Both the position numbers and the translations under genes were made by a program. The notes beneath the pieces were generated by a model that did no database searches, had not been told where the DNA came from, and saw only the letters and a list, made by a program, of their open reading frames with translations. Below are positions 1 to 64,000 of a DNA stretch of 64,000 nucleotides, piece after piece (the first letter of the stretch is position 1; every line of letters starts with the position of its first letter). Origin of the DNA: Maricaulis salignorans (GTDB lineage Bacteria; Pseudomonadota; Alphaproteobacteria; Caulobacterales; Maricaulaceae); the NCBI RefSeq assembly GCF_900103475.1, contig NZ_FNHG01000005.1, positions 62,001 to 126,000 on the forward strand, read 5' to 3'.

Positions 1-1
1 C

Positions 2-259
2 GAACGCGCACCGGCCTGGATGCAACGCTCGCGGCTGGAATGGCTGCACAGGCTGGCCTCCGAGCCTCGCCGCATGTGGCGCCGATATCTGGTCGACGGG
101 CCGAAAGTCTTCCTGCTCTGGCGGCGCTGGCGCAAGGCGCAGCGCGAATTGCTGGCCCTGGAGCGTTCGCTCTCCGACCCGCAAAAACTCCGCGAGCGCG
201 CCCTGCACCAGAGGATTCGCGCCCTGGAAGGCCTGCTGCAGGCGCCGAACGCCGATTAG
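2..259 (+). CDS. WecG/TagA/CpsF-family glycosyltransferase, C-terminal fragment
   Basis: Only the last 85 codons are present; the frame is open from the window edge and stops at TAG 257-259. The visible part begins ERAPAWMQRSRLEWLHRL and continues with EPRRMWRRYLVDGPKVF. This is the typical end of WecG/TagA/CpsF glycosyltransferases, where an Arg-rich amphipathic tail after the LEWLxRL motif contacts the membrane. Family members transfer a sugar (for example N-acetylmannosaminuronate or ManNAc) from a nucleotide donor onto a polyprenyl-linked acceptor at the cytoplasmic face. The Arg/Leu-rich last 45 residues look like an amphipathic helix. The donor sugar cannot be told from this piece. It fits the glycan theme further right but is separated from it by 20 kb of other genes. 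Confidence 0.75.
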   Translation, partial: ERAPAWMQRSRLEWLHRLASEPRRMWRRYLVDGPKVFLLWRRWRKAQRELLALERSLSDPQKLRERALHQRIRALEGLLQAPNAD

Positions 260-309
260 CGCCGCTGGCAGGATTGTCTTCTGTCCGGCATCCGCATAGT
301 TTCCCCCGC

Positions 310-479
310 GTGATGGTTCCCTCACGGGATTAATCGAGAAGCCGGTACGGTGGTAACACCCAGTCCGGCGCTGTACCCGCAGCCGTAGGCGGTGAGCGGC
401 GATGCAAAATGCCACTGGGGTGAAATCCGGGAAGGCGCATCGTTCGTGACGACCCGCAAGCCGGAAGACCTGCCATCAC
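310..479 (+). promoter_or_regulatory. Cobalamin (B12) riboswitch upstream of btuB
   Basis: The stretch carries the conserved order of a cobalamin aptamer: GGTTCCC near 315, GCTGTaCCCGC near 390, the GCCACTG block at about 409-415, GGGAAGGCGCA near 429, and the CCGGAAGACCTGCC box ending at 474. A closing P1 helix can be drawn between 310-316 (gtgatgg) and 473-479 (ccatcac). It sits 120 nt before the btuB start and drives a B12 uptake operon, the classic target. In this family bound adenosylcobalamin lowers expression. I did not find a clean terminator between 480 and 598, so control may be by hiding the ribosome site. Confidence 0.93.
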
Positions 480-598
480 CGTCGTCTGTCCGCTCGTGCG
501 GTGTTACACGAGACTGACGCGGTCTATCCGTTTTCTGACGACTCCTGCCACTCGTGCCGGCGTCGTCACGCGCCGGCTCCAAAGCTTTGGAGACGTGC

Positions 599-2494
599 AT
601 GCCCGTAACTTTCCACTCCCGACTACTCTGTGCCACCGCCTTGCTGGCCGTCCCGGCCACCGCCCTGGCGCAGGAGACCCGTGCGGAGGAGACGATCTAC
701 GTCACCGCCGCGCGCACCCCGCTCGCATCCGAGGATGCGACGGCGAGCATTTCCGTGCTCGATACCACCATGATCGAGGCCCGCAGCGGGGTTTTCATCG
801 CCGATATCCTGCGCGCTATCCCCGGCCTGGCCGTATCGCGTTCCGGTACCGCCGGCGCCCTGACCCAGATCCGCGCCCGCGGATCGGAGGCCAATCATGT
901 TCTGGTCCTGATCGACGGTATCGAGGCGGCGAGCCCGTTCACCGGCGAAGCCGATTTTGCGCACTATGCCTTTGACTACCTGGCCTCGATCGAGGTCGCC
1001 CGCGGTGAGCAATCCGCCCTATGGGGTGCGGACGCGATTGGCGGCGTGATTTCCTTGCGTTCGGCCCTGCCTGAACAGGGGCGCGAAGCCGCGCTGCGGC
1101 TGGAGGCCGGCTCCTTCGGTACGACCCGTCTCAGCGCCCGCCTCGGCAAGGCGCTTGAGCGGGGTTATCTCGCTGCGGGTGTTGGCGTATTCGAGACTGA
1201 CGGCATTGATGTCTCCGGCCTTGGCGGCGAGCGTGATGGCTATTCCAATCGCTCGGCCAATCTCCAGGCCGGGCATGAATTGGGTGATGGTCTCAGGGTC
1301 GAGGCGGCCCTGCGCTGGGTCGGCTATGACACTGCCTCCGATTCCGACACGGATTATGACGGACGCCTCGATAATACCGGTGACAGTCGCCGCGGCGACC
1401 AGGTCCTGGCCCGCGCCGCGCTGTCGCTCGACCATGAGGTGGGCGAGCTTGCCCTGGCACATGAATTCGCGATGCAGTTCACCGATGATGTCTCGCGCAG
1501 TTTCGACGGTGCCAGCCGCACGGCCCTGTCGCAGGGGCAGCGAAGCCAGACACATTACCAGCTGACCGGCCGCTGGTCCGCGGGCGCAATCGAACACCGC
1601 CTGACCGGTCTGGTCGAGTATGAGCAGGACGAAACCAGCAATGATGCCGGTCCCGGCTCGCTCGCCAACCAGCGGCAGAATTTGTCGAGCGCTGCCTTCG
1701 CCTTTGATTACGGGCTGGGCCGAGGGCCGCTCGATTTGACGGCGTCGGCCAGGCATGAAAGCAATCAGCGTTTCGAGGATGCGCTGACCTGGCGCGCCGG
1801 TCTGGCCTGGTCGTTTGACAGCCTTGACGGTCGCCTGCGGCTGAGTGGCGGCGAGGGCGTCAAGAATCCGGGCGTTTTTGAATTGTTTGGCTATTTCCCG
1901 GCCTATTTCATTGGCAATCCGGACTTGAAGCCGGAGCGTTCGCGCGGTTGGGAGCTGGGCTGGGAGCAGGTATTTGCCGGCGGGCGCGGTCATGCCTCGG
2001 CGGTCTGGTTCCGGTCCGAGCTGACCGATGAAATCTATACGGATTTCGGGGTCTTCCCGGCCACGGCGAGGAATGCCTCCAGCCAGTCCGACCGATCCGG
2101 TCTGGAGTTTGAGGCGGGTTGGGACGTGACCGACAGGTTCGCGGTGTTCGGCTCGGCGACCTTGATGGACAGCGAGCAGGACGGAGCGGCCGAGATCCGA
2201 CGCCCCGAACGCCTCGCTTCACTGACGCTCGACTGGCACCCGGACGCCAGCTGGTCGGCTTCGATGACGTTCGACCACACGGGTGAACAGCTCGATACCG
2301 ATTTCGGCACATTCCAGGATGTGACGCTGGACGCCTATACGCTGGTCGGCGGCCAGTTGCGCTGGCAGGCCCGTGAGGGTGTCGAACTCTATCTGCGCGG
2401 GCAAAACCTGCTTGATGAGGACTATCAGGATGTCTTTGGCTATCACACGCCCGGCCGTGCTTTGTATCTCGGCCTGCGTCTTCGCCATGGCTAG
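599..2494 (+). CDS. btuB: TonB-dependent vitamin B12 receptor BtuB
   Basis: A 631-aa outer-membrane receptor. I start at ATG 599, not the in-frame GTG 554, because 599 begins directly with a signal peptide (basic start, LLCATALLAVPATALA, cleavage near residue 25). A TonB box (EETIYVTAARTPL) follows, then a plug domain with VLVLIDGIEA at about residues 100-110, and a beta barrel of alternating hydrophobic strands to the C-terminus. Length and plug fit BtuB (about 610 aa). The upstream cobalamin riboswitch and the downstream btuFCD genes make corrinoid the likely ligand. The last 65 bases overlap the btuF coding region in another frame. Confidence 0.9.
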   Translation: MPVTFHSRLLCATALLAVPATALAQETRAEETIYVTAARTPLASEDATASISVLDTTMIEARSGVFIADILRAIPGLAVSRSGTAGALTQIRARGSEANHVLVLIDGIEAASPFTGEADFAHYAFDYLASIEVARGEQSALWGADAIGGVISLRSALPEQGREAALRLEAGSFGTTRLSARLGKALERGYLAAGVGVFETDGIDVSGLGGERDGYSNRSANLQAGHELGDGLRVEAALRWVGYDTASDSDTDYDGRLDNTGDSRRGDQVLARAALSLDHEVGELALAHEFAMQFTDDVSRSFDGASRTALSQGQRSQTHYQLTGRWSAGAIEHRLTGLVEYEQDETSNDAGPGSLANQRQNLSSAAFAFDYGLGRGPLDLTASARHESNQRFEDALTWRAGLAWSFDSLDGRLRLSGGEGVKNPGVFELFGYFPAYFIGNPDLKPERSRGWELGWEQVFAGGRGHASAVWFRSELTDEIYTDFGVFPATARNASSQSDRSGLEFEAGWDVTDRFAVFGSATLMDSEQDGAAEIRRPERLASLTLDWHPDASWSASMTFDHTGEQLDTDFGTFQDVTLDAYTLVGGQLRWQAREGVELYLRGQNLLDEDYQDVFGYHTPGRALYLGLRLRHG

Positions 2495-3305
2495 TGCCTC
2501 ATGGGCACCGGCGCAGGAAATGACCCCGCCGCAAGGCGGGGTCGTGTCCGCTTCCTTGTGTGCTGACGCCTATGTGCTGGCGCTTGAGCCGGTCGCGGGG
2601 ATCCAGGCCCTGTCCTGGCAGGTCGATCAGCCGATTTCGGCGGCGCCGGAATGGGCGCGGCAACTGCCCCGCGCCTGGCCGGACGCCGAGCGGCTGTTCG
2701 CCCTCGATCCGGCCCTTGTCGTTTTTGGGGCAGGTGAGGGCGGGCGTGCGAGCGCCATGCTGGAGCGCAGCGGCTATCAAGGCTTCGAGCTGGAATGGGC
2801 CGAGGATTTCGATGGCGTCCGCGTCAATCTTCTGGCTTTGGGGGCGGCGCTGGGCCGTGAGCTTGAGGCGGCCGCCGCCGTCGAGGCGCTCGATGAGCGC
2901 CTGGCGGAGTTGCGGCAACGCAGCGCCCGGCGCGGTGCAGTGCCCGGCGTGGCCTATCTCAGCGCTTCGGGGGGATCGGCCGGTGCAGGTACCTATGTCG
3001 ATGCCGCCATCACAGCGGCCGGCGGCCGCAATACTGTGGCTGAGAGCGGAGTTGCCGGCTGGGGGCGTTCCGATCCGGAGCTGGCGTTGACACTGGAGGC
3101 AGATATCATCCTGACCAGTTATTTCACCGACGGTTTCGCCGGTACGCTGAGCCGGGCGACACGCCACGCCGCCTATCGCCGCCTGCTCGGCAGTGCCGGG
3201 CGCGTTGATATTGCCAGCGCCGACTGGCCCTGCGCCGGTCCGCGCCTGATCGACGCCGCCGAGGCGATTGCCGATGCGCTGGACGAATGGGCGCAGCGCT
3301 CATGA
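2430..3305 (+). CDS. btuF: Periplasmic cobalamin-binding protein BtuF-like
   Basis: About 291 aa. It starts at ATG 2430 with GAGG 9 nt upstream; earlier in-frame starts would only lengthen the sequence before the signal peptide (ITRPAVLCISACVFAMASASWAPAQ). The mature part resembles cluster A-II (BtuF/FepB-like) binding proteins: an N-terminal lobe with VVSASLCADAYVLALEP and ALDPALVVF, a long linking helix at about residues 125-170, and a C-terminal lobe with GGRNTVAE. It would capture corrinoid in the periplasm and hand it to BtuC. Its start lies inside btuB and its stop overlaps the btuC start (ATGA), so the genes are translationally coupled. A siderophore role is possible for the family, but the riboswitch argues for B12. 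Confidence 0.85.
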   Translation: MSLAITRPAVLCISACVFAMASASWAPAQEMTPPQGGVVSASLCADAYVLALEPVAGIQALSWQVDQPISAAPEWARQLPRAWPDAERLFALDPALVVFGAGEGGRASAMLERSGYQGFELEWAEDFDGVRVNLLALGAALGRELEAAAAVEALDERLAELRQRSARRGAVPGVAYLSASGGSAGAGTYVDAAITAAGGRNTVAESGVAGWGRSDPELALTLEADIILTSYFTDGFAGTLSRATRHAAYRRLLGSAGRVDIASADWPCAGPRLIDAAEAIADALDEWAQRS

Positions 3306-4291
3306 AGACCCTGTCCCTCAACCTGTTGCTCGCCGCAGGCCTTCTCGCCAGCCTTGCCGCGTCGCTGTTTCTCGGCGATGCGCGCCTGAGCCTGGCCAGT
3401 CTGGGCGATGCGCTGGCCGGAGGCGAAGATTTGCCGGCCCTGCTGATGCGTGAATTGCGTCTGCCACGCGCCTTGTTGGGCCTCGTCGTTGGCGCCGGGC
3501 TGGGCGGTGCCGGTGCCGTCTTGCAGGGGTTTTTCCGAAATCCGCTCGCCGATCCCGGTGTGATCGGGGTCTCGGCCAGTGCCGGGCTGGGTGCGGTGGC
3601 GGCGATGTATTTTGGCGTAACGGCGCTGGGCGTGCTGATCCTGCCCCTGGCGGCAGTTGCCGCAGCCGGGCTTGGCGTGTCGCTCCTTCTCTTCTTGGCA
3701 GGGCCGCGCGCGAGTGCGACCACACTCATCCTCGCCGGTGTCGCGACCGGTTCCATTGCCACCGCGCTGACGGCTCTATTGATGAATCTCGCGCCCAACC
3801 CCTGGGCCCTCGCCGAGATCGCCTATTGGCTGATGGGGTCACTTCAGGATGCCAGCTGGACCGAACTGCGCTTCGCCACGCCGATCGTGCTGGCGGGTCT
3901 GGGCCTGCTGGCGCTGACGCCGCGGGCGCTGGATGCGTTGAGCCTGGGTGAGGAAAGCGCACGCAGCCTCGGCGTGGATCTGCGGCGTCTGCGCCTGATC
4001 GTGGTCGGCGGTACCGCCCTCGCAGTGGGCGGCGGCGTGGCCGTGGCCGGCGCGATCGGCTTTGTCGGGCTGGTGGTGCCACATTTACTGCGGCCGCTGG
4101 TCGGACATCGTCCGGGCGCTTTGATCCTGCCTTCCATGCTGGGCGGTGCGATATTGATCGAGCTCGCGGATCTGGCGACGCGATTGGTTTCCGGGCCGGG
4201 CATGCCGCTCTATCTCGGTGTTCTGACGGCCCTCATCGGCGCACCCTTCTTCCTGTGGCTGGTGCGGTCCTTGCCGGGGAGGGCGGTCTGA
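3302..4291 (+). CDS. btuC: FecCD-family ABC permease BtuC
   Basis: A 329-aa polytopic inner-membrane protein of the FecCD/BtuC family (usual length 320-350). It starts at ATG 3302 in the ATGA overlap with btuF. Signature segments include GAGLGGAGAVLQGFFRNPLA at about residues 65-85 (the family's conserved NPLA.P motif, ending ADPG) and GFVGLVVPHLLRP near 255-267, the loop that contacts the ATPase. About ten hydrophobic segments are visible. It forms the homodimeric channel for B12 together with BtuD and BtuF. The stop overlaps the start of the ATPase gene (TGATG). Confidence 0.9.
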   Translation: MKTLSLNLLLAAGLLASLAASLFLGDARLSLASLGDALAGGEDLPALLMRELRLPRALLGLVVGAGLGGAGAVLQGFFRNPLADPGVIGVSASAGLGAVAAMYFGVTALGVLILPLAAVAAAGLGVSLLLFLAGPRASATTLILAGVATGSIATALTALLMNLAPNPWALAEIAYWLMGSLQDASWTELRFATPIVLAGLGLLALTPRALDALSLGEESARSLGVDLRRLRLIVVGGTALAVGGGVAVAGAIGFVGLVVPHLLRPLVGHRPGALILPSMLGGAILIELADLATRLVSGPGMPLYLGVLTALIGAPFFLWLVRSLPGRAV

Positions 4292-5049
4292 TGCGTCTGC
4301 AATTGTCTTCCGTCGGATTTGGCTATCGCGGCCGGACAGCTGTCCGGGCGGTTGGATTTAAAGCCTCAGGTGGTGAGATCATCGCGCTGGTGGGGCCGAA
4401 CGGCGCCGGCAAGTCGAGCCTGCTCAGGCTGTGCGCCGGGCTGCTTGATCCGGCCCGGGGCCAGATCGTGCTCGACGGTTTCGACTTGCGGGAGCTGGCA
4501 CCCGGTCAGCGGGCCCGGCGGATTGCCTATATGCCGCCGGACGGATCCTCGGCCTGGCCAATGCCGGTGCGCCGGATTGTGGCGCTGGGGCGGGTACCCC
4601 ATCTCAAACCTTTGCGGCGTCTGACCGCCGAGGATGAGGCGGCGATTGATACGGCGCTGGACAGGGCCGGGATCGCCGGTCTCGCCGAACGGCCCTTCGA
4701 CCAGCTCTCTTCGGGCGAGCGTGCCCGGGTGCTGCTGGCCCGGGCCCTCGCAACCCAGGCCGATCTCATCCTGCTGGACGAGCCGACTGCGGCGCTCGAT
4801 CCGCGCCATCAGCTCGCAGTGATGGATATCCTGCGCGCCGAGGCGAATCGCGGCGCCCTGGTGATTGTCGCGGCGCATGCGCTCGACCTCGTCGCGCGCT
4901 ATGCCGACCGCGCCCTGCTGATGCAGGAGGGGCGCATCATGGCTGATGCGCCGCCGGCCCAGAGCCTGTCCGAGGCGCACATCGCCGAAGTGTTCGGCGT
5001 CGTCGCGCCGGGCGGGATCACGCCGACTCCGCTACGCCTGACGGACTAG
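4291..5049 (+). CDS. btuD: ABC transporter ATP-binding protein BtuD
   Basis: A 252-aa ATPase. Walker A is GPNGAGKSS (about residues 34-42), the signature is LSSGERARVLLARA (about 135-148), Walker B is LILLDEPTAAL (about 156-166), and the H-loop is AAHALD. It starts at ATG 4291, overlapping the btuC stop. It energises corrinoid import through BtuC. It is the last gene of the riboswitch-controlled operon; its stop overlaps tail-to-tail with the mrp stop on the other strand by 4 bases, so no room remains for a separate terminator between them. Confidence 0.9.
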   Translation: MRLQLSSVGFGYRGRTAVRAVGFKASGGEIIALVGPNGAGKSSLLRLCAGLLDPARGQIVLDGFDLRELAPGQRARRIAYMPPDGSSAWPMPVRRIVALGRVPHLKPLRRLTAEDEAAIDTALDRAGIAGLAERPFDQLSSGERARVLLARALATQADLILLDEPTAALDPRHQLAVMDILRAEANRGALVIVAAHALDLVARYADRALLMQEGRIMADAPPAQSLSEAHIAEVFGVVAPGGITPTPLRLTD

Positions 5050-6128
5050 CCGAAAATAATTTCCGGCGCCGGCTTGGAGGCCAGTTCGGCTGCTTCCAGC
5101 GCCGCCTTTGCGGCCTTCAGGAAGGCGCGGGCGACCGGGCTGTCGCCGAGCGCCGCCGGGGTGCCTTCATCGGATGAGGTGCGCAATTGCGGGTGAAGCG
5201 GGATCTCGCCGAGGAAGGCGACGCCGAGCCGTTCGGCCTCATCCTTCGCGCCGCCATGGCCGAAAATATCGCTATTCCCGCCGCAATGCGGGCAGATGAA
5301 GCTGCTCATATTCTCGACAATGCCGAGAATGGGGATGTGGGTCTGTTCGAACATGCCGATCGCCTTGCGGGCATCGTCGAGCGCGAGGTCCTGCGGTGTC
5401 GAGACGATGACGGCGCCATCGACCGGCAAATCCTGGGCGATCGCCAATTGCGCGTCGCCCGTGCCCGGCGGCATGTCGAGGATCAGGACGTCGAGATCGC
5501 CCCAATCGGTATCGGTCATGAATTGACGGATTGCGCCCTGCACCATCGGGCCGCGCCAGACGACGGGTGCGCCCGGTTTGATGACAAAGCCGATCGAGAC
5601 CAGTTTGACGCCATGGGCGGTGATGGGTTGTACGCCCGCATCGGTCTTGCGCAGGCCGGGCGCATCGGTGATGCCGAACAGACGCGGTGCGGAAGGCCCG
5701 TAAATATCGGCATCGAGCAGGCCGACCTTCATGCCGTCGCGCGCCAGGGCGACTGCAAGATTGGCGGCGACCGTCGATTTGCCGACTCCGCCCTTGCCGG
5801 AGGCGACGGCGATAATGCGCCGGGCCGGCTTATGCACCGCCTTGGCGGCGGGCCTGGGCGGCTGGGCATGGGCCTGCTTTTGGGGTTGTTCGCGGTGGGC
5901 CGTCATGATGACACGGGCGCGGTTGATGCCCTTGATCGCCGTGACCGCGGTTTCAATCAGCGGGCGCAGGGTTTCGAAATCGGCATTGCCGGCCACGGGC
6001 GGTGTCAGGACGATGGTCGCTGTGTCGCCGGCGACGCTGGCGGAATCAACCCGGTGGGCATCGACAATATTGCGTCCGGACTGGCGTTCGGTGACGTTGG
6101 TCAGGGCTTTGCGCAGGCGTTCGTCCAT
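5046..6128 (-). CDS. Mrp/ApbC-family iron-sulfur cluster carrier ATPase
   Basis: About 360 aa. I start at ATG 6128 because GGAGG lies 7 nt upstream. A longer reading frame runs back into the neighbouring tRNA and is not credible. An N-terminal DUF59/MIP18-like domain (about residues 1-80) is followed by a Pro/Ala/Lys-rich linker. The ParA/MinD-like ATPase domain has the deviant Walker A GKGGVGKST, DADIYGPS and DMPPGTGD. A CPHCGG motif near residue 285 is the CxxC pair that binds a bridging 4Fe-4S cluster in the dimer. Family role: scaffold or carrier that delivers Fe-S clusters to cytosolic apoproteins. Names used are mrp, apbC and NUBPL-like. Confidence 0.92.
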   Translation of the reverse strand: MDERLRKALTNVTERQSGRNIVDAHRVDSASVAGDTATIVLTPPVAGNADFETLRPLIETAVTAIKGINRARVIMTAHREQPQKQAHAQPPRPAAKAVHKPARRIIAVASGKGGVGKSTVAANLAVALARDGMKVGLLDADIYGPSAPRLFGITDAPGLRKTDAGVQPITAHGVKLVSIGFVIKPGAPVVWRGPMVQGAIRQFMTDTDWGDLDVLILDMPPGTGDAQLAIAQDLPVDGAVIVSTPQDLALDDARKAIGMFEQTHIPILGIVENMSSFICPHCGGNSDIFGHGGAKDEAERLGVAFLGEIPLHPQLRTSSDEGTPAALGDSPVARAFLKAAKAALEAAELASKPAPEIIFG

Positions 6129-6271
6129 CAGGTCCTCCACGATTTGACGCAGAGATAGGCCTTTGTTGTCCGGGCCGAAAGCCTGATCGCTGATGTTGGT
6201 CTGATTGCGGGGACGTGTATGCCGCACTTCCCGCTTTGCCTGGGCCCGGGGCCGCGCTGGCGGGAAGTGGA

Positions 6272-6346
6272 TGGTGGGCGATACTGGGATTGAACCAGTG
6301 ACCCCTTCGATGTCAACGAAGTGCTCTCCCGCTGAGCTAATCGCCC
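6272..6346 (-). tRNA. tRNA-Val (anticodon GAC)
   Basis: Read on the minus strand, the 75-nt gene begins GGGCGATTAGCTCAGCGGGA and ends in ATCGCCCACCA. The 7-bp acceptor stem (GGGCGAT/ATCGCCC) is perfect, the D-arm has AGCTCAGCGGGAGAGC, the anticodon arm is CTTCG-TTGACAT-CGAAG with anticodon GAC, and the T-arm is CACTG-GTTCAATC-CCAGT. The 3' CCA is encoded. It lies about 140 nt upstream of mrp and on the same strand. Confidence 0.95.
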
Positions 6347-6544
6347 ATCCGTGCAAGGAGCCGAGTGTCTAGCGTTCGAAGACTGGCGAGGCAAGACGGA
6401 AATGTCGGTCTATTTCAGCTGCTCCGCAGTTGGTCGCGTCAGGAGGGCGTCTTGCAGGCCTCAAGGCCATATGTCGCAACGGATTGCAGGTTTGACGCGC
6501 GCGCTGAGAATATGGCTTTTTTACAACAAGCGGCGACGAAAGCC

Positions 6545-6584
6545 GTTGTTGCCGCAACAACCGCTTGTCGATGATGTCATCATC
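6545..6584. promoter_or_regulatory. Two operator-like palindromes upstream of the TonB receptor
   Basis: Positions 6545-6561 read as a 7-3-7 inverted repeat (gttgttg-ccg-caacaac). Positions 6570-6584 read as a perfect 7-1-7 inverted repeat (gatgatg-t-catcatc). They lie 90-130 bases before the ATG of the receptor, in the only regulatory space between tRNA-Val and that gene. An outer pair (acaagcgg near 6524, ccgcttgt near 6561-6568) also matches. Such symmetric sites suit a dimeric repressor or activator, or an RNA hairpin. No regulator gene is adjacent. The rest of 6347-6674 shows no gene. Confidence 0.4.
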
Positions 6585-6674
6585 TCCTCATATGCGACGA
6601 TCGGTTAGGGTAGCCTGGCCAGGCGCGAAAGCTGAAAATGGCTCGTGCCAAGCACCACGAAGACACAAAGGGGT

Positions 6675-9605
6675 ATGATCGTGAGCAATATCTGGGATCG
6701 CGAACGCTTGTTGCGTTCGACAATTATCGCCGGTCTGGCTGCAGCGGGCCTGGCAATTTCGCCAAGCTATGCACAGTCGGAAAATGACGAAGACGAATCC
6801 AGCAGCGACCAGGAAGTCGTTGTCGTTACGGGTTCGCTTATCCGTCGTAGCGAATTTACATCTGCCGCGCCAATCCAGGTGATCAACGCCGAAATCGCCA
6901 CGCTCGAAGGTCTGGTCGATACGGCCGAGATGCTTCAGGGTGCCAGCGTTGCATCCGGTTCGGTTCAGCTGAACAACCAGTTCGGCGGCTATGTCGTCGA
7001 AGGCGGCACCGGCGTGAACTCGATTTCGCTGCGTGGCCTTGGTGCCCAGCGTTCGCTGGTTCTGGTCAACGGTCATCGCCCTGGTCCTGCCGGTACCCGC
7101 GGTCAGGTCGGCTCGTTCGACCTCAACGTGATTCCGTCCTCGATCGTTCAGCGTTTTGAAATCCTGAAGGATGGCGCGTCCTCCATCTATGGTTCCGACG
7201 CCGTTGCCGGCGTGATCAATGTGATCACCCGTCGCGAAGTTGACCGTCCTGAAATCACCGTTTCGGTGAACTCCCCGCTCGGCGGTGGTGGTGAAACCTA
7301 CAATGTCAGCGGTGCGTTCGGTCTGAACTTCGACCGTGGCAGCGTTGTTCTCGCCGCTGAATACCAGCTCCGCGAGTCGCTCGATATCGGCGATCGTGAA
7401 TATCTGCGTTGTGGTCAGGATCTGGTTCGTGACGCACCTGGTGGCAACATCATCGACCGCGAAGATCGCTCGGTCCTTGCTGGCACCGAATTGGGTGGAT
7501 GTAACAACATCTACTTCAACACGGCCATCGTCCACGGCGCCTTTGGTGGCGCTCGCTACGTCCCCGATCCGCAAGGTGTCGGTACGGCGGCAGTGCCTGG
7601 CTATCGTCCACGCAACAACGGTCGTTACGATGATCCAGCTGGCGAAGCCTATTATGAAGACGTCCTCAACGACGCTCGCTATCTGACCAGCGATGCGATC
7701 AACCGTCAGGAACGTCTGAGCCTTTACGGTTCTGCCGATTTCGCGCTTGATTTCCTGGGTGGCGTTGACTGGTCTTCCGAGGCCATGTTCACCCGTCGTG
7801 AAACCGAGTCCGATGGCTGGCGTCAGTTCTTCCCGCTCATCGGCGGCGCGACTGTCCAGGGCCTGTTCGGTGTCTATGGCTATGCCAATGACCCTGCCTA
7901 CGACACACCACTGGCCCTGTTCCAGCCGGTCAGCATCTGGCCTTCGAACTCCCGTATTGGCGTCGACTACTACTCGTTGAACACGCAGTTCGCGGGCGGC
8001 TTCGGCAGCGGCATGGGTTTCCTGAGCGATTGGTCCTGGAGCGTTTCGGGTCAGTATTCCCGTTCGGACGGCGACTATGAAGGCAATGGCATCCTGGCAT
8101 CGAATTCCGGCGACGTTCAGTTCGACGACAATTCGCCTGTCTATGATCCACTGTCGGCTGACTTCCTCAGCGGCAACTATAGCGACGCTGTCTACGATCA
8201 CCTGACCGTGAACACGCTGGGTAACACTGTTTACGAACAAACCGTGTTGTCCGCAGTCGCAACTGGCGATCTGTTTGACCTGCCTGCCGGTCCTCTCGCA
8301 TTGGCCGTTGGTGCCGAATACCGCACCTTCTCCATCGATGATCAGCCGGATGAAGCAGCCCAGAACGGCGACCTGTGGGGCTCCTCGAGCGCTCAGATCA
8401 CCAAGGGTGAAGACACTGTCCGTGAAATCTTCGGCGAACTCGAAATCCCGTTGATCTCTGGCCAGCCTCTGTTTGAATCCCTGACCGTCAACCTGTCCGC
8501 CCGGATGTTCGATTATGACTCCGCCGGCAGCGACACGGTCTGGAAAGCTGGTGCCAACTGGCAGATCACGCCGACCTTCCGTCTGCGTGCCACGCAGGGC
8601 ACTTCGTACCGCGCTCCGGCACTGTATGAGCTCTTCCTCGGCAATCAGACAGCGTTCCAGTCGCAGGCTGCTATTGACCCCTGCATCGACTGGGGCAACA
8701 GCACCAATGCCAACATCCGCGCCAACTGTGCGGCTGACGGCATCCCGAACAACCACACCGGTGTTGGTTCTTCGGCGACTGTGATCAGCGGCGGCGGTGC
8801 CGGTGTCCTGGCACCAGAAACCTCCGAAGCTCGTACTGTCGGTTTCGTCTATACGCCTGAGAGCCTCGCCCTCAGCGTTGCGGTTGATTACTTCAACATC
8901 GAAGTGAACGACCAGGTCTCCCGTCTGGGTGCCGGCGCGATCTTGGGCGGCTGCTACGGCGCCGACAACTTCCCGAACGCGTTCTGCGATCTGTTCGAGC
9001 GTGATACGACAGCGGGCGCGGTCAATCGTTACACGATTACCGAAGTCCGTGACTCGTTCCTCAACGTGAACTCCCAGGTCACTTCGGGTATCGATCTGAC
9101 CGTGCGCTACGAGCATGAGTTCGACATTGGCGATCTCGTGATCGAAGGTCAGGGTACCTGGACGTTTGAAGACGAAGTTCTCCTGTTCGATGCCAACAGC
9201 GAATCCGGCTTCGATAGCGATGACTTCAACGGCACGATTGGCGATCCTGAATTCGTCGCCAACATGCGGACTTCCCTGACACGCGGCGATTGGACCTATT
9301 CCTGGTTCATGAACTACGTCGATGGCACGTCTAACCTGCAGTACGCTGATCGTACGGCCTCTTATCTCGGCCAGCCGAACGCCTTCTACGACGTCAATAT
9401 CGAAGGTACGCTGTACCATGATGTCTCGGTCCGTTGGGTGGGCAGCGATCTGTCGATCCTCGCCGGCCTGAGCAACATGTGGGACGAAGAGCCGCCAACG
9501 GTTTCTACCGGCACAACGACCCGTCGTGGTAATGCTGCTCTGACCGGAACACAGTATGACCTGCGCGGTCGCACTCTGTTCGTGCGTGCAACCAAAACCT
9601 TCTAA
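6675..9605 (+). CDS. Large TonB-dependent receptor (probable peptide/nutrient uptake)
   Basis: A 976-aa outer-membrane receptor. It starts at ATG 6675 behind AAAGGGG. The signal peptide ends near PSYAQS. An acidic stretch (ENDEDESSSDQE) precedes a TonB-box-like EVVVVTGSLIRR. The plug domain has SISLRGLGAQRSLVLVNG and ILKDGASSIYGSDAVAGVIN, motifs typical of the large receptors abundant in Caulobacterales and sphingomonads. The barrel has the TQGTSYRAPALYELFLG motif near residues 640-660 and ends in ATKTF with a terminal Phe for BAM recognition. Codon use is strongly shifted to CGT, GGT and GTT compared with neighbours, as in abundant proteins. The next gene is a secreted S9 peptidase, which suggests peptide import; the ligand is unknown. 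Confidence 0.85.
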   Translation: MIVSNIWDRERLLRSTIIAGLAAAGLAISPSYAQSENDEDESSSDQEVVVVTGSLIRRSEFTSAAPIQVINAEIATLEGLVDTAEMLQGASVASGSVQLNNQFGGYVVEGGTGVNSISLRGLGAQRSLVLVNGHRPGPAGTRGQVGSFDLNVIPSSIVQRFEILKDGASSIYGSDAVAGVINVITRREVDRPEITVSVNSPLGGGGETYNVSGAFGLNFDRGSVVLAAEYQLRESLDIGDREYLRCGQDLVRDAPGGNIIDREDRSVLAGTELGGCNNIYFNTAIVHGAFGGARYVPDPQGVGTAAVPGYRPRNNGRYDDPAGEAYYEDVLNDARYLTSDAINRQERLSLYGSADFALDFLGGVDWSSEAMFTRRETESDGWRQFFPLIGGATVQGLFGVYGYANDPAYDTPLALFQPVSIWPSNSRIGVDYYSLNTQFAGGFGSGMGFLSDWSWSVSGQYSRSDGDYEGNGILASNSGDVQFDDNSPVYDPLSADFLSGNYSDAVYDHLTVNTLGNTVYEQTVLSAVATGDLFDLPAGPLALAVGAEYRTFSIDDQPDEAAQNGDLWGSSSAQITKGEDTVREIFGELEIPLISGQPLFESLTVNLSARMFDYDSAGSDTVWKAGANWQITPTFRLRATQGTSYRAPALYELFLGNQTAFQSQAAIDPCIDWGNSTNANIRANCAADGIPNNHTGVGSSATVISGGGAGVLAPETSEARTVGFVYTPESLALSVAVDYFNIEVNDQVSRLGAGAILGGCYGADNFPNAFCDLFERDTTAGAVNRYTITEVRDSFLNVNSQVTSGIDLTVRYEHEFDIGDLVIEGQGTWTFEDEVLLFDANSESGFDSDDFNGTIGDPEFVANMRTSLTRGDWTYSWFMNYVDGTSNLQYADRTASYLGQPNAFYDVNIEGTLYHDVSVRWVGSDLSILAGLSNMWDEEPPTVSTGTTTRRGNAALTGTQYDLRGRTLFVRATKTF

Positions 9606-9630
9606 GGTTTTGAAAAACGAGTGATGATCA

Positions 9631-9660
9631 GGGGCGACGGGAGACCGCCGCCCCTTTTCT
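9631..9660 (+). terminator. Rho-independent terminator after the TonB receptor
   Basis: A GC-rich hairpin (ggggcg-a-cgg, loop gaga, ccg-c-cgcccc) is followed by TTTTCTT, 25 nt after the receptor stop. It separates the receptor from the S9 peptidase gene, which then needs its own promoter in 9661-9807. Confidence 0.75.
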
Positions 9661-9807
9661 TCATCCGAACGAAGAAATCTGCATTCTTGTTGCAGATTTG
9701 CGGGACGACACGACTCGCTGGGAGTCTGCTTCCAGTTGGATTATCGTTGTCCGGCCACAGACCACACCGCGCTGATTGGACAGCGCGACCAGAGGAGAAG
9801 CTCAGTC

Positions 9808-11835
9808 ATGTTGAAGCGAACACTATTCTCGCTCGCGATATCAATGGGGCTCGCATCGGCCGCCAGTGCCGAGATGCGCGTCAACCCGATCCCCGCGGAG
9901 GCTTTTGCCCGCGTCTCAAACATCCAGTCCGTCAGCATGAGCACCGAAGGCGATTTCGTTGTCGCCCTCGTCGCGGCTCCGGGATCGGATAATCAGGCGA
10001 CCGCGCTCGCAACCTGGGATCTCACGGATATGTCGGCACCGCCGATCGTGACCCCAAGTGGTGACAATATGAAATTCATCGGCGCCACGGCGCTGAAAGC
10101 GGGCCGTGTGCTGGCCTTTGGTCGCCAGGAATGGACCGGCCAGCTTGGTGGGTGTGGCGAGGGCCGCAGAACCGGCGCGACGGCAACCTTCGTAACGCAG
10201 GTCTACCTGACCGACAGCGAGCAATCGAGCTTCGAGCCGGCCTTTACGGGCAACCGTCGTGCGATCGGCGTCAGCCGCGACACCGAACGGTGTTTCGAGC
10301 TTGCCGGCACAGCTTCGGTCGCAGCCTTTCTGCCGCTGGACCCTGACAATATCGTGATCCAGCGTCTGAACGTCTCCACCCTGGCGGCCAGCTTCTATCG
10401 CTATAACCTGCGCACAGATCAAACCGAGATGATGTATCGCGCCAATGGCCGGACCGACGTCTCTCTGATCGATCCGCGCACCGGCGATATTCTCGTCCGC
10501 AGCAGTCTTGAGTCGATCGACGGTGGTGATTTCGAGGCCCGGACTTTCATTCGCAATGAATCGACCGGCGAGTTCGAGATCCATGATCCGCTGACCTACC
10601 GCCTGCGCCAGCGCCACACCGTTTCGGTGGCGGGCCGTGATGAAGCGACCGGTCAGTATTATGTGATCACGGACCAGTTCTCCGACCTGACACAGATTTA
10701 TGCCTATGACCCGGTCAGCCGTCGCTATTCAGACGGCCCGATCCTGGCACACCCGAGTTACGGTGTGACGGGTCTCATCCTCGGCACCAAGCCAAGCAAT
10801 TTCAACGAAGTCCTGGGCTTCCGCTATAGCGGCCCTGGTGGCAATGACGTCTACTGGATCGACCCGACCATGTCGGCGACCCAGACGACGCTCGAAGGCC
10901 TCTTCCCGACGGCCGGCGTTTCCATCATCGATTATACTGATGGTATGGGCACCGTTCTGTTCGGCGTTGGCAGCGGCGCGATGCCGACCACCTATTATGT
11001 CTTCCGTGAGGGCCGGATCACCCTGCTGGGTAATTCACGCCCCTGGATTGACCCGGCGGACCTGCGTGAATCGACGCTTGTTCATTATACAGCGCGCGAC
11101 GGTCGCGAGATCCCGGGCATTCTCTCTCTGCCCGCAGGCTGGGAACCGTCTGACGGTCCATTGCCAACCATTATTCACCCGCATGGTGGACCATGGGCAC
11201 GCGATGGCGTCGGCTGGGACGGGAGCGGCTGGGTGCCATTCCTGACCTCACGCGGCTACGCCGTCTTGCGGCCGCAGTATCGCGGCTCGTCTGGCTGGGG
11301 CCTTGATCATTGGCGTGCCGGTGATGCCCAGTGGGGCCTGTCCATGCAGGACGACAAGGATGACGGCGCTGCCTGGCTGGTTTCCGAAGGCATCGCCGAC
11401 CCGGACCGGATCGCGATCTTTGGCTATTCCTATGGCGGCTTTGCCGCCATCGCAGCCGTGGTGCGTGAAAACAGTCCTTACCAGTGCGCCATTGCCGGCG
11501 CTGGCGTCAGCAATCTGGCCCGGATCGGTAATAACTGGAGCGAAAACCGCGTTCAACGCGCGGTTCAGGGCTGGACCGTTACCGGTATGGATCCGATGCA
11601 GAACACCGAGCGTGCCAATATCCCGATCCTGCTGTTCCACGGCGATCGTGATGTTCGGGTTCCGCTGTTCCATTCGGTCGATTTCTACAACGCGGTTCGT
11701 GGGCGGGTTCCTGCGGAACTGATCGTTGTCGATGACATGCCGCACAGCATGCCGTGGTATCCACGTCATCAGACGGAAACGCTTCCGGCGATCGAACGCT
11801 ACCTCGCTGAGGATTGCGGTCCCGGCGGCTTGTAA
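9808..11835 (+). CDS. Secreted S9-family (prolyl oligopeptidase-type) peptidase
   Basis: A 675-aa exported alpha/beta hydrolase. It starts at ATG 9808 with AGAGGAGA 9 nt upstream and a signal peptide ending SAASAE. An N-terminal region of about 390 residues looks like the beta-propeller of S9 peptidases. The catalytic domain has the nucleophile in GYSYGG (Ser541), Asp615 in HGDRDVRVP and His646 in DMPHSMPW, so the full triad is present. It should cleave oligopeptides in the periplasm, possibly after prolyl or other specific residues; S9C-like acylaminoacyl peptidase is the alternative. It follows the large TonB receptor, and a joint role in peptide use is an inference. A strong terminator follows. 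Confidence 0.85.
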   Translation: MLKRTLFSLAISMGLASAASAEMRVNPIPAEAFARVSNIQSVSMSTEGDFVVALVAAPGSDNQATALATWDLTDMSAPPIVTPSGDNMKFIGATALKAGRVLAFGRQEWTGQLGGCGEGRRTGATATFVTQVYLTDSEQSSFEPAFTGNRRAIGVSRDTERCFELAGTASVAAFLPLDPDNIVIQRLNVSTLAASFYRYNLRTDQTEMMYRANGRTDVSLIDPRTGDILVRSSLESIDGGDFEARTFIRNESTGEFEIHDPLTYRLRQRHTVSVAGRDEATGQYYVITDQFSDLTQIYAYDPVSRRYSDGPILAHPSYGVTGLILGTKPSNFNEVLGFRYSGPGGNDVYWIDPTMSATQTTLEGLFPTAGVSIIDYTDGMGTVLFGVGSGAMPTTYYVFREGRITLLGNSRPWIDPADLRESTLVHYTARDGREIPGILSLPAGWEPSDGPLPTIIHPHGGPWARDGVGWDGSGWVPFLTSRGYAVLRPQYRGSSGWGLDHWRAGDAQWGLSMQDDKDDGAAWLVSEGIADPDRIAIFGYSYGGFAAIAAVVRENSPYQCAIAGAGVSNLARIGNNWSENRVQRAVQGWTVTGMDPMQNTERANIPILLFHGDRDVRVPLFHSVDFYNAVRGRVPAELIVVDDMPHSMPWYPRHQTETLPAIERYLAEDCGPGGL

Positions 11836-11860
11836 GACAAGCTTCCAGATCTGAGCGAAG

Positions 11861-11891
11861 GGGCCCACTGATCCGTCGGTGGGCCCTTTTT
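11861..11891 (+). terminator. Rho-independent terminator after the S9 peptidase
   Basis: A perfect 8-bp stem gggcccac (11861-11868) and gtgggccc (11879-11886) with a 10-nt loop is followed directly by TTTTT, 25 nt after the peptidase stop. Confidence 0.88.
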
Positions 11892-11906
11892 CTATTCCGG
11901 ACAGAC

Positions 11907-11935
11907 AAAAGGCGCCGCCCCGGAGGGGCGACGCC
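11907..11935 (-). terminator. Rho-independent terminator for cpdR
   Basis: On the minus strand a stem of ggcg-t-cgcccc, loop tcc, ggggcg-g-cgcc (one internal mismatch) is followed by TTTT. It lies about 30 nt past the cpdR stop and faces the terminator of the converging peptidase gene. Confidence 0.7.
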
Positions 11936-11966
11936 TGTTTGATCGCGGCAAGTTCTGCTGGTGGCG

Positions 11967-12332
11967 CTAGGCGGCCATGACCCGGGCCACTTCATCGACC
12001 AGTTCCCGCAGATGGAAGGGCTTGGACAGGACTTTCGCATTGGTCGGAGCGCCCGAGCCGGGATTGAGCGCCACGGCGGCGAAGCCGGTAATAAACATGA
12101 TCTTCAGGGCCGGATCGACTTCCGCGGCCCGCCGGGCCAGTTCGATACCGTCAACGCCCGGCATCACGATATCCGTCAGCAGGAGGTCGAATTGCGCCGC
12201 CTTCTCGCCGATTGCATCCAGGCCTTCCTCGCCGTCGGAACAGACCGTCACGTCATGGCCGGCGCGTTTCAGCGCCTTGGCCAGGAAGTCGCGCATGGAA
12301 TCATCATCTTCAGCCAACAAAATCTTGCACAT
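11967..12332 (-). CDS. cpdR: CpdR-type single-domain response regulator
   Basis: 121 aa, a receiver domain only, with no output domain. Visible key residues are the acidic pocket AEDDD (residues 7-11), phosphoacceptor Asp54 in LLTDIVMPG, Thr82 in MFITGF and Lys104 in VLSKPF. The segment MFITGFAAVALNP is characteristic of CpdR of Caulobacterales and Rhizobiales. There, unphosphorylated CpdR acts as an adaptor that brings ClpXP to the cell pole and promotes breakdown of CtrA and PdeA, and it is phosphorylated through CckA-ChpT. It is transcribed alone, divergently from the N-formylglutamate amidohydrolase gene. Assignment rests on family resemblance recalled, not on a search. Confidence 0.88.
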   Translation of the reverse strand: MCKILLAEDDDSMRDFLAKALKRAGHDVTVCSDGEEGLDAIGEKAAQFDLLLTDIVMPGVDGIELARRAAEVDPALKIMFITGFAAVALNPGSGAPTNAKVLSKPFHLRELVDEVARVMAA

Positions 12333-12450
12333 AATTGGGTCCCACCCTCAGGAAAACCGATAGTTGATGTCACCATACACGGCTAAGGTAAAAGCCCGCT
12401 GAACGCGCTGCCGCTTGACCTGCGATGTGCAGCCGATCACTCTGACACGC

Positions 12451-13347
12451 ATGACAGTCACTCCCCAGATCATGTCCGATCCGCCAGGCGCGCCACATGA
12501 ACAAGACCGGGGCCGGGCCGTCAGCCTGGTGCGGCCGGATCCGTTGATCGCTCAACCGCTCATCCTCTCTTCGCCCCATTCCGGGCGCGATTATGCGCGC
12601 GAATTATGCGACCAGACCCCTGTCCCTGTCGAGCAGCTTCGCCGCTCCGAAGATGCTTATGTCGATGTCCTGATCGAGGGCGCGGCCGCCTATGGCGCGA
12701 GCCTTGTCTGCGCCCATTTTCCGCGCGTCTTCGTTGATGTGAACCGCGCGCGCGGCGAGCTTGATCCAGCGATGTATCGTGATCGTATGGATGTGTGCGC
12801 TGATCCGCCTTCGCGGCGGGTCGCCTCCGGTCTGGGCGTGATCCCAAGGGTCGGGTCCCAGGGGCAGCAGCTCTACCGGCGCCGGCTGCACTTCAAGGAT
12901 GCACAGGACCGGCTGTCACGATTCTACGAACCCTATCATGATGGGTTGGCCGGATTGATTGCGGAGGTGCGGGACCGGTTCGGTTTTGCGATTGTGATGG
13001 ATATGCATTCCATGCCCGAGCACAGTGCGCCGGGCGTGGATTTCGTCCTCGGTGACCGCCATGGGCAGTCCTGCGACCCCCGGATTACAGCTGCAGTTGA
13101 AGCGGGCTTGCGGGCCCGGGGATTCGTCACAGTTCGGAACACTCCCTATGCCGGCGGGCACACCACCGAGTATTACGGCAAGCCTGCTACGGGCATTCAT
13201 GTCATTCAGATCGAGATCAATCGCGGCTTGTATCTGCATGAAACCAGGGTTGTGCCTAACGCGAAGTTCGATATTTTTCGCGAGAATTTACAACAGTTTA
13301 TCGAGGAGTTCGCGGCCCGTAGCTGGAGCGGATTCACACCGTCATAA
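12451..13347 (+). CDS. N-formylglutamate amidohydrolase family protein
   Basis: About 299 aa from ATG 12451; ATG 12472 is an equally possible start and neither has a good ribosome site. Family motifs are visible: LSSPHSGRDY near residues 40-49, the metal-site segments DVNRARGELDPAMY and DMHSMP, and AGGHTTEYYGKP with HVIQIEINRGLYL in the C-terminal half. The enzyme class hydrolyses N-formyl-L-glutamate to glutamate and formate in the last step of one histidine degradation route, but members also occur without hut genes. None are visible here, so the physiological substrate is open. The protein is cytosolic with no signal peptide. Confidence 0.85.
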   Translation: MTVTPQIMSDPPGAPHEQDRGRAVSLVRPDPLIAQPLILSSPHSGRDYARELCDQTPVPVEQLRRSEDAYVDVLIEGAAAYGASLVCAHFPRVFVDVNRARGELDPAMYRDRMDVCADPPSRRVASGLGVIPRVGSQGQQLYRRRLHFKDAQDRLSRFYEPYHDGLAGLIAEVRDRFGFAIVMDMHSMPEHSAPGVDFVLGDRHGQSCDPRITAAVEAGLRARGFVTVRNTPYAGGHTTEYYGKPATGIHVIQIEINRGLYLHETRVVPNAKFDIFRENLQQFIEEFAARSWSGFTPS

Positions 13348-13468
13348 TCATGCCCATATAAGGCGAGCATGATAGCCCGGCTTCGCGCGGCACGCGCTTT
13401 GCTCTCGTCTCAGGTGAGCGTCCCACAGCGGCGCACTTCAACAGGCGAAGAATGGGCGGCACACGATT

Positions 13469-13858
13469 ATGACAAATGATATCGACCTTCACGTAGGTAA
13501 GCGTCTGCGCCGCCGGCGCCGGCTTCTGGGACTGACCCAGCAACAATTGGCTGAATCCGTCGGGATCCGTTTCCAGCAGATCCAGAAATATGAATGCGGC
13601 GCCAACCGCGTCAGCGCCAGCCGCCTGTTCGAGCTGGCCGAATCGCTCGATGTGCCCGTGCAGTATTTCTACGAGGGCTTGTCGCATCGTGACGAGGTCG
13701 ACGGGGAGGGGCATCTCGCTGCCGATGTACTCTCGCAAAAGGAAACGGTCGACCTGATCCGGGCCTATTACCGGCTCGGTGAGCGACCACGCAAACGCTT
13801 GCTCGAGCTGGCCAAATCCCTGGAGCCCGAGGAAGCCGCAAATGATGCCGCTGCCTGA
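13469..13858 (+). CDS. XRE-family helix-turn-helix regulator
   Basis: 129 aa. A basic N-terminal arm (GKRLRRRRRLLGL) leads into a Cro/CI-type HTH at about residues 14-68, with LTQQQLAESVGI, RFQQIQKYECGANRVS and RLFELAESL. A second helical part (residues 75-120) includes ETVDLIRAYYRLGERPRKRLLELAKSL, the tail found in PraR/PhrR-like regulators of Alphaproteobacteria. In that family the protein controls attachment, biofilm or stress genes. The target is not visible here. It lies alone between the amidohydrolase and histidinol-phosphatase genes, with about 120 nt upstream and 61 nt downstream. Confidence 0.85.
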   Translation: MTNDIDLHVGKRLRRRRRLLGLTQQQLAESVGIRFQQIQKYECGANRVSASRLFELAESLDVPVQYFYEGLSHRDEVDGEGHLAADVLSQKETVDLIRAYYRLGERPRKRLLELAKSLEPEEAANDAAA

Positions 13859-13919
13859 AAGCGGTAGCGCCTTGCTTACCGGCTGGTGCGGTTGACGCCG
13901 TCATGATAGGCGCAACCGC

Positions 13920-14717
13920 ATGTCCTATTCCCGGTCCCAGGCGGATATTGAAATTGCCAATCGAATGGCGGATGCGGCGCGTCAAGCCATTGCGCCCTAC
14001 TTCCGGCAGACGATTCAGGTCGACAATAAGCTTGCAGGTGGATTCGATCCTGTCACGGCCGCTGACCGCGCTTCGGAAACCGCGATGCGGGCCGTGCTCG
14101 CAGACCTTGCCCCTGAAGACGGTATTCTCGGCGAGGAGTTTCCCGATCAGCCCTCGCTGAACGGCCGGAAATGGGTGCTGGACCCGATTGACGGCACACG
14201 GGCCTTTATCGCCGGCCTGCCGACCTGGACGGTTCTGATCGCCTTGTCGCAAAACGGCCTGCCGCGCATCGGCATGATTGATCAGCCCCATATCGGCGAA
14301 CGTTTCGTGGGCTGGCACGGCGGTGCGACCTGTTCGAGGGGCGCCGAAACGCGGCCGATGGCCACCCGCAAGACCGGTGTTCTGGCAGATGCCATCCTGG
14401 CAACGACGGATGCCTATCTGTTCCAGGGTGAGGAATCGCGTGCGTTTGACGGTTTGCGGCAGGCGGTCCGTCTCTGCCGATACGGTTACGACGCCTATGC
14501 CTATGCGATGCTGGCGATGGGCGGTCTGGACCTGGTCGTTGAGAGTGGGCTCCAGCCCTATGACGTTCAGGCACTGATCCCGGTGGTGCAGGGCGCTGGT
14601 GGTGTGATCACCAATTGGCGTGGCGGGGATTGCAGCGGCGGCGGACAGGTTCTGGCGGCGGCTCATCCGGCCCTGCATGCCGAGGCGCTCAACTCGCTGC
14701 GATCAGCGGCCGTCTAG
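13920..14717 (+). CDS. hisN: Histidinol-phosphatase, inositol monophosphatase family
   Basis: 265 aa, ATG start. Metal-binding motifs of the IMPase superfamily are present: GEEF at 71-74, WVLDPIDGTRAF at 85-96, and a C-terminal YDVQALIPVVQGAGG replacing the usual WD..AG element. The DPIDGTRAF(I)AGLPTW sequence is characteristic of the HisN/BifB branch that removes phosphate from L-histidinol phosphate in histidine synthesis. Its stop overlaps the stop of the converging secreted-protein gene by 4 bases. A general inositol or fructose bisphosphatase is the alternative. Confidence 0.82.
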   Translation: MSYSRSQADIEIANRMADAARQAIAPYFRQTIQVDNKLAGGFDPVTAADRASETAMRAVLADLAPEDGILGEEFPDQPSLNGRKWVLDPIDGTRAFIAGLPTWTVLIALSQNGLPRIGMIDQPHIGERFVGWHGGATCSRGAETRPMATRKTGVLADAILATTDAYLFQGEESRAFDGLRQAVRLCRYGYDAYAYAMLAMGGLDLVVESGLQPYDVQALIPVVQGAGGVITNWRGGDCSGGGQVLAAAHPALHAEALNSLRSAAV

Positions 14718-15385
14718 GACTCAATCAGAATTCGCGCCGGCGGCCGTCCAAACACGAGGTGGTCGACCTCGCGCAAATCCCGGTCATTGGGTCGATAGAT
14801 CGCCTGGCTCTCCTGCACGATCAGCGGCGTGCGCCGACCGTCGGCGGTAACGGCCCAGGCATCCGGTGCCGGGCCCTCGAAGACGAAGATCAAAGTCTTG
14901 AAGGATGGTGCAAACAGCGAGGCAACCCCGCCAACGCTGCGCATGGCCCGATTGGCCTGCTCCAGGGCGAGCAGGGTGTCGAGGCGGGCAATCTCGCTCT
15001 CCATTTCGAGGTTCGCCTGGAATGACAGGCTGACCGACATGCCGCCTTGTGGCTGATTAATCCAGGCGACGGGGTCAGAGGCGAGCGTGTCCAAATCCGG
15101 TGGATTGAGCACCTGCCCCGTGGAATCGAGCGCGAGGCCGGTTTCATTCCCGCCGCTTTCATACCAGATATTGATGTCCTCGGCCGGCACACCGCGCGTG
15201 GATGCGATGACATAGGCCAGGGTGAAATGGCTGCGCTCATCCGCTGGCAGGTCAAGATAGTCCTGCCAGTGCGGAAACAGGCGGACCAGTGGCCCGACCT
15301 GCCGCGCGTCAGCCTGACCGGCCGCGCTGGAAACCAGCGCGGCGGCCGTCACAAACGCAGCAGCTATTGCAATCCATGGCTTCAT
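14714..15385 (-). CDS. Secreted protein of unknown function
   Basis: 223 aa with a clear signal peptide (KPWIAIAAAFVTAAALVSSAAG, cleavage near residue 25). I do not recognise a domain. The mature part is acidic and mixed alpha/beta: FPHWQDYLDLPADERSHF early, EMESEIARLDTLLALEQANRA as a likely helix near residues 125-145, and FKTLIFVFEGPAPDAWAVT later. No metal or nucleophile motif stands out. Its start overlaps the stop of the upstream lipoprotein methyltransferase gene by 4 bases, so the two are cotranscribed and probably act in the same compartment. Confidence 0.7.
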   Translation of the reverse strand: MKPWIAIAAAFVTAAALVSSAAGQADARQVGPLVRLFPHWQDYLDLPADERSHFTLAYVIASTRGVPAEDINIWYESGGNETGLALDSTGQVLNPPDLDTLASDPVAWINQPQGGMSVSLSFQANLEMESEIARLDTLLALEQANRAMRSVGGVASLFAPSFKTLIFVFEGPAPDAWAVTADGRRTPLIVQESQAIYRPNDRDLREVDHLVFGRPPARILIES

Positions 15386-16320
15386 TCAGCTGATGCTTCC
15401 GGTGCGGTTTCGGGCTTTCTGAACAACAGCGTCATGCGGTCGCTTTCGCCGATCGCATCATAATGGGCCCGGTCGAAGTCCGGCGCCATCTCCTCGCCGC
15501 TGCCGGCGGAACGGCCGACCGGCGGCAGCGTCCATACACCGAAGGGGTGATCGGCGGTGTCGGCTGGATTGGCGTTGATTTCGGAGGTCGCAACCAGTTC
15601 AAACCCGGCTTCCTCGGCCATTGCGATGACATAGGCCTGCTGGACATAGCCGGAGCGCGCCTGGGGGTCTTGCTCGCGGGTCGAGGGCAGACGGTGATCG
15701 ACAACGCCGAGCAATCCGCCCGGGCGCAATGCCGCATGGAAGTCGCCAAAGGCCCGTTCGGCATAGCCGAACATCATCCAGTTGTGGACATTGCGGAATG
15801 TGAGCACGGCATCGGCCGTGCCAGGCTCAACGAGGGCACCACTGCCCTGGCCGAAATCGATGATCCGGACATTGCCGAAGATATCGTGATCGCTGACATG
15901 TGCTTCAAAGCCGGCGCGGGAATTGCGCCGCGCGGTGCTCTCTGAACTCAGCGGGAAATGGGCCGCGATATACTGACCGCCATTCGCCGCGATCCAGGGG
16001 GCCAGAATATCGGCATACCAGCCGCTGCCGGGCCAGACTTCGATGACGGTGCCGCTTGGATCAATACCGAAGAATTCAAGGGTTTCGGCCGGGTGACGAT
16101 AGGCATCGCGTTCGGCATCCGACTCGCGCCACTCGCCTGCCAGAACATTGGCCAGATTGGTCAGATCAGCTGCCGGATCCATGGGCACCACCGCAGCCTC
16201 TTCGGCCGCTTCAGTGGCGGGCATTTCAGTCTCTGCGGTCGGGGCCGTGGGCTCGCTGCAGGCTGTGACAAGCAGGAACGAGGCCGCGATGGCCCCCAGC
16301 GGGAAATTCTGATTCATCAT
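15382..16320 (-). CDS. Putative lipoprotein class I methyltransferase (COG4798-like)
   Basis: 312 aa. The N-terminus is a lipoprotein signal with lipobox LVTAC (Cys21), followed by a Pro/Thr/Glu/Ala-rich linker to about residue 50. The rest is a Rossmann-type methyltransferase: motif I VIEVWPGSGWYADILAPW (about residues 92-109), then AVLTFRNVHNWMMFG and LRPGGLLGVVDHRLP. This resembles the predicted methyltransferases of COG4798, many of which are exported. S-adenosylmethionine is not expected outside the cytoplasm, so its real chemistry is unclear. It is upstream of, and 4 bases overlapped with, the secreted protein gene. Confidence 0.78.
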   Translation of the reverse strand: MMNQNFPLGAIAASFLLVTACSEPTAPTAETEMPATEAAEEAAVVPMDPAADLTNLANVLAGEWRESDAERDAYRHPAETLEFFGIDPSGTVIEVWPGSGWYADILAPWIAANGGQYIAAHFPLSSESTARRNSRAGFEAHVSDHDIFGNVRIIDFGQGSGALVEPGTADAVLTFRNVHNWMMFGYAERAFGDFHAALRPGGLLGVVDHRLPSTREQDPQARSGYVQQAYVIAMAEEAGFELVATSEINANPADTADHPFGVWTLPPVGRSAGSGEEMAPDFDRAHYDAIGESDRMTLLFRKPETAPEASAE

Positions 16321-16396
16321 TCTACTCCGGCGTTGCGACCGGGACAGTCCTAGAGAAGCTGCGCTGGCATGGCAATCGTTCGCACTTCCGACAGGG

Positions 16397-16424
16397 CTTG
16401 CGGCGGCGATATTCAGTTCCCATC
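16397..16424 (+). promoter_or_regulatory. Possible RpoH-type promoter for hsp20
   Basis: CTTGCG (16397-16402) and CCCATCT (16419-16425) are spaced by 16 bases, matching the heat-shock sigma layout CTTGAA-N13-17-CCCCATnT in reduced form. They lie about 130 bases before the small heat-shock protein start. The match is partial and the leader would be long, so this is tentative. Confidence 0.35.
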
Positions 16425-16552
16425 TGGTAGTTGCGAGCCGCCTTTACGGGGTTCGCGACCCGGTTGCGGCCAGTCGGCGCAATCAGGGTTGGCTCAACGC
16501 TGGCAAGCGGTTTGCCAGTCGGCCTTGTCGCTCAATAAGAGGATAAGTTGAG

Positions 16553-17029
16553 ATGAGAACTGTTGATTTTACCCCCCTTTACCGCTCCATCGTCGGTTTC
16601 GACCGTCTGGCGGACATGATGGACTCTGCCACCAAGATCGAGTCCCAGGGCTATCCCCCATTCAATATCCAGCATGTGGACGAGAATGAGTATCTGATCG
16701 AGCTCGCCGTCGCTGGATTTGGCGAAGCCGATCTGACGGTCGAGGTCCAGGAGAATATCCTGACCATCGCCGGCAAGATCGTCGAGAAGGATGACGCCGG
16801 ATCGCGCCGCTTCCTGCATCGCGGCATCGCCGAGCGCGCATTTGAGCGCCGTTTCCATCTGGCTGATCACGTCAAGGTGGCCGATGCGGAATTGCTCAAT
16901 GGTCTGCTGACGGTGCATCTGGTCCGCGAGATCCCCGAAGCGGCCAAGCCGCGCAAGATTGCGATCTCGGATATTTCCGGCAAGTCAAAGGCGCGGTTGA
17001 TCGAAACCCGCAAGACCAAGGCGGCCTGA
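16553..17029 (+). CDS. Hsp20-family small heat-shock protein
   Basis: 158 aa. The alpha-crystallin domain covers about residues 35-130, with NEYLIELAVAGFGEADLTV, RRFLHRGIAERAFERRF and the conserved NGLLTVHL (IbpA-type A-x-x-x-N-G-x-L element). A short N-terminal arm contains FDRLADMMDS, as in IbpA-class proteins. The C-terminal IxI-like element is RKIAISDIS. It holds unfolding proteins in a refoldable state under heat. It is a single gene with a strong terminator 40 nt downstream; AGAGGATAAG gives the ribosome site. Confidence 0.92.
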   Translation: MRTVDFTPLYRSIVGFDRLADMMDSATKIESQGYPPFNIQHVDENEYLIELAVAGFGEADLTVEVQENILTIAGKIVEKDDAGSRRFLHRGIAERAFERRFHLADHVKVADAELLNGLLTVHLVREIPEAAKPRKIAISDISGKSKARLIETRKTKAA

Positions 17030-17067
17030 TAACCGCATCGCATCACACGATTCTACCCCTCCGAAAT

Positions 17068-17101
17068 GGGGCGGTGAACCCGGGTTCACCGCCCCTTTTT
17101 T
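17068..17101 (+). terminator. Strong terminator after hsp20
   Basis: A perfect 14-bp inverted repeat (17068-17081 and 17082-17095, ggggcggtgaaccc and its complement) is followed by TTTTTT. Upstream A residues are few, so it acts mainly on the plus strand. Confidence 0.9.
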
Positions 17102-17118
17102 CGGGATAAGTCCGGTCG

Positions 17119-18420
17119 TCAGGCGGCGTGAACATCGACCGCGCCGTCGATCGCTTCGACATTGTCGAGGAAGTCGCGATCAAGGGTGGCACCGGTGAAA
17201 CACGAGCCGCTGAAGCGGGCCTTGCGGACATTTGCGCCGTCCAGCCGCGAATAGGAGAAGTCGGCACCGGTCGCCTTGGCCTGCCGCAGATCGACGCCGC
17301 GAAGATCGGCATAGCGTGCCTTGCTGCCGGCCAGCGATGCAGGCAGCATCCGGTCGCCTTCCAGTACGAGCGGGCCAAACTGACAGTCGCGCAGGTCGGC
17401 ATTGCACAGATTGGCACCGGTGAGATCGGCGCCCCGCAGATCGGCACCTCGCAGGCAAACCATCCGCAGGTCGGCGCGTTCAAGCCGGGCACCCTGCAAT
17501 TGCGCGCCTTCCAGATCGAGTCCGTAGAGCGTCGCTCCGCGGGCATGGAAAGCTGTCAGTGTCTTGCCCGCCAGCGAGTGAAGACCGCGCAGATCCATGC
17601 CGTCGAACAGCGAGGGCTTGCCCTCACGTCCATCAGTCTCGCACCAGGTCACATGCGCGGAGATCTGGTCGGCAACGGGGTTGTCCAGCGTGCTCGGATC
17701 AATGCCCACAGCCGCATTCGTCAGCGCACCTTCGGTTTTCATGCCTTCGGTCTTCGCCATTGTGGTCTTGACGCCGACCATCACGCTATCGGTGAAGTCG
17801 ACACCCGTCAGATCGGCCCCGGACAGGTCCGCACCTTCCAGATTGGCGCCATGAAAGGACGAGCCGCGCAGATTGGCGCGGATCATCCGGGCGCCCAGAA
17901 GAACGGCATCCGTGAAATCGGCTGTCTGGGCCGTCATTCCAGCCATTTTCGAGCCTGACAGATTGGCTCCGGTGAAATTGGCCTTGCCGGCATCGCTCTG
18001 CTGGGCCGTATGCGTGAGCATGGCGAGGCCCTTTTCCTTGTCGACCTGGGCGATTGCGCCTTCTCTCAAATCGGCCTCGCTCATGTCGGCGCCGGTCAGA
18101 TTGGCACCGCGCAGGATGGCGCCGCGCAGGTCCGCCCGTCGCAGACAGGCGCCCTCGAGTGATGCGCGGCGCAAATCGGCGGCGAAAAAGATTGCGCTGT
18201 TGAGGGTCGCACCGGACAGATTGGCCCCGCGCAGTACCGCGCCGCTGAAGTCCGCATCGGACAATTCGCGATTGGAAAGATTGAGGTCTTCCAGGATTGT
18301 ATAGGCAAAATTGGCGCGCGCGCCGCCGGACCGGCCCGACCAGAGCCGCTCGTGCCGGTCGCAGATCTGGTCGACCTGCGTCTGGTCGAGTCTGGTATGC
18401 TCGATTTTTTGCCGGGCCAT
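17119..18420 (-). CDS. Pentapeptide-repeat protein
   Basis: 433 aa from ATG 18420. After about 45 residues the sequence is dominated by A(D/N)LxG/R pentapeptides: FSGAVLRGANLSGATL, CLRRADLRGAILRGANL, then a break of about 50 residues, a second block (FTGANLSGSKM to VDFTDSVMVG), a gap of about 70 residues without repeats (residues 245-300), and a third block to the end (YGLDLEGAQLQGARLERADL onward). Such proteins fold as a right-handed quadrilateral beta-helix. Some (Qnr, MfpA) mimic DNA and bind gyrase, but most have no known role. No membrane segment or fused enzyme domain is visible. It is likely cytosolic; function unknown. Confidence 0.85.
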   Translation of the reverse strand: MARQKIEHTRLDQTQVDQICDRHERLWSGRSGGARANFAYTILEDLNLSNRELSDADFSGAVLRGANLSGATLNSAIFFAADLRRASLEGACLRRADLRGAILRGANLTGADMSEADLREGAIAQVDKEKGLAMLTHTAQQSDAGKANFTGANLSGSKMAGMTAQTADFTDAVLLGARMIRANLRGSSFHGANLEGADLSGADLTGVDFTDSVMVGVKTTMAKTEGMKTEGALTNAAVGIDPSTLDNPVADQISAHVTWCETDGREGKPSLFDGMDLRGLHSLAGKTLTAFHARGATLYGLDLEGAQLQGARLERADLRMVCLRGADLRGADLTGANLCNADLRDCQFGPLVLEGDRMLPASLAGSKARYADLRGVDLRQAKATGADFSYSRLDGANVRKARFSGSCFTGATLDRDFLDNVEAIDGAVDVHAA

Positions 18421-18472
18421 GGGTTCAACCCTGTTGGTAGGGAAACTGAGCAACCAGCCTAGTGAAGGAGTA

Positions 18473-19126
18473 TTAACGGGCCGTATGAGCCTGTGTCACG
18501 GGCGTTGTCGCCATTCCGGCCTCGACGAGGCGGGTAGCGAGCGCGCTGCCCGGTGCGACGCAGACCCGATTCATTCCAGCCTTACCGAGGCGATCGAGTT
18601 CAGTAGTGGGCGCGTGCATCGCGGCGTCCGTCAGCACCGCATCATAGCGGGCGGAATTGGCGTCGAGATAGACCAGAGGCTGGCCGGTGCGCAGGCGGTG
18701 GAAGAAACCGGCATAGAGCTGGGCCGCCTCAGGATTGCGCAAACCCGTCTCGACGGCGATGCCGGCATCGCGCAACAGGGCGACACCGCGGCCGGCGACT
18801 TTCGGGTGCTCGTCGAGGCAGGCGATCAGGACTGTTTCCACCCCGGACTCAATCAGCGCCGTCGCGCATGGCGGAGTTTGTCCGTGAAAGGCGCAGGGTT
18901 CCAGGGTGACGTAGGCGCGACCTGCACGGGCGTGCGGGCCGGCGCGATCGAGCGCCTGGCGTTCGGCATGAGGTCTGCCGCCATCGGCGGTCGCACCCCA
19001 TCCCGTAATCATCCCGTCCCGGACGATGACGCAGCCGACGGCGGGATTGGGTGCGGTGCGCCCGAGCTGTGCCTGGGCGAGCGCCAGGGCGGCATCCATG
19101 AAGCGGTAGTCCGCAGACGTAAACAT
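18473..19126 (-). CDS. RibD-like deaminase with truncated reductase domain
   Basis: 217 aa, against about 330-370 for bifunctional RibD. The cytidine-deaminase-fold half is intact: His53-Ala-Glu55, Cys78 and Cys87 (LEPCAFHGQTPPC) form the zinc site, followed by HPKVAGRGVALLRDAGI. This half would deaminate the pyrimidine intermediate of riboflavin synthesis. The reductase half begins normally (YAGFFHRLRTGQPLVYLDA) but ends after about 75 poorly conserved residues, with no NADPH-binding core. The gene starts 2 nt after the gpmA stop. It may need a separate reductase, be a specialised deaminase, or be decaying. Confidence 0.8.
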   Translation of the reverse strand: MFTSADYRFMDAALALAQAQLGRTAPNPAVGCVIVRDGMITGWGATADGGRPHAERQALDRAGPHARAGRAYVTLEPCAFHGQTPPCATALIESGVETVLIACLDEHPKVAGRGVALLRDAGIAVETGLRNPEAAQLYAGFFHRLRTGQPLVYLDANSARYDAVLTDAAMHAPTTELDRLGKAGMNRVCVAPGSALATRLVEAGMATTPVTQAHTAR

Positions 19127-19128
19127 GC

Positions 19129-19854
19129 TCAGGGCAGGGGCGGCAGGGTCCTGGCGCGCTCGGGGTCGAGATAGCGAGCCGAGACCGGTTTGAGTTCGTC
19201 GTCGGAGAGGTCGATCAGCAGCGGATTACCGGTCGGTACTTCGATGTCGATGATGTCCTGGTCACTGACCTCAAACAGGAATTTGATGAGGGCGCGCAGG
19301 CTGTTGCCATGCGCAGCGATGATCACATTTTCCCCGGCTGCGAGGCGCGGCGCGATCATGCCTTCCCAGGCGGGCTCAACGCGCTCAAGCGTCATCTTGA
19401 GTGATTCCGAATTGGGGAGCAGGGCCGCAGGGACATTGCGATAGCGCTCATCCTTCGCAGGATGTTGCGGGTCGTCCTCGGCGAGCGGCGGTGGCGGGGT
19501 ATCAAACGAACGGCGCCAGATCTTGACCTGCGCATCACCGTGCTTGGCGCGGGTTTCATCCTTGTCGAGGCCGGCGAGAGCCCCGTAGTGACGCTCGTTG
19601 AGCCGCCAGGTCTTCTCGACGGGGATCCAGACGCGATCAAGCCCTTCCAGGCTGAAATTCATGGTGCGAATCGCGCGTGTCAGGACCGAGGTGAAGGCGC
19701 GATCCGGTTTGAAACCGGCCGCTGCCAAGAGGGCGCCCGACTGGCGTGCCTGGGCTTCGCCCTCATCGGTGAGGTCGACATCAACCCATCCGGTGAACCG
19801 GTTCTGCCGGTTCCACGCGCTCTGGCCGTGGCGGATAAGGGCGAGTTGCGGCAT
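19129..19854 (-). CDS. gpmA: 2,3-bisphosphoglycerate-dependent phosphoglycerate mutase
   Basis: 241 aa, the usual GpmA length. The phosphohistidine motif LIRHGQSAWN contains His9; RLNERHYG supplies the catalytic Glu, and AAHGNSLRALIKF the second histidine near 185. It interconverts 3- and 2-phosphoglycerate in glycolysis and gluconeogenesis in the cytosol. The ATG is preceded by AAGGAGA, a good ribosome site. It is the first gene of a pair with the RibD-like gene. Confidence 0.95.
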   Translation of the reverse strand: MPQLALIRHGQSAWNRQNRFTGWVDVDLTDEGEAQARQSGALLAAAGFKPDRAFTSVLTRAIRTMNFSLEGLDRVWIPVEKTWRLNERHYGALAGLDKDETRAKHGDAQVKIWRRSFDTPPPPLAEDDPQHPAKDERYRNVPAALLPNSESLKMTLERVEPAWEGMIAPRLAAGENVIIAAHGNSLRALIKFLFEVSDQDIIDIEVPTGNPLLIDLSDDELKPVSARYLDPERARTLPPLP

Positions 19855-20119
19855 CGCAGTATCTCCTTGCGCGTCCTGATCGCAGAGCGATAGCCCGCCC
19901 GGGTGTTCCGGGCAAGGATCGGTCGCTGTCGCGAGCGCGTGCAGGTCGATTTTTATACGCTTTTGAGGCGAGTTATGTTACCATTTATCCCGACTGAGCA
20001 GAGATCTGGGTTGAAGTCGCGCCTCCGGGCAGACGCTTGCCTGCCCGGTCCGACGGCGAGACATTTCCGGCCCTGCGCGCCCCCCCTGCGCAGTTCCGGA
20101 CCTGTTGCCGCCAGACGAG

Positions 20120-20150
20120 CCGCGCACCTCCCTTTCCGGGACGTGCGCGG
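20120..20150 (+). other. GC-rich hairpin in the leader of kdsD
   Basis: ccgcgcac (20120-20127) pairs with gtgcgcgg (20143-20150), with an inner tccc/ggga stem separated by one C/C mismatch and a 5-nt loop. TTCTGTT follows. It ends 48 bases before the isomerase ATG. It could be a weak terminator, an attenuator or an mRNA-stabilising structure. The remaining bases of 19855-20198 contain no gene that I can support. Confidence 0.45.
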
Positions 20151-20198
20151 TTCTGTTATGGAGGCAGGGAGTATCCCTTGGACATTCTGGAAGCTGGC

Positions 20199-21167
20199 AT
20201 GAATGATTTCGACCCCGTCGCGTCCGCACGACGCGTCATAGCGCTTGAACGAGACGGCCTGGATGCGCTCATCCGGTCGGTGGACAGTGCATTTTCGGCC
20301 ACGATTGAGCGACTGGGCAAGGTCCAGGGGCGCCTGATCTGCTCGGGGGTTGGCAAGTCTGGACATGTCGCGCGCAAGATCGCGGCAACCCTCGCCTCGA
20401 CCGGTACGCTCGCCTATTATGTCCATCCGACCGAGGCCAGTCATGGCGATCTCGGCATGATCACCCCGGATGATGCGGTTCTGGCCCTGTCGAAATCGGG
20501 TGAGACCCGCGAGCTGGGCGATCTGATTGCCTATTGCCGCCGCTTCTCTGTTCCGTTGATTGGCATGACGAGCCAGGTCGAGAGTACGCTGGCGCGGGCC
20601 GCGGATTACAAGTTGATTATTCCCGATGCGCCGGAAGCGTGCGGGGAGACCCGGGCACCGACGACTTCGACGACATTGATGATGGCGCTGGGTGATGCGC
20701 TGGCGATTGCCCTGCTGGAGCAGCGCGGGTTCACGGCGGCGGACTTCAAGACATTCCATCCGGGCGGAGCCCTGGGCGCAGCGCTGGCGACGACCGCGGA
20801 TATCATGCATGCCGGACAGGCTATGCCCCTGATTTCACAGAGTGCACCGATGAGCGATGTGCTGATTGAAATGACCGTGAAAAGCTTTGGTTGCGCCGGA
20901 ATTCTCGACGAGTCGGGCCGCCTCGCCGGGATCATAACCGATGGCGATTTGCGTCGTCATATGGGTGATGCCCTGATCGAAAAAACTGCCGGATCGATCA
21001 TGACGGCCCGTCCGAAAACGGGGTCGCCGGGCATGTTGGCTGCCGATGCCTTGCGTGAGATGACGGCCGGGGCGGCGAAAATCATGCAACTCTTTATTGT
21101 TGATGAGGAAAATCGGCCGCAGGGGATTTTGCATCTGCATGATTTACTGCGTGCAGGCCTGAAATAG
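20199..21167 (+). CDS. kdsD: KpsF/GutQ-family D-arabinose 5-phosphate isomerase
   Basis: 322 aa. An N-terminal SIS domain (about residues 35-180) has LICSGVGKSGHVARKIAATL, TGTLAYYVHPTEASHGDLGM and SKSGETREL. Two CBS domains follow (about 200-320). This is the KdsD/KpsF layout that converts ribulose 5-phosphate to arabinose 5-phosphate, the first committed precursor of Kdo for lipopolysaccharide or capsule. ATG 20199 is preferred because the family begins at this point; an upstream TTG 20179 in the same frame is possible. No kdsA or kdsB is in the window. Confidence 0.9.
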   Translation: MNDFDPVASARRVIALERDGLDALIRSVDSAFSATIERLGKVQGRLICSGVGKSGHVARKIAATLASTGTLAYYVHPTEASHGDLGMITPDDAVLALSKSGETRELGDLIAYCRRFSVPLIGMTSQVESTLARAADYKLIIPDAPEACGETRAPTTSTTLMMALGDALAIALLEQRGFTAADFKTFHPGGALGAALATTADIMHAGQAMPLISQSAPMSDVLIEMTVKSFGCAGILDESGRLAGIITDGDLRRHMGDALIEKTAGSIMTARPKTGSPGMLAADALREMTAGAAKIMQLFIVDEENRPQGILHLHDLLRAGLK

Positions 21168-21316
21168 GCTCCGATTTCGGGCGGTTGGCCTGATGGTCTG
21201 TTTGACTGCCGCCAGCCTGCGGTATCATTGCCGCAGATTACCCCTTGAGCGTCTGTTGGCCTGCCGGACCCTTGCGTTTGCCCGTGCGGGTAGCCGTTCT
21301 GCGACGGATCCGGGCT

Positions 21317-21475
21317 CTAGCTCAGCGCTTTGGAATGCCGGGCCCGGTTGAGCTTGGCGAATTCCTGCCGGTAAAAACGGAAGAGTGTGTAGCTTGCCAT
21401 TGCGGCACCATAGGTGAGGAAGCCGGCGAACAGACAGAGCAGTCCCCAGGTGACCAGGCGGAACGCGATCTCCAT
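21317..21475 (-). CDS. Small single-span membrane protein, unknown
   Basis: 52 aa from ATG 21475, with GGGGG just upstream. One hydrophobic segment (VTWGLLCLFAGFLTYGAAMA, residues 8-27) is followed by a basic cytosolic tail (RFYRQEFAKLNRARHSK). A longer in-frame start at 21598 would add 41 residues that look non-coding and would overlap rfbD. No family is recognised. Positive-inside charge suggests the C-terminus is in the cytosol. Confidence 0.45.
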   Translation of the reverse strand: MEIAFRLVTWGLLCLFAGFLTYGAAMASYTLFRFYRQEFAKLNRARHSKALS

Positions 21476-21554
21476 AACCCCCAAACCCCACACACGCTTT
21501 ACAACAGGCTCCCAGTCTTGCCGATTTTGGCCATTTTGGCAAGTTTTGGTTGTG

Positions 21555-22469
21555 TCAGCGCGGCTCGGGCCCGGGCGCAGCGAGGGCGTGGGCGACATTC
21601 TGGTTCAATGCCTTGAGGTAATCGGGCTGGGAAATGCCGAAGGTCCGGAAGATCGCGCCGCAATCGAGCACGGAATAGGCCGGTCTGCTGGCGGAGCTGG
21701 GAAATTGAGCCGAGCTGATTTGTTCGACCCTGACCGGTGTTTCGCCAAACCGTGTGGCGGTGTGGAAAATATCGGCGGCAAACTCGGCCCAGCTTCTCGG
21801 CGTGTCGCCGCAGAAATTGAAGATCCCGGTTTTGGACTGGTCATCGGTCAACTGGCCGGCAATGGCGATGATGGCGGCTGCGATATCGGCCGCCGCGGTC
21901 GGGCAGGTGCGCTGATCGTGCACGACCCGGACCTGGTCCTGCCGGCTGCCCAGTCTGAGCATGGTGCGCAAGAAATTCTGGCCGCTGCCGGAGAAGACGG
22001 CCGAGGTTCTCATGATGACATGCCGTGCGCCGCTGCTCTGAACGGCCTCGTCGCCGGCGAGTTTTGAGCGGCCATAGACACCGAGCGGACCGACGGTGTC
22101 GGTCTCGAGATAGGGCGTGCCCTTCCGCCCGTCATACACATAATCGGTGGACAGGTGGATGAGGGGGATATTCGCCTGCCCGCATCGCTCGGCGATAATG
22201 CCCGGCGTCACGGCATTGATCGCCTGCGCCAGCTCCGGTTCGGATTCCGCCCCGTTCACATCGGTATAGGCCGCGGCATTGACCAGGACGCTGCCGGGAG
22301 GCGCGGCCTGCAGGACGGGGTCGAGCGCGCGCGCGATCAGGCCGGGTTGCGCCAGATCGATCTCGGGGCGCGCCAGGTGCCGGACGGTGTGCCCGGTTGA
22401 GGCCGCGATCGCCGATGTCGCGTCGGCGACCTGGCCGAGCCTGCCGATGATGATGATCTGACCGGCCAT
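21555..22469 (-). CDS. rfbD: dTDP-4-dehydrorhamnose reductase
   Basis: 304 aa, an extended SDR of the RmlD type. STDYVYDG and the catalytic YGRSK are present, with VLVNAAAYTDVNGAE as in RmlD. It reduces dTDP-4-keto-L-rhamnose with NAD(P)H to dTDP-L-rhamnose. The usual GxxGxxG nucleotide motif reads GRLGQVA, with Ala in place of the third Gly. The start overlaps the rfbB stop by one base. Order on this strand is rfbC, rfbB, rfbD, with rfbA divergent. Confidence 0.88.
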   Translation of the reverse strand: MAGQIIIIGRLGQVADATSAIAASTGHTVRHLARPEIDLAQPGLIARALDPVLQAAPPGSVLVNAAAYTDVNGAESEPELAQAINAVTPGIIAERCGQANIPLIHLSTDYVYDGRKGTPYLETDTVGPLGVYGRSKLAGDEAVQSSGARHVIMRTSAVFSGSGQNFLRTMLRLGSRQDQVRVVHDQRTCPTAAADIAAAIIAIAGQLTDDQSKTGIFNFCGDTPRSWAEFAADIFHTATRFGETPVRVEQISSAQFPSSASRPAYSVLDCGAIFRTFGISQPDYLKALNQNVAHALAAPGPEPR

Positions 22470-23527
22470 CAGCGGGAACCGAGGCCGAGCCGCCCGAGTG
22501 GATTCTCGCCGTCAGTCCGGGCCAGGCATTGCTGGCACCAGTCGGCATGTTCAAGATACCAGCCGACCGTCTGGGCCAGGCCGTCGGCCAGGGTGAAGCG
22601 GGGCGACCAGCCCAGTTCGCCGTGCAGTTTGGCGGCGTCGATGGCATATCTGAAATCATGGCCCGGACGGTCGGTCACGAAGGTGATCTGGTCACTGGAC
22701 GCGCCGGAACGGGGGTGTTGCCGGTCCAGCTCCGCACACAAGAGCCGGACGAGTTCAAGATTGCTGCATTCGGCATCGCCGCCGACATTGTAGACTTCAC
22801 CGATACGGCCGCGCTCGAGGATCGTCAGAAGGGCGTCGGCATGGTCCTCGACATGCAGCCAGTCACGGACATTTGCGCCACGGCCATAGACCGGGATCGG
22901 CGCGCCCTTGAGGGCCGACAGGATCACGACCGGGATGAGTTTTTCCGGGAATTGGCGCGGCCCGTAATTATTGGAGCAATTCGAGATCAGGGTCGGCAGG
23001 GCATAGGTCGCGTGCCAGGCGCGCACCATCATGTCGGCGGCGGCCTTGCTGGCGGCATAGGGCGAATTGGGACGGTAATGGCTCGTTTCGGTGAACCGGC
23101 CCGTCGCGCCGAGCGAGCCGTAGACTTCATCGGTCGAGACATGGTGAAAGCGGAAGCGCGCGGTGCGGCCGGCGTCGAGACCCTTGAAATAGTCGGTCGC
23201 GGCCTGCAGCAATCGGGCCGTGCCGCCGACATTGGTGTCGACGAAAACCTGCGGGCCGTCGATCGAGCGGTCGACATGGGATTCCGCGGCGAGATGCATC
23301 ACCGCGTCCGGCTGGTGTTCAGCGAAAATCCGCGTCAGCGCGCCGCTGTCGCGGATGTCGGCATGTTCAAACCGGTAGGCCGGATTGTCCCGGACCGCGT
23401 TGAGACTGTTGGGATTGGCCGCATAGGTCAGGGCGTCGAGATTGACCACCTCATGGCCGCGGGCGAGCGCTGTGAGCACCAGTGTGGAGCCGATAAAGCC
23501 GCTGCCGCCCGTGATGAGAAGTTTCAC
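22469..23527 (-). CDS. rfbB: dTDP-glucose 4,6-dehydratase
   Basis: 352 aa, the normal RmlB length. Rossmann motif GGSGFIG (residues 7-13), catalytic STDEVYGSLG, and SPYAASKAAAD with the Tyr/Lys pair are all visible, as is NNYGPRQFPEKLIP. It oxidises, dehydrates and re-reduces dTDP-glucose to dTDP-4-keto-6-deoxyglucose. It lies between rfbC (17 nt upstream) and rfbD. Confidence 0.95.
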   Translation of the reverse strand: MKLLITGGSGFIGSTLVLTALARGHEVVNLDALTYAANPNSLNAVRDNPAYRFEHADIRDSGALTRIFAEHQPDAVMHLAAESHVDRSIDGPQVFVDTNVGGTARLLQAATDYFKGLDAGRTARFRFHHVSTDEVYGSLGATGRFTETSHYRPNSPYAASKAAADMMVRAWHATYALPTLISNCSNNYGPRQFPEKLIPVVILSALKGAPIPVYGRGANVRDWLHVEDHADALLTILERGRIGEVYNVGGDAECSNLELVRLLCAELDRQHPRSGASSDQITFVTDRPGHDFRYAIDAAKLHGELGWSPRFTLADGLAQTVGWYLEHADWCQQCLARTDGENPLGRLGLGSR

Positions 23528-23544
23528 GCCGTCCCCCTTCGCGT

Positions 23545-24108
23545 CTAGTCGCCGAGCCGGAAGGGCGTCTCGAAATCAGCCCAGGCAATCCCGTTCGCAT
23601 CCTTTTCCGACAGGGTCGCGGCGCTGCGCTCAATTCCCCAATCGATTGCCAGCTCGGGATCGTCCCAGCGCAGGCTCGCATCCAGGCCGGGGGCGTAATC
23701 ATTGTCCACCTTGTACTGGACGATGGTATCGGCTTCCAGCGTGACGAAGCCGTGCAGGCAGCCGCGGGGCACGAAAATCTGCGCCCCATTGCTCGCCGAC
23801 AGCTCCGATTTGATGTGCTGGCCGAAGGCCGGCGATCCACGGCGGGCATCAACCACGATGTCGAGCACGCGGCCCTGCACGACGCGAACAAGCTTGGCCT
23901 GTTCGGCTGGCGGACGCTGGAAATGCAGGCCGCGCACCGTGCCGGCCGCGGCCGACCAGGACTGGTTGTCCTGCCCGAAGTCGGCGTCGATGCCGAGGGC
24001 CGCCAGATCTTTGCGATTATAGGTGACGGAGAAATAGCCGCGATGATCGCCATAGCGCGGCGGGATGAGTTGAATCACGCCGGGAATGTCGAGGTGTTCA
24101 ATCTGCAT
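23545..24108 (-). CDS. rfbC: dTDP-4-dehydrorhamnose 3,5-epimerase
   Basis: 187 aa from ATG 24108; an in-frame start 6 codons earlier exists but the family begins MxxxxLxIPGV. The cupin fold shows RGLHFQ with catalytic His62, the VLDIVVDARRGSPAFGQ strand, and FVPRGCLHGF and YKVDNDYAP. It epimerises the 4-keto sugar at C3 and C5 on the way to dTDP-L-rhamnose. Confidence 0.95.
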   Translation of the reverse strand: MQIEHLDIPGVIQLIPPRYGDHRGYFSVTYNRKDLAALGIDADFGQDNQSWSAAAGTVRGLHFQRPPAEQAKLVRVVQGRVLDIVVDARRGSPAFGQHIKSELSASNGAQIFVPRGCLHGFVTLEADTIVQYKVDNDYAPGLDASLRWDDPELAIDWGIERSAATLSEKDANGIAWADFETPFRLGD

Positions 24109-24267
24109 GTCGGCGCTCCATACCAACAGGGGATATGCGCAGGTTTGCCGGGCAACTCAAGTCTGGCCGGGCAGCAACCGGCGTCACGCTGTTTCCAGAC
24201 CGACCGAGGTCTTGTATGCGTGTAGCAGCCCATCCGGGGCGAGAGCTGTAACTGACTGGGGTGTAAC

Positions 24268-25143
24268 GTGAAAGGAATTGTGCTTGCAGGAGGCAGCGGA
24301 ACCCGGCTGTGGCCGTTGACGCTTTGCACGTCCAAACAATTACTGCCCGTTTATGACAAGCCGATGATCTATTACCCGCTTTCGGTCCTCATGCTGGCCG
24401 GGATCCGGGACATATTGATCATCACGACGCCGGATGATCAGCCGCGTTTCCGGCAATTGCTGGGCGATGGCTCCCAGTTCGGAATCCGCCTGAGCTATGT
24501 CGTGCAGCCCAGCCCGCAGGGCCTGGCGCAGGCCTTTCTGCTCGACGAGGATTTCATCGGTGACGAGCCGGTGACCCTGATCCTCGGCGATAATCTGTTT
24601 TACGGCCACGGCTTCGATGAGCTGGTGCGCAAGGCGGCCGCCATCACCACCGGCGCCACGATCTTCACCTATCATGTCAACAAGCCGCGGCGCTATGGCG
24701 TGGTGGTGCTCGACGAGAATGGTGCGCCGGTCGCGATTGACGAGAAGCCCCTGGAGCCCCGCTCGAATCTCGCCGTCACCGGCCTTTATGTCTACGATAA
24801 TGACGTGATTGAAATCGCCCGCTCGATCCGGCCATCGGCGCGCGGCGAGCTGGAAATCACCGATGTGAATCGCGCCTATATGGAGCGCGGCGATCTGCGC
24901 GTTGAAAAGCTCGGGCGGGGGATTGCCTGGCTCGATACCGGCACACCACAAGCCCTGCTCGAGGCGTCGGAATATGTCCGTTCGCTGGAGCGCCGCCAGG
25001 GCCTGCAGATCGCCTGCCTTGAGGAAACGGCCTATCTCAATGGCTGGATCGACCGCGCCGAGCTGCAGCGTTCGGCGCAACGCTTCGCCAGTTCGGACTA
25101 CGGGAAATACTTGGCCAAATTGTTGGAAGTTGATGCTAATTAA
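24268..25143 (+). CDS. rfbA: Glucose-1-phosphate thymidylyltransferase
   Basis: 291 aa from a GTG start at 24268. The nucleotide-binding loop is [11 protein letters not shown] (residues 8-18), followed by [25 protein letters not shown] and EKPLEPRSN. It makes dTDP-glucose and pyrophosphate from dTTP and glucose 1-phosphate; RmlA is normally inhibited by dTDP-rhamnose. It is divergent from rfbCBD, with 159 bases between the two starts that must hold both promoters. The uronate epimerase gene follows after 48 bases. Confidence 0.95.
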
Positions 25144-25191
25144 CGATATTTGCTGCCAGCATTGGCGTGCGAATTGGCGTGGGGAAATTGA

Positions 25192-26166
25192 ATGACGGTT
25201 TTAGTGACAGGTGCTGCAGGCTTTGTGGGATTTCATGCGATCAACGCGCTGCTCGATCGCGGCGAGACGGTTGTCGGCATCGACAATCTGAACGCTTATT
25301 ATGATCCCGCCTTGAAGCAGGCCCGTCTGGATCATTTGAAAGACCGGCCCGGTTTTACCTTCGAAAAAATGGAGCTGGCGGATAATGAGGCCGTGCTGGC
25401 TCTCGTCGACCGGGTCCGCCCGGACAGGATCCTGCACCTGGGCGCCCAGGCCGGTGTGCGCTATTCGATTGACCAGCCCTTCGCCTATGCCAATTCAAAC
25501 CTGCACGGGCATTTGTCCGTGCTGGAGGCCGCCCGCCATCTCGGCGATGATCTCAAACACCTGGTCTATGCGTCATCCAGCTCGGTCTATGGCGAGCGCT
25601 CCGCCGTTCCCTTCCGCGAAGATGATGTGACCATGCAGCCGGCCTCGCTTTACGCCGCCACCAAGCTGGCGGATGAACTGATGAGTTCGGCCTATGCCAG
25701 CCTCTACGGGATCGCCGCCACCGGCTTGCGCTTCTTCACGGTGTACGGGCCCTGGGGCCGGCCGGACATGGCCTATTGGCTCTTCTCCGACGCCATGTTC
25801 GAAGGCCGGCCGATCAAGGTCTTCAATAATGGCGAGATGGAGCGCGACTTCACCTATATCGACGACATTATCGCGCCGCTCCTGCGCGTGCTCGACGACA
25901 GCCCGGCGCGCGGCCATCACGATGTGTTCAATATTGGCGGGGCCTCACCGGTCAAGCTGATGGACATGATCTCGACACTGGAAAACGCGCTCGGCATGAC
26001 CGCCGAGAAAATCATGCTGCCGATGCAGGCCGGCGATGTGACCCGCACCTATGCCGATGCCAGCAAGCTGGAGCGGGTCTATGGCTACAAGCCCGGCGTG
26101 CGGCTCGAGGAAGGCCTCGGCCGCTTCGCCGAATGGTATCGCGAGTGGCGTCAGCGCGAGGCCTAG
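25192..26166 (+). CDS. UDP-glucuronate 4-epimerase-type NAD-dependent epimerase
   Basis: 324 aa, an extended SDR. GAAGFVG (7-13) binds NAD. The NLNAYYDPALKQARL segment (residues 30-44) is diagnostic of the UDP-glucuronate 4-epimerase branch (LpsL, Cap1J, WbnF), and the catalytic SLYAATK is present with FFTVYGPWGRPDMA. It would interconvert UDP-GlcA and UDP-GalA. UDP-GlcA can come from the UDP-glucose dehydrogenase encoded 3.5 kb downstream. Its stop overlaps tail-to-tail with galU. Confidence 0.88.
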   Translation: MTVLVTGAAGFVGFHAINALLDRGETVVGIDNLNAYYDPALKQARLDHLKDRPGFTFEKMELADNEAVLALVDRVRPDRILHLGAQAGVRYSIDQPFAYANSNLHGHLSVLEAARHLGDDLKHLVYASSSSVYGERSAVPFREDDVTMQPASLYAATKLADELMSSAYASLYGIAATGLRFFTVYGPWGRPDMAYWLFSDAMFEGRPIKVFNNGEMERDFTYIDDIIAPLLRVLDDSPARGHHDVFNIGGASPVKLMDMISTLENALGMTAEKIMLPMQAGDVTRTYADASKLERVYGYKPGVRLEEGLGRFAEWYREWRQREA

Positions 26167-27050
26167 TTTCCGGTGATCTCGGTGTTCAGAACGGTCTCGG
26201 CAACCCGGCGCGCCGCGCCGCCGAGTTCCGGGTCATGCAGCGCGTAGGACAGGGTGGCGCGCAGATAGCCCAGCTTGTCGCCGCAATCATAGGACTGGCC
26301 CTCATATTCGACGGCATGGAAGTCCTGGTTCTGCATCAGGCGGGCCATCGCGTCGGTCAGCTGGATTTCGCCGCCGGCGCCGGCAGCCTGGTCTTCGAGA
26401 TATTTGAAGATCGTGCCTTGCAGGATGTAGCGGCCGGTGATGGCCAGGTTTGACGGCGCCTTGTCGACCGCAGGCTTCTCCACCATGCCGCGCATGCGGA
26501 TCCGGTTGCCCTGGCGCTCGACCGGGTCGATGACGCCGTATTTGTCGACATTCTCAGGCGCGACCTGCTCGACGGCGATGATATTGCCGCCGGTGTCTTC
26601 ATAGGCGGCGACCATCTGGGCCAGGCAGCTCGGCTCGGCGCGGACCAGCACGTCCGGCAAGAGGATGGCGAAGGGTTCGTCGCCGATAATGTCGCGGGCG
26701 CACCAGATGGCGTGACCGAGGCCGAGCGGCGCCTGCTGGCGCACGAAGCTCATCGAACCCGGCGCGGCGCGCGTGCGGTTGAGGATTTCAAGGATTTCGG
26801 TCTTGCCCTTGTCCTGCAGGGTTGCCTCGAGCTCATAGGCGCGGTCGAAATAATCCTCGATCGCGCCCTTGTTGCGTCCGGTCACGAAGACGAAATGCTC
26901 GATACCCGCGGCGATGGCTTCATCGACGACATACTGGATCGCCGGGCGGTCGAAAACGGGGAGCATTTCCTTGGGGATGGACTTGGTGGCTGGCAGGACA
27001 CGTGTTCCCAGGCCGGCAACCGGCAGAACGGCTTTGCGGACTCGTTTCAT
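26163..27050 (-). CDS. galU: UTP-glucose-1-phosphate uridylyltransferase
   Basis: 295 aa from ATG 27050, preceded by GGGGAG; a longer frame upstream has no support. Motifs are VLPVAGLGTRVLPATKSIPK (residues 8-27), FVTGRNKGAIEDYFD, APLGLGHAIWCA and EKP. It makes UDP-glucose from UTP and glucose 1-phosphate, feeding the dehydrogenase at 29.7 kb and the UDP-sugar pool. It is divergent from glmM, with 134 bases between the starts. Confidence 0.95.
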   Translation of the reverse strand: MKRVRKAVLPVAGLGTRVLPATKSIPKEMLPVFDRPAIQYVVDEAIAAGIEHFVFVTGRNKGAIEDYFDRAYELEATLQDKGKTEILEILNRTRAAPGSMSFVRQQAPLGLGHAIWCARDIIGDEPFAILLPDVLVRAEPSCLAQMVAAYEDTGGNIIAVEQVAPENVDKYGVIDPVERQGNRIRMRGMVEKPAVDKAPSNLAITGRYILQGTIFKYLEDQAAGAGGEIQLTDAMARLMQNQDFHAVEYEGQSYDCGDKLGYLRATLSYALHDPELGGAARRVAETVLNTEITGN

Positions 27051-27184
27051 GACAGGCACTCCCCTCGTGTTTTTGGTCAAGGCACGCCTATCGGATCGTT
27101 TTGCTGCCGTCCAGCTTACGCATTCACTTCGCGTAAGGGTCGCTGTCCTATATGTTTTGCGCAAACCAGCATTTGGAAGCGCAC

Positions 27185-28531
27185 ATGGGCAAGAAATACT
27201 TCGGCACGGATGGCGTTCGCGGCCTCACCAATTCCTTCCCGATGACGGCCGAGACCGCGCTGCGGCTCGGCATGGCAGCGGGGCGGCATTTTGTCCGCCA
27301 TACCGGGCGGCACTCCGTGGTGATCGGCAAGGATACGCGCCTGTCCGGCTATATGATCGAATCCGCCCTGGTCGCCGGCTTCACCTCGGTGGGCATGGAT
27401 GTTTTCCAGTTTGGCCCGCTGCCCACGCCCGCGGTGGCGCTGATGACGCGGTCATTGCGCGCGGATCTGGGCGTGATGATCACCGCCTCGCACAATCCCT
27501 ATCATGACAATGGCATCAAGCTTTTCGGGCCCGAGGGCAAGAAGCTCGACGATGAAACCGAATTGCAGATCGAGGCGCTGATGGATGGCGGCCTCAGCGA
27601 GGAATTGGCGGCGCCATCCGATCTCGGCCGTGCCAAGCGGATCGACGACGCCCAGGCGCGCTATGTCGAAATCGTCAAATCGACCTTCCCGCGCAATCAG
27701 AGCCTGTCGAGCCTGCGCCTGGTGATCGATTGCGCCAATGGTGCTGGCTACAAGGTCGCCCCGACGGCGCTGTGGGAGCTTGGTGCCGATGTGATCCCGA
27801 TCGGGGTTGAGCCGAATGGCTTCAACGTCAATGAGGATTGCGGTTCGACCGCGCCGGGCCGGCTGGCCAAGGAAGTGGTCAAATATCGCGCCGATCTCGG
27901 CATCGCGCTCGACGGTGATGGTGATCGCCTCATCCTGTGCGACGAGAAGGGCCGGGTCATTGATGGCGACCAGATCCTCGCCATGCTGGCGCGTCACTGG
28001 CACAAGACCGGCGAGCTGGCCAAACCGGCCATCGTCGCGACGGTGATGTCCAATCTCGGCCTTGAACGTTTTCTCGAAGGTGAGGGGATTGCGCTCGAAC
28101 GCACCCAGGTCGGTGACCGCTATGTTTCCGAGCGCATGAAGGAAACCGGTATCAATCTCGGCGGTGAAGCCTCCGGCCATATCGTGATGCCGGATTTCGC
28201 CCCGACCGGCGACGGCCTGATCGCGGCGCTGCAAGTGCTGCGGGTGCTGGTCGATTCCGGTCAGCCGGCCAGTTCGGTCTTCCGGGTCTTCAAGCCCGCG
28301 CCGCAATTGCTGGAAAATGTCCGCGTCACCCAGGGCAAGGCCCTGCTCACCGACGCCGGCGTTCTCGCCGCGATCGCCGAGGCGGAACAGCGCATGGGCA
28401 CGAGCGGGCGTTTGCTGGTGCGGGCCTCCGGCACGGAACCGGTGATCCGGGTCATGGCCGAAGGTGAGATGAAGCTGATCCGCAGCGTGGTGGATGATGT
28501 GCGTTCGGCGATCGAGCGGGCGGCCGCCTAG
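27185..28531 (+). CDS. glmM: Phosphoglucosamine mutase
   Basis: 448 aa from ATG 27185. The phosphoserine loop is [17 protein letters not shown] with Ser102, the same number as in E. coli GlmM; the metal loop is [10 protein letters not shown] and the substrate loop is GGEASGHI. The C-terminal [15 protein letters not shown] binds phosphate. It converts glucosamine 6-phosphate to glucosamine 1-phosphate for UDP-GlcNAc. In many genomes glmM follows ftsH and folP; here it sits in the sugar-nucleotide block instead. The stop overlaps the acyltransferase start by one base. Confidence 0.95.
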
Positions 28532-29604
28532 TGCCAGCAGCGGCGAAACCGGTCCGGGGTCAGATCGTCGAGCTGCAATATCTCCGGGCGCTGGCTGTCC
28601 TTCTGGTCGTCCTTGGCCATACCCATCAGAGCGAGGGCCGTTTCTTCGGTGACCCGCTGCTGGGCAGTTTCGCCTATTTCGGCTTTAGCGGCGTCGATGT
28701 CTTCTTCGTCATTTCCGGCTTTATCATCCACCATCTCTATGGCGGCCTCTCCGGCTTGCGGCCCCGCTTCTTTCTCGCCCGCCTGAACCGGATCTTCCCG
28801 CTCTACTGGGTCTATACGGCGATCGCGGTGGCCGGCTATCTGCTGGTGTTCGGCGATGGGTCCGGTACGGCACTGCGTGACAAGGACTGGCTGGCCTCGC
28901 TCACGCTCTTCCCGGTCGGCCAGCCCCCGATTCTCCCGGTCGCCTGGACGCTGACCCATGAATTGTATTTCTACCTCGCCTATGCCGTCTTTCTCGCTTT
29001 GCCGGCGCGTGTGCGGCCCTGGGCGGTGCTGGCCTGGTCGGGCCTGACGATCGGCGGATTTCTTGGCCTGGCCGAGGGTCGGGCGGCCTGGATCGAGCTG
29101 GCCATCAGCCCGTTCAACCTGCTGTTTCTGGCCGGCGCCCTGATCGCCCGGTATGCCGACCGGCTGATGTGCCGCAAATTCACCGCCCTGGCGCTGGCCC
29201 TTGCGGGATCTGCCCTCGGCCTCGCCTGGACGGCGGTCCACGGGCTGGAGGGGCTGAGGGATCCGGCCATCCGCGTCCTGGTCTTCGCCCCGTTCGCGAT
29301 CGGCATGGTCTGGGCGGTGCTCGCCTGGCGTCCACGCCTGCCGGAGCTGGCGGCGCGCATCGGTGACTGGTCCTATGCCGGCTATCTCGGCCACAGCCTC
29401 GCACTCGATATTCTGGCGCGAATCCTGGCGCCCCGTCTGGCGGGCACGGTTTTCGCCAGCCCGGTCTTTTACACGGCCGCGCTGCTGGCGAGCCTGGTGC
29501 TGGCCTGGCTCACCCATCGCCTGATAGAAGTTCCGCTGTTGAAACTCGGGAAAAAGGCGATCAGCGCGCTGATGCCGGATCGCTCAGCCTCCGGCCCCGC
29601 CTAG
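28531..29604 (+). CDS. Acyltransferase-3 family membrane protein
   Basis: 357 aa from GTG 28531, overlapping the glmM stop. It is an integral membrane protein with about 10 hydrophobic segments. Family signatures are ELQYLRALAVLLVVLGHTHQ at the N-terminus (the His of the catalytic RALA...H motif), GVDVFFVISGFII near residues 50-62, and RFFLARLNRIFPLYW. Such proteins (OafA, ExoZ, NodX type) move acyl groups, usually acetyl, onto glycans across the inner membrane. ExoZ-like proteins that acetylate exopolysaccharide are the closest in size. There is no SGNH domain, unlike the two paralogues at 32.6-37.8 kb. Confidence 0.85.
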   Translation: MPAAAKPVRGQIVELQYLRALAVLLVVLGHTHQSEGRFFGDPLLGSFAYFGFSGVDVFFVISGFIIHHLYGGLSGLRPRFFLARLNRIFPLYWVYTAIAVAGYLLVFGDGSGTALRDKDWLASLTLFPVGQPPILPVAWTLTHELYFYLAYAVFLALPARVRPWAVLAWSGLTIGGFLGLAEGRAAWIELAISPFNLLFLAGALIARYADRLMCRKFTALALALAGSALGLAWTAVHGLEGLRDPAIRVLVFAPFAIGMVWAVLAWRPRLPELAARIGDWSYAGYLGHSLALDILARILAPRLAGTVFASPVFYTAALLASLVLAWLTHRLIEVPLLKLGKKAISALMPDRSASGPA

Positions 29605-29675
29605 CGGCAATCTTCCCTTGCACAGGCTCGCTGGGTCAGCGATACCGGTCGCAATCAAAGCAGGAGAAATTCGAC

Positions 29676-30986
29676 ATGCGTGTTGCAATGATCGGGACGG
29701 GATATGTGGGCCTGGTTTCTGGTGCCTGCTTTGCCGATTTTGGCCATGAGGTCATTTGTGTCGACAAGAATGTCGAAAAGGTCGAGACGCTGCGCTCTGG
29801 CGGCATCCCGATTTATGAGCCTGGCCTGGACTTGCTGGTCCAGCGCAATGTCCGTGAGGGCCGTCTCAGCTTCACCGATGACCTGACCGAAGCCGTGCGC
29901 GATGCCGATGCGGTTTTCATCGCCGTCGGCACGCCGAGCCGGCGCGGGGATGGCTTCGCCGATCTGAGCTATGTCTATGCCGCAGCCCGCGAAATCGCGA
30001 GCGTCATGAATGGCTATACCGTGGTCGTCACCAAATCGACCGTGCCGGTCGGCACCGGTGATGAGGTCGAGCGCATTATCCGCGAAACCCGGCCTGACGC
30101 GGATTTTGCGGTTGTCTCCAACCCGGAATTCCTGCGCGAAGGCGCCGCGATTGACGATTTCAAACATCCTGACCGCGTCGTCGTCGGCACGGATGACGAG
30201 CGCGCCCGCACCGTCATGCACGATATCTACCGGCCGCTCTTCCTCAATGAGACCCCGATTGTCTTCACATCGCGGCGCACGTCCGAACTGATCAAATACG
30301 CCGCCAATGCCTTCCTCGCCCTCAAGATCACCTTCATCAACGAGATGGCGGATCTGTGCGAAGCGGTGGGCGCGAATGTGCAGGAAGTCGCGCGCGGTGT
30401 CGGTCTCGACAATCGCATTGGCGGCAAATTCCTGCATGCCGGCCCCGGTTATGGCGGCTCCTGCTTCCCCAAGGATACCCTGGCCCTGACGCGCACTGCG
30501 CAAGAATCCGGCGCCCCCCTGCGGCTGATCGAGACCGTGGTCGAGGTCAATGACGCCCGCAAGCGCTCGATGGCGAACAAGGTGATTGCCGCCTGTGATG
30601 GCGATGTCTCCGGCAAGACCGTCGCCGTGCTGGGCCTGACCTTCAAGCCCAATACGGATGACATGCGCGATGCGCCAAGCCTCGAGATCGTCCCGGCCCT
30701 GCAAAAGGCCGGTGCGCGCATCAAGGCCTTTGATCCGGCCGGAACCCTGGAAGCGGAAAAGCTCCTGACCGGCGTTGACTTCGTTTCGGGGCCCTATTTC
30801 TGCGCCGAGAATGCCGATGTCCTGGTGATCATCACCGAATGGAACGAGTTCCGGGCGCTGGATCTGGAACGGATCAAGTCGGTCATGCGTGCGCCGGTCA
30901 TTGTTGATTTGCGCAATATCTACTCACCGGAAGAAATGGCCAGCGCCGGCTTCGCCTATTCCAGTGTGGGACGGCCGACGGCCTGA
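29676..30986 (+). CDS. ugd: UDP-glucose 6-dehydrogenase
   Basis: 436 aa. The N-terminal Rossmann motif is GTGYVGLVSGACFADFGHEV, followed by STVPVGTGDE, SNPEFLREG, and the catalytic Cys263 in GGSCFPKDT. The C-terminal NAD/substrate part has LGLTFKPNTDDMRDAPS. It oxidises UDP-glucose twice to UDP-glucuronate, the substrate of the epimerase at 25.2 kb. AGGAGAA precedes the ATG. It is separated by 71 bases from the acyltransferase gene. Confidence 0.95.
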   Translation: MRVAMIGTGYVGLVSGACFADFGHEVICVDKNVEKVETLRSGGIPIYEPGLDLLVQRNVREGRLSFTDDLTEAVRDADAVFIAVGTPSRRGDGFADLSYVYAAAREIASVMNGYTVVVTKSTVPVGTGDEVERIIRETRPDADFAVVSNPEFLREGAAIDDFKHPDRVVVGTDDERARTVMHDIYRPLFLNETPIVFTSRRTSELIKYAANAFLALKITFINEMADLCEAVGANVQEVARGVGLDNRIGGKFLHAGPGYGGSCFPKDTLALTRTAQESGAPLRLIETVVEVNDARKRSMANKVIAACDGDVSGKTVAVLGLTFKPNTDDMRDAPSLEIVPALQKAGARIKAFDPAGTLEAEKLLTGVDFVSGPYFCAENADVLVIITEWNEFRALDLERIKSVMRAPVIVDLRNIYSPEEMASAGFAYSSVGRPTA

Positions 30987-31109
30987 CGCCTCGCCGCCGC
31001 GCCCTGCACGGGCGCGGCCGGCATCATGCGGACCGATTCTGGTCCCGGCGCCCGGTTTTGCAGGGTCATGCCAGCGCCAACCCACCCGTTTTGCAGATGG
31101 AAGCGCATA

Positions 31110-32630
31110 ATGAGCCAGATCCCACAAGCGACACTGAAGCCCAACACTTCCGCTTTCGAGAATGAGCCGCTGATCAAACCGACCGGTTTTCGCGAATATG
31201 ATGCGCGATGGTGGTTCGGGCACCCGGCCTCCGATGTCGCTCCGGATCTCAACCTGTACGGCGTCCAGGCGCTGGGACTTGGTCTGGGCACGCTCATCCA
31301 TGAATTGGGTGTCAGCCCGAAAATCGCGGTTGGCCATGATTTCCGCAGCTATTCCCTGAGCGTCAAACAGGCGCTGGAAGTCGGTCTGATGGATGCCGGG
31401 ATCGAGGTGCATGATATCGGGCTGGCCCTGTCGCCCACCGCCTATTTCGCGCAATTCGATCTCGACCTGCCCTGCGTCGCCATGGTGACGGCGAGCCATA
31501 ACTCCAATGGCTGGACCGGCGTCAAAATGGGGGCCCAGCGGCCACTCACCTTCGGCCCCGACGAGATGTCACGCCTGAAGGAGATCGTGCTGGGCGGCCT
31601 GGGCCAGTCCCGCGCCGGCGGCGGCTATGTCCGACAGACGGGCGTGGCTGAACGCTATCTCGCCGACGTTTCGGAGGGCGCCCGGATCGCGCGTCCGCTC
31701 AAGGTGGTTGCGGCTTGCGGCAATGGTACGGCCGGTGCTTTCGCGCCGCAGGCCCTGCGGGCAATGGGCGTCGAAGTGGTGGAACTCGATTGCGAACTCG
31801 ACCACAGCTTCCCGCGCTACAATCCCAATCCTGAAGACATGAAAATGCTGCACGCCATTCGCGATGCCGTGCTCGAACACAAGGCCGATATCGGCCTGGG
31901 CTTTGACGGCGATGGTGATCGGTGCGGCGTTGTCGATAATGAGGGTGAGGAGATCTTCGCCGACAAGATCGGCCTGATGCTGGCGCGCGACCTGGCGCCG
32001 CTCTATCCCAATTCGACCTTTGTGGTGGACGTGAAATCGACCGGCCTGTTCGCGATCGATCCGGTGCTGGCCGAACATGGCTGCAAGACGGATTATTACA
32101 AGACCGGCCATTCCTACATCAAGCGCCGTTCGCGAGAGCTGGGCGCCCTGGCCGGCTTCGAGAAATCGGGCCATTTCTTCCTGCAGCCACCGATTGGCCG
32201 CGGCTATGATGATGGCCTGGTGGCCGCGCGCGCCATCCTGCAAATGCTCGATCGCAATCCCGGAAAGAGCATGGCCGACCTGCGCCGGGCCATGCCGGTC
32301 AGCTTCGGTTCGCCGACCATGTCACCGGCCTGCGCCGATGAAGTGAAATACGGGGTGGTCGAGCGCATCGTCGCCGATATCCAGGCCCGACATGCCGCCG
32401 GCGAGATGATGGCCGGGCGCCGTATCGTCGACGTCAACACCGTCAATGGCGTGCGCTTCACGCTCGAGGGCGGGGCCTGGGGTCTGGTGCGGGCCAGTTC
32501 CAACACGCCCAATCTCGTTGTCGTGATCGAGAGCACGGAATCGGCCGATGATGTCGCATCCGTGTTCGCGGCGATTGAGGGTCTGCTCTCGGCTTATCCG
32601 GAAATCGGCGCCTTCGACCAGAAACTCTGA
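31110..32630 (+). CDS. Phosphomannomutase/phosphoglucomutase
   Basis: 506 aa from ATG 31110; earlier in-frame codons precede the family start. The phosphoserine motif MVTASHNSNGWTGVK carries Ser129, the metal loop is GLGFDGDGDRCGVVD, the sugar loop is FEKSGHFFL, and the phosphate loop is VRASSNTPNLVVVIES. In this AlgC/PGM-like family the enzyme interconverts hexose 1- and 6-phosphates. It could feed both glucose 1-phosphate (for RfbA, GalU) and mannose 1-phosphate (for GDP-mannose, then gmd-fcl). The preference cannot be read from the sequence. Confidence 0.88.
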   Translation: MSQIPQATLKPNTSAFENEPLIKPTGFREYDARWWFGHPASDVAPDLNLYGVQALGLGLGTLIHELGVSPKIAVGHDFRSYSLSVKQALEVGLMDAGIEVHDIGLALSPTAYFAQFDLDLPCVAMVTASHNSNGWTGVKMGAQRPLTFGPDEMSRLKEIVLGGLGQSRAGGGYVRQTGVAERYLADVSEGARIARPLKVVAACGNGTAGAFAPQALRAMGVEVVELDCELDHSFPRYNPNPEDMKMLHAIRDAVLEHKADIGLGFDGDGDRCGVVDNEGEEIFADKIGLMLARDLAPLYPNSTFVVDVKSTGLFAIDPVLAEHGCKTDYYKTGHSYIKRRSRELGALAGFEKSGHFFLQPPIGRGYDDGLVAARAILQMLDRNPGKSMADLRRAMPVSFGSPTMSPACADEVKYGVVERIVADIQARHAAGEMMAGRRIVDVNTVNGVRFTLEGGAWGLVRASSNTPNLVVVIESTESADDVASVFAAIEGLLSAYPEIGAFDQKL

Positions 32631-32654
32631 CCGCTGCGGCTCCGCCAAGGGCCG

Positions 32655-35177
32655 CTACTCCTCATGAAACTCCAGCGCCGCTGCCCGGATGATGAGCGAG
32701 CCGGTATGCGCGCGTGAGTATTCGTAATCCTGCCCCGGCGCGCTGGCGGCCGGGATCAGCTCGATCATGACGCTACGGGTTCCGGCCGGCAGGTCGAACG
32801 GGATGGTCAGCCGCATATTCTCGTCCGTGACGCTTTCGCGCCAGTCCGTTTCGCCGGCATCGCGGCGCGGCAAGGTGCGTCCGGTCTCACCATCAACCAG
32901 AAACTCAAAGCGCTCGCCGGTGGGATCCAGCCTCACCCGGACCATCGGGAAAACGCTGCGTGGGCGATCAAGCACGATCTCCAGCGTCGCCGACCGGGCA
33001 TCGGGATAAGTGGCAAGCGTGGCGGCATCGACCTCGAAACTGGCAGTCTGATAGGAGGCTGCGCGATCATCGCTGAGCAGGATATTCGAGCCGGAGCGAT
33101 ATAGAGCTGTTGCGCGCCAGTCGGAAGGGTCCATCAAAGACAGGTCAGGATTGACGGTGAGCGCGGGGCTGGGGGTGTTTTCGCGTATTGGCAAGGGCCC
33201 GTCCGCGGACAGAAATGTCTCGAAGAGCGCCAAGATGCTGGCATCTGTGCGCACCGCTTCACCCAGGCGTTCCGAACCGCGCCAATTAAGATGGTCACGG
33301 TCGTAATAGGAAGGTTGTCCGTCTATCAAACCCTGGCAGGTCGTTCCGTCGCAAAGGTAGTCATTGAAATCAAGATAGGTGGCGCCGAGTGATTCAGCAG
33401 TCAGCCGGACAATCCGATTCACTTCCATGATCGCGGTTCGGTCCACCGATCCGCGCTCTGCGCACTGCAGGAAGGGGAAGCGCAAAGCCTTGATCGGGCA
33501 AGTTGGATCAGCTTGCGTGAGTTGGGGAATGCGTCCGATCACCATCACTGTTTTGCCGTCATCGATCAGTGCTTGAATCGTCGCCCCCAAGGAGGTGATG
33601 AATGGCTGACCATGTCGCGTGAGGTGATTTTCCCAGTTCGCCGCCAGGATCATGTGGTCGTAATTCGGAAGGATGTTCCGCACCAGATCGACCGACGTGT
33701 CGCAGCTATCGCTGAATCGAACTGACGCGTACTGGCCGGGGGCGTCCAGAATCGGTGGGCAAGAAGAGATGGAAATATTTCTGAACCCGAAACCGGCCGC
33801 ATCGGCGATTTCTCGAACGGTGCCGACATAGTGCCCGGAATTGGAGTCACCCCACATCAGAACCGGTGGCTCCTCGCTGGCATTGATGCGGCAGGCCGGC
33901 CTCGTCAGCATGTCGTCGCGGAGCATGAAGCGCTGGCAGACGTAAGGGGCGCTAGTTGACGAGCCGGATTCTCTGAACATCTGGTCGACTTGAGCAACAT
34001 AGCTCGAGTCCAGACGCCAGACGCCAAACCCCCCGGTCGAGAAAACCGCGCCGCAAACTGCCAAAATAAATACTGTCGGCACCGCAAAATAGACGGTGAA
34101 GATGCGCGCGAGCGAGGCTTTGGTGCGGCGCAGGGGCTGCTCGACCAGTCGGTAGGACAGGATTGAGGCGGCCATCATGATCGCGAAACAGATCAGTTTG
34201 AGCTGCAGGTCGAGATCGCCGGCCAGATAGCGCGCGAAGGCGAGTACGGGCCAATGCCACAGATAGAGCGAATAGGAGATCAGGCCGATCCAGACAAAGG
34301 GCCGGAATGACAGGGCGCGATTGACCAGCGACCCGCCGGCGCTGCCGACATAGATCAGACCGACGGCGCCCAGGGTGACCGGGATGGCGAGAAAGCCCGG
34401 GAAGAGGTCGCCCTCATGGATAAAGACGAGGCTGCCCGCAATCAGTGCCAGCGACAGCAGGGCGAGCATTTCACGCAGGAGGCGCGGCAGCCGGGCGTCC
34501 CGGTAATGGTGCCGGACTGCCATCAGGCAGATCGCGCCGGCGAGCAATTGGCCGGCCCGCATCGGCAGCATGTAATAGGCCGTCATTGGCGCCGATGGCG
34601 CAACGAACTGGGCGAGCAGGAAGGACGCCAGCGCGACCATTGCGAGCCCGGCCAGAACCAGGCGGCTATAGCCCCGCGTCCCCCAGGCGGCCAGGATCAG
34701 CGGCCAGAGCAGGTAGAATTGCTCCTCCACGCCGAGCGTCCACAGATGTAGCAGCGGGATGGTGGTGGAATCGTCGGCGAAATAGCCGGTGTCGACCGAG
34801 AACAGGAAGTAGAAATTCGCCAGCGACAGGACCGAGAAAACGGAGGAGAGCGAGAGGTCCTTGAAGTCGGCGGGCAGCATGATGATCTGCCCGGCCACGA
34901 GCGTCACAAGGATCAGCGCCACGAGGGCGGGAATGATCCGCTTGATCCGCCTCTGGTAGAATTCGGCAATGCTGAAGCGGCCCTGGCCGATATCGCTGGT
35001 GATATTGCCGGTGATGAGAAAGCCCGAGATCACGAAGAAGATATCGACGCCGATAAAGCCGCCCGGCACCCAGGTCTTGTCGATATGGAAGAGCACGACG
35101 GCCATCACGGCGAGCGCCCGCAATCCGTCAATATCCGGCCGGTAGTTCGAGGTTGTCCCGGGGTGTGTATCGCTCAT
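32655..35177 (-). CDS. Acyltransferase-3 with C-terminal SGNH domain (paralogue 1)
   Basis: About 840 aa from ATG 35177 (GAAGAG upstream). Residues 1-370 form the membrane acyltransferase-3 domain: YRPDIDGLRALAVMAVVLFH, GVDIFFVISGFLITGNI, and WTLGVEEQFYLLWP. Residues 420-640 form an SGNH-hydrolase-like domain with MWGDSNSGHYVGTV (nucleophile block) and YYDRDHLNWRGSE, which keeps the D-x-x-H pair. A further C-terminal beta-rich part of about 170 residues (SLMDPSDWRATALYR onward) is of unknown fold. OafA/OatA-type proteins O-acetylate O-antigen, capsule or peptidoglycan. It is tandem to a second copy. Confidence 0.87.
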   Translation of the reverse strand: MSDTHPGTTSNYRPDIDGLRALAVMAVVLFHIDKTWVPGGFIGVDIFFVISGFLITGNITSDIGQGRFSIAEFYQRRIKRIIPALVALILVTLVAGQIIMLPADFKDLSLSSVFSVLSLANFYFLFSVDTGYFADDSTTIPLLHLWTLGVEEQFYLLWPLILAAWGTRGYSRLVLAGLAMVALASFLLAQFVAPSAPMTAYYMLPMRAGQLLAGAICLMAVRHHYRDARLPRLLREMLALLSLALIAGSLVFIHEGDLFPGFLAIPVTLGAVGLIYVGSAGGSLVNRALSFRPFVWIGLISYSLYLWHWPVLAFARYLAGDLDLQLKLICFAIMMAASILSYRLVEQPLRRTKASLARIFTVYFAVPTVFILAVCGAVFSTGGFGVWRLDSSYVAQVDQMFRESGSSTSAPYVCQRFMLRDDMLTRPACRINASEEPPVLMWGDSNSGHYVGTVREIADAAGFGFRNISISSCPPILDAPGQYASVRFSDSCDTSVDLVRNILPNYDHMILAANWENHLTRHGQPFITSLGATIQALIDDGKTVMVIGRIPQLTQADPTCPIKALRFPFLQCAERGSVDRTAIMEVNRIVRLTAESLGATYLDFNDYLCDGTTCQGLIDGQPSYYDRDHLNWRGSERLGEAVRTDASILALFETFLSADGPLPIRENTPSPALTVNPDLSLMDPSDWRATALYRSGSNILLSDDRAASYQTASFEVDAATLATYPDARSATLEIVLDRPRSVFPMVRVRLDPTGERFEFLVDGETGRTLPRRDAGETDWRESVTDENMRLTIPFDLPAGTRSVMIELIPAASAPGQDYEYSRAHTGSLIIRAAALEFHEE

Positions 35178-35253
35178 CGATCGGCTCTTCATTCGGTGTT
35201 GGCGGGCGACCGCCCCGTTTATGTGCGGAGACGACCCGTTTCACGCTCGGATA

Positions 35254-37788
35254 TCAGGGTGAGGGTTCGGCAGGCGAGCTGGTGGTGGCATAATTGATCG
35301 CGAGATCCGCCAGTACAATGCTACCGGTCGCGGCGACCGTATACTCATTGCTGAGGCTGGTCGCGGCGGCCGGGAGAATATCGAGTCTCAGCTCGCTATT
35401 GGCCGGATCGAACGGGATGGTCGCCGTCAGCCGGATCAGGTCTCCATCGACTTGCTCCGTCCAGGCGTCCGGGCGGCCGCGGCGCAGCTCGACACCATCG
35501 CCTGCCGCGTTGACGATGAAGTCGAAACGGCCATCCGGGCCGGATGTGGTGACGCGCAGGAGCGGACGGCTTGCATCCAGCCGCCGGAAGATGGCTGTGA
35601 CCGTCAGTGAGCGGGCCTCGGATGCCGGCAGTGAGCCCGGCGCCAGGGTGAGATAGCTGGACTGGTAGCCGGTCTCGGTCTCGTCCCGGAATAACAGCCC
35701 GCCGGAAATGCGGATGGCGCGGTCATTCGACCAGATATCCGGTGACAGGAGATGGGTCAGCGAGGGAAGCTGTTCGGCAGCCGGACCACGCGCGATCGTC
35801 GGCATATCGCTGGGGCTGATCGCGACCAGCGGTCTGAAGGCTTGCAGAATGGCCTCGTCATTGATGACCGCCTCGCCGAGGATCTCGCCGCCGCGCTGGC
35901 TCAGATGTCCGACATTGTAATACAGCATCGTGCCGTTCTGGACGCCATGGCAAACGCCATCCTCGCAGAGATGGTCGTTGAAATCGACATAGCGCGCACC
36001 GGCGGCCACGACCACATCGCGCAAGGCGTCATTGACCCGGTCGGGGCGCGTCCGGGCAATGACTGCACGGCTGCCGCAATCCATGAAGGGCAATCGCAAT
36101 TGCTTGCGCTCGCAGTCATGATCGACCGAGGCCAGCTGCGGCAGGCGGCCGATGACCAGAACATCGACATTGCGTTCGCGCAATTGCGTGACCGTGGCGC
36201 TGACTTCATCCAGGAAGCGATCACCCCATTGATTGATGTGGTTCTCCCAGTTCGCAGCGAGAATGACAGCCGGGTACTGGTCGAGCACGTCCAGTGTCGC
36301 GGCGATCGATTGTTCGCACCCGTCTGCCGTGCGCGGATTGGCGAATTCTGGCGCGTGCTCGAGCAGGGGCGGGCAGGCCGAGTGGGCGATATTGCGGAAG
36401 CCAAAGCCGAGATCCTCGGCAATGGCGCGGACGGTCGCAACATAATGGCCGGCATTGGAATCGCCCCAGAGCAAGGCCCTGGGCTCATCCAGGCTATTGA
36501 TGCGGCAAGCCGGCAGGGTGACATCGTCATGGTCGAGATAGGGGCCCTGGCAGACAAAGGGCGAAGCGGTGCTGGGCAGATTGTCCAGTTCGAGCTGGGC
36601 CAGGCGTTGAGTATAGCCCGCATTGAGCGTCCAGACACCCAGCCCGTCCGTGGCGCGGATCCCGATGACGGCCAGGATCAACACGGCGGTCGGCAGGGCG
36701 AAATGCGTCAGGAAAACGCGGCTGAAACTGGCCCGCGTGCGCCGCGCCGGCCCCTCGACCCAGCGAAAGGACATCCAGGACAGCGCAATCATGACAAGGA
36801 AGGCGAGAGCCTGTTGCGGCAGGTTGAGCTCGCCCGTCACATAGCGCGCAAAGGCCAGAACCGGCCAGTGCCACAGATAGAGCGAGTAGGAGATCAGGCC
36901 GATCCAGACGAAGGGCCGGAAGGTGAAGGCGCGCGACAGCGAGGAGCCGCCGACGCTGCCGGTCAGGAGCAGGCCCGCCGATCCCAGTGTGACCGGGATA
37001 GCGAGGATCCCCGGGAAGGTCATGCTCTCGTCGATCCAGATCAGGCTGGCCGCGATCAGGGCCAGCGAGCCCCAGCCCATCAATTCCCGGGACCAGCCGG
37101 GAAAGGGGGTGGTGGATTGTCTTTCCCGCACGAGGAAATAGCACAGGGCGCCCGCCATCAGCTGTCCGGCGCGGGTTGGCAACATGTAATAGGCGACCAT
37201 GGGCGCGTCCGGCGCGATCAGCTGGGCCGCGGCGAAGCTCGCTGCCGCGATCACGAAGAGGACGCCGATCAGGACGCGGGTAAAGCCGCGCACGCCAACC
37301 GCGAACAGGGCCAGCGGCCAGAGGAGGTAGAATTGCTCCTCGACCCCCAGAGTCCAGAGGTGCAGCAGCGGGTGAAGGGTTGAATCGTCTGCGAAATAAC
37401 CCGTGTCGAGAGAGAAGAGGAAGTAGAAATTGGCCAGGGAAAGCTGGGATGCGATGGCGCTGAACGCCAGGTTCTGCATGTCATCAGGCAGGAACAGGAT
37501 CTGTCCGGCCAGCAGGCAGGTCAGCAGCACGACCGACAATGCGGGCATGATCCGGCGGATCCGGCGCCGGTAGAATTCGGTGATCTTGAAACTGCCGCGC
37601 TCGATGTCCTGCGCGATATTGCCGGTAATGAGAAAGCCGGAGATCACGAAGAAGATATCGACGCCGATGAAGCCGCCCGGCACCCAGGTCTTGTCGATAT
37701 GGAAGAGTACAACCGAAAGTACGGCGAGAGCGCGGAGCCCGTCGATATCTGCCCGGTATCCCTCCCGGACTGTCGCGAGTAGCTTCAT
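35254..37788 (-). CDS. Acyltransferase-3 with C-terminal SGNH-like domain lacking the catalytic Asp (paralogue 2)
   Basis: 844 aa, upstream of and closely similar to the copy at 32.6 kb along its whole length, including the extra beta-rich C-terminal part. The membrane domain has YRADIDGLRALAVLSVVLFH and WTLGVEEQFYLLWP. The SGNH part has LLWGDSNAGHYVATV, so the nucleophile block is kept. The D-x-x-H block, however, reads YYNVGHLSQRG: Asp is replaced by Asn (codon AAT, near 35920). The membrane transferase should still work, while the SGNH step may be weak, altered or lost. It probably modifies a surface glycan. Confidence 0.87.
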   Translation of the reverse strand: MKLLATVREGYRADIDGLRALAVLSVVLFHIDKTWVPGGFIGVDIFFVISGFLITGNIAQDIERGSFKITEFYRRRIRRIMPALSVVLLTCLLAGQILFLPDDMQNLAFSAIASQLSLANFYFLFSLDTGYFADDSTLHPLLHLWTLGVEEQFYLLWPLALFAVGVRGFTRVLIGVLFVIAAASFAAAQLIAPDAPMVAYYMLPTRAGQLMAGALCYFLVRERQSTTPFPGWSRELMGWGSLALIAASLIWIDESMTFPGILAIPVTLGSAGLLLTGSVGGSSLSRAFTFRPFVWIGLISYSLYLWHWPVLAFARYVTGELNLPQQALAFLVMIALSWMSFRWVEGPARRTRASFSRVFLTHFALPTAVLILAVIGIRATDGLGVWTLNAGYTQRLAQLELDNLPSTASPFVCQGPYLDHDDVTLPACRINSLDEPRALLWGDSNAGHYVATVRAIAEDLGFGFRNIAHSACPPLLEHAPEFANPRTADGCEQSIAATLDVLDQYPAVILAANWENHINQWGDRFLDEVSATVTQLRERNVDVLVIGRLPQLASVDHDCERKQLRLPFMDCGSRAVIARTRPDRVNDALRDVVVAAGARYVDFNDHLCEDGVCHGVQNGTMLYYNVGHLSQRGGEILGEAVINDEAILQAFRPLVAISPSDMPTIARGPAAEQLPSLTHLLSPDIWSNDRAIRISGGLLFRDETETGYQSSYLTLAPGSLPASEARSLTVTAIFRRLDASRPLLRVTTSGPDGRFDFIVNAAGDGVELRRGRPDAWTEQVDGDLIRLTATIPFDPANSELRLDILPAAATSLSNEYTVAATGSIVLADLAINYATTSSPAEPSP

Positions 37789-37841
37789 TTGCCGTGGCCC
37801 AGGTGATAGAAGTTAAAAATCATGCGGTGAAAGCTTCATGA

Positions 37842-38069
37842 TCATAGTGTGTTCATGAGCTTATGGACCGTCGGGTTTCGCCGGTCAATGTGGGCCACAT
37901 GGCGACAATCGAGCGACTGCTGTTGGGGCAAATAGTCGGCATTGGAAACGATATTGCGCAACATGTTCGAGTAGTGCGGCAGCGGGTCCGGGATCGCTTC
38001 ACGATGCCTGGGCGTCTGCGCCGGAGTTGAGCGATATGACGGCGCGGGTGGCCAGCAAAGCTTTCGCCG
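37842..38069 (-). pseudogene. Possible remnant of a coding region, unknown family
   Basis: A frame open from 38069 to a TGA at 37842 gives 75 residues with no credible start. Its last 52 codons read like protein: EAIPDPLPHYSNMLRNIVSN followed by ADYLPQQQSLDCRHVAHIDR and a short basic tail. About 73% of third bases are G or C, as in real genes here. The upstream part is not conserved-looking and hits TAG at 38070. I do not recognise it. It may be the tail of a gene whose front was lost. The rest of 37789-38200 shows no gene. Confidence 0.3.
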
Positions 38070-38200
38070 CTATATCTGACCGCATGGGTGTGAGGGTAGA
38101 ACTCAACCTTGCGCTGCGTGCGGCGCGCGCGATACGGCGGGCGCGTTAGCCTCAGGATGTCGGTGGGCGTCCACCGGAAGAATGGATCGACGGCGCGAAT

Positions 38201-41200
38201 ATGCAAAGTTTTCTGACGCGTATCCTGGGCCTGCTTTTGCGTTGGGCGGACTTTCGGTCCGCGCTGATTGACGTCCTGGGCGGTTCCGAAGACCAGGCTG
38301 TGCTGGATGCGGCTGTCGCGGCCCAGCCGGAGCGCGTTGCGGCCGTTCTGGCGCGCCCTGACCTGTCCGCCCGCGCGGCCGCCGCGCCGGGTCATGCCGA
38401 AGCCATCATGGCGCATATTCCGGACAGTCTGCTGCTCGACGCCTTGCGTCAGCGCCTTCCGGACTCCGCGACGATCTCGCCGCAATTGTCGAGCCCGCCT
38501 TTCCTCGACGCGCTGCTGGCCCGGCCGGACTGTGTCGCGCGTGTCATTGACCAGGCTGGCAGCCCCCTGATGCTTGAGGCCATGCGCGCGCGCATGGAGT
38601 CGGACATGGGGCTGACCTGGCAGCTGGTGAATGACCGCGTCCTGCGCAATCTGAGCGAGTCGACCCGCTTCGACGCCATCGCCGCCGAGGGGCTGGGACG
38701 TCCGGCCCTTCGCGAGGCGGTCAAACGCCGCCTGGCCGGCAATCCGGATTATGCGCGCTCGGTCCTGACGCGCGAGCAGTTGAGCCATGTCCTGGCTGAC
38801 CCGGTCTTCCTCGACGCGGCCGCCTCACGCCTCGATGACCCGGCCCTGGTCGATGCCGTCGCCCGCCGGGCCGGCGAGCATGCGCCCTATGCCCGCCATG
38901 TGATCGGCCTCGACGCCTTGCGTCACCTTTCAGCGGGTAAAGACCTCCAGACGATCATCGAGGAACGCCTCGATAGCCGCGAACTGGCCGGGCATATTGC
39001 CGGCCGGCTGGCGAAGGATGCTGCCTTCCGTGCCGCCATCCTGGGCGCCGACGTCTATGAAGCCGCGCACAAAGACCCGGAATTCCTCGACGCCGCGGCG
39101 GCGGCGATCCACAGCGCGCGGCTCATCCAGGCTGTCCGGCGCGCGGCGGCCGAAGACGTCGAATATGCCCGCCGGGTGATTGCCCCGAAGGCCCTGACCA
39201 GATTGGCCCACGATCCGGGCTTTATCGATGTGGTCACGGGGCTGGTCGGGCAGGATTACATGATCGATGCGGTCCGCGCCGCGATCACCGGCGACCCGGC
39301 TCTGCGCGCCCGGTTCATCGATGCCGAAATTCTCGAACATACGCGCGCCGCGCCTGACTTCCGGCGCGTTGCTGCGCTGGAAATCGGCAGCGACGAGCTC
39401 GCCGGTGCCATCCGCGCGGCGCTGGAAACAGATGCCGGATACCAGAGCCGGATCATCACCGGGGCTGTCCTGGAGGCGATGGCCGACAATCCGGTCTTCC
39501 TGGCGGCCGCCGCCCGCGCGATTGCCCACACGCCGGTCGTCGACGCCATTCGCGAGGCTGTGGCAACGGACGCGGATTATGCCCGCCGGATCATCTCGCG
39601 GGAGGCGCTCAACCGCGTGTCGGTGGACCCGGTCTTCGCCGACGTGGCGGCACAGCAGGTCGGCCGCGATTACATGATCGAGGCGGTGCGGGCCGCGATC
39701 ACTGCGGACCCGGCCTTGCGGGCCCGGATTATTGACGCGGACATTCTGGAGCACTTGCGCGGCACGCCTGAATTCCAGCGGGCCGCCGCCGGTGAGATCA
39801 GCAGTGCGGCGGCAGAGGGCGCCATCCGTGCGGCGCTTGAATCCGATGCCGGGTATCGTAGCCGTATCATCACTGAAACCGCCCTTGAAGCGATGGCCGG
39901 ATCTTCGGGCTTCCGGACGATCGCCGCAGGACAGCTCACGAGCGAACCTCTGGTGCGCGCCGTTCGTACGCTCCTGCTGGAGGATACGTCCTATGCGCGG
40001 GCCGTGCTGGACCAGGCTGTCCTGCGCAAGTCGAGAGACACAATGGCCTTCGTAACCGTCGCCGCCGGCTCGATCCGGGCGACCGGTGTGCAGCTGGCGA
40101 TCCAGCGATTGATGATGCGCGATCTGGAATACGCCCGCGTTCTGCTCAATGAAGAGATTATCGAGTCGGTCGCGGACGACACGATGGTGCTCGAGCCCGC
40201 TGCGCGGCGGATTGCCAGCGACCGGTTGGTTGACGCTGCGAAGCGTGCGCTGCGGGACGATGAGGCCTATGCGGCGCGCCTGCTGACGACCGAGATCCTG
40301 AAGGTTGTCGCCGATCGCAACGCATTCTCCAAAGCGACCCCGACCCTGCTTCGCGTCGGCGGTTTCCGGAACAGCGTGCAGCACGCGCTCGGTGATGAGC
40401 CGGTCCTTGCGGCCAAGCTCGCCGGCTCCCCGGCCGTCCTGTCGAACTTGCTGGATCAGCCGTGGAAAGGCAAAGGCAAGCTGCTCGATTTCACGGGGCG
40501 CGCCGCGACTGTCTGGCGATCACTGGAACGGATCTATGGCAAGGAAAGACTGGAAGAGGTCGCCGCGACTGTGGCCCCGCCTGAAAGGGGTTTCGGCCGC
40601 GAAACCGATGTGCGTGACTACATGCTTTCGCGGCTGTGCGAGGGCAATGTCATGCGTCTGCCGCACGGCGAGATCCAGTTCATCGACCGCCGCTCGCTCT
40701 GGACCCTCGTCAATGAAATCCTGATCGATGAGGAATACTACTTCCACAGCGACAAGCCGGACCCGGTGATCATCGATTGCGGTGCCAATTTCGGCATGTC
40801 CACGGTCTATTGGAAACTGCTCTATCCCGACGCAAAAATCACCGCCTTCGAGCCGATCGCGGAATATGCCGATCTGGTCAGGGCGAATGTCCGCCGCAAT
40901 GATTTCACCAATGTCGACGTGCACACGGCGGCCCTGTCCGACCATGGTGGCCAGGAGACCTTCTTCGTCTCCGAAGACCATTCCATGGCGGGCTCATTGA
41001 CCGAGCGGCGTACGGCGTTCGGCGATGCCATCCATGAGATCACGGTCGATACCGTGCGGCTCAGCGAGTACATCACCGGGCCGGTGGACTATCTCAAGCT
41101 GGATATCGAAGGCGCCGAGCCCAGGGTGCTGGCCGAGATCGAGCACAAGCTGAAATGGGTCGATCAGCTCACCATGGAGTGGCATATCGACCCGGACAAG

Positions 41201-41383
41201 ACGGCAGACGGCTTGTCCGAGGCCCTCGTCCGTCTGGAGCGGGCGGGCTTCGCCTACGGGGTGGCCAAGTCCTATAACTATCTCCGCGCGACCTCGCACC
41301 GGCCGATTTCGCACGTCTCCGGCGTCGGAACCTTCAATGTCTGGGCGATCAAGCGCGACAGCCTCAAGCGCTTCCGGGACTAG
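38201..41383 (+). CDS. FkbM-family methyltransferase with long 46-residue repeat domain
   Basis: 1060 aa. Residues 1-153 are a helical lead with less regular units. Residues 154-705 are twelve consecutive units of exactly 46 residues, each with the pattern (D/x)PxFxxxAA...LxxAxRxA...D..YARR(I/V)I...L. They predict helical pairs building a solenoid. Residues 752-1055 hold an FkbM methyltransferase: VIIDCGANFGMSTVYW (SAM motif I, about 855-870), ITAFEPIAEYADLVRANV, and VDYLKLDIEGAEPRVLAEI. FkbM enzymes O-methylate sugars or polyketides. ATG 38201 follows a weak ribosome site. The repeat domain may bind a glycan or partner glycosyltransferases; that is inference. Confidence 0.85.
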   Translation: MQSFLTRILGLLLRWADFRSALIDVLGGSEDQAVLDAAVAAQPERVAAVLARPDLSARAAAAPGHAEAIMAHIPDSLLLDALRQRLPDSATISPQLSSPPFLDALLARPDCVARVIDQAGSPLMLEAMRARMESDMGLTWQLVNDRVLRNLSESTRFDAIAAEGLGRPALREAVKRRLAGNPDYARSVLTREQLSHVLADPVFLDAAASRLDDPALVDAVARRAGEHAPYARHVIGLDALRHLSAGKDLQTIIEERLDSRELAGHIAGRLAKDAAFRAAILGADVYEAAHKDPEFLDAAAAAIHSARLIQAVRRAAAEDVEYARRVIAPKALTRLAHDPGFIDVVTGLVGQDYMIDAVRAAITGDPALRARFIDAEILEHTRAAPDFRRVAALEIGSDELAGAIRAALETDAGYQSRIITGAVLEAMADNPVFLAAAARAIAHTPVVDAIREAVATDADYARRIISREALNRVSVDPVFADVAAQQVGRDYMIEAVRAAITADPALRARIIDADILEHLRGTPEFQRAAAGEISSAAAEGAIRAALESDAGYRSRIITETALEAMAGSSGFRTIAAGQLTSEPLVRAVRTLLLEDTSYARAVLDQAVLRKSRDTMAFVTVAAGSIRATGVQLAIQRLMMRDLEYARVLLNEEIIESVADDTMVLEPAARRIASDRLVDAAKRALRDDEAYAARLLTTEILKVVADRNAFSKATPTLLRVGGFRNSVQHALGDEPVLAAKLAGSPAVLSNLLDQPWKGKGKLLDFTGRAATVWRSLERIYGKERLEEVAATVAPPERGFGRETDVRDYMLSRLCEGNVMRLPHGEIQFIDRRSLWTLVNEILIDEEYYFHSDKPDPVIIDCGANFGMSTVYWKLLYPDAKITAFEPIAEYADLVRANVRRNDFTNVDVHTAALSDHGGQETFFVSEDHSMAGSLTERRTAFGDAIHEITVDTVRLSEYITGPVDYLKLDIEGAEPRVLAEIEHKLKWVDQLTMEWHIDPDKTADGLSEALVRLERAGFAYGVAKSYNYLRATSHRPISHVSGVGTFNVWAIKRDSLKRFRD
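38660..40315 (+). repeat. Twelve in-frame tandem repeats of 138 bp (46 aa)
   Basis: Units start every 138 bases from 38660 (residue 154) without a single insertion or deletion. Example unit starts are DPEFLDAAAA, DPGFIDVVTG, APDFRRVAAL, NPVFLAAAAR, DPVFADVAAQ and TPEFQRAAAG. A higher-order copy is visible: the unit at residues 338-383 (from 39212) matches the one at 476-521 (from 39626) far better than its neighbours (DYMIDAVRAAITGDPALRAR against DYMIEAVRAAITADPALRAR). The next units also match, giving a 414-bp, three-unit duplication. Confidence 0.88.
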
Positions 41384-41524
41384 GCTCGGCACTGTTGCCG
41401 ACTGTGCAAATCCGGAGAATGAGCGTTCCAAATGGAACAAAAATTGCTACAAGAATTAGCATCGAACCACTAGCCGGTCGGTCGCGAGCGCGGCTTGGAT
41501 CGAAATCATTTCTGGGAGTCTGAC

Positions 41525-42094
41525 ATGTCGAAGGTCGATCACACATGGCTTGGTGATTATTTCAATAAGTACAAAGGCTTGATGTTCGACGAGCAGGTCT
41601 ATGGAAAATTGCTGGAATTCCACAAGCTGTGCCTGAGTGTTCGTGAGCGCGGCGGCAAGCTGATGTTTGCCGGCAATGGTGCCAGCGCTTCGATCTCGTC
41701 GCACGGGGCTGTCGACTTCACCAAGCAGGGGCGCGTGCGGGCGGTTGATTTCAACGAACCCAATCTCATCACCTGTTTCTCCAATGATTTCGGCTATGAA
41801 AACTGGATCGCCAAAGCGGTCGAGTTTTACAGCGACCCGGAAGACGTGCTGGTCCTGATATCCGTCAGCGGCAAATCCCCCAATGCGGTCAAGGCTGCCG
41901 AATATGCCAGGTCCAAGGGTATTCCCGTTGTCGCCTTCACCGGCTCGGGCGGCGATAATCCATTGCGTGGCATGGCGGAAATCGACTTTTGGGTCGATAG
42001 TCGCGCCTATAATATCGTCGAATGCATTCATATGGGTTGGCTCATGGCCGTGGTCGACATGCTTGTCGGTCAAGCCGAGTATCCTGTGAACTGA
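41525..42094 (+). CDS. GmhA-like SIS-domain phosphosugar isomerase
   Basis: 189 aa from ATG 41525 with GGGAG upstream; ten more in-frame codons lie before it. It is a single SIS domain: KLMFAGNGASASISSHGAVDF (residues 45-65), VLISVSGKSPNAVKAAEYA and IPVVAFTGSGG. This matches sedoheptulose-7-phosphate isomerase (GmhA) relatives, many of which sit in capsule or glycan loci and start the path to GDP- or ADP-heptose. No heptose kinase or nucleotidyltransferase follows, so the actual phosphosugar is uncertain. Confidence 0.8.
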   Translation: MSKVDHTWLGDYFNKYKGLMFDEQVYGKLLEFHKLCLSVRERGGKLMFAGNGASASISSHGAVDFTKQGRVRAVDFNEPNLITCFSNDFGYENWIAKAVEFYSDPEDVLVLISVSGKSPNAVKAAEYARSKGIPVVAFTGSGGDNPLRGMAEIDFWVDSRAYNIVECIHMGWLMAVVDMLVGQAEYPVN

Positions 42095-42149
42095 TACAAC
42101 TCGACGCGCGCCAGCAGATTTGCGGCGCAGGGCGATTTAGGGGGGCGAT

Positions 42150-43031
42150 GTGTTATCCTGGAGTTCGGATATTTCACATCTGGAGCGGCTTGCGAGCTAT
42201 CTCCGTGTGAGGCGCGCGCGGGCGCGCTATTTTGAGACCTTGCGCCTGGATTTCAGCAAGGGCTTCCCCTTCACCACCCGCGATCCGGGCTATCAGGGCC
42301 GCATCGCGAAACTGTGGAACAAGCACAAGGGCAAGCGCGGCTTTGTGATCGGGAACGGTCCGAGCCTGGGGCAGATGGATCTGACCAAGCTCAAGGATGA
42401 GGTCACGATCGGGTCGAATGGCATCTTCCTGAAATTCAAGGAAATGGGTTTTCACACGACCTATTTCACCATGGAAGATATCCAGCAGGTGGAAGACCGG
42501 CGCGACCAGCTTGCCGAGGTCAAGGGGCCGGTCAAGATCTATGGTCTCCATAATTCCTACGCGATCAAGAAGGTCGATGAAGACACGCTTTTTGCGAATG
42601 TTGCCGTCGAGAGCTATCCGACCAAAAACCGTTGGAAGGAATTCTATCCGGGTTTCTCGACCGACTTCGCGAATATCGTCTATCTCGGCTCGACGATCAC
42701 CTACATCAATCTGCAACTCGCTTTCTTCCTCGGATTGAACCCCGTCTACATTATCGGGTGTGATCACAGCTACGGGCCGCTGGCGAAGGTCTATCCCCCC
42801 GGGAAGATCCGCATCACACCAGAGGTCTTTGAAATGCTCAAGGAAGCGCATTTCATCGACAATTATCACAAGGTGGGCGGCACGTTCGGCATCCCTTACG
42901 TCTCTTACCAGGAAGATGCCTACAAGCGCGCGCTTGAAGTCTTCCGCGGTTCCGGCCGCGAGGTGTTCAATGCGGGTGAGAACTCGAAACTGGACATCTT
43001 CCCCCGCGTCAATTTTGACTCCCTCTTCTAG
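42150..43031 (+). CDS. DUF115 / MptE-like (Maf-related) protein
   Basis: 293 aa from GTG 42150 behind GGGGGG. The central domain opens with GFVIGNGPSLGQMDL (GNGPSL at residues 68-73), then EVTIGSNGIFLKF and YIIGCDHSYGP. This is the DUF115/6-hydroxymethylpterin-diphosphokinase-MptE-like fold. The same domain is the core of Maf flagellin glycosyltransferases, and short members occur in surface-glycan loci of Campylobacter and others. Folate-type chemistry is unlikely here; a sugar transferase role fits the neighbours. The glycosyltransferase gene starts 18 bases after its stop. Confidence 0.78.
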   Translation: MLSWSSDISHLERLASYLRVRRARARYFETLRLDFSKGFPFTTRDPGYQGRIAKLWNKHKGKRGFVIGNGPSLGQMDLTKLKDEVTIGSNGIFLKFKEMGFHTTYFTMEDIQQVEDRRDQLAEVKGPVKIYGLHNSYAIKKVDEDTLFANVAVESYPTKNRWKEFYPGFSTDFANIVYLGSTITYINLQLAFFLGLNPVYIIGCDHSYGPLAKVYPPGKIRITPEVFEMLKEAHFIDNYHKVGGTFGIPYVSYQEDAYKRALEVFRGSGREVFNAGENSKLDIFPRVNFDSLF

Positions 43032-43049
43032 CATTCAAAGAGAGTTCCG

Positions 43050-44339
43050 ATGCGCATCGTCCATCTCACCTATACTCTCCGCGGCGGCGCCGGCACGGCC
43101 TTGCGGCGTCACCACCTGGCTTTGCGAGACCAGGGTATTGATTCCCAGGTCGTGGTCGGTGAACCGGTCAAAGGGGACTCGCCCCATATCCATTGTCTGA
43201 AGGACCTGGTGGACGTTCCCGATGCGAAGGTCCGGACCTTTGAGGCCCTCGCGCGCCGCCATCAAAAGCGTGACGGCGCTGGCGATCTGTGGGCTGCACC
43301 GGAGAGTTTCGGTCTCAAGGATACGGACCTCGTCCGCTCGGCTGACATCGTCGAGGTGCGTCAGCTTCATGCCGGCGGGCACCGGCCTTTCTTCAACTTT
43401 CGGGCCCTTCGTGCGATCGCGCGCGAAAAACCGGTGATCTGGCGATTGTCGGATATGTGGGCCTTTACCGGCTATTGCGCCTATTCTCTGGAGTGTGAGC
43501 GCTGGCGGGACGGGTGTGGCCCATGTCCCCAGCTCACTGTCGAGCCGGAAAAAGCCGAATTGCGTCGCCCGGAGCGGGACAATTCCGCCATCATGTGGAA
43601 TGCCCGGCGCAAGGCCTTCAAGGGCGTGCCTTTCCATATGGTTTTTCCATCGGAATGGTTGCTTGAGAAGGCGCGCGTCAGCCTGCTCGAGCAGGCGGCA
43701 TCCTTTACCCATATTCCGGTCGGTGTAGATCTCAACGTGTTCAAGCGTTCGGCCAGCCAGGCGAACCGCGCCCGGTTTGATATTCCCAAGCCGAATTTCG
43801 TGATCGCCGCGGTCCTGTCCAATGCCAAGAACCACCGCAAGGCCTTCGACCTGTTCGCGGCAGTGGCGGGGCAGTTGCGGGAGAGACAGCGTACCAGCCT
43901 GGTGATCATCGGCAATGTCGGTGATCTGGAAGGCCATCCGGACTTTGAAGGGCTTCAGATCGTCAGCCCCGGTTTTGTCGGTGACGAAGCCGAGCAGGCG
44001 GCCATCCTGTCGACGGCCGATGCCTTCCTCTTCCCGTCACGATGCGATAATTCCGCCCAGGTTCTGCTGGAGTCGGCGGCGAGTGTCCTGCCCACCGTGT
44101 GTTTCGACGTCGGCGGCAATGCCGAATATGTGAAGGAAGGCGAGACCGGCCGCGTCATTGCCCCGTTTGACGTGGTCGCCATGTCGGCCGCAATCCAGGC
44201 CTATCGCGACGACCCGAAGCTGGCGAAGGCCCATGGCAAGGCCGCCCGGCGCTTCATGGGGGAGAACTGCTCGGTTTCGCTGCAGCGTCAGCGCTTCATG
44301 CAGTTGTACGAACAGGTGCTCTCGGGCGCGGCGCAGTAG
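43050..44339 (+). CDS. Glycosyltransferase family 4-like
   Basis: 429 aa. The GT-B fold shows an N-terminal MRIVHLTYTLRGGAGTALRR with the Gly-rich acceptor loop, then IWRLSDMWAFTGYCAYSLEC. The latter, with a Cys cluster (CERWRDGCGPCPQL), is typical of a WcaC/ExpE-like subgroup. The donor half has SFTHIPVGVDLNVFKR and FVGDEAEQAAILSTADAFLF, ending in the E-x7-E-like SRCDNSAQVLLESAASVLP. It likely adds a hexose or deoxyhexose to a lipid-linked glycan at the inner membrane. The last 44 bases overlap the convergent glycosyltransferase gene. Confidence 0.85.
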   Translation: MRIVHLTYTLRGGAGTALRRHHLALRDQGIDSQVVVGEPVKGDSPHIHCLKDLVDVPDAKVRTFEALARRHQKRDGAGDLWAAPESFGLKDTDLVRSADIVEVRQLHAGGHRPFFNFRALRAIAREKPVIWRLSDMWAFTGYCAYSLECERWRDGCGPCPQLTVEPEKAELRRPERDNSAIMWNARRKAFKGVPFHMVFPSEWLLEKARVSLLEQAASFTHIPVGVDLNVFKRSASQANRARFDIPKPNFVIAAVLSNAKNHRKAFDLFAAVAGQLRERQRTSLVIIGNVGDLEGHPDFEGLQIVSPGFVGDEAEQAAILSTADAFLFPSRCDNSAQVLLESAASVLPTVCFDVGGNAEYVKEGETGRVIAPFDVVAMSAAIQAYRDDPKLAKAHGKAARRFMGENCSVSLQRQRFMQLYEQVLSGAAQ

Positions 44340-45771
44340 CCGCCACGGGCGTTGCCGGAGCCGACGTTTCATTCTCGATCGCCTTGACCGGGTTCGCCTG
44401 CGGCATCAGGCCGGATTCTGCCAGGCAGTGTTCCAGGGTCGCCACGAAGGCCTGGTCCGACAGGCGGCGGTCGAAATACTCCTGCGCCCGTTCAGCATAT
44501 TCGTCGTAATGACTGTTGAGTTCGTCGAATGCGGCGACGAAGGATTCGTAATTATTCGGCTCATAGGTCAGGCCCACCCGATTGGCCTCGGTACGGAAGC
44601 CGCAAACGCCGTAGGACGGGAAGATCACCGGCTTTCCGAAGGACATGACCTGGCGCCATACGCCGCTGGTTCTGGCGTGATTGCGGTAGGCGAGGGGGAT
44701 GTAGTGGGCATCCCTGAACAGGCGGTCGATGAATTTCTGTGAACCGCAATAGGTGCTGAATTCCAGCAGGCGGTCATCCTCGATGAGTTTTTCGCGCGCA
44801 CGAACTTCACGCCAGTTGAGCACCTGGTAGCCCGGCTTGATCCGGCCGAGCCGGACGAGGATCAGGTCGGGACGATCCGCCGCCAGCCGGAGCAGAAAAT
44901 CGAAGCCCTTGCGTACTTCCAGATCGCCGAACAGCAGAACGATCTTCTTGCCCTTATGCCGGCCTTTCCACTGCTGGTAGCGTCCGGCAAGGCGTTTGTA
45001 GAGTGTGGTTTCCTCCTCGGTGAGGACTTCCTCGGATTCATAGTGGCCGACTTCCTCAATGAGGTGGACCCGGCCGGCCTCGGTGTGACGCTGGGCGTAG
45101 ACATCGTCGGACGCCAGAATGCCATCGAGATAGCCGGGCTGGACGAGCAGATGCTCGTAAATCACGCCGCGCAGCCAGTGGCGCCGTTCATCCAGATGCT
45201 TGAGCCGGCGCGCGGGAAGGGTGCGGCGATAGAGATAGTCGTAACGGATGCAGACCGCATAGGTATTGCCGATAAAGCGGGGCTTTCCGGCCTGGCCCTG
45301 CGAGAGGAATGTCTTCAACATGGCGTCGCCATCCATGAAGAATGTCACCGCGATATTCTCGGCCTTCTGGTATTCGACAATCGCTTCGAGTTCGGACGCT
45401 GCGCTTGGCATGCTCTTGCGCAGGCTCACGACGCGTACACCATCGAGATCCTTGATACTCTTCATGCTCGGCGAGGTGAATTCCTTCCAGCTGGCCTGGG
45501 TGGCATCATGCAGAAGCCACTGCAGCGAGGTGGAATCCTGCTCGCCGCAATAGACGACATCGACCTCAAAACCGAGCTTGTGCAAGGCATCCGCAAAGCG
45601 CGCGGCGTAGAGATGCCGGTGGCCGCCAAGATGGCTGGAATAGATCATCACCCGGCGCGAGTCCGAGGCAAGCTTGGCCCCGCCGCGGATCCGGCCATAT
45701 TTGACCTGGAGCGCAAACGCACTGATTTTTGAAATCAGATCGTTGATTACATTAACGTTTTCCAGGTTCAT
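44296..45771 (-). CDS. Putative glycosyltransferase (GT-B fold)
   Basis: 491 aa, ATG with GGAAG upstream. MIYSSHLGGHRHLYAARFAD (residues 42-61) is a GT-B N-terminal loop. The C-terminal half has KKIVLLFGDLEVRKGFDFLL, LVRLGRIKPGYQVL and SFGKPVIFPSYGVCGFR, which look like a donor-binding domain. Identity to a named family is uncertain. The final 45 residues are a low-complexity Ala/Pro/Thr tail that is encoded where the gene overlaps the opposite glycosyltransferase. It follows gmd-fcl on the same strand after 58 bases, so a fucosyl- or GDP-sugar transferase is a reasonable guess only. Confidence 0.7.
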   Translation of the reverse strand: MNLENVNVINDLISKISAFALQVKYGRIRGGAKLASDSRRVMIYSSHLGGHRHLYAARFADALHKLGFEVDVVYCGEQDSTSLQWLLHDATQASWKEFTSPSMKSIKDLDGVRVVSLRKSMPSAASELEAIVEYQKAENIAVTFFMDGDAMLKTFLSQGQAGKPRFIGNTYAVCIRYDYLYRRTLPARRLKHLDERRHWLRGVIYEHLLVQPGYLDGILASDDVYAQRHTEAGRVHLIEEVGHYESEEVLTEEETTLYKRLAGRYQQWKGRHKGKKIVLLFGDLEVRKGFDFLLRLAADRPDLILVRLGRIKPGYQVLNWREVRAREKLIEDDRLLEFSTYCGSQKFIDRLFRDAHYIPLAYRNHARTSGVWRQVMSFGKPVIFPSYGVCGFRTEANRVGLTYEPNNYESFVAAFDELNSHYDEYAERAQEYFDRRLSDQAFVATLEHCLAESGLMPQANPVKAIENETSAPATPVAATAPRPRAPVRTTA

Positions 45772-45829
45772 GAACTTCCAGACCTAATCTTCGTTTGCGG
45801 CAATACGATACCATGTTCAGGGCTGTATT

Positions 45830-46831
45830 TCAGCCAGCAACCCGGTCGTTCGGCCCCCGGCCTTCAACGCTGTTGGCCAGATACCATTTGTAAGCGTCCT
45901 GCAGACCTTCGCGCAGATCGATCGAGGGTGCCCAGCCAAGGCTGCGCAAGCGGCTGATATCAAGCAGTTTGCGCGGTGTGCCGTCTGGCTTGGACGCATC
46001 CTTGCGCAGGCTTCCCCGGAAGCCGACGACATCCATGACCAGCTGCGCCAGGGCATCAATGCGAATGTCTTCGCCCGTGCCGACATTGACGTGCTCATCA
46101 CCGGAATAAACCTTGAGCAGGGTCACGATCGCATCGGCGCAGTCGTCCGCGTGCAGAAATTCGCGCAGGACCGAGCCGCTGCCCCAGATTTCCATCGAAT
46201 CGGCCTCGGCCATTTTCGCTTCGTGCGCCTTGCGGAGCAGTGCCGGAATGACGTGTGAGGATTGCAGGTCGTAATTGTCGTACGGCCCGTACAGATTGGT
46301 CGGCATGGCGGAAATGAAATCGCAGCCATGCTGGCGCCGATAGGCCTGGCACAATTTGATGCCAGCGATTTTCGCCAGCGCATACCACTCATTGGTGGGC
46401 TCCAGCGAACCGGTCAGGAGGGCGGCCTCCTGGATGGGCTGTTCGGCAAATTTTGGATAGATGCAGGATGATCCCAGCAGGATGAGTTTCTCGACGCCGG
46501 TCCGGTGGGCGGCCTCGATGATATTCGCCTCGATCATCAGATTGTCGTAGAGGAAGTCGGCCGGGTAACGGTCATTCGCGAGGATGCCGCCGACCTTGGC
46601 GGCGGCGATGATGACGAGTTCCGGTTTTGCATCGGCCATCCAGGCCCGGGTGGCCTGCTGGTCGCGAAGATCCACCGTCTTGCTGCCGACCGTCAATAAT
46701 TCGCCCGGAGATTCGCGCTCCAGCCGGCGAACTACGGCCGATCCCACCATCCCGCGATGGCCGGCGACCCATATCCGCTTGCCCTTAAGGTCACATGGCG
46801 TCTGCGCCGTGCGATCATTCAAACCGGTCAT
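45830..46831 (-). CDS. fcl: GDP-L-fucose synthase
   Basis: 333 aa from ATG 46831 (GAAGG upstream; GTG 46840 is also in frame). The NADP motif is GHRGMVG (24-30), followed by [33 protein letters not shown] with the catalytic Tyr/Lys, and [12 protein letters not shown]. It epimerises and reduces GDP-4-keto-6-deoxymannose to GDP-L-fucose. It overlaps the end of gmd by 17 bases, as a partner gene should. Confidence 0.94.
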
Positions 46832-47885
46832 TGCGGTCACCTTCCATCGCGACCACCTTCAGGTCGGCTGCGACCATTTCCTGGACGAGGACCTCGAAAC
46901 TGGTCGTATGAGTCCAGCCCAGTTTTTCGCGCGCCTTGGTCGGGTCCGAGAGCAAAAGTTCCACTTCGGCCGGGCGGAAATACCGCTCATTGATGCGCAC
47001 CAGCGTCCGGCCGGACTCGGCGCAGATGCCGGTCTCGTCAACGCCTTTGCCGCGCCATTCGATCGTGATGCCGACATGCCCGAAGGCTTTTTCGACGAAT
47101 TCCCGGACCGTGTGCATCTCGCCGGTGCCGAGCACGAAGTCGTCGGGCGTCTCATGCTGGACGATGCGCCACATGCCCTCGACATAGTCACGTGCATGGC
47201 CCCAGTCGCGCTGGGCGTCGAGATTGCCGAGATAGAGGCAGTCCTGGAGCTTCAGCTTGATGGCAGCGACGGCGCGGGTGATTTTCCGGGTCACGAAAGT
47301 CTCGCCGCGCAGCGGGCTTTCATGGTTGAACAAAATCCCGTTCGACGCATGCATGTCATAGGATTCGCGGTAATTCACCGTGATCCAGTAAGCGTAGAGC
47401 TTGGCCGCTGCGTAGGGGCTGCGCGGGTAGAATGGGGTTTTCTCGGTCTGCGGGATTTCCTGGACCTTGCCGTAAAGCTCGGAGGTGGAGGCCTGGTAGA
47501 AGCGCGTCTTCTGCTCCATGCCGAGAATGCGAATCGCCTCGAGAATGCGCAAGGCGCCCATGGCATCGGAATTGGCTGTATATTCGGGGGTTTCGAAACT
47601 GACCTGGACGTGAGACTGGGCCCCCAGATTGTAGATCTCGTCCGGCTCGGTCTGCTGCACCAGTCGAATGAGATTGGTCGCGTCCGTCAGATCACCATAA
47701 TGAAGGTGGAGCTTCTGATCCTTGGCAAAGGGGTCGGTATAGATGTCGTCGATACGACCGGTGTTGAAGGACGATGAGCGCCGCTTCACACCATGAACCA
47801 CATAACCCTTGTCGAGCAGCAAGCGCGCCAGATACGCACCATCCTGACCGGTGATACCGGTTACAAGCGCGACTTTATTGCCCAT
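46815..47885 (-). CDS. gmd: GDP-mannose 4,6-dehydratase
   Basis: 356 aa, ATG with AGGGGGAA upstream. Motifs are [17 protein letters not shown] (residues 8-24), [32 protein letters not shown] and [13 protein letters not shown]. It converts GDP-mannose to GDP-4-keto-6-deoxy-D-mannose, the precursor of GDP-fucose (through fcl), GDP-rhamnose or GDP-perosamine. The linked fcl points to fucose. No manC (GDP-mannose pyrophosphorylase) is in the window. Confidence 0.95.
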
Positions 47886-48413
47886 TAGTTCCCCCTAGAA
47901 CCAATCGCCGGACCTGATTGGGCGCCGAGAGGCCAAGCTTGGCCTTCCGTTTCGCATGCCAGTTCGCGCGATGAGTGATAATGAGGATCGTCTAAGAAAC
48001 TTGGCGGCCTCACGCAACCCCTTATCACAATGTGGGATGGGGGATTTTGCGATTGGAGTGTGGCGAATCCGGGATTGCAGGGCCTCGCGGCACAGCTTCT
48101 ATGCAAAGGACGGGCGAGCGCCTGGATGTCCCCGGGGGCGGCGGAATTATTCGTTTCAACATGCGCCGGTGCAGATTCGGCCGCGCCGCCGGCCGGGAAT
48201 AGGGCGGGCCCCGGGTGCGAAGCTGAGAAGTCCTATAGGTCCATGCAGGCCGGGGATGTATACAAAACTGCCGCGAGCAATTCGGCGATTTCAAGGAGCC
48301 ATGGCTTCAGGCTGGGCACAGCCATCATACCGGCCAGGCCTTTACTTCGCGGCCCGGCCTCTCCCATATCGGCGCGGCGCTGCTGATACCTGGCAACCAG
48401 ATAAAGGTGCATT
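47886..48413. other. 528-bp intergenic region between gmd and the ABC exporter
   Basis: It separates the divergent gmd and ABC permease genes and must hold both promoters. The reading frames that can be drawn here have no ribosome sites and no protein-like composition. I see no tRNA, terminator or clear operator. It is the longest apparently non-coding stretch in the window. Confidence 0.5.
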
Positions 48414-49151
48414 TTGGGTCAACCGGCTTTTCAACTCGTGAGACGCGACATCCGCGCCCAATATGCCGGGTCGGGGCTCGGCCTCGTCTGGGCCTTGCTC
48501 GAACCACTCATCCTGGCGACCGCATTCATCTTCCTGCGCCATTCGGGCATGATCTCGATCGGCGATATCACCTTGCCGTACGCGGTCTATGCGGTGACCA
48601 GCCTGATGGTCTGGCAGACCTGCGTCGACGGTATCAATGGCGGGCTCAACTCAATCACCCGTATGCGTCCCCTGTTGAAGACGACGCAGGTGTCGGCGGG
48701 CTCGGTGGTCTGGGTCGTGATCCTGACCGCGTGCTTCTTCCATCTCTTCCGGCTTGTCGTGGCCCTGGGGGTCGCGCTCGCATTCGGCATTCACGACCCG
48801 GTCAATCTGATTGCCTACGGCCTGCTGTCATTCCTGGCGCCCTTCTTCGGCGTCGCGATCGGTCTGCTGGTGGCGCCCTTTGCAGAACTCTATCGCGATT
48901 TGAAGATCCTGGTCTCCTCGGCCCTGCGCCCGTTGCTCTTCGTCTCCGGCGTGATCATTCCCATCCCCGACCAATTCTCTTTTCTCGGGGTTTACAATCC
49001 GATAGCCGTCGCAATATCCACCGCTCGTGGTGCGCTTGTCGACGTGGGCCGGGTGGATTACGGTCTCGCCGGCCTCTGGCTGGCGATCATGTTCATTGTG
49101 TTCGCAATCGCGCTATTCATCTTCCGGCGCACGCTTAGAATCGTCTTGTGA
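48414..49151 (+). CDS. wzm: ABC-2 type polysaccharide export permease (Wzm/KpsM-like)
   Basis: 245 aa from TTG 48414, with AAAGGTG 5 nt upstream. After RRDIRAQYAGSGLGLVWALL (the conserved amphipathic start of Wzm/KpsM/TagG permeases) come six hydrophobic segments, with SGVIIPIPDQFSF and YNPIAVAISTARGAL in the last third. It forms the inner-membrane channel for a lipid-linked polysaccharide with the ATPase encoded 12 bases downstream. No outer-membrane exporter (Wza, KpsD) is in view. Confidence 0.88.
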   Translation: MGQPAFQLVRRDIRAQYAGSGLGLVWALLEPLILATAFIFLRHSGMISIGDITLPYAVYAVTSLMVWQTCVDGINGGLNSITRMRPLLKTTQVSAGSVVWVVILTACFFHLFRLVVALGVALAFGIHDPVNLIAYGLLSFLAPFFGVAIGLLVAPFAELYRDLKILVSSALRPLLFVSGVIIPIPDQFSFLGVYNPIAVAISTARGALVDVGRVDYGLAGLWLAIMFIVFAIALFIFRRTLRIVL

Positions 49152-49163
49152 GAACCCCCAAAA

Positions 49164-50627
49164 ATGCCAATCATTTCTGCAACCGGGATATCCAAGAAAT
49201 ATTCCCTGCGCGATCAGCAGACACGCCGCCGGGGCCTGGGAGCCCTGTTCCGCGAAATCGTCGGGCCGGTTGAGGGCACATCAGATTCGGTCGCGCTTTC
49301 GGAAGGTGAATTCTGGGCTTTGCGGGATGTGGACCTCTCGGTCTCCTCGGGCGATACGCTCGGTGTCATCGGCCTGAACGGGGCCGGCAAAACGACGCTC
49401 ATGAGTTTGCTGGCCGGGGTGATCAAACCTGATACGGGCAGCGTCGTGCATAATGGCGATGTACAGGCCGTGCTGAGCCTGGGGGCGGGCATCAATGCGA
49501 AGCTGACCGGCCGGCAAAATGCCGAGAGCGGAGTTGCGCTGCGCGCCACCTCGGTCGAGCAGCGCGAGGAAATGATTGCGCGCATCGAATCCTTCTCGGA
49601 ACTCGGGGAATTCTTCGACAGTCCGGTTGGCTATTATTCCAGCGGTATGCGGGCGCGGCTCGGCTTTGCCATCTGTATCAGCGCGACGCCACAGGCGATC
49701 CTGATCGATGAGGCGCTCTCGGTCGGTGATGCGTCATTCAAACAGAAATGCCTGCTCTATCTTGAGCAATTGCGCCGCCGCGGCGTCGGTATGGTGATGG
49801 TTTCCCACTCGATGACGTCAATCCGGCAGTTCTGCGATTCCGCGATCTGGGTGCATGATGGCCAGATCCGTGCGCGCGGTCCGAGCGGCGAAGTGGTGCA
49901 TGAATACCTGCAATTTGTGGAACAGCGCCAGTCCAGCTCGCTGGCGACGCCGGCGCCGGCGAAGGAGGGGGACCGCCCGCTCCTTCCGGCCTCTGACCGC
50001 GCAGCTGCCACAGAGGCCAGCCCGATCAAGAGCGTGACGGGTACGGCTTTCAATGCTGCCGACCGCAGTCCGGCTGTGCGAACGCTGGGTCCGGTCGAGC
50101 GCGAGCTTCACCTGTCCGGTCAGCCGGGCGAATGGATCCGGCCGGACATTACCGCCACCGAGGTCAATGAATTATACGGCCGTCAGAGAGCCGAGCCGGG
50201 CGTCGATGAATTCGCCGCGGTCATGCTGGTCAATGGCCAGCCGACCAATGAGGTGCGCCCGCATGAGAGCGTGGAAATCGAATACCGCTTCCGGCTGCGC
50301 GAGCCGGCAGCCAATCTGAATGTATCGCTGGTCTTCCACAAGGAAGGCAGCGGCCGCCTGGCCACGATCTCGACGCTGAACAGGGATTTGCTCAAGGGGC
50401 TGGACACTGATGGACTGGTGCACTGCAAGGTGCGCGTTCCGGACATGGTCCTGGCGCCGGGCGATTATGTCGTCACCATCTCGATCCATGATGGCAAACC
50501 CTATTTGTGGCGCGATGTGATTTTGGCTTTCCGTGTCCGAACCTCCGACCTGCTGACCTGGGGCGATGTCAATCTGCCCTACAGCTATGAGGTCTATACG
50601 GCTGTTGATCAGGCTGATGCCGAATAG
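49164..50627 (+). CDS. wzt: Polysaccharide ABC exporter ATPase with C-terminal Wzt-like domain
   Basis: 487 aa. The ATPase domain (1-250) has Walker A GLNGAGKTT, signature YYSSGMRARLGFA, Walker B AILIDEALSVGD, and the N-terminal insert typical of TagH/Wzt. A linker of about 90 residues rich in Ala/Pro leads to a C-terminal domain (about 330-480) with HESVEIEYRFRL and APGDYVVTISIHDG, a beta-sandwich like Wzt-C. In the Wzt family this domain binds the finished glycan end and couples export to chain termination. So the polymer may carry a specific capping group, perhaps methyl or phosphate. The glycosyltransferase follows after 39 bases. Confidence 0.88.
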   Translation: MPIISATGISKKYSLRDQQTRRRGLGALFREIVGPVEGTSDSVALSEGEFWALRDVDLSVSSGDTLGVIGLNGAGKTTLMSLLAGVIKPDTGSVVHNGDVQAVLSLGAGINAKLTGRQNAESGVALRATSVEQREEMIARIESFSELGEFFDSPVGYYSSGMRARLGFAICISATPQAILIDEALSVGDASFKQKCLLYLEQLRRRGVGMVMVSHSMTSIRQFCDSAIWVHDGQIRARGPSGEVVHEYLQFVEQRQSSSLATPAPAKEGDRPLLPASDRAAATEASPIKSVTGTAFNAADRSPAVRTLGPVERELHLSGQPGEWIRPDITATEVNELYGRQRAEPGVDEFAAVMLVNGQPTNEVRPHESVEIEYRFRLREPAANLNVSLVFHKEGSGRLATISTLNRDLLKGLDTDGLVHCKVRVPDMVLAPGDYVVTISIHDGKPYLWRDVILAFRVRTSDLLTWGDVNLPYSYEVYTAVDQADAE

Positions 50628-50666
50628 GCAGGCGGCCAGGCTGGCTTGCCGGCCGGGGAGGCTGTG

Positions 50667-51881
50667 TTGAAACTGCTCGTCATGTCGCACGCGGCGGACC
50701 GGACCGGTGCTCCCAGGAGTGCGCTCCTCCTGGCACAGGAATGGGTCCGGCTGGGTCTGGATGTCCGCATTCTCCTGCGCCGTGATGGTGTTTTGAGGCC
50801 CGAATTCGAAGCCGTTGCGCCGACCGATATCTACCGCTCGAACCCGGCCTTTGGCCTGCGCGATGCCGGAGCGATGATGCGGGAGAGCGATGCTGTCATG
50901 GCGTTAAAATGCCTACGCAATCCGGACCGGCCATATTGCCGTTCCGTTGCCGAGCGCCGTCACGCAGACGTCCTGGCCGATCATTATCGCGGCTGGGGGG
51001 CGGACGCGATCTACGCCAATACATCGCATTGTGCGGACATGATTGAACAAATCGGGTTGAACCTCCCCGTGCTGACGCATGTCCGCGAAATGGCTCCGAG
51101 CCTGCTGGCCCTGGACCCGCGCCGGCGTCAGCACCTTGTTGCAGGTGATGGACCGGTTCTGGCGGTGTCCGAACGCGGCCGGGTGGACCTGGTCGAGATC
51201 GGCGTCGCGGCCGCGCGTATCGCTGTCGAGCCACCCGCGGCGGCTGTGCCGGACAGGGCCGGTCTTGACGCGCAGCGCGCCGATGTGGAGCGCGAACTCG
51301 GTCTCAGGCCTGGCGACCGGCTGATTGCCAGCGCTGGAACGGTTGGTTCGCGCAAGGGGGCAGACCTGTTCATTGATGCGGTCCTGCAGGTGCTACAGCC
51401 AGCGCCCCGACCAGAGCGGATCATGGCGGTCTGGCTTGGCGATGGCGCCTGGCTGGAGGCTTGCCGCGCCCGGGTGGCTGAGGCGGGCCTGGCTGAGCGC
51501 ATCCTGTTTCCCGGCGCGGTTGCCGATGTGACGCCGGTCTTGCGCCGGGCTGAGCTTCTCTTGTGTTGCTCGCGTGAGGATCCCTATCCACGGGTTCTGA
51601 TCGAAGCGGCGCTGAGCGGTGCACCGAGCATTGCCTTTGCCGGGACGGGCGGGGCTGAGGAATTCATTGCGGAATTTGACGCTGGCTGGCTGGTCCCGGC
51701 CTTCGACACCGGCGCCATGGCCGCGCAGGTCCGGGCCGCGCTCGCGGCGCGGCAGGGGCCGGATGAGGCGCTGGCCGGCCGCGTGGCTGGCGAGCGATCG
51801 GTGCAGAAGAGCGCGGCCCGACTGCTGGGGCATCTGAACGATCTGGCCGGGGGGACGCATGGCGCGACTACTCACTCATAA
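50667..51881 (+). CDS. Glycosyltransferase family 4-like
   Basis: 404 aa. I chose TTG 50667, 5 bases after GGGGAGG; GTG 50664 and TTG 50646 are in the same frame. The N-terminal MKLLVMSHAADRTGAPRSAL is a GT-B acceptor loop. The donor domain has ASAGTVGSRKGADLFIDAVL, AVWLGDGAWLEACRARV, and CSREDPYPRVLIEAALSG with the retaining E-x7-E pair. It likely extends the glycan exported by the adjacent ABC system. Its last 23 bases overlap the next gene. Confidence 0.85.
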   Translation: MKLLVMSHAADRTGAPRSALLLAQEWVRLGLDVRILLRRDGVLRPEFEAVAPTDIYRSNPAFGLRDAGAMMRESDAVMALKCLRNPDRPYCRSVAERRHADVLADHYRGWGADAIYANTSHCADMIEQIGLNLPVLTHVREMAPSLLALDPRRRQHLVAGDGPVLAVSERGRVDLVEIGVAAARIAVEPPAAAVPDRAGLDAQRADVERELGLRPGDRLIASAGTVGSRKGADLFIDAVLQVLQPAPRPERIMAVWLGDGAWLEACRARVAEAGLAERILFPGAVADVTPVLRRAELLLCCSREDPYPRVLIEAALSGAPSIAFAGTGGAEEFIAEFDAGWLVPAFDTGAMAAQVRAALAARQGPDEALAGRVAGERSVQKSAARLLGHLNDLAGGTHGATTHS

Positions 51882-52545
51882 TACGCCGGCAGGTGTGGCC
51901 AGTGCCGCCGCCGACGCGATCGTGCGAGCCGTCAACCGGCACAAGGGGCACCGGTTCAATCTGGCGCTTTCGGGAGGCTCGACCCCGCCCCTGATTTTCC
52001 GCCGGCTTCGCAGGCTGGCGGGGCGCGGTTTTGCACCCGAACGGCTGCGCCTGTTCTGGATCGATGAGCGTTGTGTCCCCATTTCGCATCCGGACAGCAA
52101 TGCCGGCAGCGCCCGCAAGCATCTCGGACACGTCTGGAATGCCGCCGATGTCCGCGCCATGTCGGGCGAGCTGGCGCCAGCCGTCGCTGCGCAGGCCTAT
52201 GCCCGGCGCCTGCAGTATTTTGGTGGCGCGCACGCCTTCGACATGGCCCTGGTTGGCCTTGGCCCCGATGGCCATGTTGCCTCGCTCTTCCCCGGCACCG
52301 ACGCATTGGAGGCCAGGGACACGGTGACCGTTGGCGAGGCGCCGTCCGGTGATTTCAGGATATCGGTTACGATGCCGGTCCTGCGCTCGGCGCGTTCACT
52401 CCTGGTCGTGGCTTGCGGGGAATCGAAGGCCTGGGCCGTGCGCGAGGCTCTGTCGGGCCGGCCGGTTTCGCCCTTCGCGCGCGCCTGTTCCGGCCGTCCG
52501 CGCGTCGAAATACATGCCGACGCGGCCTGTTCGCGGGCGCTGTGA
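51859..52545 (+). CDS. pgl: 6-phosphogluconolactonase-family protein
   Basis: 228 aa. ALSGGSTPPLIFRRL (residues 34-48), FWIDERCVPISHPDSN and LVGLGPDGHVASLFPG are the three hallmark motifs of DevB-type 6-phosphogluconolactonase. The enzyme opens 6-phosphoglucono-lactone in the pentose phosphate path. Here the gene is embedded in a glycan operon, overlapping a glycosyltransferase gene, and no zwf or edd is nearby. It may be a paralogue recruited to another sugar lactone, or simply a misplaced housekeeping gene. Confidence 0.85.
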   Translation: MARLLTHNTPAGVASAAADAIVRAVNRHKGHRFNLALSGGSTPPLIFRRLRRLAGRGFAPERLRLFWIDERCVPISHPDSNAGSARKHLGHVWNAADVRAMSGELAPAVAAQAYARRLQYFGGAHAFDMALVGLGPDGHVASLFPGTDALEARDTVTVGEAPSGDFRISVTMPVLRSARSLLVVACGESKAWAVREALSGRPVSPFARACSGRPRVEIHADAACSRAL

Positions 52546-52691
52546 GTGGCTCGCGCGCCCGGGTGAGCCTGAGAGTTTCGGGGCGGCGCGCTGGCGCGCT
52601 GAATCCAGCGGCTAACAGCCCGCCGGGTCGATTGATCATTTAATTTTATGCAGATAAACTTGTCGGTGAATCAATCAATTGGAGAGTTCGA

Positions 52692-53423
52692 ATGGCTGGT
52701 ATGGAGGACGTCAAGAGTTATTATGTATTCACGACGCACAAAGCGGCGTCGAGATTTATTGATGCCTTGATGCGAGACCTCGCAATCGGGACTGGACTGG
52801 AGCTGCACGCCCCTAAACATCCAGGCTTCCCGCGCGAGAAAGAACTCGAACTGGATCCAAGCAAGCTAAAAGTAGACGGTTTGATCGGCACGCTGAGATA
52901 TGCATTTTTGCCGCTTGATTTCGAAGATTCCAAAGTCGTGCTTCATCTCCGGGACCCCAGAGACGTTCTGGTTTCCCTGTTTTTCTCACATAAATACACG
53001 CACCGCCGTAGTAGTGAGGGATTCAACCCTTCGAACGACTCCTTGAGTGAGCTCGACAAGGGTATCGATAATTACGTTCTGTTTAGAGCGCCGCAGTATC
53101 TGGAGCGCTATAACTTCTATATCGACAAGATGCTCGGCCAGGAGAATGTGACCTTCTCCCGATACGAGGAGATGGTGCTTGATTTTGAAGGCTGGCTGCC
53201 GAAATTCCTTGAGCCATTCCCGCTGAAGAACCGCAAGGCCTTCATTGCCAAGCAAATGAAGAAGCGCGCCGCGCAATTCGATCTGGACGGTAGTGAGGAT
53301 GTGACGGCGCACAAGCGCAAGGCGGTTCCCGGCGACCACAAGGAGAAGCTGGCGCCTGAAACGATTGCGAAGCTGAACGAAATTTTCGCACGACCACTGG
53401 CCCGCCTGGAATACGATATCTGA
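52692..53423 (+). CDS. Sulfotransferase (PAPS-dependent)
   Basis: 243 aa, ATG with TTGGAGAG upstream. The 5'-phosphosulfate loop is FTTHKAASRF (residues 13-22), and the 3'-phosphate motif is VVLHLRDPRDVLVSLFF (about 81-97). The C-terminal KAVPGDHKEKL matches the R/K-x-G-x-x-GDWK element of cytosolic-type sulfotransferases. It would move sulfate from PAPS to a hydroxyl of a glycan or lipid. The first half is clearly less GC-rich and uses rare codons (AGA, AGT, ATA-type) compared with its neighbours, a sign of recent transfer. Confidence 0.82.
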   Translation: MAGMEDVKSYYVFTTHKAASRFIDALMRDLAIGTGLELHAPKHPGFPREKELELDPSKLKVDGLIGTLRYAFLPLDFEDSKVVLHLRDPRDVLVSLFFSHKYTHRRSSEGFNPSNDSLSELDKGIDNYVLFRAPQYLERYNFYIDKMLGQENVTFSRYEEMVLDFEGWLPKFLEPFPLKNRKAFIAKQMKKRAAQFDLDGSEDVTAHKRKAVPGDHKEKLAPETIAKLNEIFARPLARLEYDI

Positions 53424-53623
53424 TTGCCGGTGCAGGGCTGCGGCCCTCAAGTGTGGCGGATGTTTCGGGTCGCCTGAAAGGCCCGTCCTGAAGTCTCATT
53501 GGGGGCAGCCCTGTCGGGCAGTCCGCATCAAGACCGAGCTGCGGCTGGCCGGCACCGACCAGACCAAATCGCAGGCGGGGGCAGCGCCTGGCCGGCCTTA
53601 CCGCATTGCCACGAGGAAGATAG

Positions 53624-54319
53624 ATGAGCGCCGATCGCGATTACCTTCACCTTTTCAATCATATTCCAAAGACTGCAGGGACCGCGTTCAAGAAGTCCCT
53701 CCTGCGGAATGTCGGCGAAGAACGATTTCTGGATATCATTCATCCGGACAAGGCCAAGATCGACGAGACGCTGGCCGTCACGGATACCGGCAAGCTGAGC
53801 TGGATCTGCGCCAATTTTCACAACAAGCAGATTGAATCGCTGCGGCAATCTGACGGACGCGCCCTGAGGATTGTCACCATGCTGAGGCACCCGGTGCAGC
53901 GTGGCATGTCGCTGTACCGCTTCGTCCGCAACAAGAAGTCCCACGCGCTCTACAAGCGGATTTCAAAGATGGATCTGCTTGAATTTGCGCAGGATGATGC
54001 GCTCGATCGCCAGCTATCTGAATATTATACGCGCCGCTTTGGCGGGGGTTCATTCGACGATGCTGTCGCGCTGCTCAATCGTGACAAGCTGGTGGTCGGG
54101 ATCACCGAGGAGATGAGTTGCACCATGCGTGTGATCGCCCGGGTCACCGGTTTCTCCGATCTCGAAGTGCCTCACGCCAATGTCTCGAAGCAATTCTCCG
54201 AATTCGATGTGGATGAAGATCGTGTCGCCGAGGCGACACGGATCCTGGCCGGGAAAAATCCCCTGGATATTCGCTTGTACGAGCATTTCAGGGATGTGTT
54301 GCTCGAAGCTGAGGCGTAG
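53624..54319 (+). CDS. Sulfotransferase family 2-like
   Basis: 231 aa. The PAPS loop is FNHIPKTAGTAFKKSLL (residues 11-27), and the 3'-phosphate segment is IVTMLRHPVQRGMSLYRF (about 84-101). This is the carbohydrate (heparan/chondroitin-type) sulfotransferase pattern found in bacterial glycan loci and Nod-factor-like systems. It would sulfate a sugar, working with PAPS whose synthesis starts with cysD at the end of the window. It is not closely similar to the sulfotransferase encoded 200 bases upstream, so the two may act on different positions. The gap 53424-53623 shows only a small GC hairpin. Confidence 0.82.
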   Translation: MSADRDYLHLFNHIPKTAGTAFKKSLLRNVGEERFLDIIHPDKAKIDETLAVTDTGKLSWICANFHNKQIESLRQSDGRALRIVTMLRHPVQRGMSLYRFVRNKKSHALYKRISKMDLLEFAQDDALDRQLSEYYTRRFGGGSFDDAVALLNRDKLVVGITEEMSCTMRVIARVTGFSDLEVPHANVSKQFSEFDVDEDRVAEATRILAGKNPLDIRLYEHFRDVLLEAEA

Positions 54320-54473
54320 TTATTCCTGTCCCGCTTCATCCCGCCCGCGGCTCTGCCGGGGCGTCGAAATGAGGGGGTTGGCGGCGATTAACTCTGTTGA
54401 TTTTGAGCCGTTTTGCGCTAACAAGTCACGATTATCCATAATCGATCACTTCTAATCCTCGAAAGGGAACTTC

Positions 54474-54653
54474 ATGAGCATGGAATCCAATAATCTGGGC
54501 TGCCCTGAAGCTGTCGCCTACGCGCTGATGTTGCACATGGCTGCCATCGAAGGCGTTTCCCTGGCCGGTGGTGAAAACTCCGCCAGCAAAAAATGGATCA
54601 TGAATACATACGCCAAATGCCTTCAGCTCGTGAAGCAACAAAAGTCCGACTGA
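54474..54653 (+). CDS. 59-aa small protein, unknown
   Basis: ATG 54474 with GAAAGGG 6 nt upstream and TGA at 54651-54653. The sequence starts MSMESNNLGCPEAVAYALML and ends CLQLVKQQKSD. It is mostly helical, soluble, has two Cys (residues 10 and 49) and no signal peptide. The ribosome site is better than that of several larger neighbours, and the codon use is normal, so I think it is real. It has no recognised domain. It stands alone between the second sulfotransferase and the cytidylyltransferase; a role in the glycan locus is a guess. Confidence 0.6.
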   Translation: MSMESNNLGCPEAVAYALMLHMAAIEGVSLAGGENSASKKWIMNTYAKCLQLVKQQKSD

Positions 54654-54763
54654 CGATGTCGGCCCCGGTCAGCGCATCGCCCCCGCGGCGAACGGCTGAC
54701 CATTATTCCCACGGGTGCAGCGCGTTGTTTTTTAAGTAGCTCTTCGCAGATTGAAGTCGTCAC

Positions 54764-55447
54764 GTGACCCTTATTGCCATGATCCCGGCCCGTATGGGCA
54801 GCCAGCGGCTCAAGAAAAAGAATCTCGCACCACTGGCGGGTATTCCGCTGATCCGCCGGGCGGTTCGGCGGTGCCAGGCGGCCGGGTGTTTTGACCGGAT
54901 CATCGTCAATTCGGAGAATGTGGAATTCCGCGACCACGCGATCGCCGAGGGTGCCGAGTTTCACGAGCGCCCGGACTGGCTGGGCGGACATGATGCGACC
55001 AGCGAGGATTTCGTTGGTGAGTTCATGCGCGCTCATCCAAGCGAGCGGCTCTATCAGGTTCACTCCATCGCCCCGTTGGCTTCGGCCGACCATATCCGCC
55101 GGTTTGTCGAATTTGCCGAGGCGGGTGAGCTGGATACCGTGCTCAGTTGTGTCGAGGAGCAGATCGAGTGTGCCATAGCCGGCGAGCCGGTGAATTTCAC
55201 ATTCGATTCCAAGACCAATTCTCAGGATTTGCGCGCCCTGCAGCGTATCACCTGGAGTCTGACCAGCTGGACACCATCGATTTTTCTTGAGGCGCAAGAC
55301 GCTGGCCGGTGTGCGACCTATGCCGGGCGTGTGGGCATAATGCCCTTGGATCGCTGGTCCGGGCATGTCATCAAGACGCAGGAAGACTTGGATATTGCGG
55401 AGGCCTTGCTGAGCCATCTCGGCGACGGCCCGCAATTCGGCGGCTGA
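54764..55447 (+). CDS. NeuA-like acylneuraminate cytidylyltransferase family protein
   Basis: 227 aa from GTG 54764. The CTP loop is IAMIPARMGSQRLKKKNL (residues 4-21), followed by FDRIIVNSENVEF and HATSEDF-like HDATSEDFVGEF. The length and motifs match CMP-sugar synthetases (NeuA, PseF, PtmB, KdsB relatives). It would activate a keto acid sugar, such as sialic, legionaminic, pseudaminic or a novel acid, as its CMP ester. No NeuB-type condensing enzyme is in the window, so the acid is unknown. It opens a compact set of six genes to 60.0 kb. Confidence 0.82.
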   Translation: MTLIAMIPARMGSQRLKKKNLAPLAGIPLIRRAVRRCQAAGCFDRIIVNSENVEFRDHAIAEGAEFHERPDWLGGHDATSEDFVGEFMRAHPSERLYQVHSIAPLASADHIRRFVEFAEAGELDTVLSCVEEQIECAIAGEPVNFTFDSKTNSQDLRALQRITWSLTSWTPSIFLEAQDAGRCATYAGRVGIMPLDRWSGHVIKTQEDLDIAEALLSHLGDGPQFGG

Positions 55448-55490
55448 GCGAGCGGGCGCGTCTGGCCTGACGTCCTGGAAGGACAAGGTA

Positions 55491-56525
55491 ATGGTATTGA
55501 AGATCGGGGTCGTCGGATTCGGCAAGATGGGGCGAATCCGCAAGGCGACACTTGATGCGCGCAGCGATGCACGTGTCGTTGCGCTGGCCGACCCCTATGC
55601 CGATATGTCTGACCAGCAGGGTGTCAGCCGTCACACCGACTGGGAAAAACTGCTCGAGGAAGACATTGATGCTGTCGTTATCAGTTGTACCAATGAGCTG
55701 ATCCCGACCGTCGCGGTGGCGGCACTGGCCAAGGGCATTCACGTCTTCTGCGAGAAGCCCCCGGGGCGCAATCCCCAGGATGTGCACCGCATTCGCGATG
55801 CGTCGCTGCAGCATCCCGAGCTGATCGTCAAATTCGGCTTCAATCACCGCTATCATGAATCCGTGGAGCAGGCGCGCCGCCTGGTTTCCTCGCAAAGCCT
55901 TGGTAAAATCCTCTGGATGCGGGGCGTCTACGGCAAGGCCGGCGGCCCTGAATTTGACAAGAACTGGCGCAATGAGCCCAGCCGCTCCGGTGGCGGGATC
56001 CTGCTGGATCAGGGCATCCACATGATCGATCTCTTCCATGATTTCTGTGGCACGTTCACGGAAGTGAAGAGTTTCGTGACCAGCCAGTACTGGAATATCC
56101 CGGTCGAGGACAATGCCTTCGCCCTGTTGCGCAATGATGAGGGACAGGTCGGTGTCATCCACTCTTCGGCCACCCAGTGGCGCCATACCTTCCGCCTCGA
56201 GATCTTCCTCGAGAAGGGGTTTCTGACCCTTGAGGGCATTCTTTCCTCCACCATGAGTTACGGCAAGGAGACCCTGATCGTCGCGCGCAATACGTTTGAC
56301 GAGAACGGCTATCCGCTGCCCAATCCCGAGGAGGTGATCAGCTTCTTCGCCGATGACCGCTCCTGGGAAAAGGAAATGACGGAATTCGTGACCTGCGCCC
56401 TGGCCGGCGACGCCATCAAGATCGGCACCGTGCAGCAGGCCGTGGATGCGATGGAAACGGTCTTCGCCATTTATGGCGCCGACAAGAGCTGGAACCAGTC
56501 CGGCGAGTGTGAGCAATCGGCATGA
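55491..56525 (+). CDS. Gfo/Idh/MocA-family oxidoreductase
   Basis: 344 aa. The N-terminal NAD(P) motif is GVVGFGKMGRIRKATL (residues 6-21). The EKPPGRNPQDVHRI segment (about 94-107) supplies the conserved Lys of the E-K-P motif, and the C-terminal half has GGGILLDQGIHMIDLFHDF with the catalytic D..H pair. Such enzymes oxidise or reduce sugar hydroxyls or keto groups. PtmF/NeuA-adjacent members occur in nonulosonate loci. Its stop overlaps the methyltransferase start (ATGA). Confidence 0.85.
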   Translation: MVLKIGVVGFGKMGRIRKATLDARSDARVVALADPYADMSDQQGVSRHTDWEKLLEEDIDAVVISCTNELIPTVAVAALAKGIHVFCEKPPGRNPQDVHRIRDASLQHPELIVKFGFNHRYHESVEQARRLVSSQSLGKILWMRGVYGKAGGPEFDKNWRNEPSRSGGGILLDQGIHMIDLFHDFCGTFTEVKSFVTSQYWNIPVEDNAFALLRNDEGQVGVIHSSATQWRHTFRLEIFLEKGFLTLEGILSSTMSYGKETLIVARNTFDENGYPLPNPEEVISFFADDRSWEKEMTEFVTCALAGDAIKIGTVQQAVDAMETVFAIYGADKSWNQSGECEQSA

Positions 56526-57526
56526 AAACTTCGGTTCTGATCGACGAAATGCGCCTCGCCGAGGTCCGCCCGGACCAGGTCGCCAAGCGTTACGAGGAAT
56601 TGCGCCGGGCTGAAGCGGCCCACCTGCTGCAAAACCCGTCGACGCGCTGGGTTGGCCGCGCCACGCCGACCCGGTCCTGCAAGCCGGGCCCGGCTTTCAT
56701 GTCTGATGGTCTGAGCTTCCATCACTGTCCCGATTGCGGCTCGATCTTCGCCTCGCCGGTCCCGGTGCAGGAAGAGCTGGACCGCCTGGCCCGCGATGGC
56801 GAGGCCGCCCGTTGGCGCCGCGATTATTTCGGTCAGCGGTTTTCGGAGAAGCAACGTCAGGCGATTCATGCGCCGATCGTTCGCTGGGCCCAGGAAGTGA
56901 TTGACGAATACGGCCTCACCGAACCGCGCACCGCTTTGGTTGGCAATGATGAAACCGGGCTCGCCACCTCGCTGAACGCCAATGGGCGGCTCGGCCAGAT
57001 GGTCCTGACCGAGCGCGTCTCGGGTCAGCCGGCGCCGGAAGGTGCGGTGGAGGTGGCGGCATCGGAACTCAGCGCCGCCGCTTTCGACCTGGTGTTCGAC
57101 ATGGGCTCGCTGGAGCGGGTTGCCGATCCGGAACGCCGCCTCGCGCTGTGGTCGGAACTGGTCGCGCCCGGTGGTTTCCTGGCGATCACCACCAGCATGG
57201 CCAGCGGGCTGGAATACCGGGTTCTGGGGCCCAAGGCCGCCAGCTTCATCGCCCTCGACCGGTTGACGCTCTATTCGGTTCCTGCCCTCACCGAACAACT
57301 CGCCCTGTTCGGCTTCGAAGTGGTCGAGTTCTCGACCCCGGGACGGCTTGATGTTGAAGTCCTCGAACAGGCCTTCGCCGATGGTGCGCCCTCGGATGAT
57401 CCGCTCGATTTCTGGACCCACGCACTCAAACATGGTGGCGAGGACTTCAAGACCGATCTGCAACGCCTGTTGCAGCAACACCGATTTTCATCCTTCGCGC
57501 GCGTGCTCGCCCGCAAGGTCGGCTGA
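56522..57526 (+). CDS. Divergent SAM methyltransferase-like protein with Cys motif
   Basis: 334 aa. Residues 50-75 contain Cys53 and HHCPDCGS (Cys69, Cys72), a zinc-ribbon-like element. The central part resembles Methyltransf_12 proteins: FDLVFDMGSLERVADPERRL and VAPGGFLAITTSMASGLEYR. Motif I, however, reads ALVGNDETGLATSL instead of the usual DxGCGxG, so SAM binding may be altered. The C-terminal helices (SVPALTEQLALFGFEVVEFS) are like sugar C- or O-methyltransferases of NDP-sugar pathways. It overlaps the oxidoreductase gene and precedes the dehydrogenase by 33 bases. Confidence 0.7.
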   Translation: MKTSVLIDEMRLAEVRPDQVAKRYEELRRAEAAHLLQNPSTRWVGRATPTRSCKPGPAFMSDGLSFHHCPDCGSIFASPVPVQEELDRLARDGEAARWRRDYFGQRFSEKQRQAIHAPIVRWAQEVIDEYGLTEPRTALVGNDETGLATSLNANGRLGQMVLTERVSGQPAPEGAVEVAASELSAAAFDLVFDMGSLERVADPERRLALWSELVAPGGFLAITTSMASGLEYRVLGPKAASFIALDRLTLYSVPALTEQLALFGFEVVEFSTPGRLDVEVLEQAFADGAPSDDPLDFWTHALKHGGEDFKTDLQRLLQQHRFSSFARVLARKVG

Positions 57527-57559
57527 TTTATTCTTTTACCCTGAAGGCAGAAGCACATC

Positions 57560-58474
57560 ATGACCAAAGGCAAGATCCTCCTTGGACCGTCGAGCTTCGG
57601 CGCCGCAAGCCCGGCGCCCGTCGACCTGTTGCAAGCGGCCGGCTATGAGATCGTCGACAATCCGTTCAAACGGCGTCTGACGCGCGAGGAGTTGCTGGGT
57701 CTGCTGCCGGGGATCAAGGGTCTGATCGCCGGCCTTGAGCCTCTTGATCGCGGTGTTCTCGAGCAATCCGAACTGAAGGCTCTCTCCCGTGTCGGCTCCG
57801 GCATGTCGAATGTGGACATGCCCGCGGCCCAGGCTCTCGGCATTCATGTCTCCAGCACACCGGACGGGCCGACCCTCGCTGTCGCCGAGCTGACGGTCGG
57901 CTGTTTGATGAATCTTCTGCGCCAGACCTCGGCCATGGACCGCGCCATGCGGACCGGCGAGTGGGACAAGCGCATGGGCCGCCAATTGCGCGATCTGACG
58001 ATTGCCATTGTCGGCTATGGCCGGATCGGCCGGAAAACCGGCGAGCTTTTCTCCGCGCTCGGCGCAAAGATCCAGATTGTCGACCCGTTTGTCGACGCGG
58101 CCAGCGTCTCGGCGCCGGTGGTCTCGCTGGAACAGGCCCTGGAAGGCGCTGATGCCATCGCCCTGCATGCCAGTGGCGAGACCTGCATCATCGATGCGGC
58201 GGGCTTCGGGCGTATGAAGCCGGGCATGTTCCTGCTCAATGCGGCGCGCGGCGAACTGATCGATTATGATGCCCTGTTCGCGGCACTCGCCGATGGCCGG
58301 GTGGCCGGTATCTGGGCGGATGCGCATCCGCAAGAACCCTATAAGGGCAAGCTGCTCGAATTTGATCAGGCCTTGCTGACCCCGCATATCGGTTCCTACT
58401 CCCTGGAGGGGCGTATCCAGATGGAACTCGACGCGGCGCAAAACCTGCTCAACGATCTCGAAAAGGCATCCTGA
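57560..58474 (+). CDS. D-3-phosphoglycerate dehydrogenase-like 2-hydroxyacid dehydrogenase
   Basis: 304 aa. NAD-binding GYGRIGRKTGELFSALG (about residues 153-169), catalytic Arg in LLNAARGELIDYDAL, and the Glu/His pair in HPQEPYKGK and LTPHIGSYS are all present. There is no ACT or regulatory domain, so it is shorter than serine-pathway SerA (about 530 aa in Alphaproteobacteria). It probably works on a pathway acid, such as a phospho-hydroxy acid, rather than in bulk serine synthesis. The stop touches the phosphatase start (ATG 58474). Confidence 0.85.
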   Translation: MTKGKILLGPSSFGAASPAPVDLLQAAGYEIVDNPFKRRLTREELLGLLPGIKGLIAGLEPLDRGVLEQSELKALSRVGSGMSNVDMPAAQALGIHVSSTPDGPTLAVAELTVGCLMNLLRQTSAMDRAMRTGEWDKRMGRQLRDLTIAIVGYGRIGRKTGELFSALGAKIQIVDPFVDAASVSAPVVSLEQALEGADAIALHASGETCIIDAAGFGRMKPGMFLLNAARGELIDYDALFAALADGRVAGIWADAHPQEPYKGKLLEFDQALLTPHIGSYSLEGRIQMELDAAQNLLNDLEKAS

Positions 58475-59229
58475 TGGCGGCGTCCGGCGACCTGCGCGCC
58501 ATCCTCGCGGCCGCCGAAGATGCGGCTCGTGCAGCCGGTCAGGCCTTGCGTAAGGGGGGCGGAGCCTTTGAGGGTGTCGAGCGTTCCGAGGGGCGGGACA
58601 TCAAGCTGAATGCCGATCGTGCCGCTGAACGCCTGATCATTGACCGTCTGACAGCCCTGATGCCCGCGCCGATCCTGTCCGAGGAAACCGGCTGGACGGC
58701 CGAGGCGGGCGACAAGGTCTGGGTCGTCGATCCGCTCGATGGTTCGGCGAATTACAACCGGAATATCGATCTGTGCAGCGTCTCGATCGCCTGGGTCGAG
58801 AATGGCCGACCGGTCGCGGGTGTCATCTATGAATTCCTCAGCGACCGCCTTTATAGCGGCGCGATCGGCCTGGGCACGCGCCTCAATGGCGAGCCCGTCA
58901 GCGTCGCCGGTCACACCCGTACGCAGGACTCGATCCTGTTCACCGGGCTCGCGATCAACCGTGATTTCAGCGCCGAAGCCCTCGGCGCCTTCGCCGCCGG
59001 TTTCGCGTGCTGGAAAAAAGTCCGGATGATCGGATCCGCCGCAACCTCGCTGGCCTATGTCGCCCGGGGTGCTGCGGATGCCTATTTCGAGGACTCCATC
59101 ATGTTCTGGGATGTTGCAGCCGGATGTGCGCTGGTCGAGGCGGCTGGTGGCCGGGTCTCGATCGTCGGAGATTCAATGGACAAGCCCGTCAGCGTGCATG
59201 CGGATAATGGCAAGCTCTGGACCCTTTGA
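58474..59229 (+). CDS. Inositol monophosphatase-family phosphatase
   Basis: 251 aa. Metal motifs are LSEETGW (68-74) and VVDPLDGSANYNRNID (84-99), with FWDVAAGCALVEAAGG at about 210-225. This is the general SuhB/CysQ-like family, which removes phosphate from sugars, inositol or nucleotides. In its setting it may dephosphorylate the product of the dehydrogenase next to it. CysQ (3'-phosphoadenosine 5'-phosphate breakdown) is an attractive alternative because two sulfotransferases are in the locus, but the sequence alone does not decide. It overlaps the next gene by 23 bases. Confidence 0.83.
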   Translation: MAASGDLRAILAAAEDAARAAGQALRKGGGAFEGVERSEGRDIKLNADRAAERLIIDRLTALMPAPILSEETGWTAEAGDKVWVVDPLDGSANYNRNIDLCSVSIAWVENGRPVAGVIYEFLSDRLYSGAIGLGTRLNGEPVSVAGHTRTQDSILFTGLAINRDFSAEALGAFAAGFACWKKVRMIGSAATSLAYVARGAADAYFEDSIMFWDVAAGCALVEAAGGRVSIVGDSMDKPVSVHADNGKLWTL

Positions 59230-60001
59230 CCCACAGCTGATCGCGCAGGCGCTTGGCGCCGCGCGTGCCGGGCGCCAGCCGTTCGATCCGCTGGCGCGTT
59301 TCGGGCCGCTCGGCCTTGAGGCGGGCTATGCGATTGCGGCGCGAAATTGCGACCCGGCCAGTGCCGCGGCCTTCAAGCTGGGCGGTACCACCCAGGCGAC
59401 ACGCACCGCCTTTTCGGTTTCGCGAGCCTATGCCGGTCCGCTGCGCGCCGATCAACAGCTTCATGCCGGGCAGGCCTTGCCTCCGGGCCTGGTCAATCCG
59501 GTAGTCGAGCCGGAAATCCTGCTCGCCTTTACCACCCCGTTTGCGCCGCAGAGCGGACGTCGGAGCGAAGACGAGCTCCGCGCCGCCCTGAGCTGGGTTG
59601 CCATTGGCCTGGAAGTGCCTGCAACCCCGATCATGGGGTTGCCGAAGACCGGTGTGGGATGGTTGCTCGCCGATTGCTGCGCCGCCGGCGCATTGGTGAT
59701 CGGGGAGCGCTTGCCGCCTGATCAACTGGATCGGCTGTCGCCGGCGCGGGTCAGCCTGCAGGTCGGCGACCAGTCATCGGACGGGGCCGCAACGCGGCTG
59801 CTGGATGGCGCGCTCGGGGCTGTCGCGGATATATTGAGTGTGTTTGGCGACACCGGCTGGACCGTGGCTGCAGCGGTTCCGTTCGCAACGGGTGGCCTTG
59901 CCCCGGCGCTGCCGATCGCGAACGGGCAGACGGCGCGCGCTGAATTTCGGGCGCCGGGGATTGAGTTGTCGATATCGACCAGCTTGTGCGAAGAAGGTTG
60001 A
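59207..60001 (+). CDS. 2-keto-4-pentenoate hydratase (MhpD)-like protein
   Basis: 264 aa from ATG 59207 inside the phosphatase gene. The family pattern is visible: AAAFKLGGTTQATRTAFSVS (like the K-x-G element of MhpD/FAH-fold hydratases), YAGPL, and VEPEILLAF, which in the family supplies acidic metal ligands. The hydratases add water to 2-hydroxydienoates; related members open or decarboxylate keto acids. No meta-cleavage genes are nearby, so a degradative role is unlikely. It would rather make or break a 2-keto acid in the cassette. Confidence 0.7.
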   Translation: MASSGPFDPQLIAQALGAARAGRQPFDPLARFGPLGLEAGYAIAARNCDPASAAAFKLGGTTQATRTAFSVSRAYAGPLRADQQLHAGQALPPGLVNPVVEPEILLAFTTPFAPQSGRRSEDELRAALSWVAIGLEVPATPIMGLPKTGVGWLLADCCAAGALVIGERLPPDQLDRLSPARVSLQVGDQSSDGAATRLLDGALGAVADILSVFGDTGWTVAAAVPFATGGLAPALPIANGQTARAEFRAPGIELSISTSLCEEG

Positions 60002-60037
60002 GCGGGGCGGACCCGGTTTAGTCAGGAGAAACGGTGC

Positions 60038-61858
60038 ATGTGCGGAATTGTTGGCGTAACCGGTAATCTCAAGGCCCGGGACATATTGATGGAAGGCCTC
60101 CATCGGCTGGAATATCGCGGCTATGATTCCGCCGGCGTGGCGATGATGGACAGCTCCGGCACCGTCCGGCGCGCCCGGGCGGCTGGCAAGGTGGCCAATC
60201 TGGGCGCCGAACTGACGGATGAGATCATCGGCCAGACCGGGATCGCCCATACGCGTTGGGCAACCCATGGTGCGGCGACGCGCGAGAATGCACACCCGCA
60301 CACGGCGGGCCGGGTGACGCTGGTGCATAATGGCATCATCGAGAATTACAAAAACCTGCGCGTTGATCTCGCGGCACAGGGCCGCGATTTTTCCAGCGAA
60401 ACCGACACCGAAGTGCTCGCCCACCTGCTCGATTCCGCGATTGCCAGCACCGGCGATCCGCGCACGGCCCTGCTGGCAACGCTGGGCAAGCTCGAAGGCG
60501 CCTTCGCTTTTGCAGCCATTATCGAGGGCGAACCCGACCTCTTGCTGGGCGCCTGCCGCGGCGCGCCCCTGGTGGCCGCGACCGGGCCGTCGAGCGGTTT
60601 CCTCGCTTCGGACATCATGGCGATTACCGGTGCGGCCCAGACCGTCATCTATCTGCATGAGGGCGATGCCGTGATCGTTCGCCCGAACCAGGTCGAGGTC
60701 TTTGATACGGCAGGCCAGCGGGTCGAGCGTCCGGCGGCTCCGGCTCCGACCTCGCTCGTCCTCGCGGAAAAGGGCAATTATCGCCACTTCATGCAGAAGG
60801 AAATCTACGAGCAGCCGGAAGTCGTCGGCCATACGCTCAGCGGCTATCTGGACCCGGTCGCCGGCGAGGTTCGCCCACGCGAGGGGATTGATTTCTCCGC
60901 GGCTTCACGGCTGTTGATTGTCGGCTGCGGCACCGCCTCCTATGCCGGCCAGATCGCCGAATACTGGTTCGAGGCACTGGCCGGATTGCCGGTCGAAGTC
61001 GATATCGCCTCCGAATTCCGCTACCGCAAACCCGCCTTCATGCCCAATGACGTGGCGCTCTTCATCTCCCAGTCCGGCGAGACCGCCGACACGCTCGAAG
61101 CAATGCGGATGTGCAAGGCGGCCGGGCTGACGACGATCGTGCTGGTCAATTCACCACTCTCCACCATGGCGCGTGAAGCCGATATCGTGGCCCCGACCAT
61201 GGCCGGGCCGGAAATCGGGGTCGCCTCGACCAAGGCCTTCACCTGCCAGCTCGGTTCGCTGGCGGCATTGGCTGTGCTTGCCGGAGTTCAGCGCGGCCGG
61301 ATTGATGCGGCCGAACAGGCCAGCCATGTCACCCGTCTGATGGGTATTCCCGGCCTGATGGCGCAGGCGCTGCGGATCGAGGACCAGATCAATCACCTCG
61401 CCGGTGAACTCGCCCAGGCCTCGATCGTGCTCTATCTCGGCCGCAATGAATTCTTCCCGATGGCGATGGAGGGCGCACTCAAGCTCAAGGAAATCAGCTA
61501 TATCCACGCTGAGGGCTATGCCGCCGGCGAGCTCAAGCACGGCCCGATCGCACTGATCGAGGATGATGTGGCGGTGATCGTGATCGCGCCCTATGACGAG
61601 CTCTTCACCAAGACCCGCTCCTCGATCCAGGAAGTGCGTGCACGCGGTGCCCGGGTGATCGCGATCACCGATGATCTCGGCGCGGCCGCGCTGGACGGCG
61701 AGGCGAGCGCCATCATCACCCTGCCACGGGCCGAAGGCCTGGCAGCGCCATTGGTGGCCGCCGTGGCGGTGCAATTGCTGGCCTATTACGTGGCGGTCCA
61801 CAAAGGCACCGATGTCGATCAGCCGCGCAATCTGGCCAAATCCGTGACGGTAGAATAG
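60038..61858 (+). CDS. glmS: Glutamine-fructose-6-phosphate aminotransferase
   Basis: 606 aa. MCGIVGVTG supplies the N-terminal Cys2 nucleophile of the glutaminase domain. YRGYDSAGVA, THGAATRENAHPH and the two SIS domains (GCGTASYAGQIAEYW, YLGRNEFFPMAMEGALKLKE) complete the family. It makes glucosamine 6-phosphate, the substrate of GlmM at 27 kb. It starts 36 bases after the hydratase gene, so it probably shares a transcript with the cassette. Confidence 0.96.
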   Translation: MCGIVGVTGNLKARDILMEGLHRLEYRGYDSAGVAMMDSSGTVRRARAAGKVANLGAELTDEIIGQTGIAHTRWATHGAATRENAHPHTAGRVTLVHNGIIENYKNLRVDLAAQGRDFSSETDTEVLAHLLDSAIASTGDPRTALLATLGKLEGAFAFAAIIEGEPDLLLGACRGAPLVAATGPSSGFLASDIMAITGAAQTVIYLHEGDAVIVRPNQVEVFDTAGQRVERPAAPAPTSLVLAEKGNYRHFMQKEIYEQPEVVGHTLSGYLDPVAGEVRPREGIDFSAASRLLIVGCGTASYAGQIAEYWFEALAGLPVEVDIASEFRYRKPAFMPNDVALFISQSGETADTLEAMRMCKAAGLTTIVLVNSPLSTMAREADIVAPTMAGPEIGVASTKAFTCQLGSLAALAVLAGVQRGRIDAAEQASHVTRLMGIPGLMAQALRIEDQINHLAGELAQASIVLYLGRNEFFPMAMEGALKLKEISYIHAEGYAAGELKHGPIALIEDDVAVIVIAPYDELFTKTRSSIQEVRARGARVIAITDDLGAAALDGEASAIITLPRAEGLAAPLVAAVAVQLLAYYVAVHKGTDVDQPRNLAKSVTVE

Positions 61859-61966
61859 CGAAACCTTTCGTGACTTTATCGGTGCGGTGGCGCGGTCTAT
61901 AGGGCGCTCAGTCTCCATGGCGTGTGGCGATCAGCGCTCACGCATTATCCAAATTCGGGAAGCCCC

Positions 61967-63103
61967 ATGACCGACATGATCCCCTTCATCGACCTCAAGG
62001 CCCAGCGTGGACGCATCGGCGCCCGTATCGATGCCGCCATTGCCAAGGTCCTGGACGATGGCCGCTACATTCTCGGCCCGGAAGTGGCCGAGCTGGAAGC
62101 CGGTCTGGCGCGCTTCAATGGCGAGGGCCGTGCCCTGTCCTGCGCCAATGGTACCGATGCCATCCTGATCCCGCTCATGGCCTGGGGTATCGGGCCCGGC
62201 GACGCTGTCTTCGTGCCGAGCTTCACCTTTGCCTCGACCGCCGAAGTGGTGGTGCTGGCGGGCGCATCGCCGGTCTATGTCGATATTGATCCCGACACCT
62301 ACAACATGTCACCGGCCAGCCTGGCGGCCGCGATTGATGCCGTGATTGCCAAGGGCGAACTGACCCCGCGCGCGGTGATCGCTGTCGATTTGTTCGGCCA
62401 GCCGGCTGATTACCCGGCGCTGGCGAAACTGGCGCGTGCGCACGATCTGAAACTCATCGCCGACGGCGCCCAGGGCTTTGGCTGCACGCTCGATGGCCAG
62501 TCCTCGCTGCACTGGGCCGATGTACTCACCGTCAGCTTTTACCCGGCCAAACCGCTGGGCTGTTACGGCGATGGCGGTGCGGTCCTGTGCAAGGATGACG
62601 CGCTCTATGACCTGATGAAATCGGTCCGCGTGCATGGTGAGGGCAAGGAGCGCTATGAATATGCGCGCATCGGCCTCAATTCCCGCCTCGATACCATCCA
62701 GGCCGCCGTCCTGATCGAAAAACTGCGCGTTTTCGGCGAGGAAATCGAGATGCGCCAGCGCGTTGCCGATCGCTATGCCGCCGGGTTTGGCAACCAGGTC
62801 AACTGGCCACGCGTGCCCGATAATGCCCAGTCGACCTGGGCCCAATATACGATTGAAGTGGCTGATCGCGACGGCTTCCGCGCCCATCTCGCGGCGAAGG
62901 GCGTGCCGAGCGCGATCTATTATCCGATCCCGCTGCATCTGCATGAGCCCTATGCGCCTTACCCGGTGGCGCCGGGCGGTTTGCCTGTGACTGAAGCGGC
63001 TGCGCACCGGGTCGTGTCGCTGCCGATGCACCCGGACATGTCGGATGCGCATATCGATCAGGTGATCGAAGCTGTATTGAGCTATCCCGCCGCCCATTCC
63101 TGA
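61967..63103 (+). CDS. DegT/DnrJ/EryC1-family sugar aminotransferase
   Basis: 378 aa from ATG 61967. FIDLKAQRGRIGARIDAAIA and VLDDGRYILGPEVAELE open it as in WbpE/PglE-like enzymes. The PLP lysine is Lys195 in SFYPAKPLGCYGDGGA, with ANGTDAILIPL and the RIGLNSRLDTIQAAVL segment. It transfers an amino group from glutamate to a keto sugar nucleotide. WbpE-type (3-keto uronate) or PseC/LegC-type substrates are both possible. It is near glmS and the cassette. Confidence 0.88.
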   Translation: MTDMIPFIDLKAQRGRIGARIDAAIAKVLDDGRYILGPEVAELEAGLARFNGEGRALSCANGTDAILIPLMAWGIGPGDAVFVPSFTFASTAEVVVLAGASPVYVDIDPDTYNMSPASLAAAIDAVIAKGELTPRAVIAVDLFGQPADYPALAKLARAHDLKLIADGAQGFGCTLDGQSSLHWADVLTVSFYPAKPLGCYGDGGAVLCKDDALYDLMKSVRVHGEGKERYEYARIGLNSRLDTIQAAVLIEKLRVFGEEIEMRQRVADRYAAGFGNQVNWPRVPDNAQSTWAQYTIEVADRDGFRAHLAAKGVPSAIYYPIPLHLHEPYAPYPVAPGGLPVTEAAAHRVVSLPMHPDMSDAHIDQVIEAVLSYPAAHS

Positions 63104-63236
63104 GCGGCGGCACCTGAATCGGTTTGCATTTGATCGCGCTAACGGGTGGTATTTACGCGCTACCTGTCCTAAATCGCGCTGATACGGTGCGCGCCCGGCT
63201 TCTTCCTGCATTTAGAGCGTATCGGCCAGTGAGGAC

Positions 63237-64000
63237 ATGATGAGTACGATCCAGGAGAGCGTCCGCGCCTATGCGCAGCGATTTCAGAGCGCCCGGCACC
63301 GGGAACGCCCGCTGTCGGCCCACCTCAAGGCGCTGGAATCCGAAAGCATGCACATCATGCGCGAGGTCGCGGCCGAGTTCGAGCGTCCGGTGATGCTGTA
63401 TTCGGTCGGCAAGGATTCCGCCGTCATGCTGCACCTGGCGATGAAGGCCTTCTACCCCTCACTGCCGCCATTCCCGCTGCAGCATGTCGACAGCACATTC
63501 AAGTTTCGCGACATGATCACTTTCCGCGACGCGATCGCGGCCGAGCTGGGTCTGGAAATCCGGGTCGAGATCAATCAGGACGGTGTTGATCGCGGCATCA
63601 ACCCGTTCGATCACGGTTCCAATCTGCACACCCAGGTGATGAAGACCGAAGCGCTGCGCAGCGCGATGACCCGGCACAAATATGATGCGGCCTTCGGCGG
63701 CGCACGCCGAGACGAGGAAAAATCGCGCGCCAAGGAGCGGATTTTTTCCTTCCGCGACGGCAATCATGGCTGGGATCCGAAAAACCAGCGGCCCGAGCTG
63801 TGGCGCAATTATAATACCAAGATCAAGCAAGGTGAATCGATCCGCGTCTTCCCGCTGTCCAACTGGACCGAGCTCGATATCTGGCAATACATCCTCGAAG
63901 AGGACATCCCGATCGTCCCGCTCTATTTCGCGGCTCACCGGCCGGTCGTCGAACGCGATGGCCAGCTGATCATGGTCGATGATGAGCGCATGCGCCTCGC
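63237..64000 (+). CDS. cysD: Sulfate adenylyltransferase small subunit CysD (partial, cut by window end)
   Basis: 254 codons are present and the frame is open at 64000. The PP-loop is [10 protein letters not shown] (residues 55-64); [15 protein letters not shown] and [17 protein letters not shown] follow, then [15 protein letters not shown], all typical of CysD. With CysN it makes APS from sulfate and ATP, the first step to PAPS. The ATG doublet 63237/63240 is preceded by GAGGAC. Its place right after glycan genes with two sulfotransferases suggests dedicated PAPS supply. Confidence 0.95.

Follow-up and report, generated by a model that had tools for sequence, protein, structure and literature searches.

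Repeat array and methyltransferase in one gene

One gene of a glycan cluster in Maricaulis salignorans encodes an FkbM-type methyltransferase preceded in the same frame by a long row of 46-residue repeats; the enzyme's closest relatives have no such repeat, and part of its gene company is found again in a distant genome. The gene lies in a 64,000-nucleotide stretch of contig NZ_FNHG01000005.1, here called the window, whose coordinates are used throughout (Table 1). The fusion is real, statistically solid, and unusual. The reading that we favor, with moderate confidence, is that of an FkbM O-methyltransferase from a surface-glycan cassette to which a lineage-specific helical solenoid would have been added as scaffold or spacer.

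Table 1. Coordinates of the repeat-FkbM gene, its parts, and the glycan genes downstream of it in the window (L016 and L061 are stretches of one Desulfovibrio MAG contig).
Feature	Position	Strand	Basis
Whole gene: repeat solenoid and FkbM methyltransferase	38201..41383	+	ORF listing, translation, 1060 aa
Strongly amphipathic N-terminal helix, possible membrane anchor (residues 1-18)	38201..38254	+	Hydrophobic moment
Two degenerate in-register units (residues 48-139)	38342..38617	+	Profile scores 11.5, 12.9
Twelve supported 46-residue units (residues 140-691)	38618..40273	+	Autocorrelation, gap-free alignment, shuffles, leave-one-out HMM
Degenerate unit (residues 692-737)	40274..40411	+	Not significant by leave-one-out
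FkbM-type methyltransferase with its own N-terminal region (residues 746-1060)	40436..41380	+	PF05050, TIGR01444, Desulfovibrio alignment
SIS-domain protein, cassette partner	41495..42094	+	Pfam; 41% in L016
MptE-like protein, cassette partner	42150..43031	+	Pfam; 31% in L016
Glycosyltransferase (group 1)	43050..44339	+	Pfam; relatives with 24-28% identity at 4/10 other FkbM places
Wzm-like ABC-2 permease	48414..49151	+	PF01061
Wzt-like ATPase with Wzt_C domain	49164..50627	+	PF00005, PF14524 (E 7.2e-11)
Two sulfotransferase genes (52692-53423, 53624-54319)	52692..54319	+	Pfam
CTP_transf_3 cytidylyltransferase, cassette partner	54764..55447	+	42% in L016
GFO/IDH/MocA oxidoreductase, cassette partner	55491..56525	+	40% in L061
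Second methyltransferase, rival cap-enzyme candidate	56522..57526	+	PF13489, 28.1 versus 27 bits
2-Hydroxyacid dehydrogenase, cassette partner	57560..58474	+	51% in L061
Inositol monophosphatase family (IMPase), cassette partner	58474..59229	+	41% in L016

The period of the array is strict. BLOSUM autocorrelation over residues 21-735 scores 1.11, 0.84, 0.80, and 0.61 at lags 138, 92, 46, and 184, with -0.32 as the next best value among lags 5 to 199, and within residues 140-737 lags 46, 92, and 138 score 0.94, 1.05, and 1.38, where the highest value reached by 1000 shuffles (lags 20 to 199) is -0.24. Cut every 46 residues, 13 consecutive units align without any gap. Twelve of them score above all of their own scored shuffles (280 to 300 each) in a leave-one-out HMM, the unit at residues 232-277 by a small margin (11.4 versus 8.8 bits), while the thirteenth, residues 692-737, fails (6.7 versus 8.0 bits). 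The original prediction of twelve 46-residue repeats free of indels is borne out by these 12 supported units. It had called them exact, which is right for their length and wrong for their sequence: pairwise identity among the units is 13 to 65% in protein and at most 69% in DNA. The span that it gave, 38660-40315, corresponds to residues 154-705 and leaves out the methyltransferase and the N terminus. Stretches starting at residues 48 and 94 stand in exact register with the units; all other starts ahead of residue 140 score -7.4 or less by the repeat profile, whose background (starts after residue 760) has a mean of -41 and a maximum of -16.2. With these two stretches and residues 692-737 counted beside the twelve clear units, the array may comprise up to fifteen.

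A three-unit block, residues 324-461, is duplicated as residues 462-599 (57% protein and 65% DNA identity), and the strongest period, lag 138, is in keeping with this duplication. Between the two blocks, identity is lowest at third codon positions (0.50 versus 0.72 and 0.74), as would be expected under purifying selection. Its restriction to one species could suggest that the gene arose by a recent chance fusion, or carries a decaying insert, and that the extra part has no function; but the units have diverged as far as they have in DNA with neither an indel nor a stop, and the codon-position pattern fits selection on the protein, so that we consider such an origin very improbable. An assembly artifact was also thought unlikely, given the single open frame and third-position GC of 0.79 in the repeat versus 0.81 in the enzyme part.

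Fold of the repeat unit and its possible relatives

The hydrophobic columns of the unit (3/4, 8/9, 12, 18, 21/22, 26, 31, 34/35, and 39) fit amphipathic helices, and Pro or Gly is most frequent in column 16 (7 of 12 units), followed by columns 24 and 27 (4 each). An AlphaFold model of three units, built with four non-overlapping three-unit fragments as a pseudo-alignment, is weak (mean pLDDT, 46) and helical; its helices at residues 47-53, 56-62, 66-75, and 79-91 recur at 93-99, 102-108, 112-121, and 125-137, which is again a 46-residue period. Overlapping six-unit fragments were dropped as input because MAFFT aligned them by identity. In a full-length model made with one relative, likewise weak (mean pLDDT, 41), the repeat region is also helical. 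The FkbM part of this model has a pLDDT as low as that of most of the repeat, and the low values in the repeat therefore probably reflect a shallow alignment rather than disorder. Disorder had been named in the original prediction as the alternative to a solenoid; by the charge-hydropathy rule, all five segments tested are predicted to be ordered. We infer that the array is probably a helical solenoid. Its units are tandem and probably helical, like those of Armadillo, HEAT, and TPR alpha-solenoids; unlike in those, no sequence family matches above its cut-off, and a Foldseek search with the low-confidence model gave a best E of 0.58, with nothing at 0.001. Beta-catenin armadillo repeats make up 22 of the best 50 of its 142 matches, which are non-significant and serve as a lead only.

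Sequence libraries give a similar picture. The repeat has no match in Pfam at E up to 10 and none in a PDB sequence search, and the best hint at a known relative is the NCBIfam model TPR_END_plus (NF047558), which, with the repeat region alone as query, reaches 30.0 bits (E 3.8e-7) over 39 residues (489-527) and stays under its curated cut-off of 32 bits. A TPR-like origin of the repeat is thus possible, and the array could be a diverged protein-binding domain of TPR type, an ordinary accessory without any special glycan role. For this reading, the reversed control of the same search was empty. The match is nevertheless confined to one stretch and drops to 22.5 bits (E 7.8e-5) with the whole protein as query, the column-shuffled control also yields chance matches to two unrelated models (E 8e-4 and 0.0023), and Pfam is silent; we regard it as decidedly improbable. 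Matches of the repeat region in PHROGs (best E 0.0035, function unknown) were set aside as weak. A defined domain family with this period, which had been named as a possible refutation, is absent above curated cut-offs, though the TPR_END_plus match may point to a known relative.

The repeat appears to be confined to this genome. In scans with a profile of the 13 units, the genome of origin was the sole match in the family (137 genomes), the class (385), and the phylum (299); these sets and that of the order overlap, and the order, class, and phylum scans scored 17 to 23 first-look candidates per genome, a depth at which distant or rare copies could escape. Among 398 genomes of the order there were four with matches, the genome of origin and three with partial, weak ones (E 1.5e-4 to 9.9e-4) that cover no more than 32 of the 46 positions. 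These three were judged to be chance after inspection of their ORFs, by eye a CoA transferase, a UbiG-type methyltransferase, and a frame antisense to a response-regulator-like ORF. The HMM search with the 46-residue unit that the original prediction had proposed thus finds, within these genome sets, convincing units only here, and no repeat elsewhere without FkbM. The 766-residue N-terminal part, used as a query against 199 genomes (best five candidates per genome scored), likewise found only its own genome, in which the 1060-aa protein has a single match. No relative turned up in scans of viruses, whether the query was the whole protein or its FkbM part; the sole tblastn match among phages (1 of 1) covers the FkbM part, and the best 20 of 33 plasmid matches listed are to the FkbM part only. 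Because the fusion occurs in one species and one genome per species was surveyed, conservation is uninformative on the importance of the solenoid. A literature search, with most subscription papers outside its reach, did not find a fusion of FkbM to a repeat or solenoid. Among plasmid records, a UDP-glucose dehydrogenase-like protein encoded elsewhere in the window (29676-30986) is closest to Azospirillum (72%).

The enzyme part and its relatives

The catalytic part is a complete, ordinary FkbM-type methyltransferase by its domain matches. Both family models match above their cut-offs: PF05050 at residues 859-1017 (E 1.1e-12, 48.8 versus 22.7 bits) and TIGR01444 at residues 856-995 (E 3.1e-25, 89.3 versus 37.7 bits), the latter over model positions 1-143 of 143, and the SAM-type motifs DCGANFG, FEP, and LDIEGAE can be read in the translation. 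The original prediction was therefore right to place an FkbM methyltransferase behind the repeats. PF05575, the family of the Vibrio O-antigen methyltransferase RfbT, matches residues 852-980 at 24.6 bits, below its cut-off of 27.9. RfbT methylates the terminal O-antigen sugar, and we know of no repeat in it; the sub-threshold match mildly favors a capping role.

The closest relatives of this enzyme lack the extension. A stand-alone protein of 322 residues from a Desulfovibrio MAG aligns with residues 746-1037 (36% identity over 306 columns, with the identical run NEILIDEEYYFHSDK), which places the boundary between solenoid and enzyme near residues 738-746. It belongs with two others, L020 (43% over residues 832-1022) and L021 (40%), to the nearest relatives, all in frames of 322 to 413 residues. 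In the class survey, the whole protein as query found 40 of 385 genomes at E 1e-8, its own included; all 44 other rows (best two or fewer first-look candidates per genome) lie within residues 781-1032, so none of them touches the repeat. Comparable periodicity was not found in the FkbM ORFs of L016, L074 to L080, L020, L024, L031 (two ORFs), L033, and L044, whose best lag scores (lags up to half the length or 199) are -0.47 or lower, versus +0.33 for the whole window protein. The expectation that FkbM proteins are usually of ordinary size and without a solenoid holds for these closest relatives. The window protein resembles its family (PF05050, TIGR01444) in its complete domain, SAM-type motifs, and glycan neighborhood and differs from its repeat-free nearest relatives in the roughly 740 residues that precede the enzyme.

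The glycan cassette in the window and in distant bacteria

The FkbM gene is followed on the same strand by the SIS, MptE-like, and glycosyltransferase genes, with gaps of 111, 55, and 18 bases. GDP-sugar genes on the opposite strand lie between this glycosyltransferase and Wzm; after Wzt come another glycosyltransferase and a glucosamine-6-phosphate isomerase family protein, and GlmS-like and DegT-type proteins are listed after the IMPase. Just past the window are CysN/C- and CysQ-like genes (L055, 208-2103 and 2183-3409), by eye a PAPS supply, which together with the two sulfotransferases make it probable that the glycan is sulfated. On the other side, the FkbM gene adjoins a tandem pair of genes for acyltransferase-SGNH proteins (845 and 844 residues; 32655-35192 and 35254-37788, minus strand).

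Much of this company recurs around the Desulfovibrio relative. A 36-kb stretch of its contig (positions 4000-40156, composed of L061, L016, and L062; 1-3999 lie outside it) holds FkbM (36%), CTP_transf_3 (42%), SIS (41%), IMPase (41%), MptE (31%), GFO (40%), and 2-HADH (51%) together, with no match to Wzm or Wzt. At L074, FkbM stands with MptE, SIS, GFO, and a 2-HADH that is truncated where the fetched stretch stops. Neither Wzt nor Wzm was found at 1e-5 in the fetched surroundings of FkbM at any of 10 places in other genomes, namely, 8 of 11 matches (L016/L061 and L074 to L080) and the best 2 of the 44 class rows (L059 and L060), of which L060 and L077 are short contigs. Relatives of the adjacent glycosyltransferase adjoin FkbM or are fused to it at four of these places (L075, L076, L078, and L080), following FkbM in the same frame at L078 and L080. 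From the surroundings of L016/L061 and L074 and the periodicity tests, FkbM relatives thus occur with the cassette, without Wzt nearby, and without repeats. Since the closest relatives lack repeats and the cassette is shared with the Desulfovibrio MAG, the FkbM enzyme would be a conserved member of a glycan cassette and the solenoid a lineage-specific addition. A cassette of FkbM with a cytidylyltransferase, an SIS domain, and an inositol monophosphatase was not found in the literature search.

Two ORFs at these places are of separate interest. At L016, an 845-residue ORF (5449-7986) shares 10 bases with the beginning of the stand-alone Desulfovibrio FkbM ORF; its C-terminal half is helical and TPR-like-looking by eye, it matches nothing in Pfam at E up to 10, and it is possibly a separate solenoid partner of that enzyme. 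The FkbM ORF at L074 (9593-11209, 539 residues) has a second methyltransferase-like domain at its C terminus, again by eye.

Possible roles of the solenoid

From its family and its neighbors, the substrate of the FkbM enzyme would be a sugar. The catalytic part, presumably cytoplasmic, may do the same job as its stand-alone relatives, that is, SAM-dependent O-methylation of a sugar that the cassette makes or transfers, to which the cytidylyltransferase, SIS isomerase, IMPase, GFO and 2-hydroxyacid dehydrogenases, MptE-like protein, and glycosyltransferase would contribute. Alpha-solenoids elsewhere act as scaffolds, and by this analogy the most likely role of the array is that of a scaffold or tether: 12 to 15 ARM/TPR-like helical units of 46 residues could form a rigid scaffold and spacer, keeping the enzyme close to the membrane, to co-encoded transferases, or to both. 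The row of repeats would then probably position the enzyme on a surface-sugar assembly line.

The original prediction, in which the solenoid could read glycan length and the nearby Wzt-like ATPase would sense a methyl cap, is supported in part, and a more specific proposal of this kind starts from chain terminators of the WbdD type. The accessible text of PMC11231755 describes a coiled-coil ruler, a long spacer that separates the catalytic sites from a part bearing a membrane-associated amphipathic helix, and that of PMC9445017 describes methyl caps recognized by the carbohydrate-binding domain of Wzt. By analogy, an N-terminal amphipathic helix of the window protein would sit on the membrane, the solenoid would serve as a ruler of fixed length, the methyltransferase at its far end would cap the lipid-linked polymer when this has grown long enough, and the C-terminal domain of Wzt would recognize the cap and export the chain. 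The Wzt-like ATPase that the original prediction had noted nearby does carry a Wzt_C domain and stands with Wzm in the same cluster, and the window protein, like WbdD, joins a methyltransferase to a long, probably helical extension. Residues 1-18 have the largest hydrophobic moment of all 18-residue windows in the protein, and the sub-threshold RfbT match points the same way. But Wzt lies 7.8 kb downstream with opposite-strand genes between, the cassette occurs elsewhere without it (at none of the 10 FkbM places, including the Desulfovibrio relative with its six other window genes, was Wzt or Wzm in the fetched stretches), and the second methyltransferase of the cluster could equally be the cap enzyme. 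The start codon is uncertain as well, because the ATG has no clear ribosome site by eye, and residues 1-18, with a charge-weighted discriminant of 0.85, are outscored on that measure by at least 15 windows that are more basic and less hydrophobic. The rulers described in the accessible text of PMC11231755 are coiled coils and the catalytic part of WbdD is N-terminal, whereas here it is C-terminal and of FkbM type, follows a 46-residue repeat, and comes with no matched kinase domain. We therefore consider a WbdD-like terminator unlikely. Some likeness is also seen in the description of the Klebsiella O4 terminator ORF7 (GT137), which in PMC11231755 has a TPR-like helical bundle beside its catalytic part; ORF7 is a Kdo transferase with a coiled coil.

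A ruler stays among the rivals because the gene combines similar elements, although their order differs and their fold probably does too. In its strongest form, the orphan 46-residue alpha-solenoid, as opposed to a coiled coil, would be anchored by the N-terminal amphipathic helix and act as a second, independently evolved length ruler, fixing the point on the growing chain at which the FkbM enzyme puts the cap read by Wzt; this we hold to be distinctly unlikely. Were it so, length control by a spacer would have arisen more than once.

The surface of the array suggests a further possibility, that a basic ladder binds an anionic, sulfated glycan or an acidic partner and so makes methylation processive. 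Nine of the 12 units have Lys or Arg in column 36 (Bonferroni p 5e-5), and the sulfotransferases and PAPS-type genes suggest sulfation. However, Asp occupies column 42 in 10 of the 12 units, column 7 is acidic in 7 of 12, and residues 140-737 carry a net charge of about -10; given these acidic columns, the basic residues may simply form salt bridges, and a glycan-binding ladder seems to us improbable.

For the favored scaffold or spacer, the number of units would offer a clean knob, at 46 residues per step, for setting the distance of the enzyme from the membrane or a partner against control of the polymer. Even as a plain scaffold, the array would be a repeat that none of the libraries searched covers above cut-off, joined to an enzyme whose nearest relatives have the usual length. 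The gene also draws attention to a seven-gene cassette common to distant bacteria.

Variation of the locus within the genus

Of 19 genomes of the genus, just two, that of M. salignorans included, have matches to Wzt (E 1e-40) and MptE (E 1e-10). In the other, G010, a contig (C62, L053/L054) that starts in a GlmS-like gene (69% identity) carries Wzm, a Wzt matching in its ATPase part alone, a 2-HADH, and an MptE-like domain in a 792-residue frame with, by eye, glycosyltransferase-like parts; this locus has no match to the repeat or FkbM parts. A comparison of the two genomes suggests that a variable polysaccharide locus has likely been exchanged at one site beside the GlmS-like gene. Farther upstream in the window, a pentapeptide-repeat protein with ten matched stretches is encoded on the minus strand (17119-18453).
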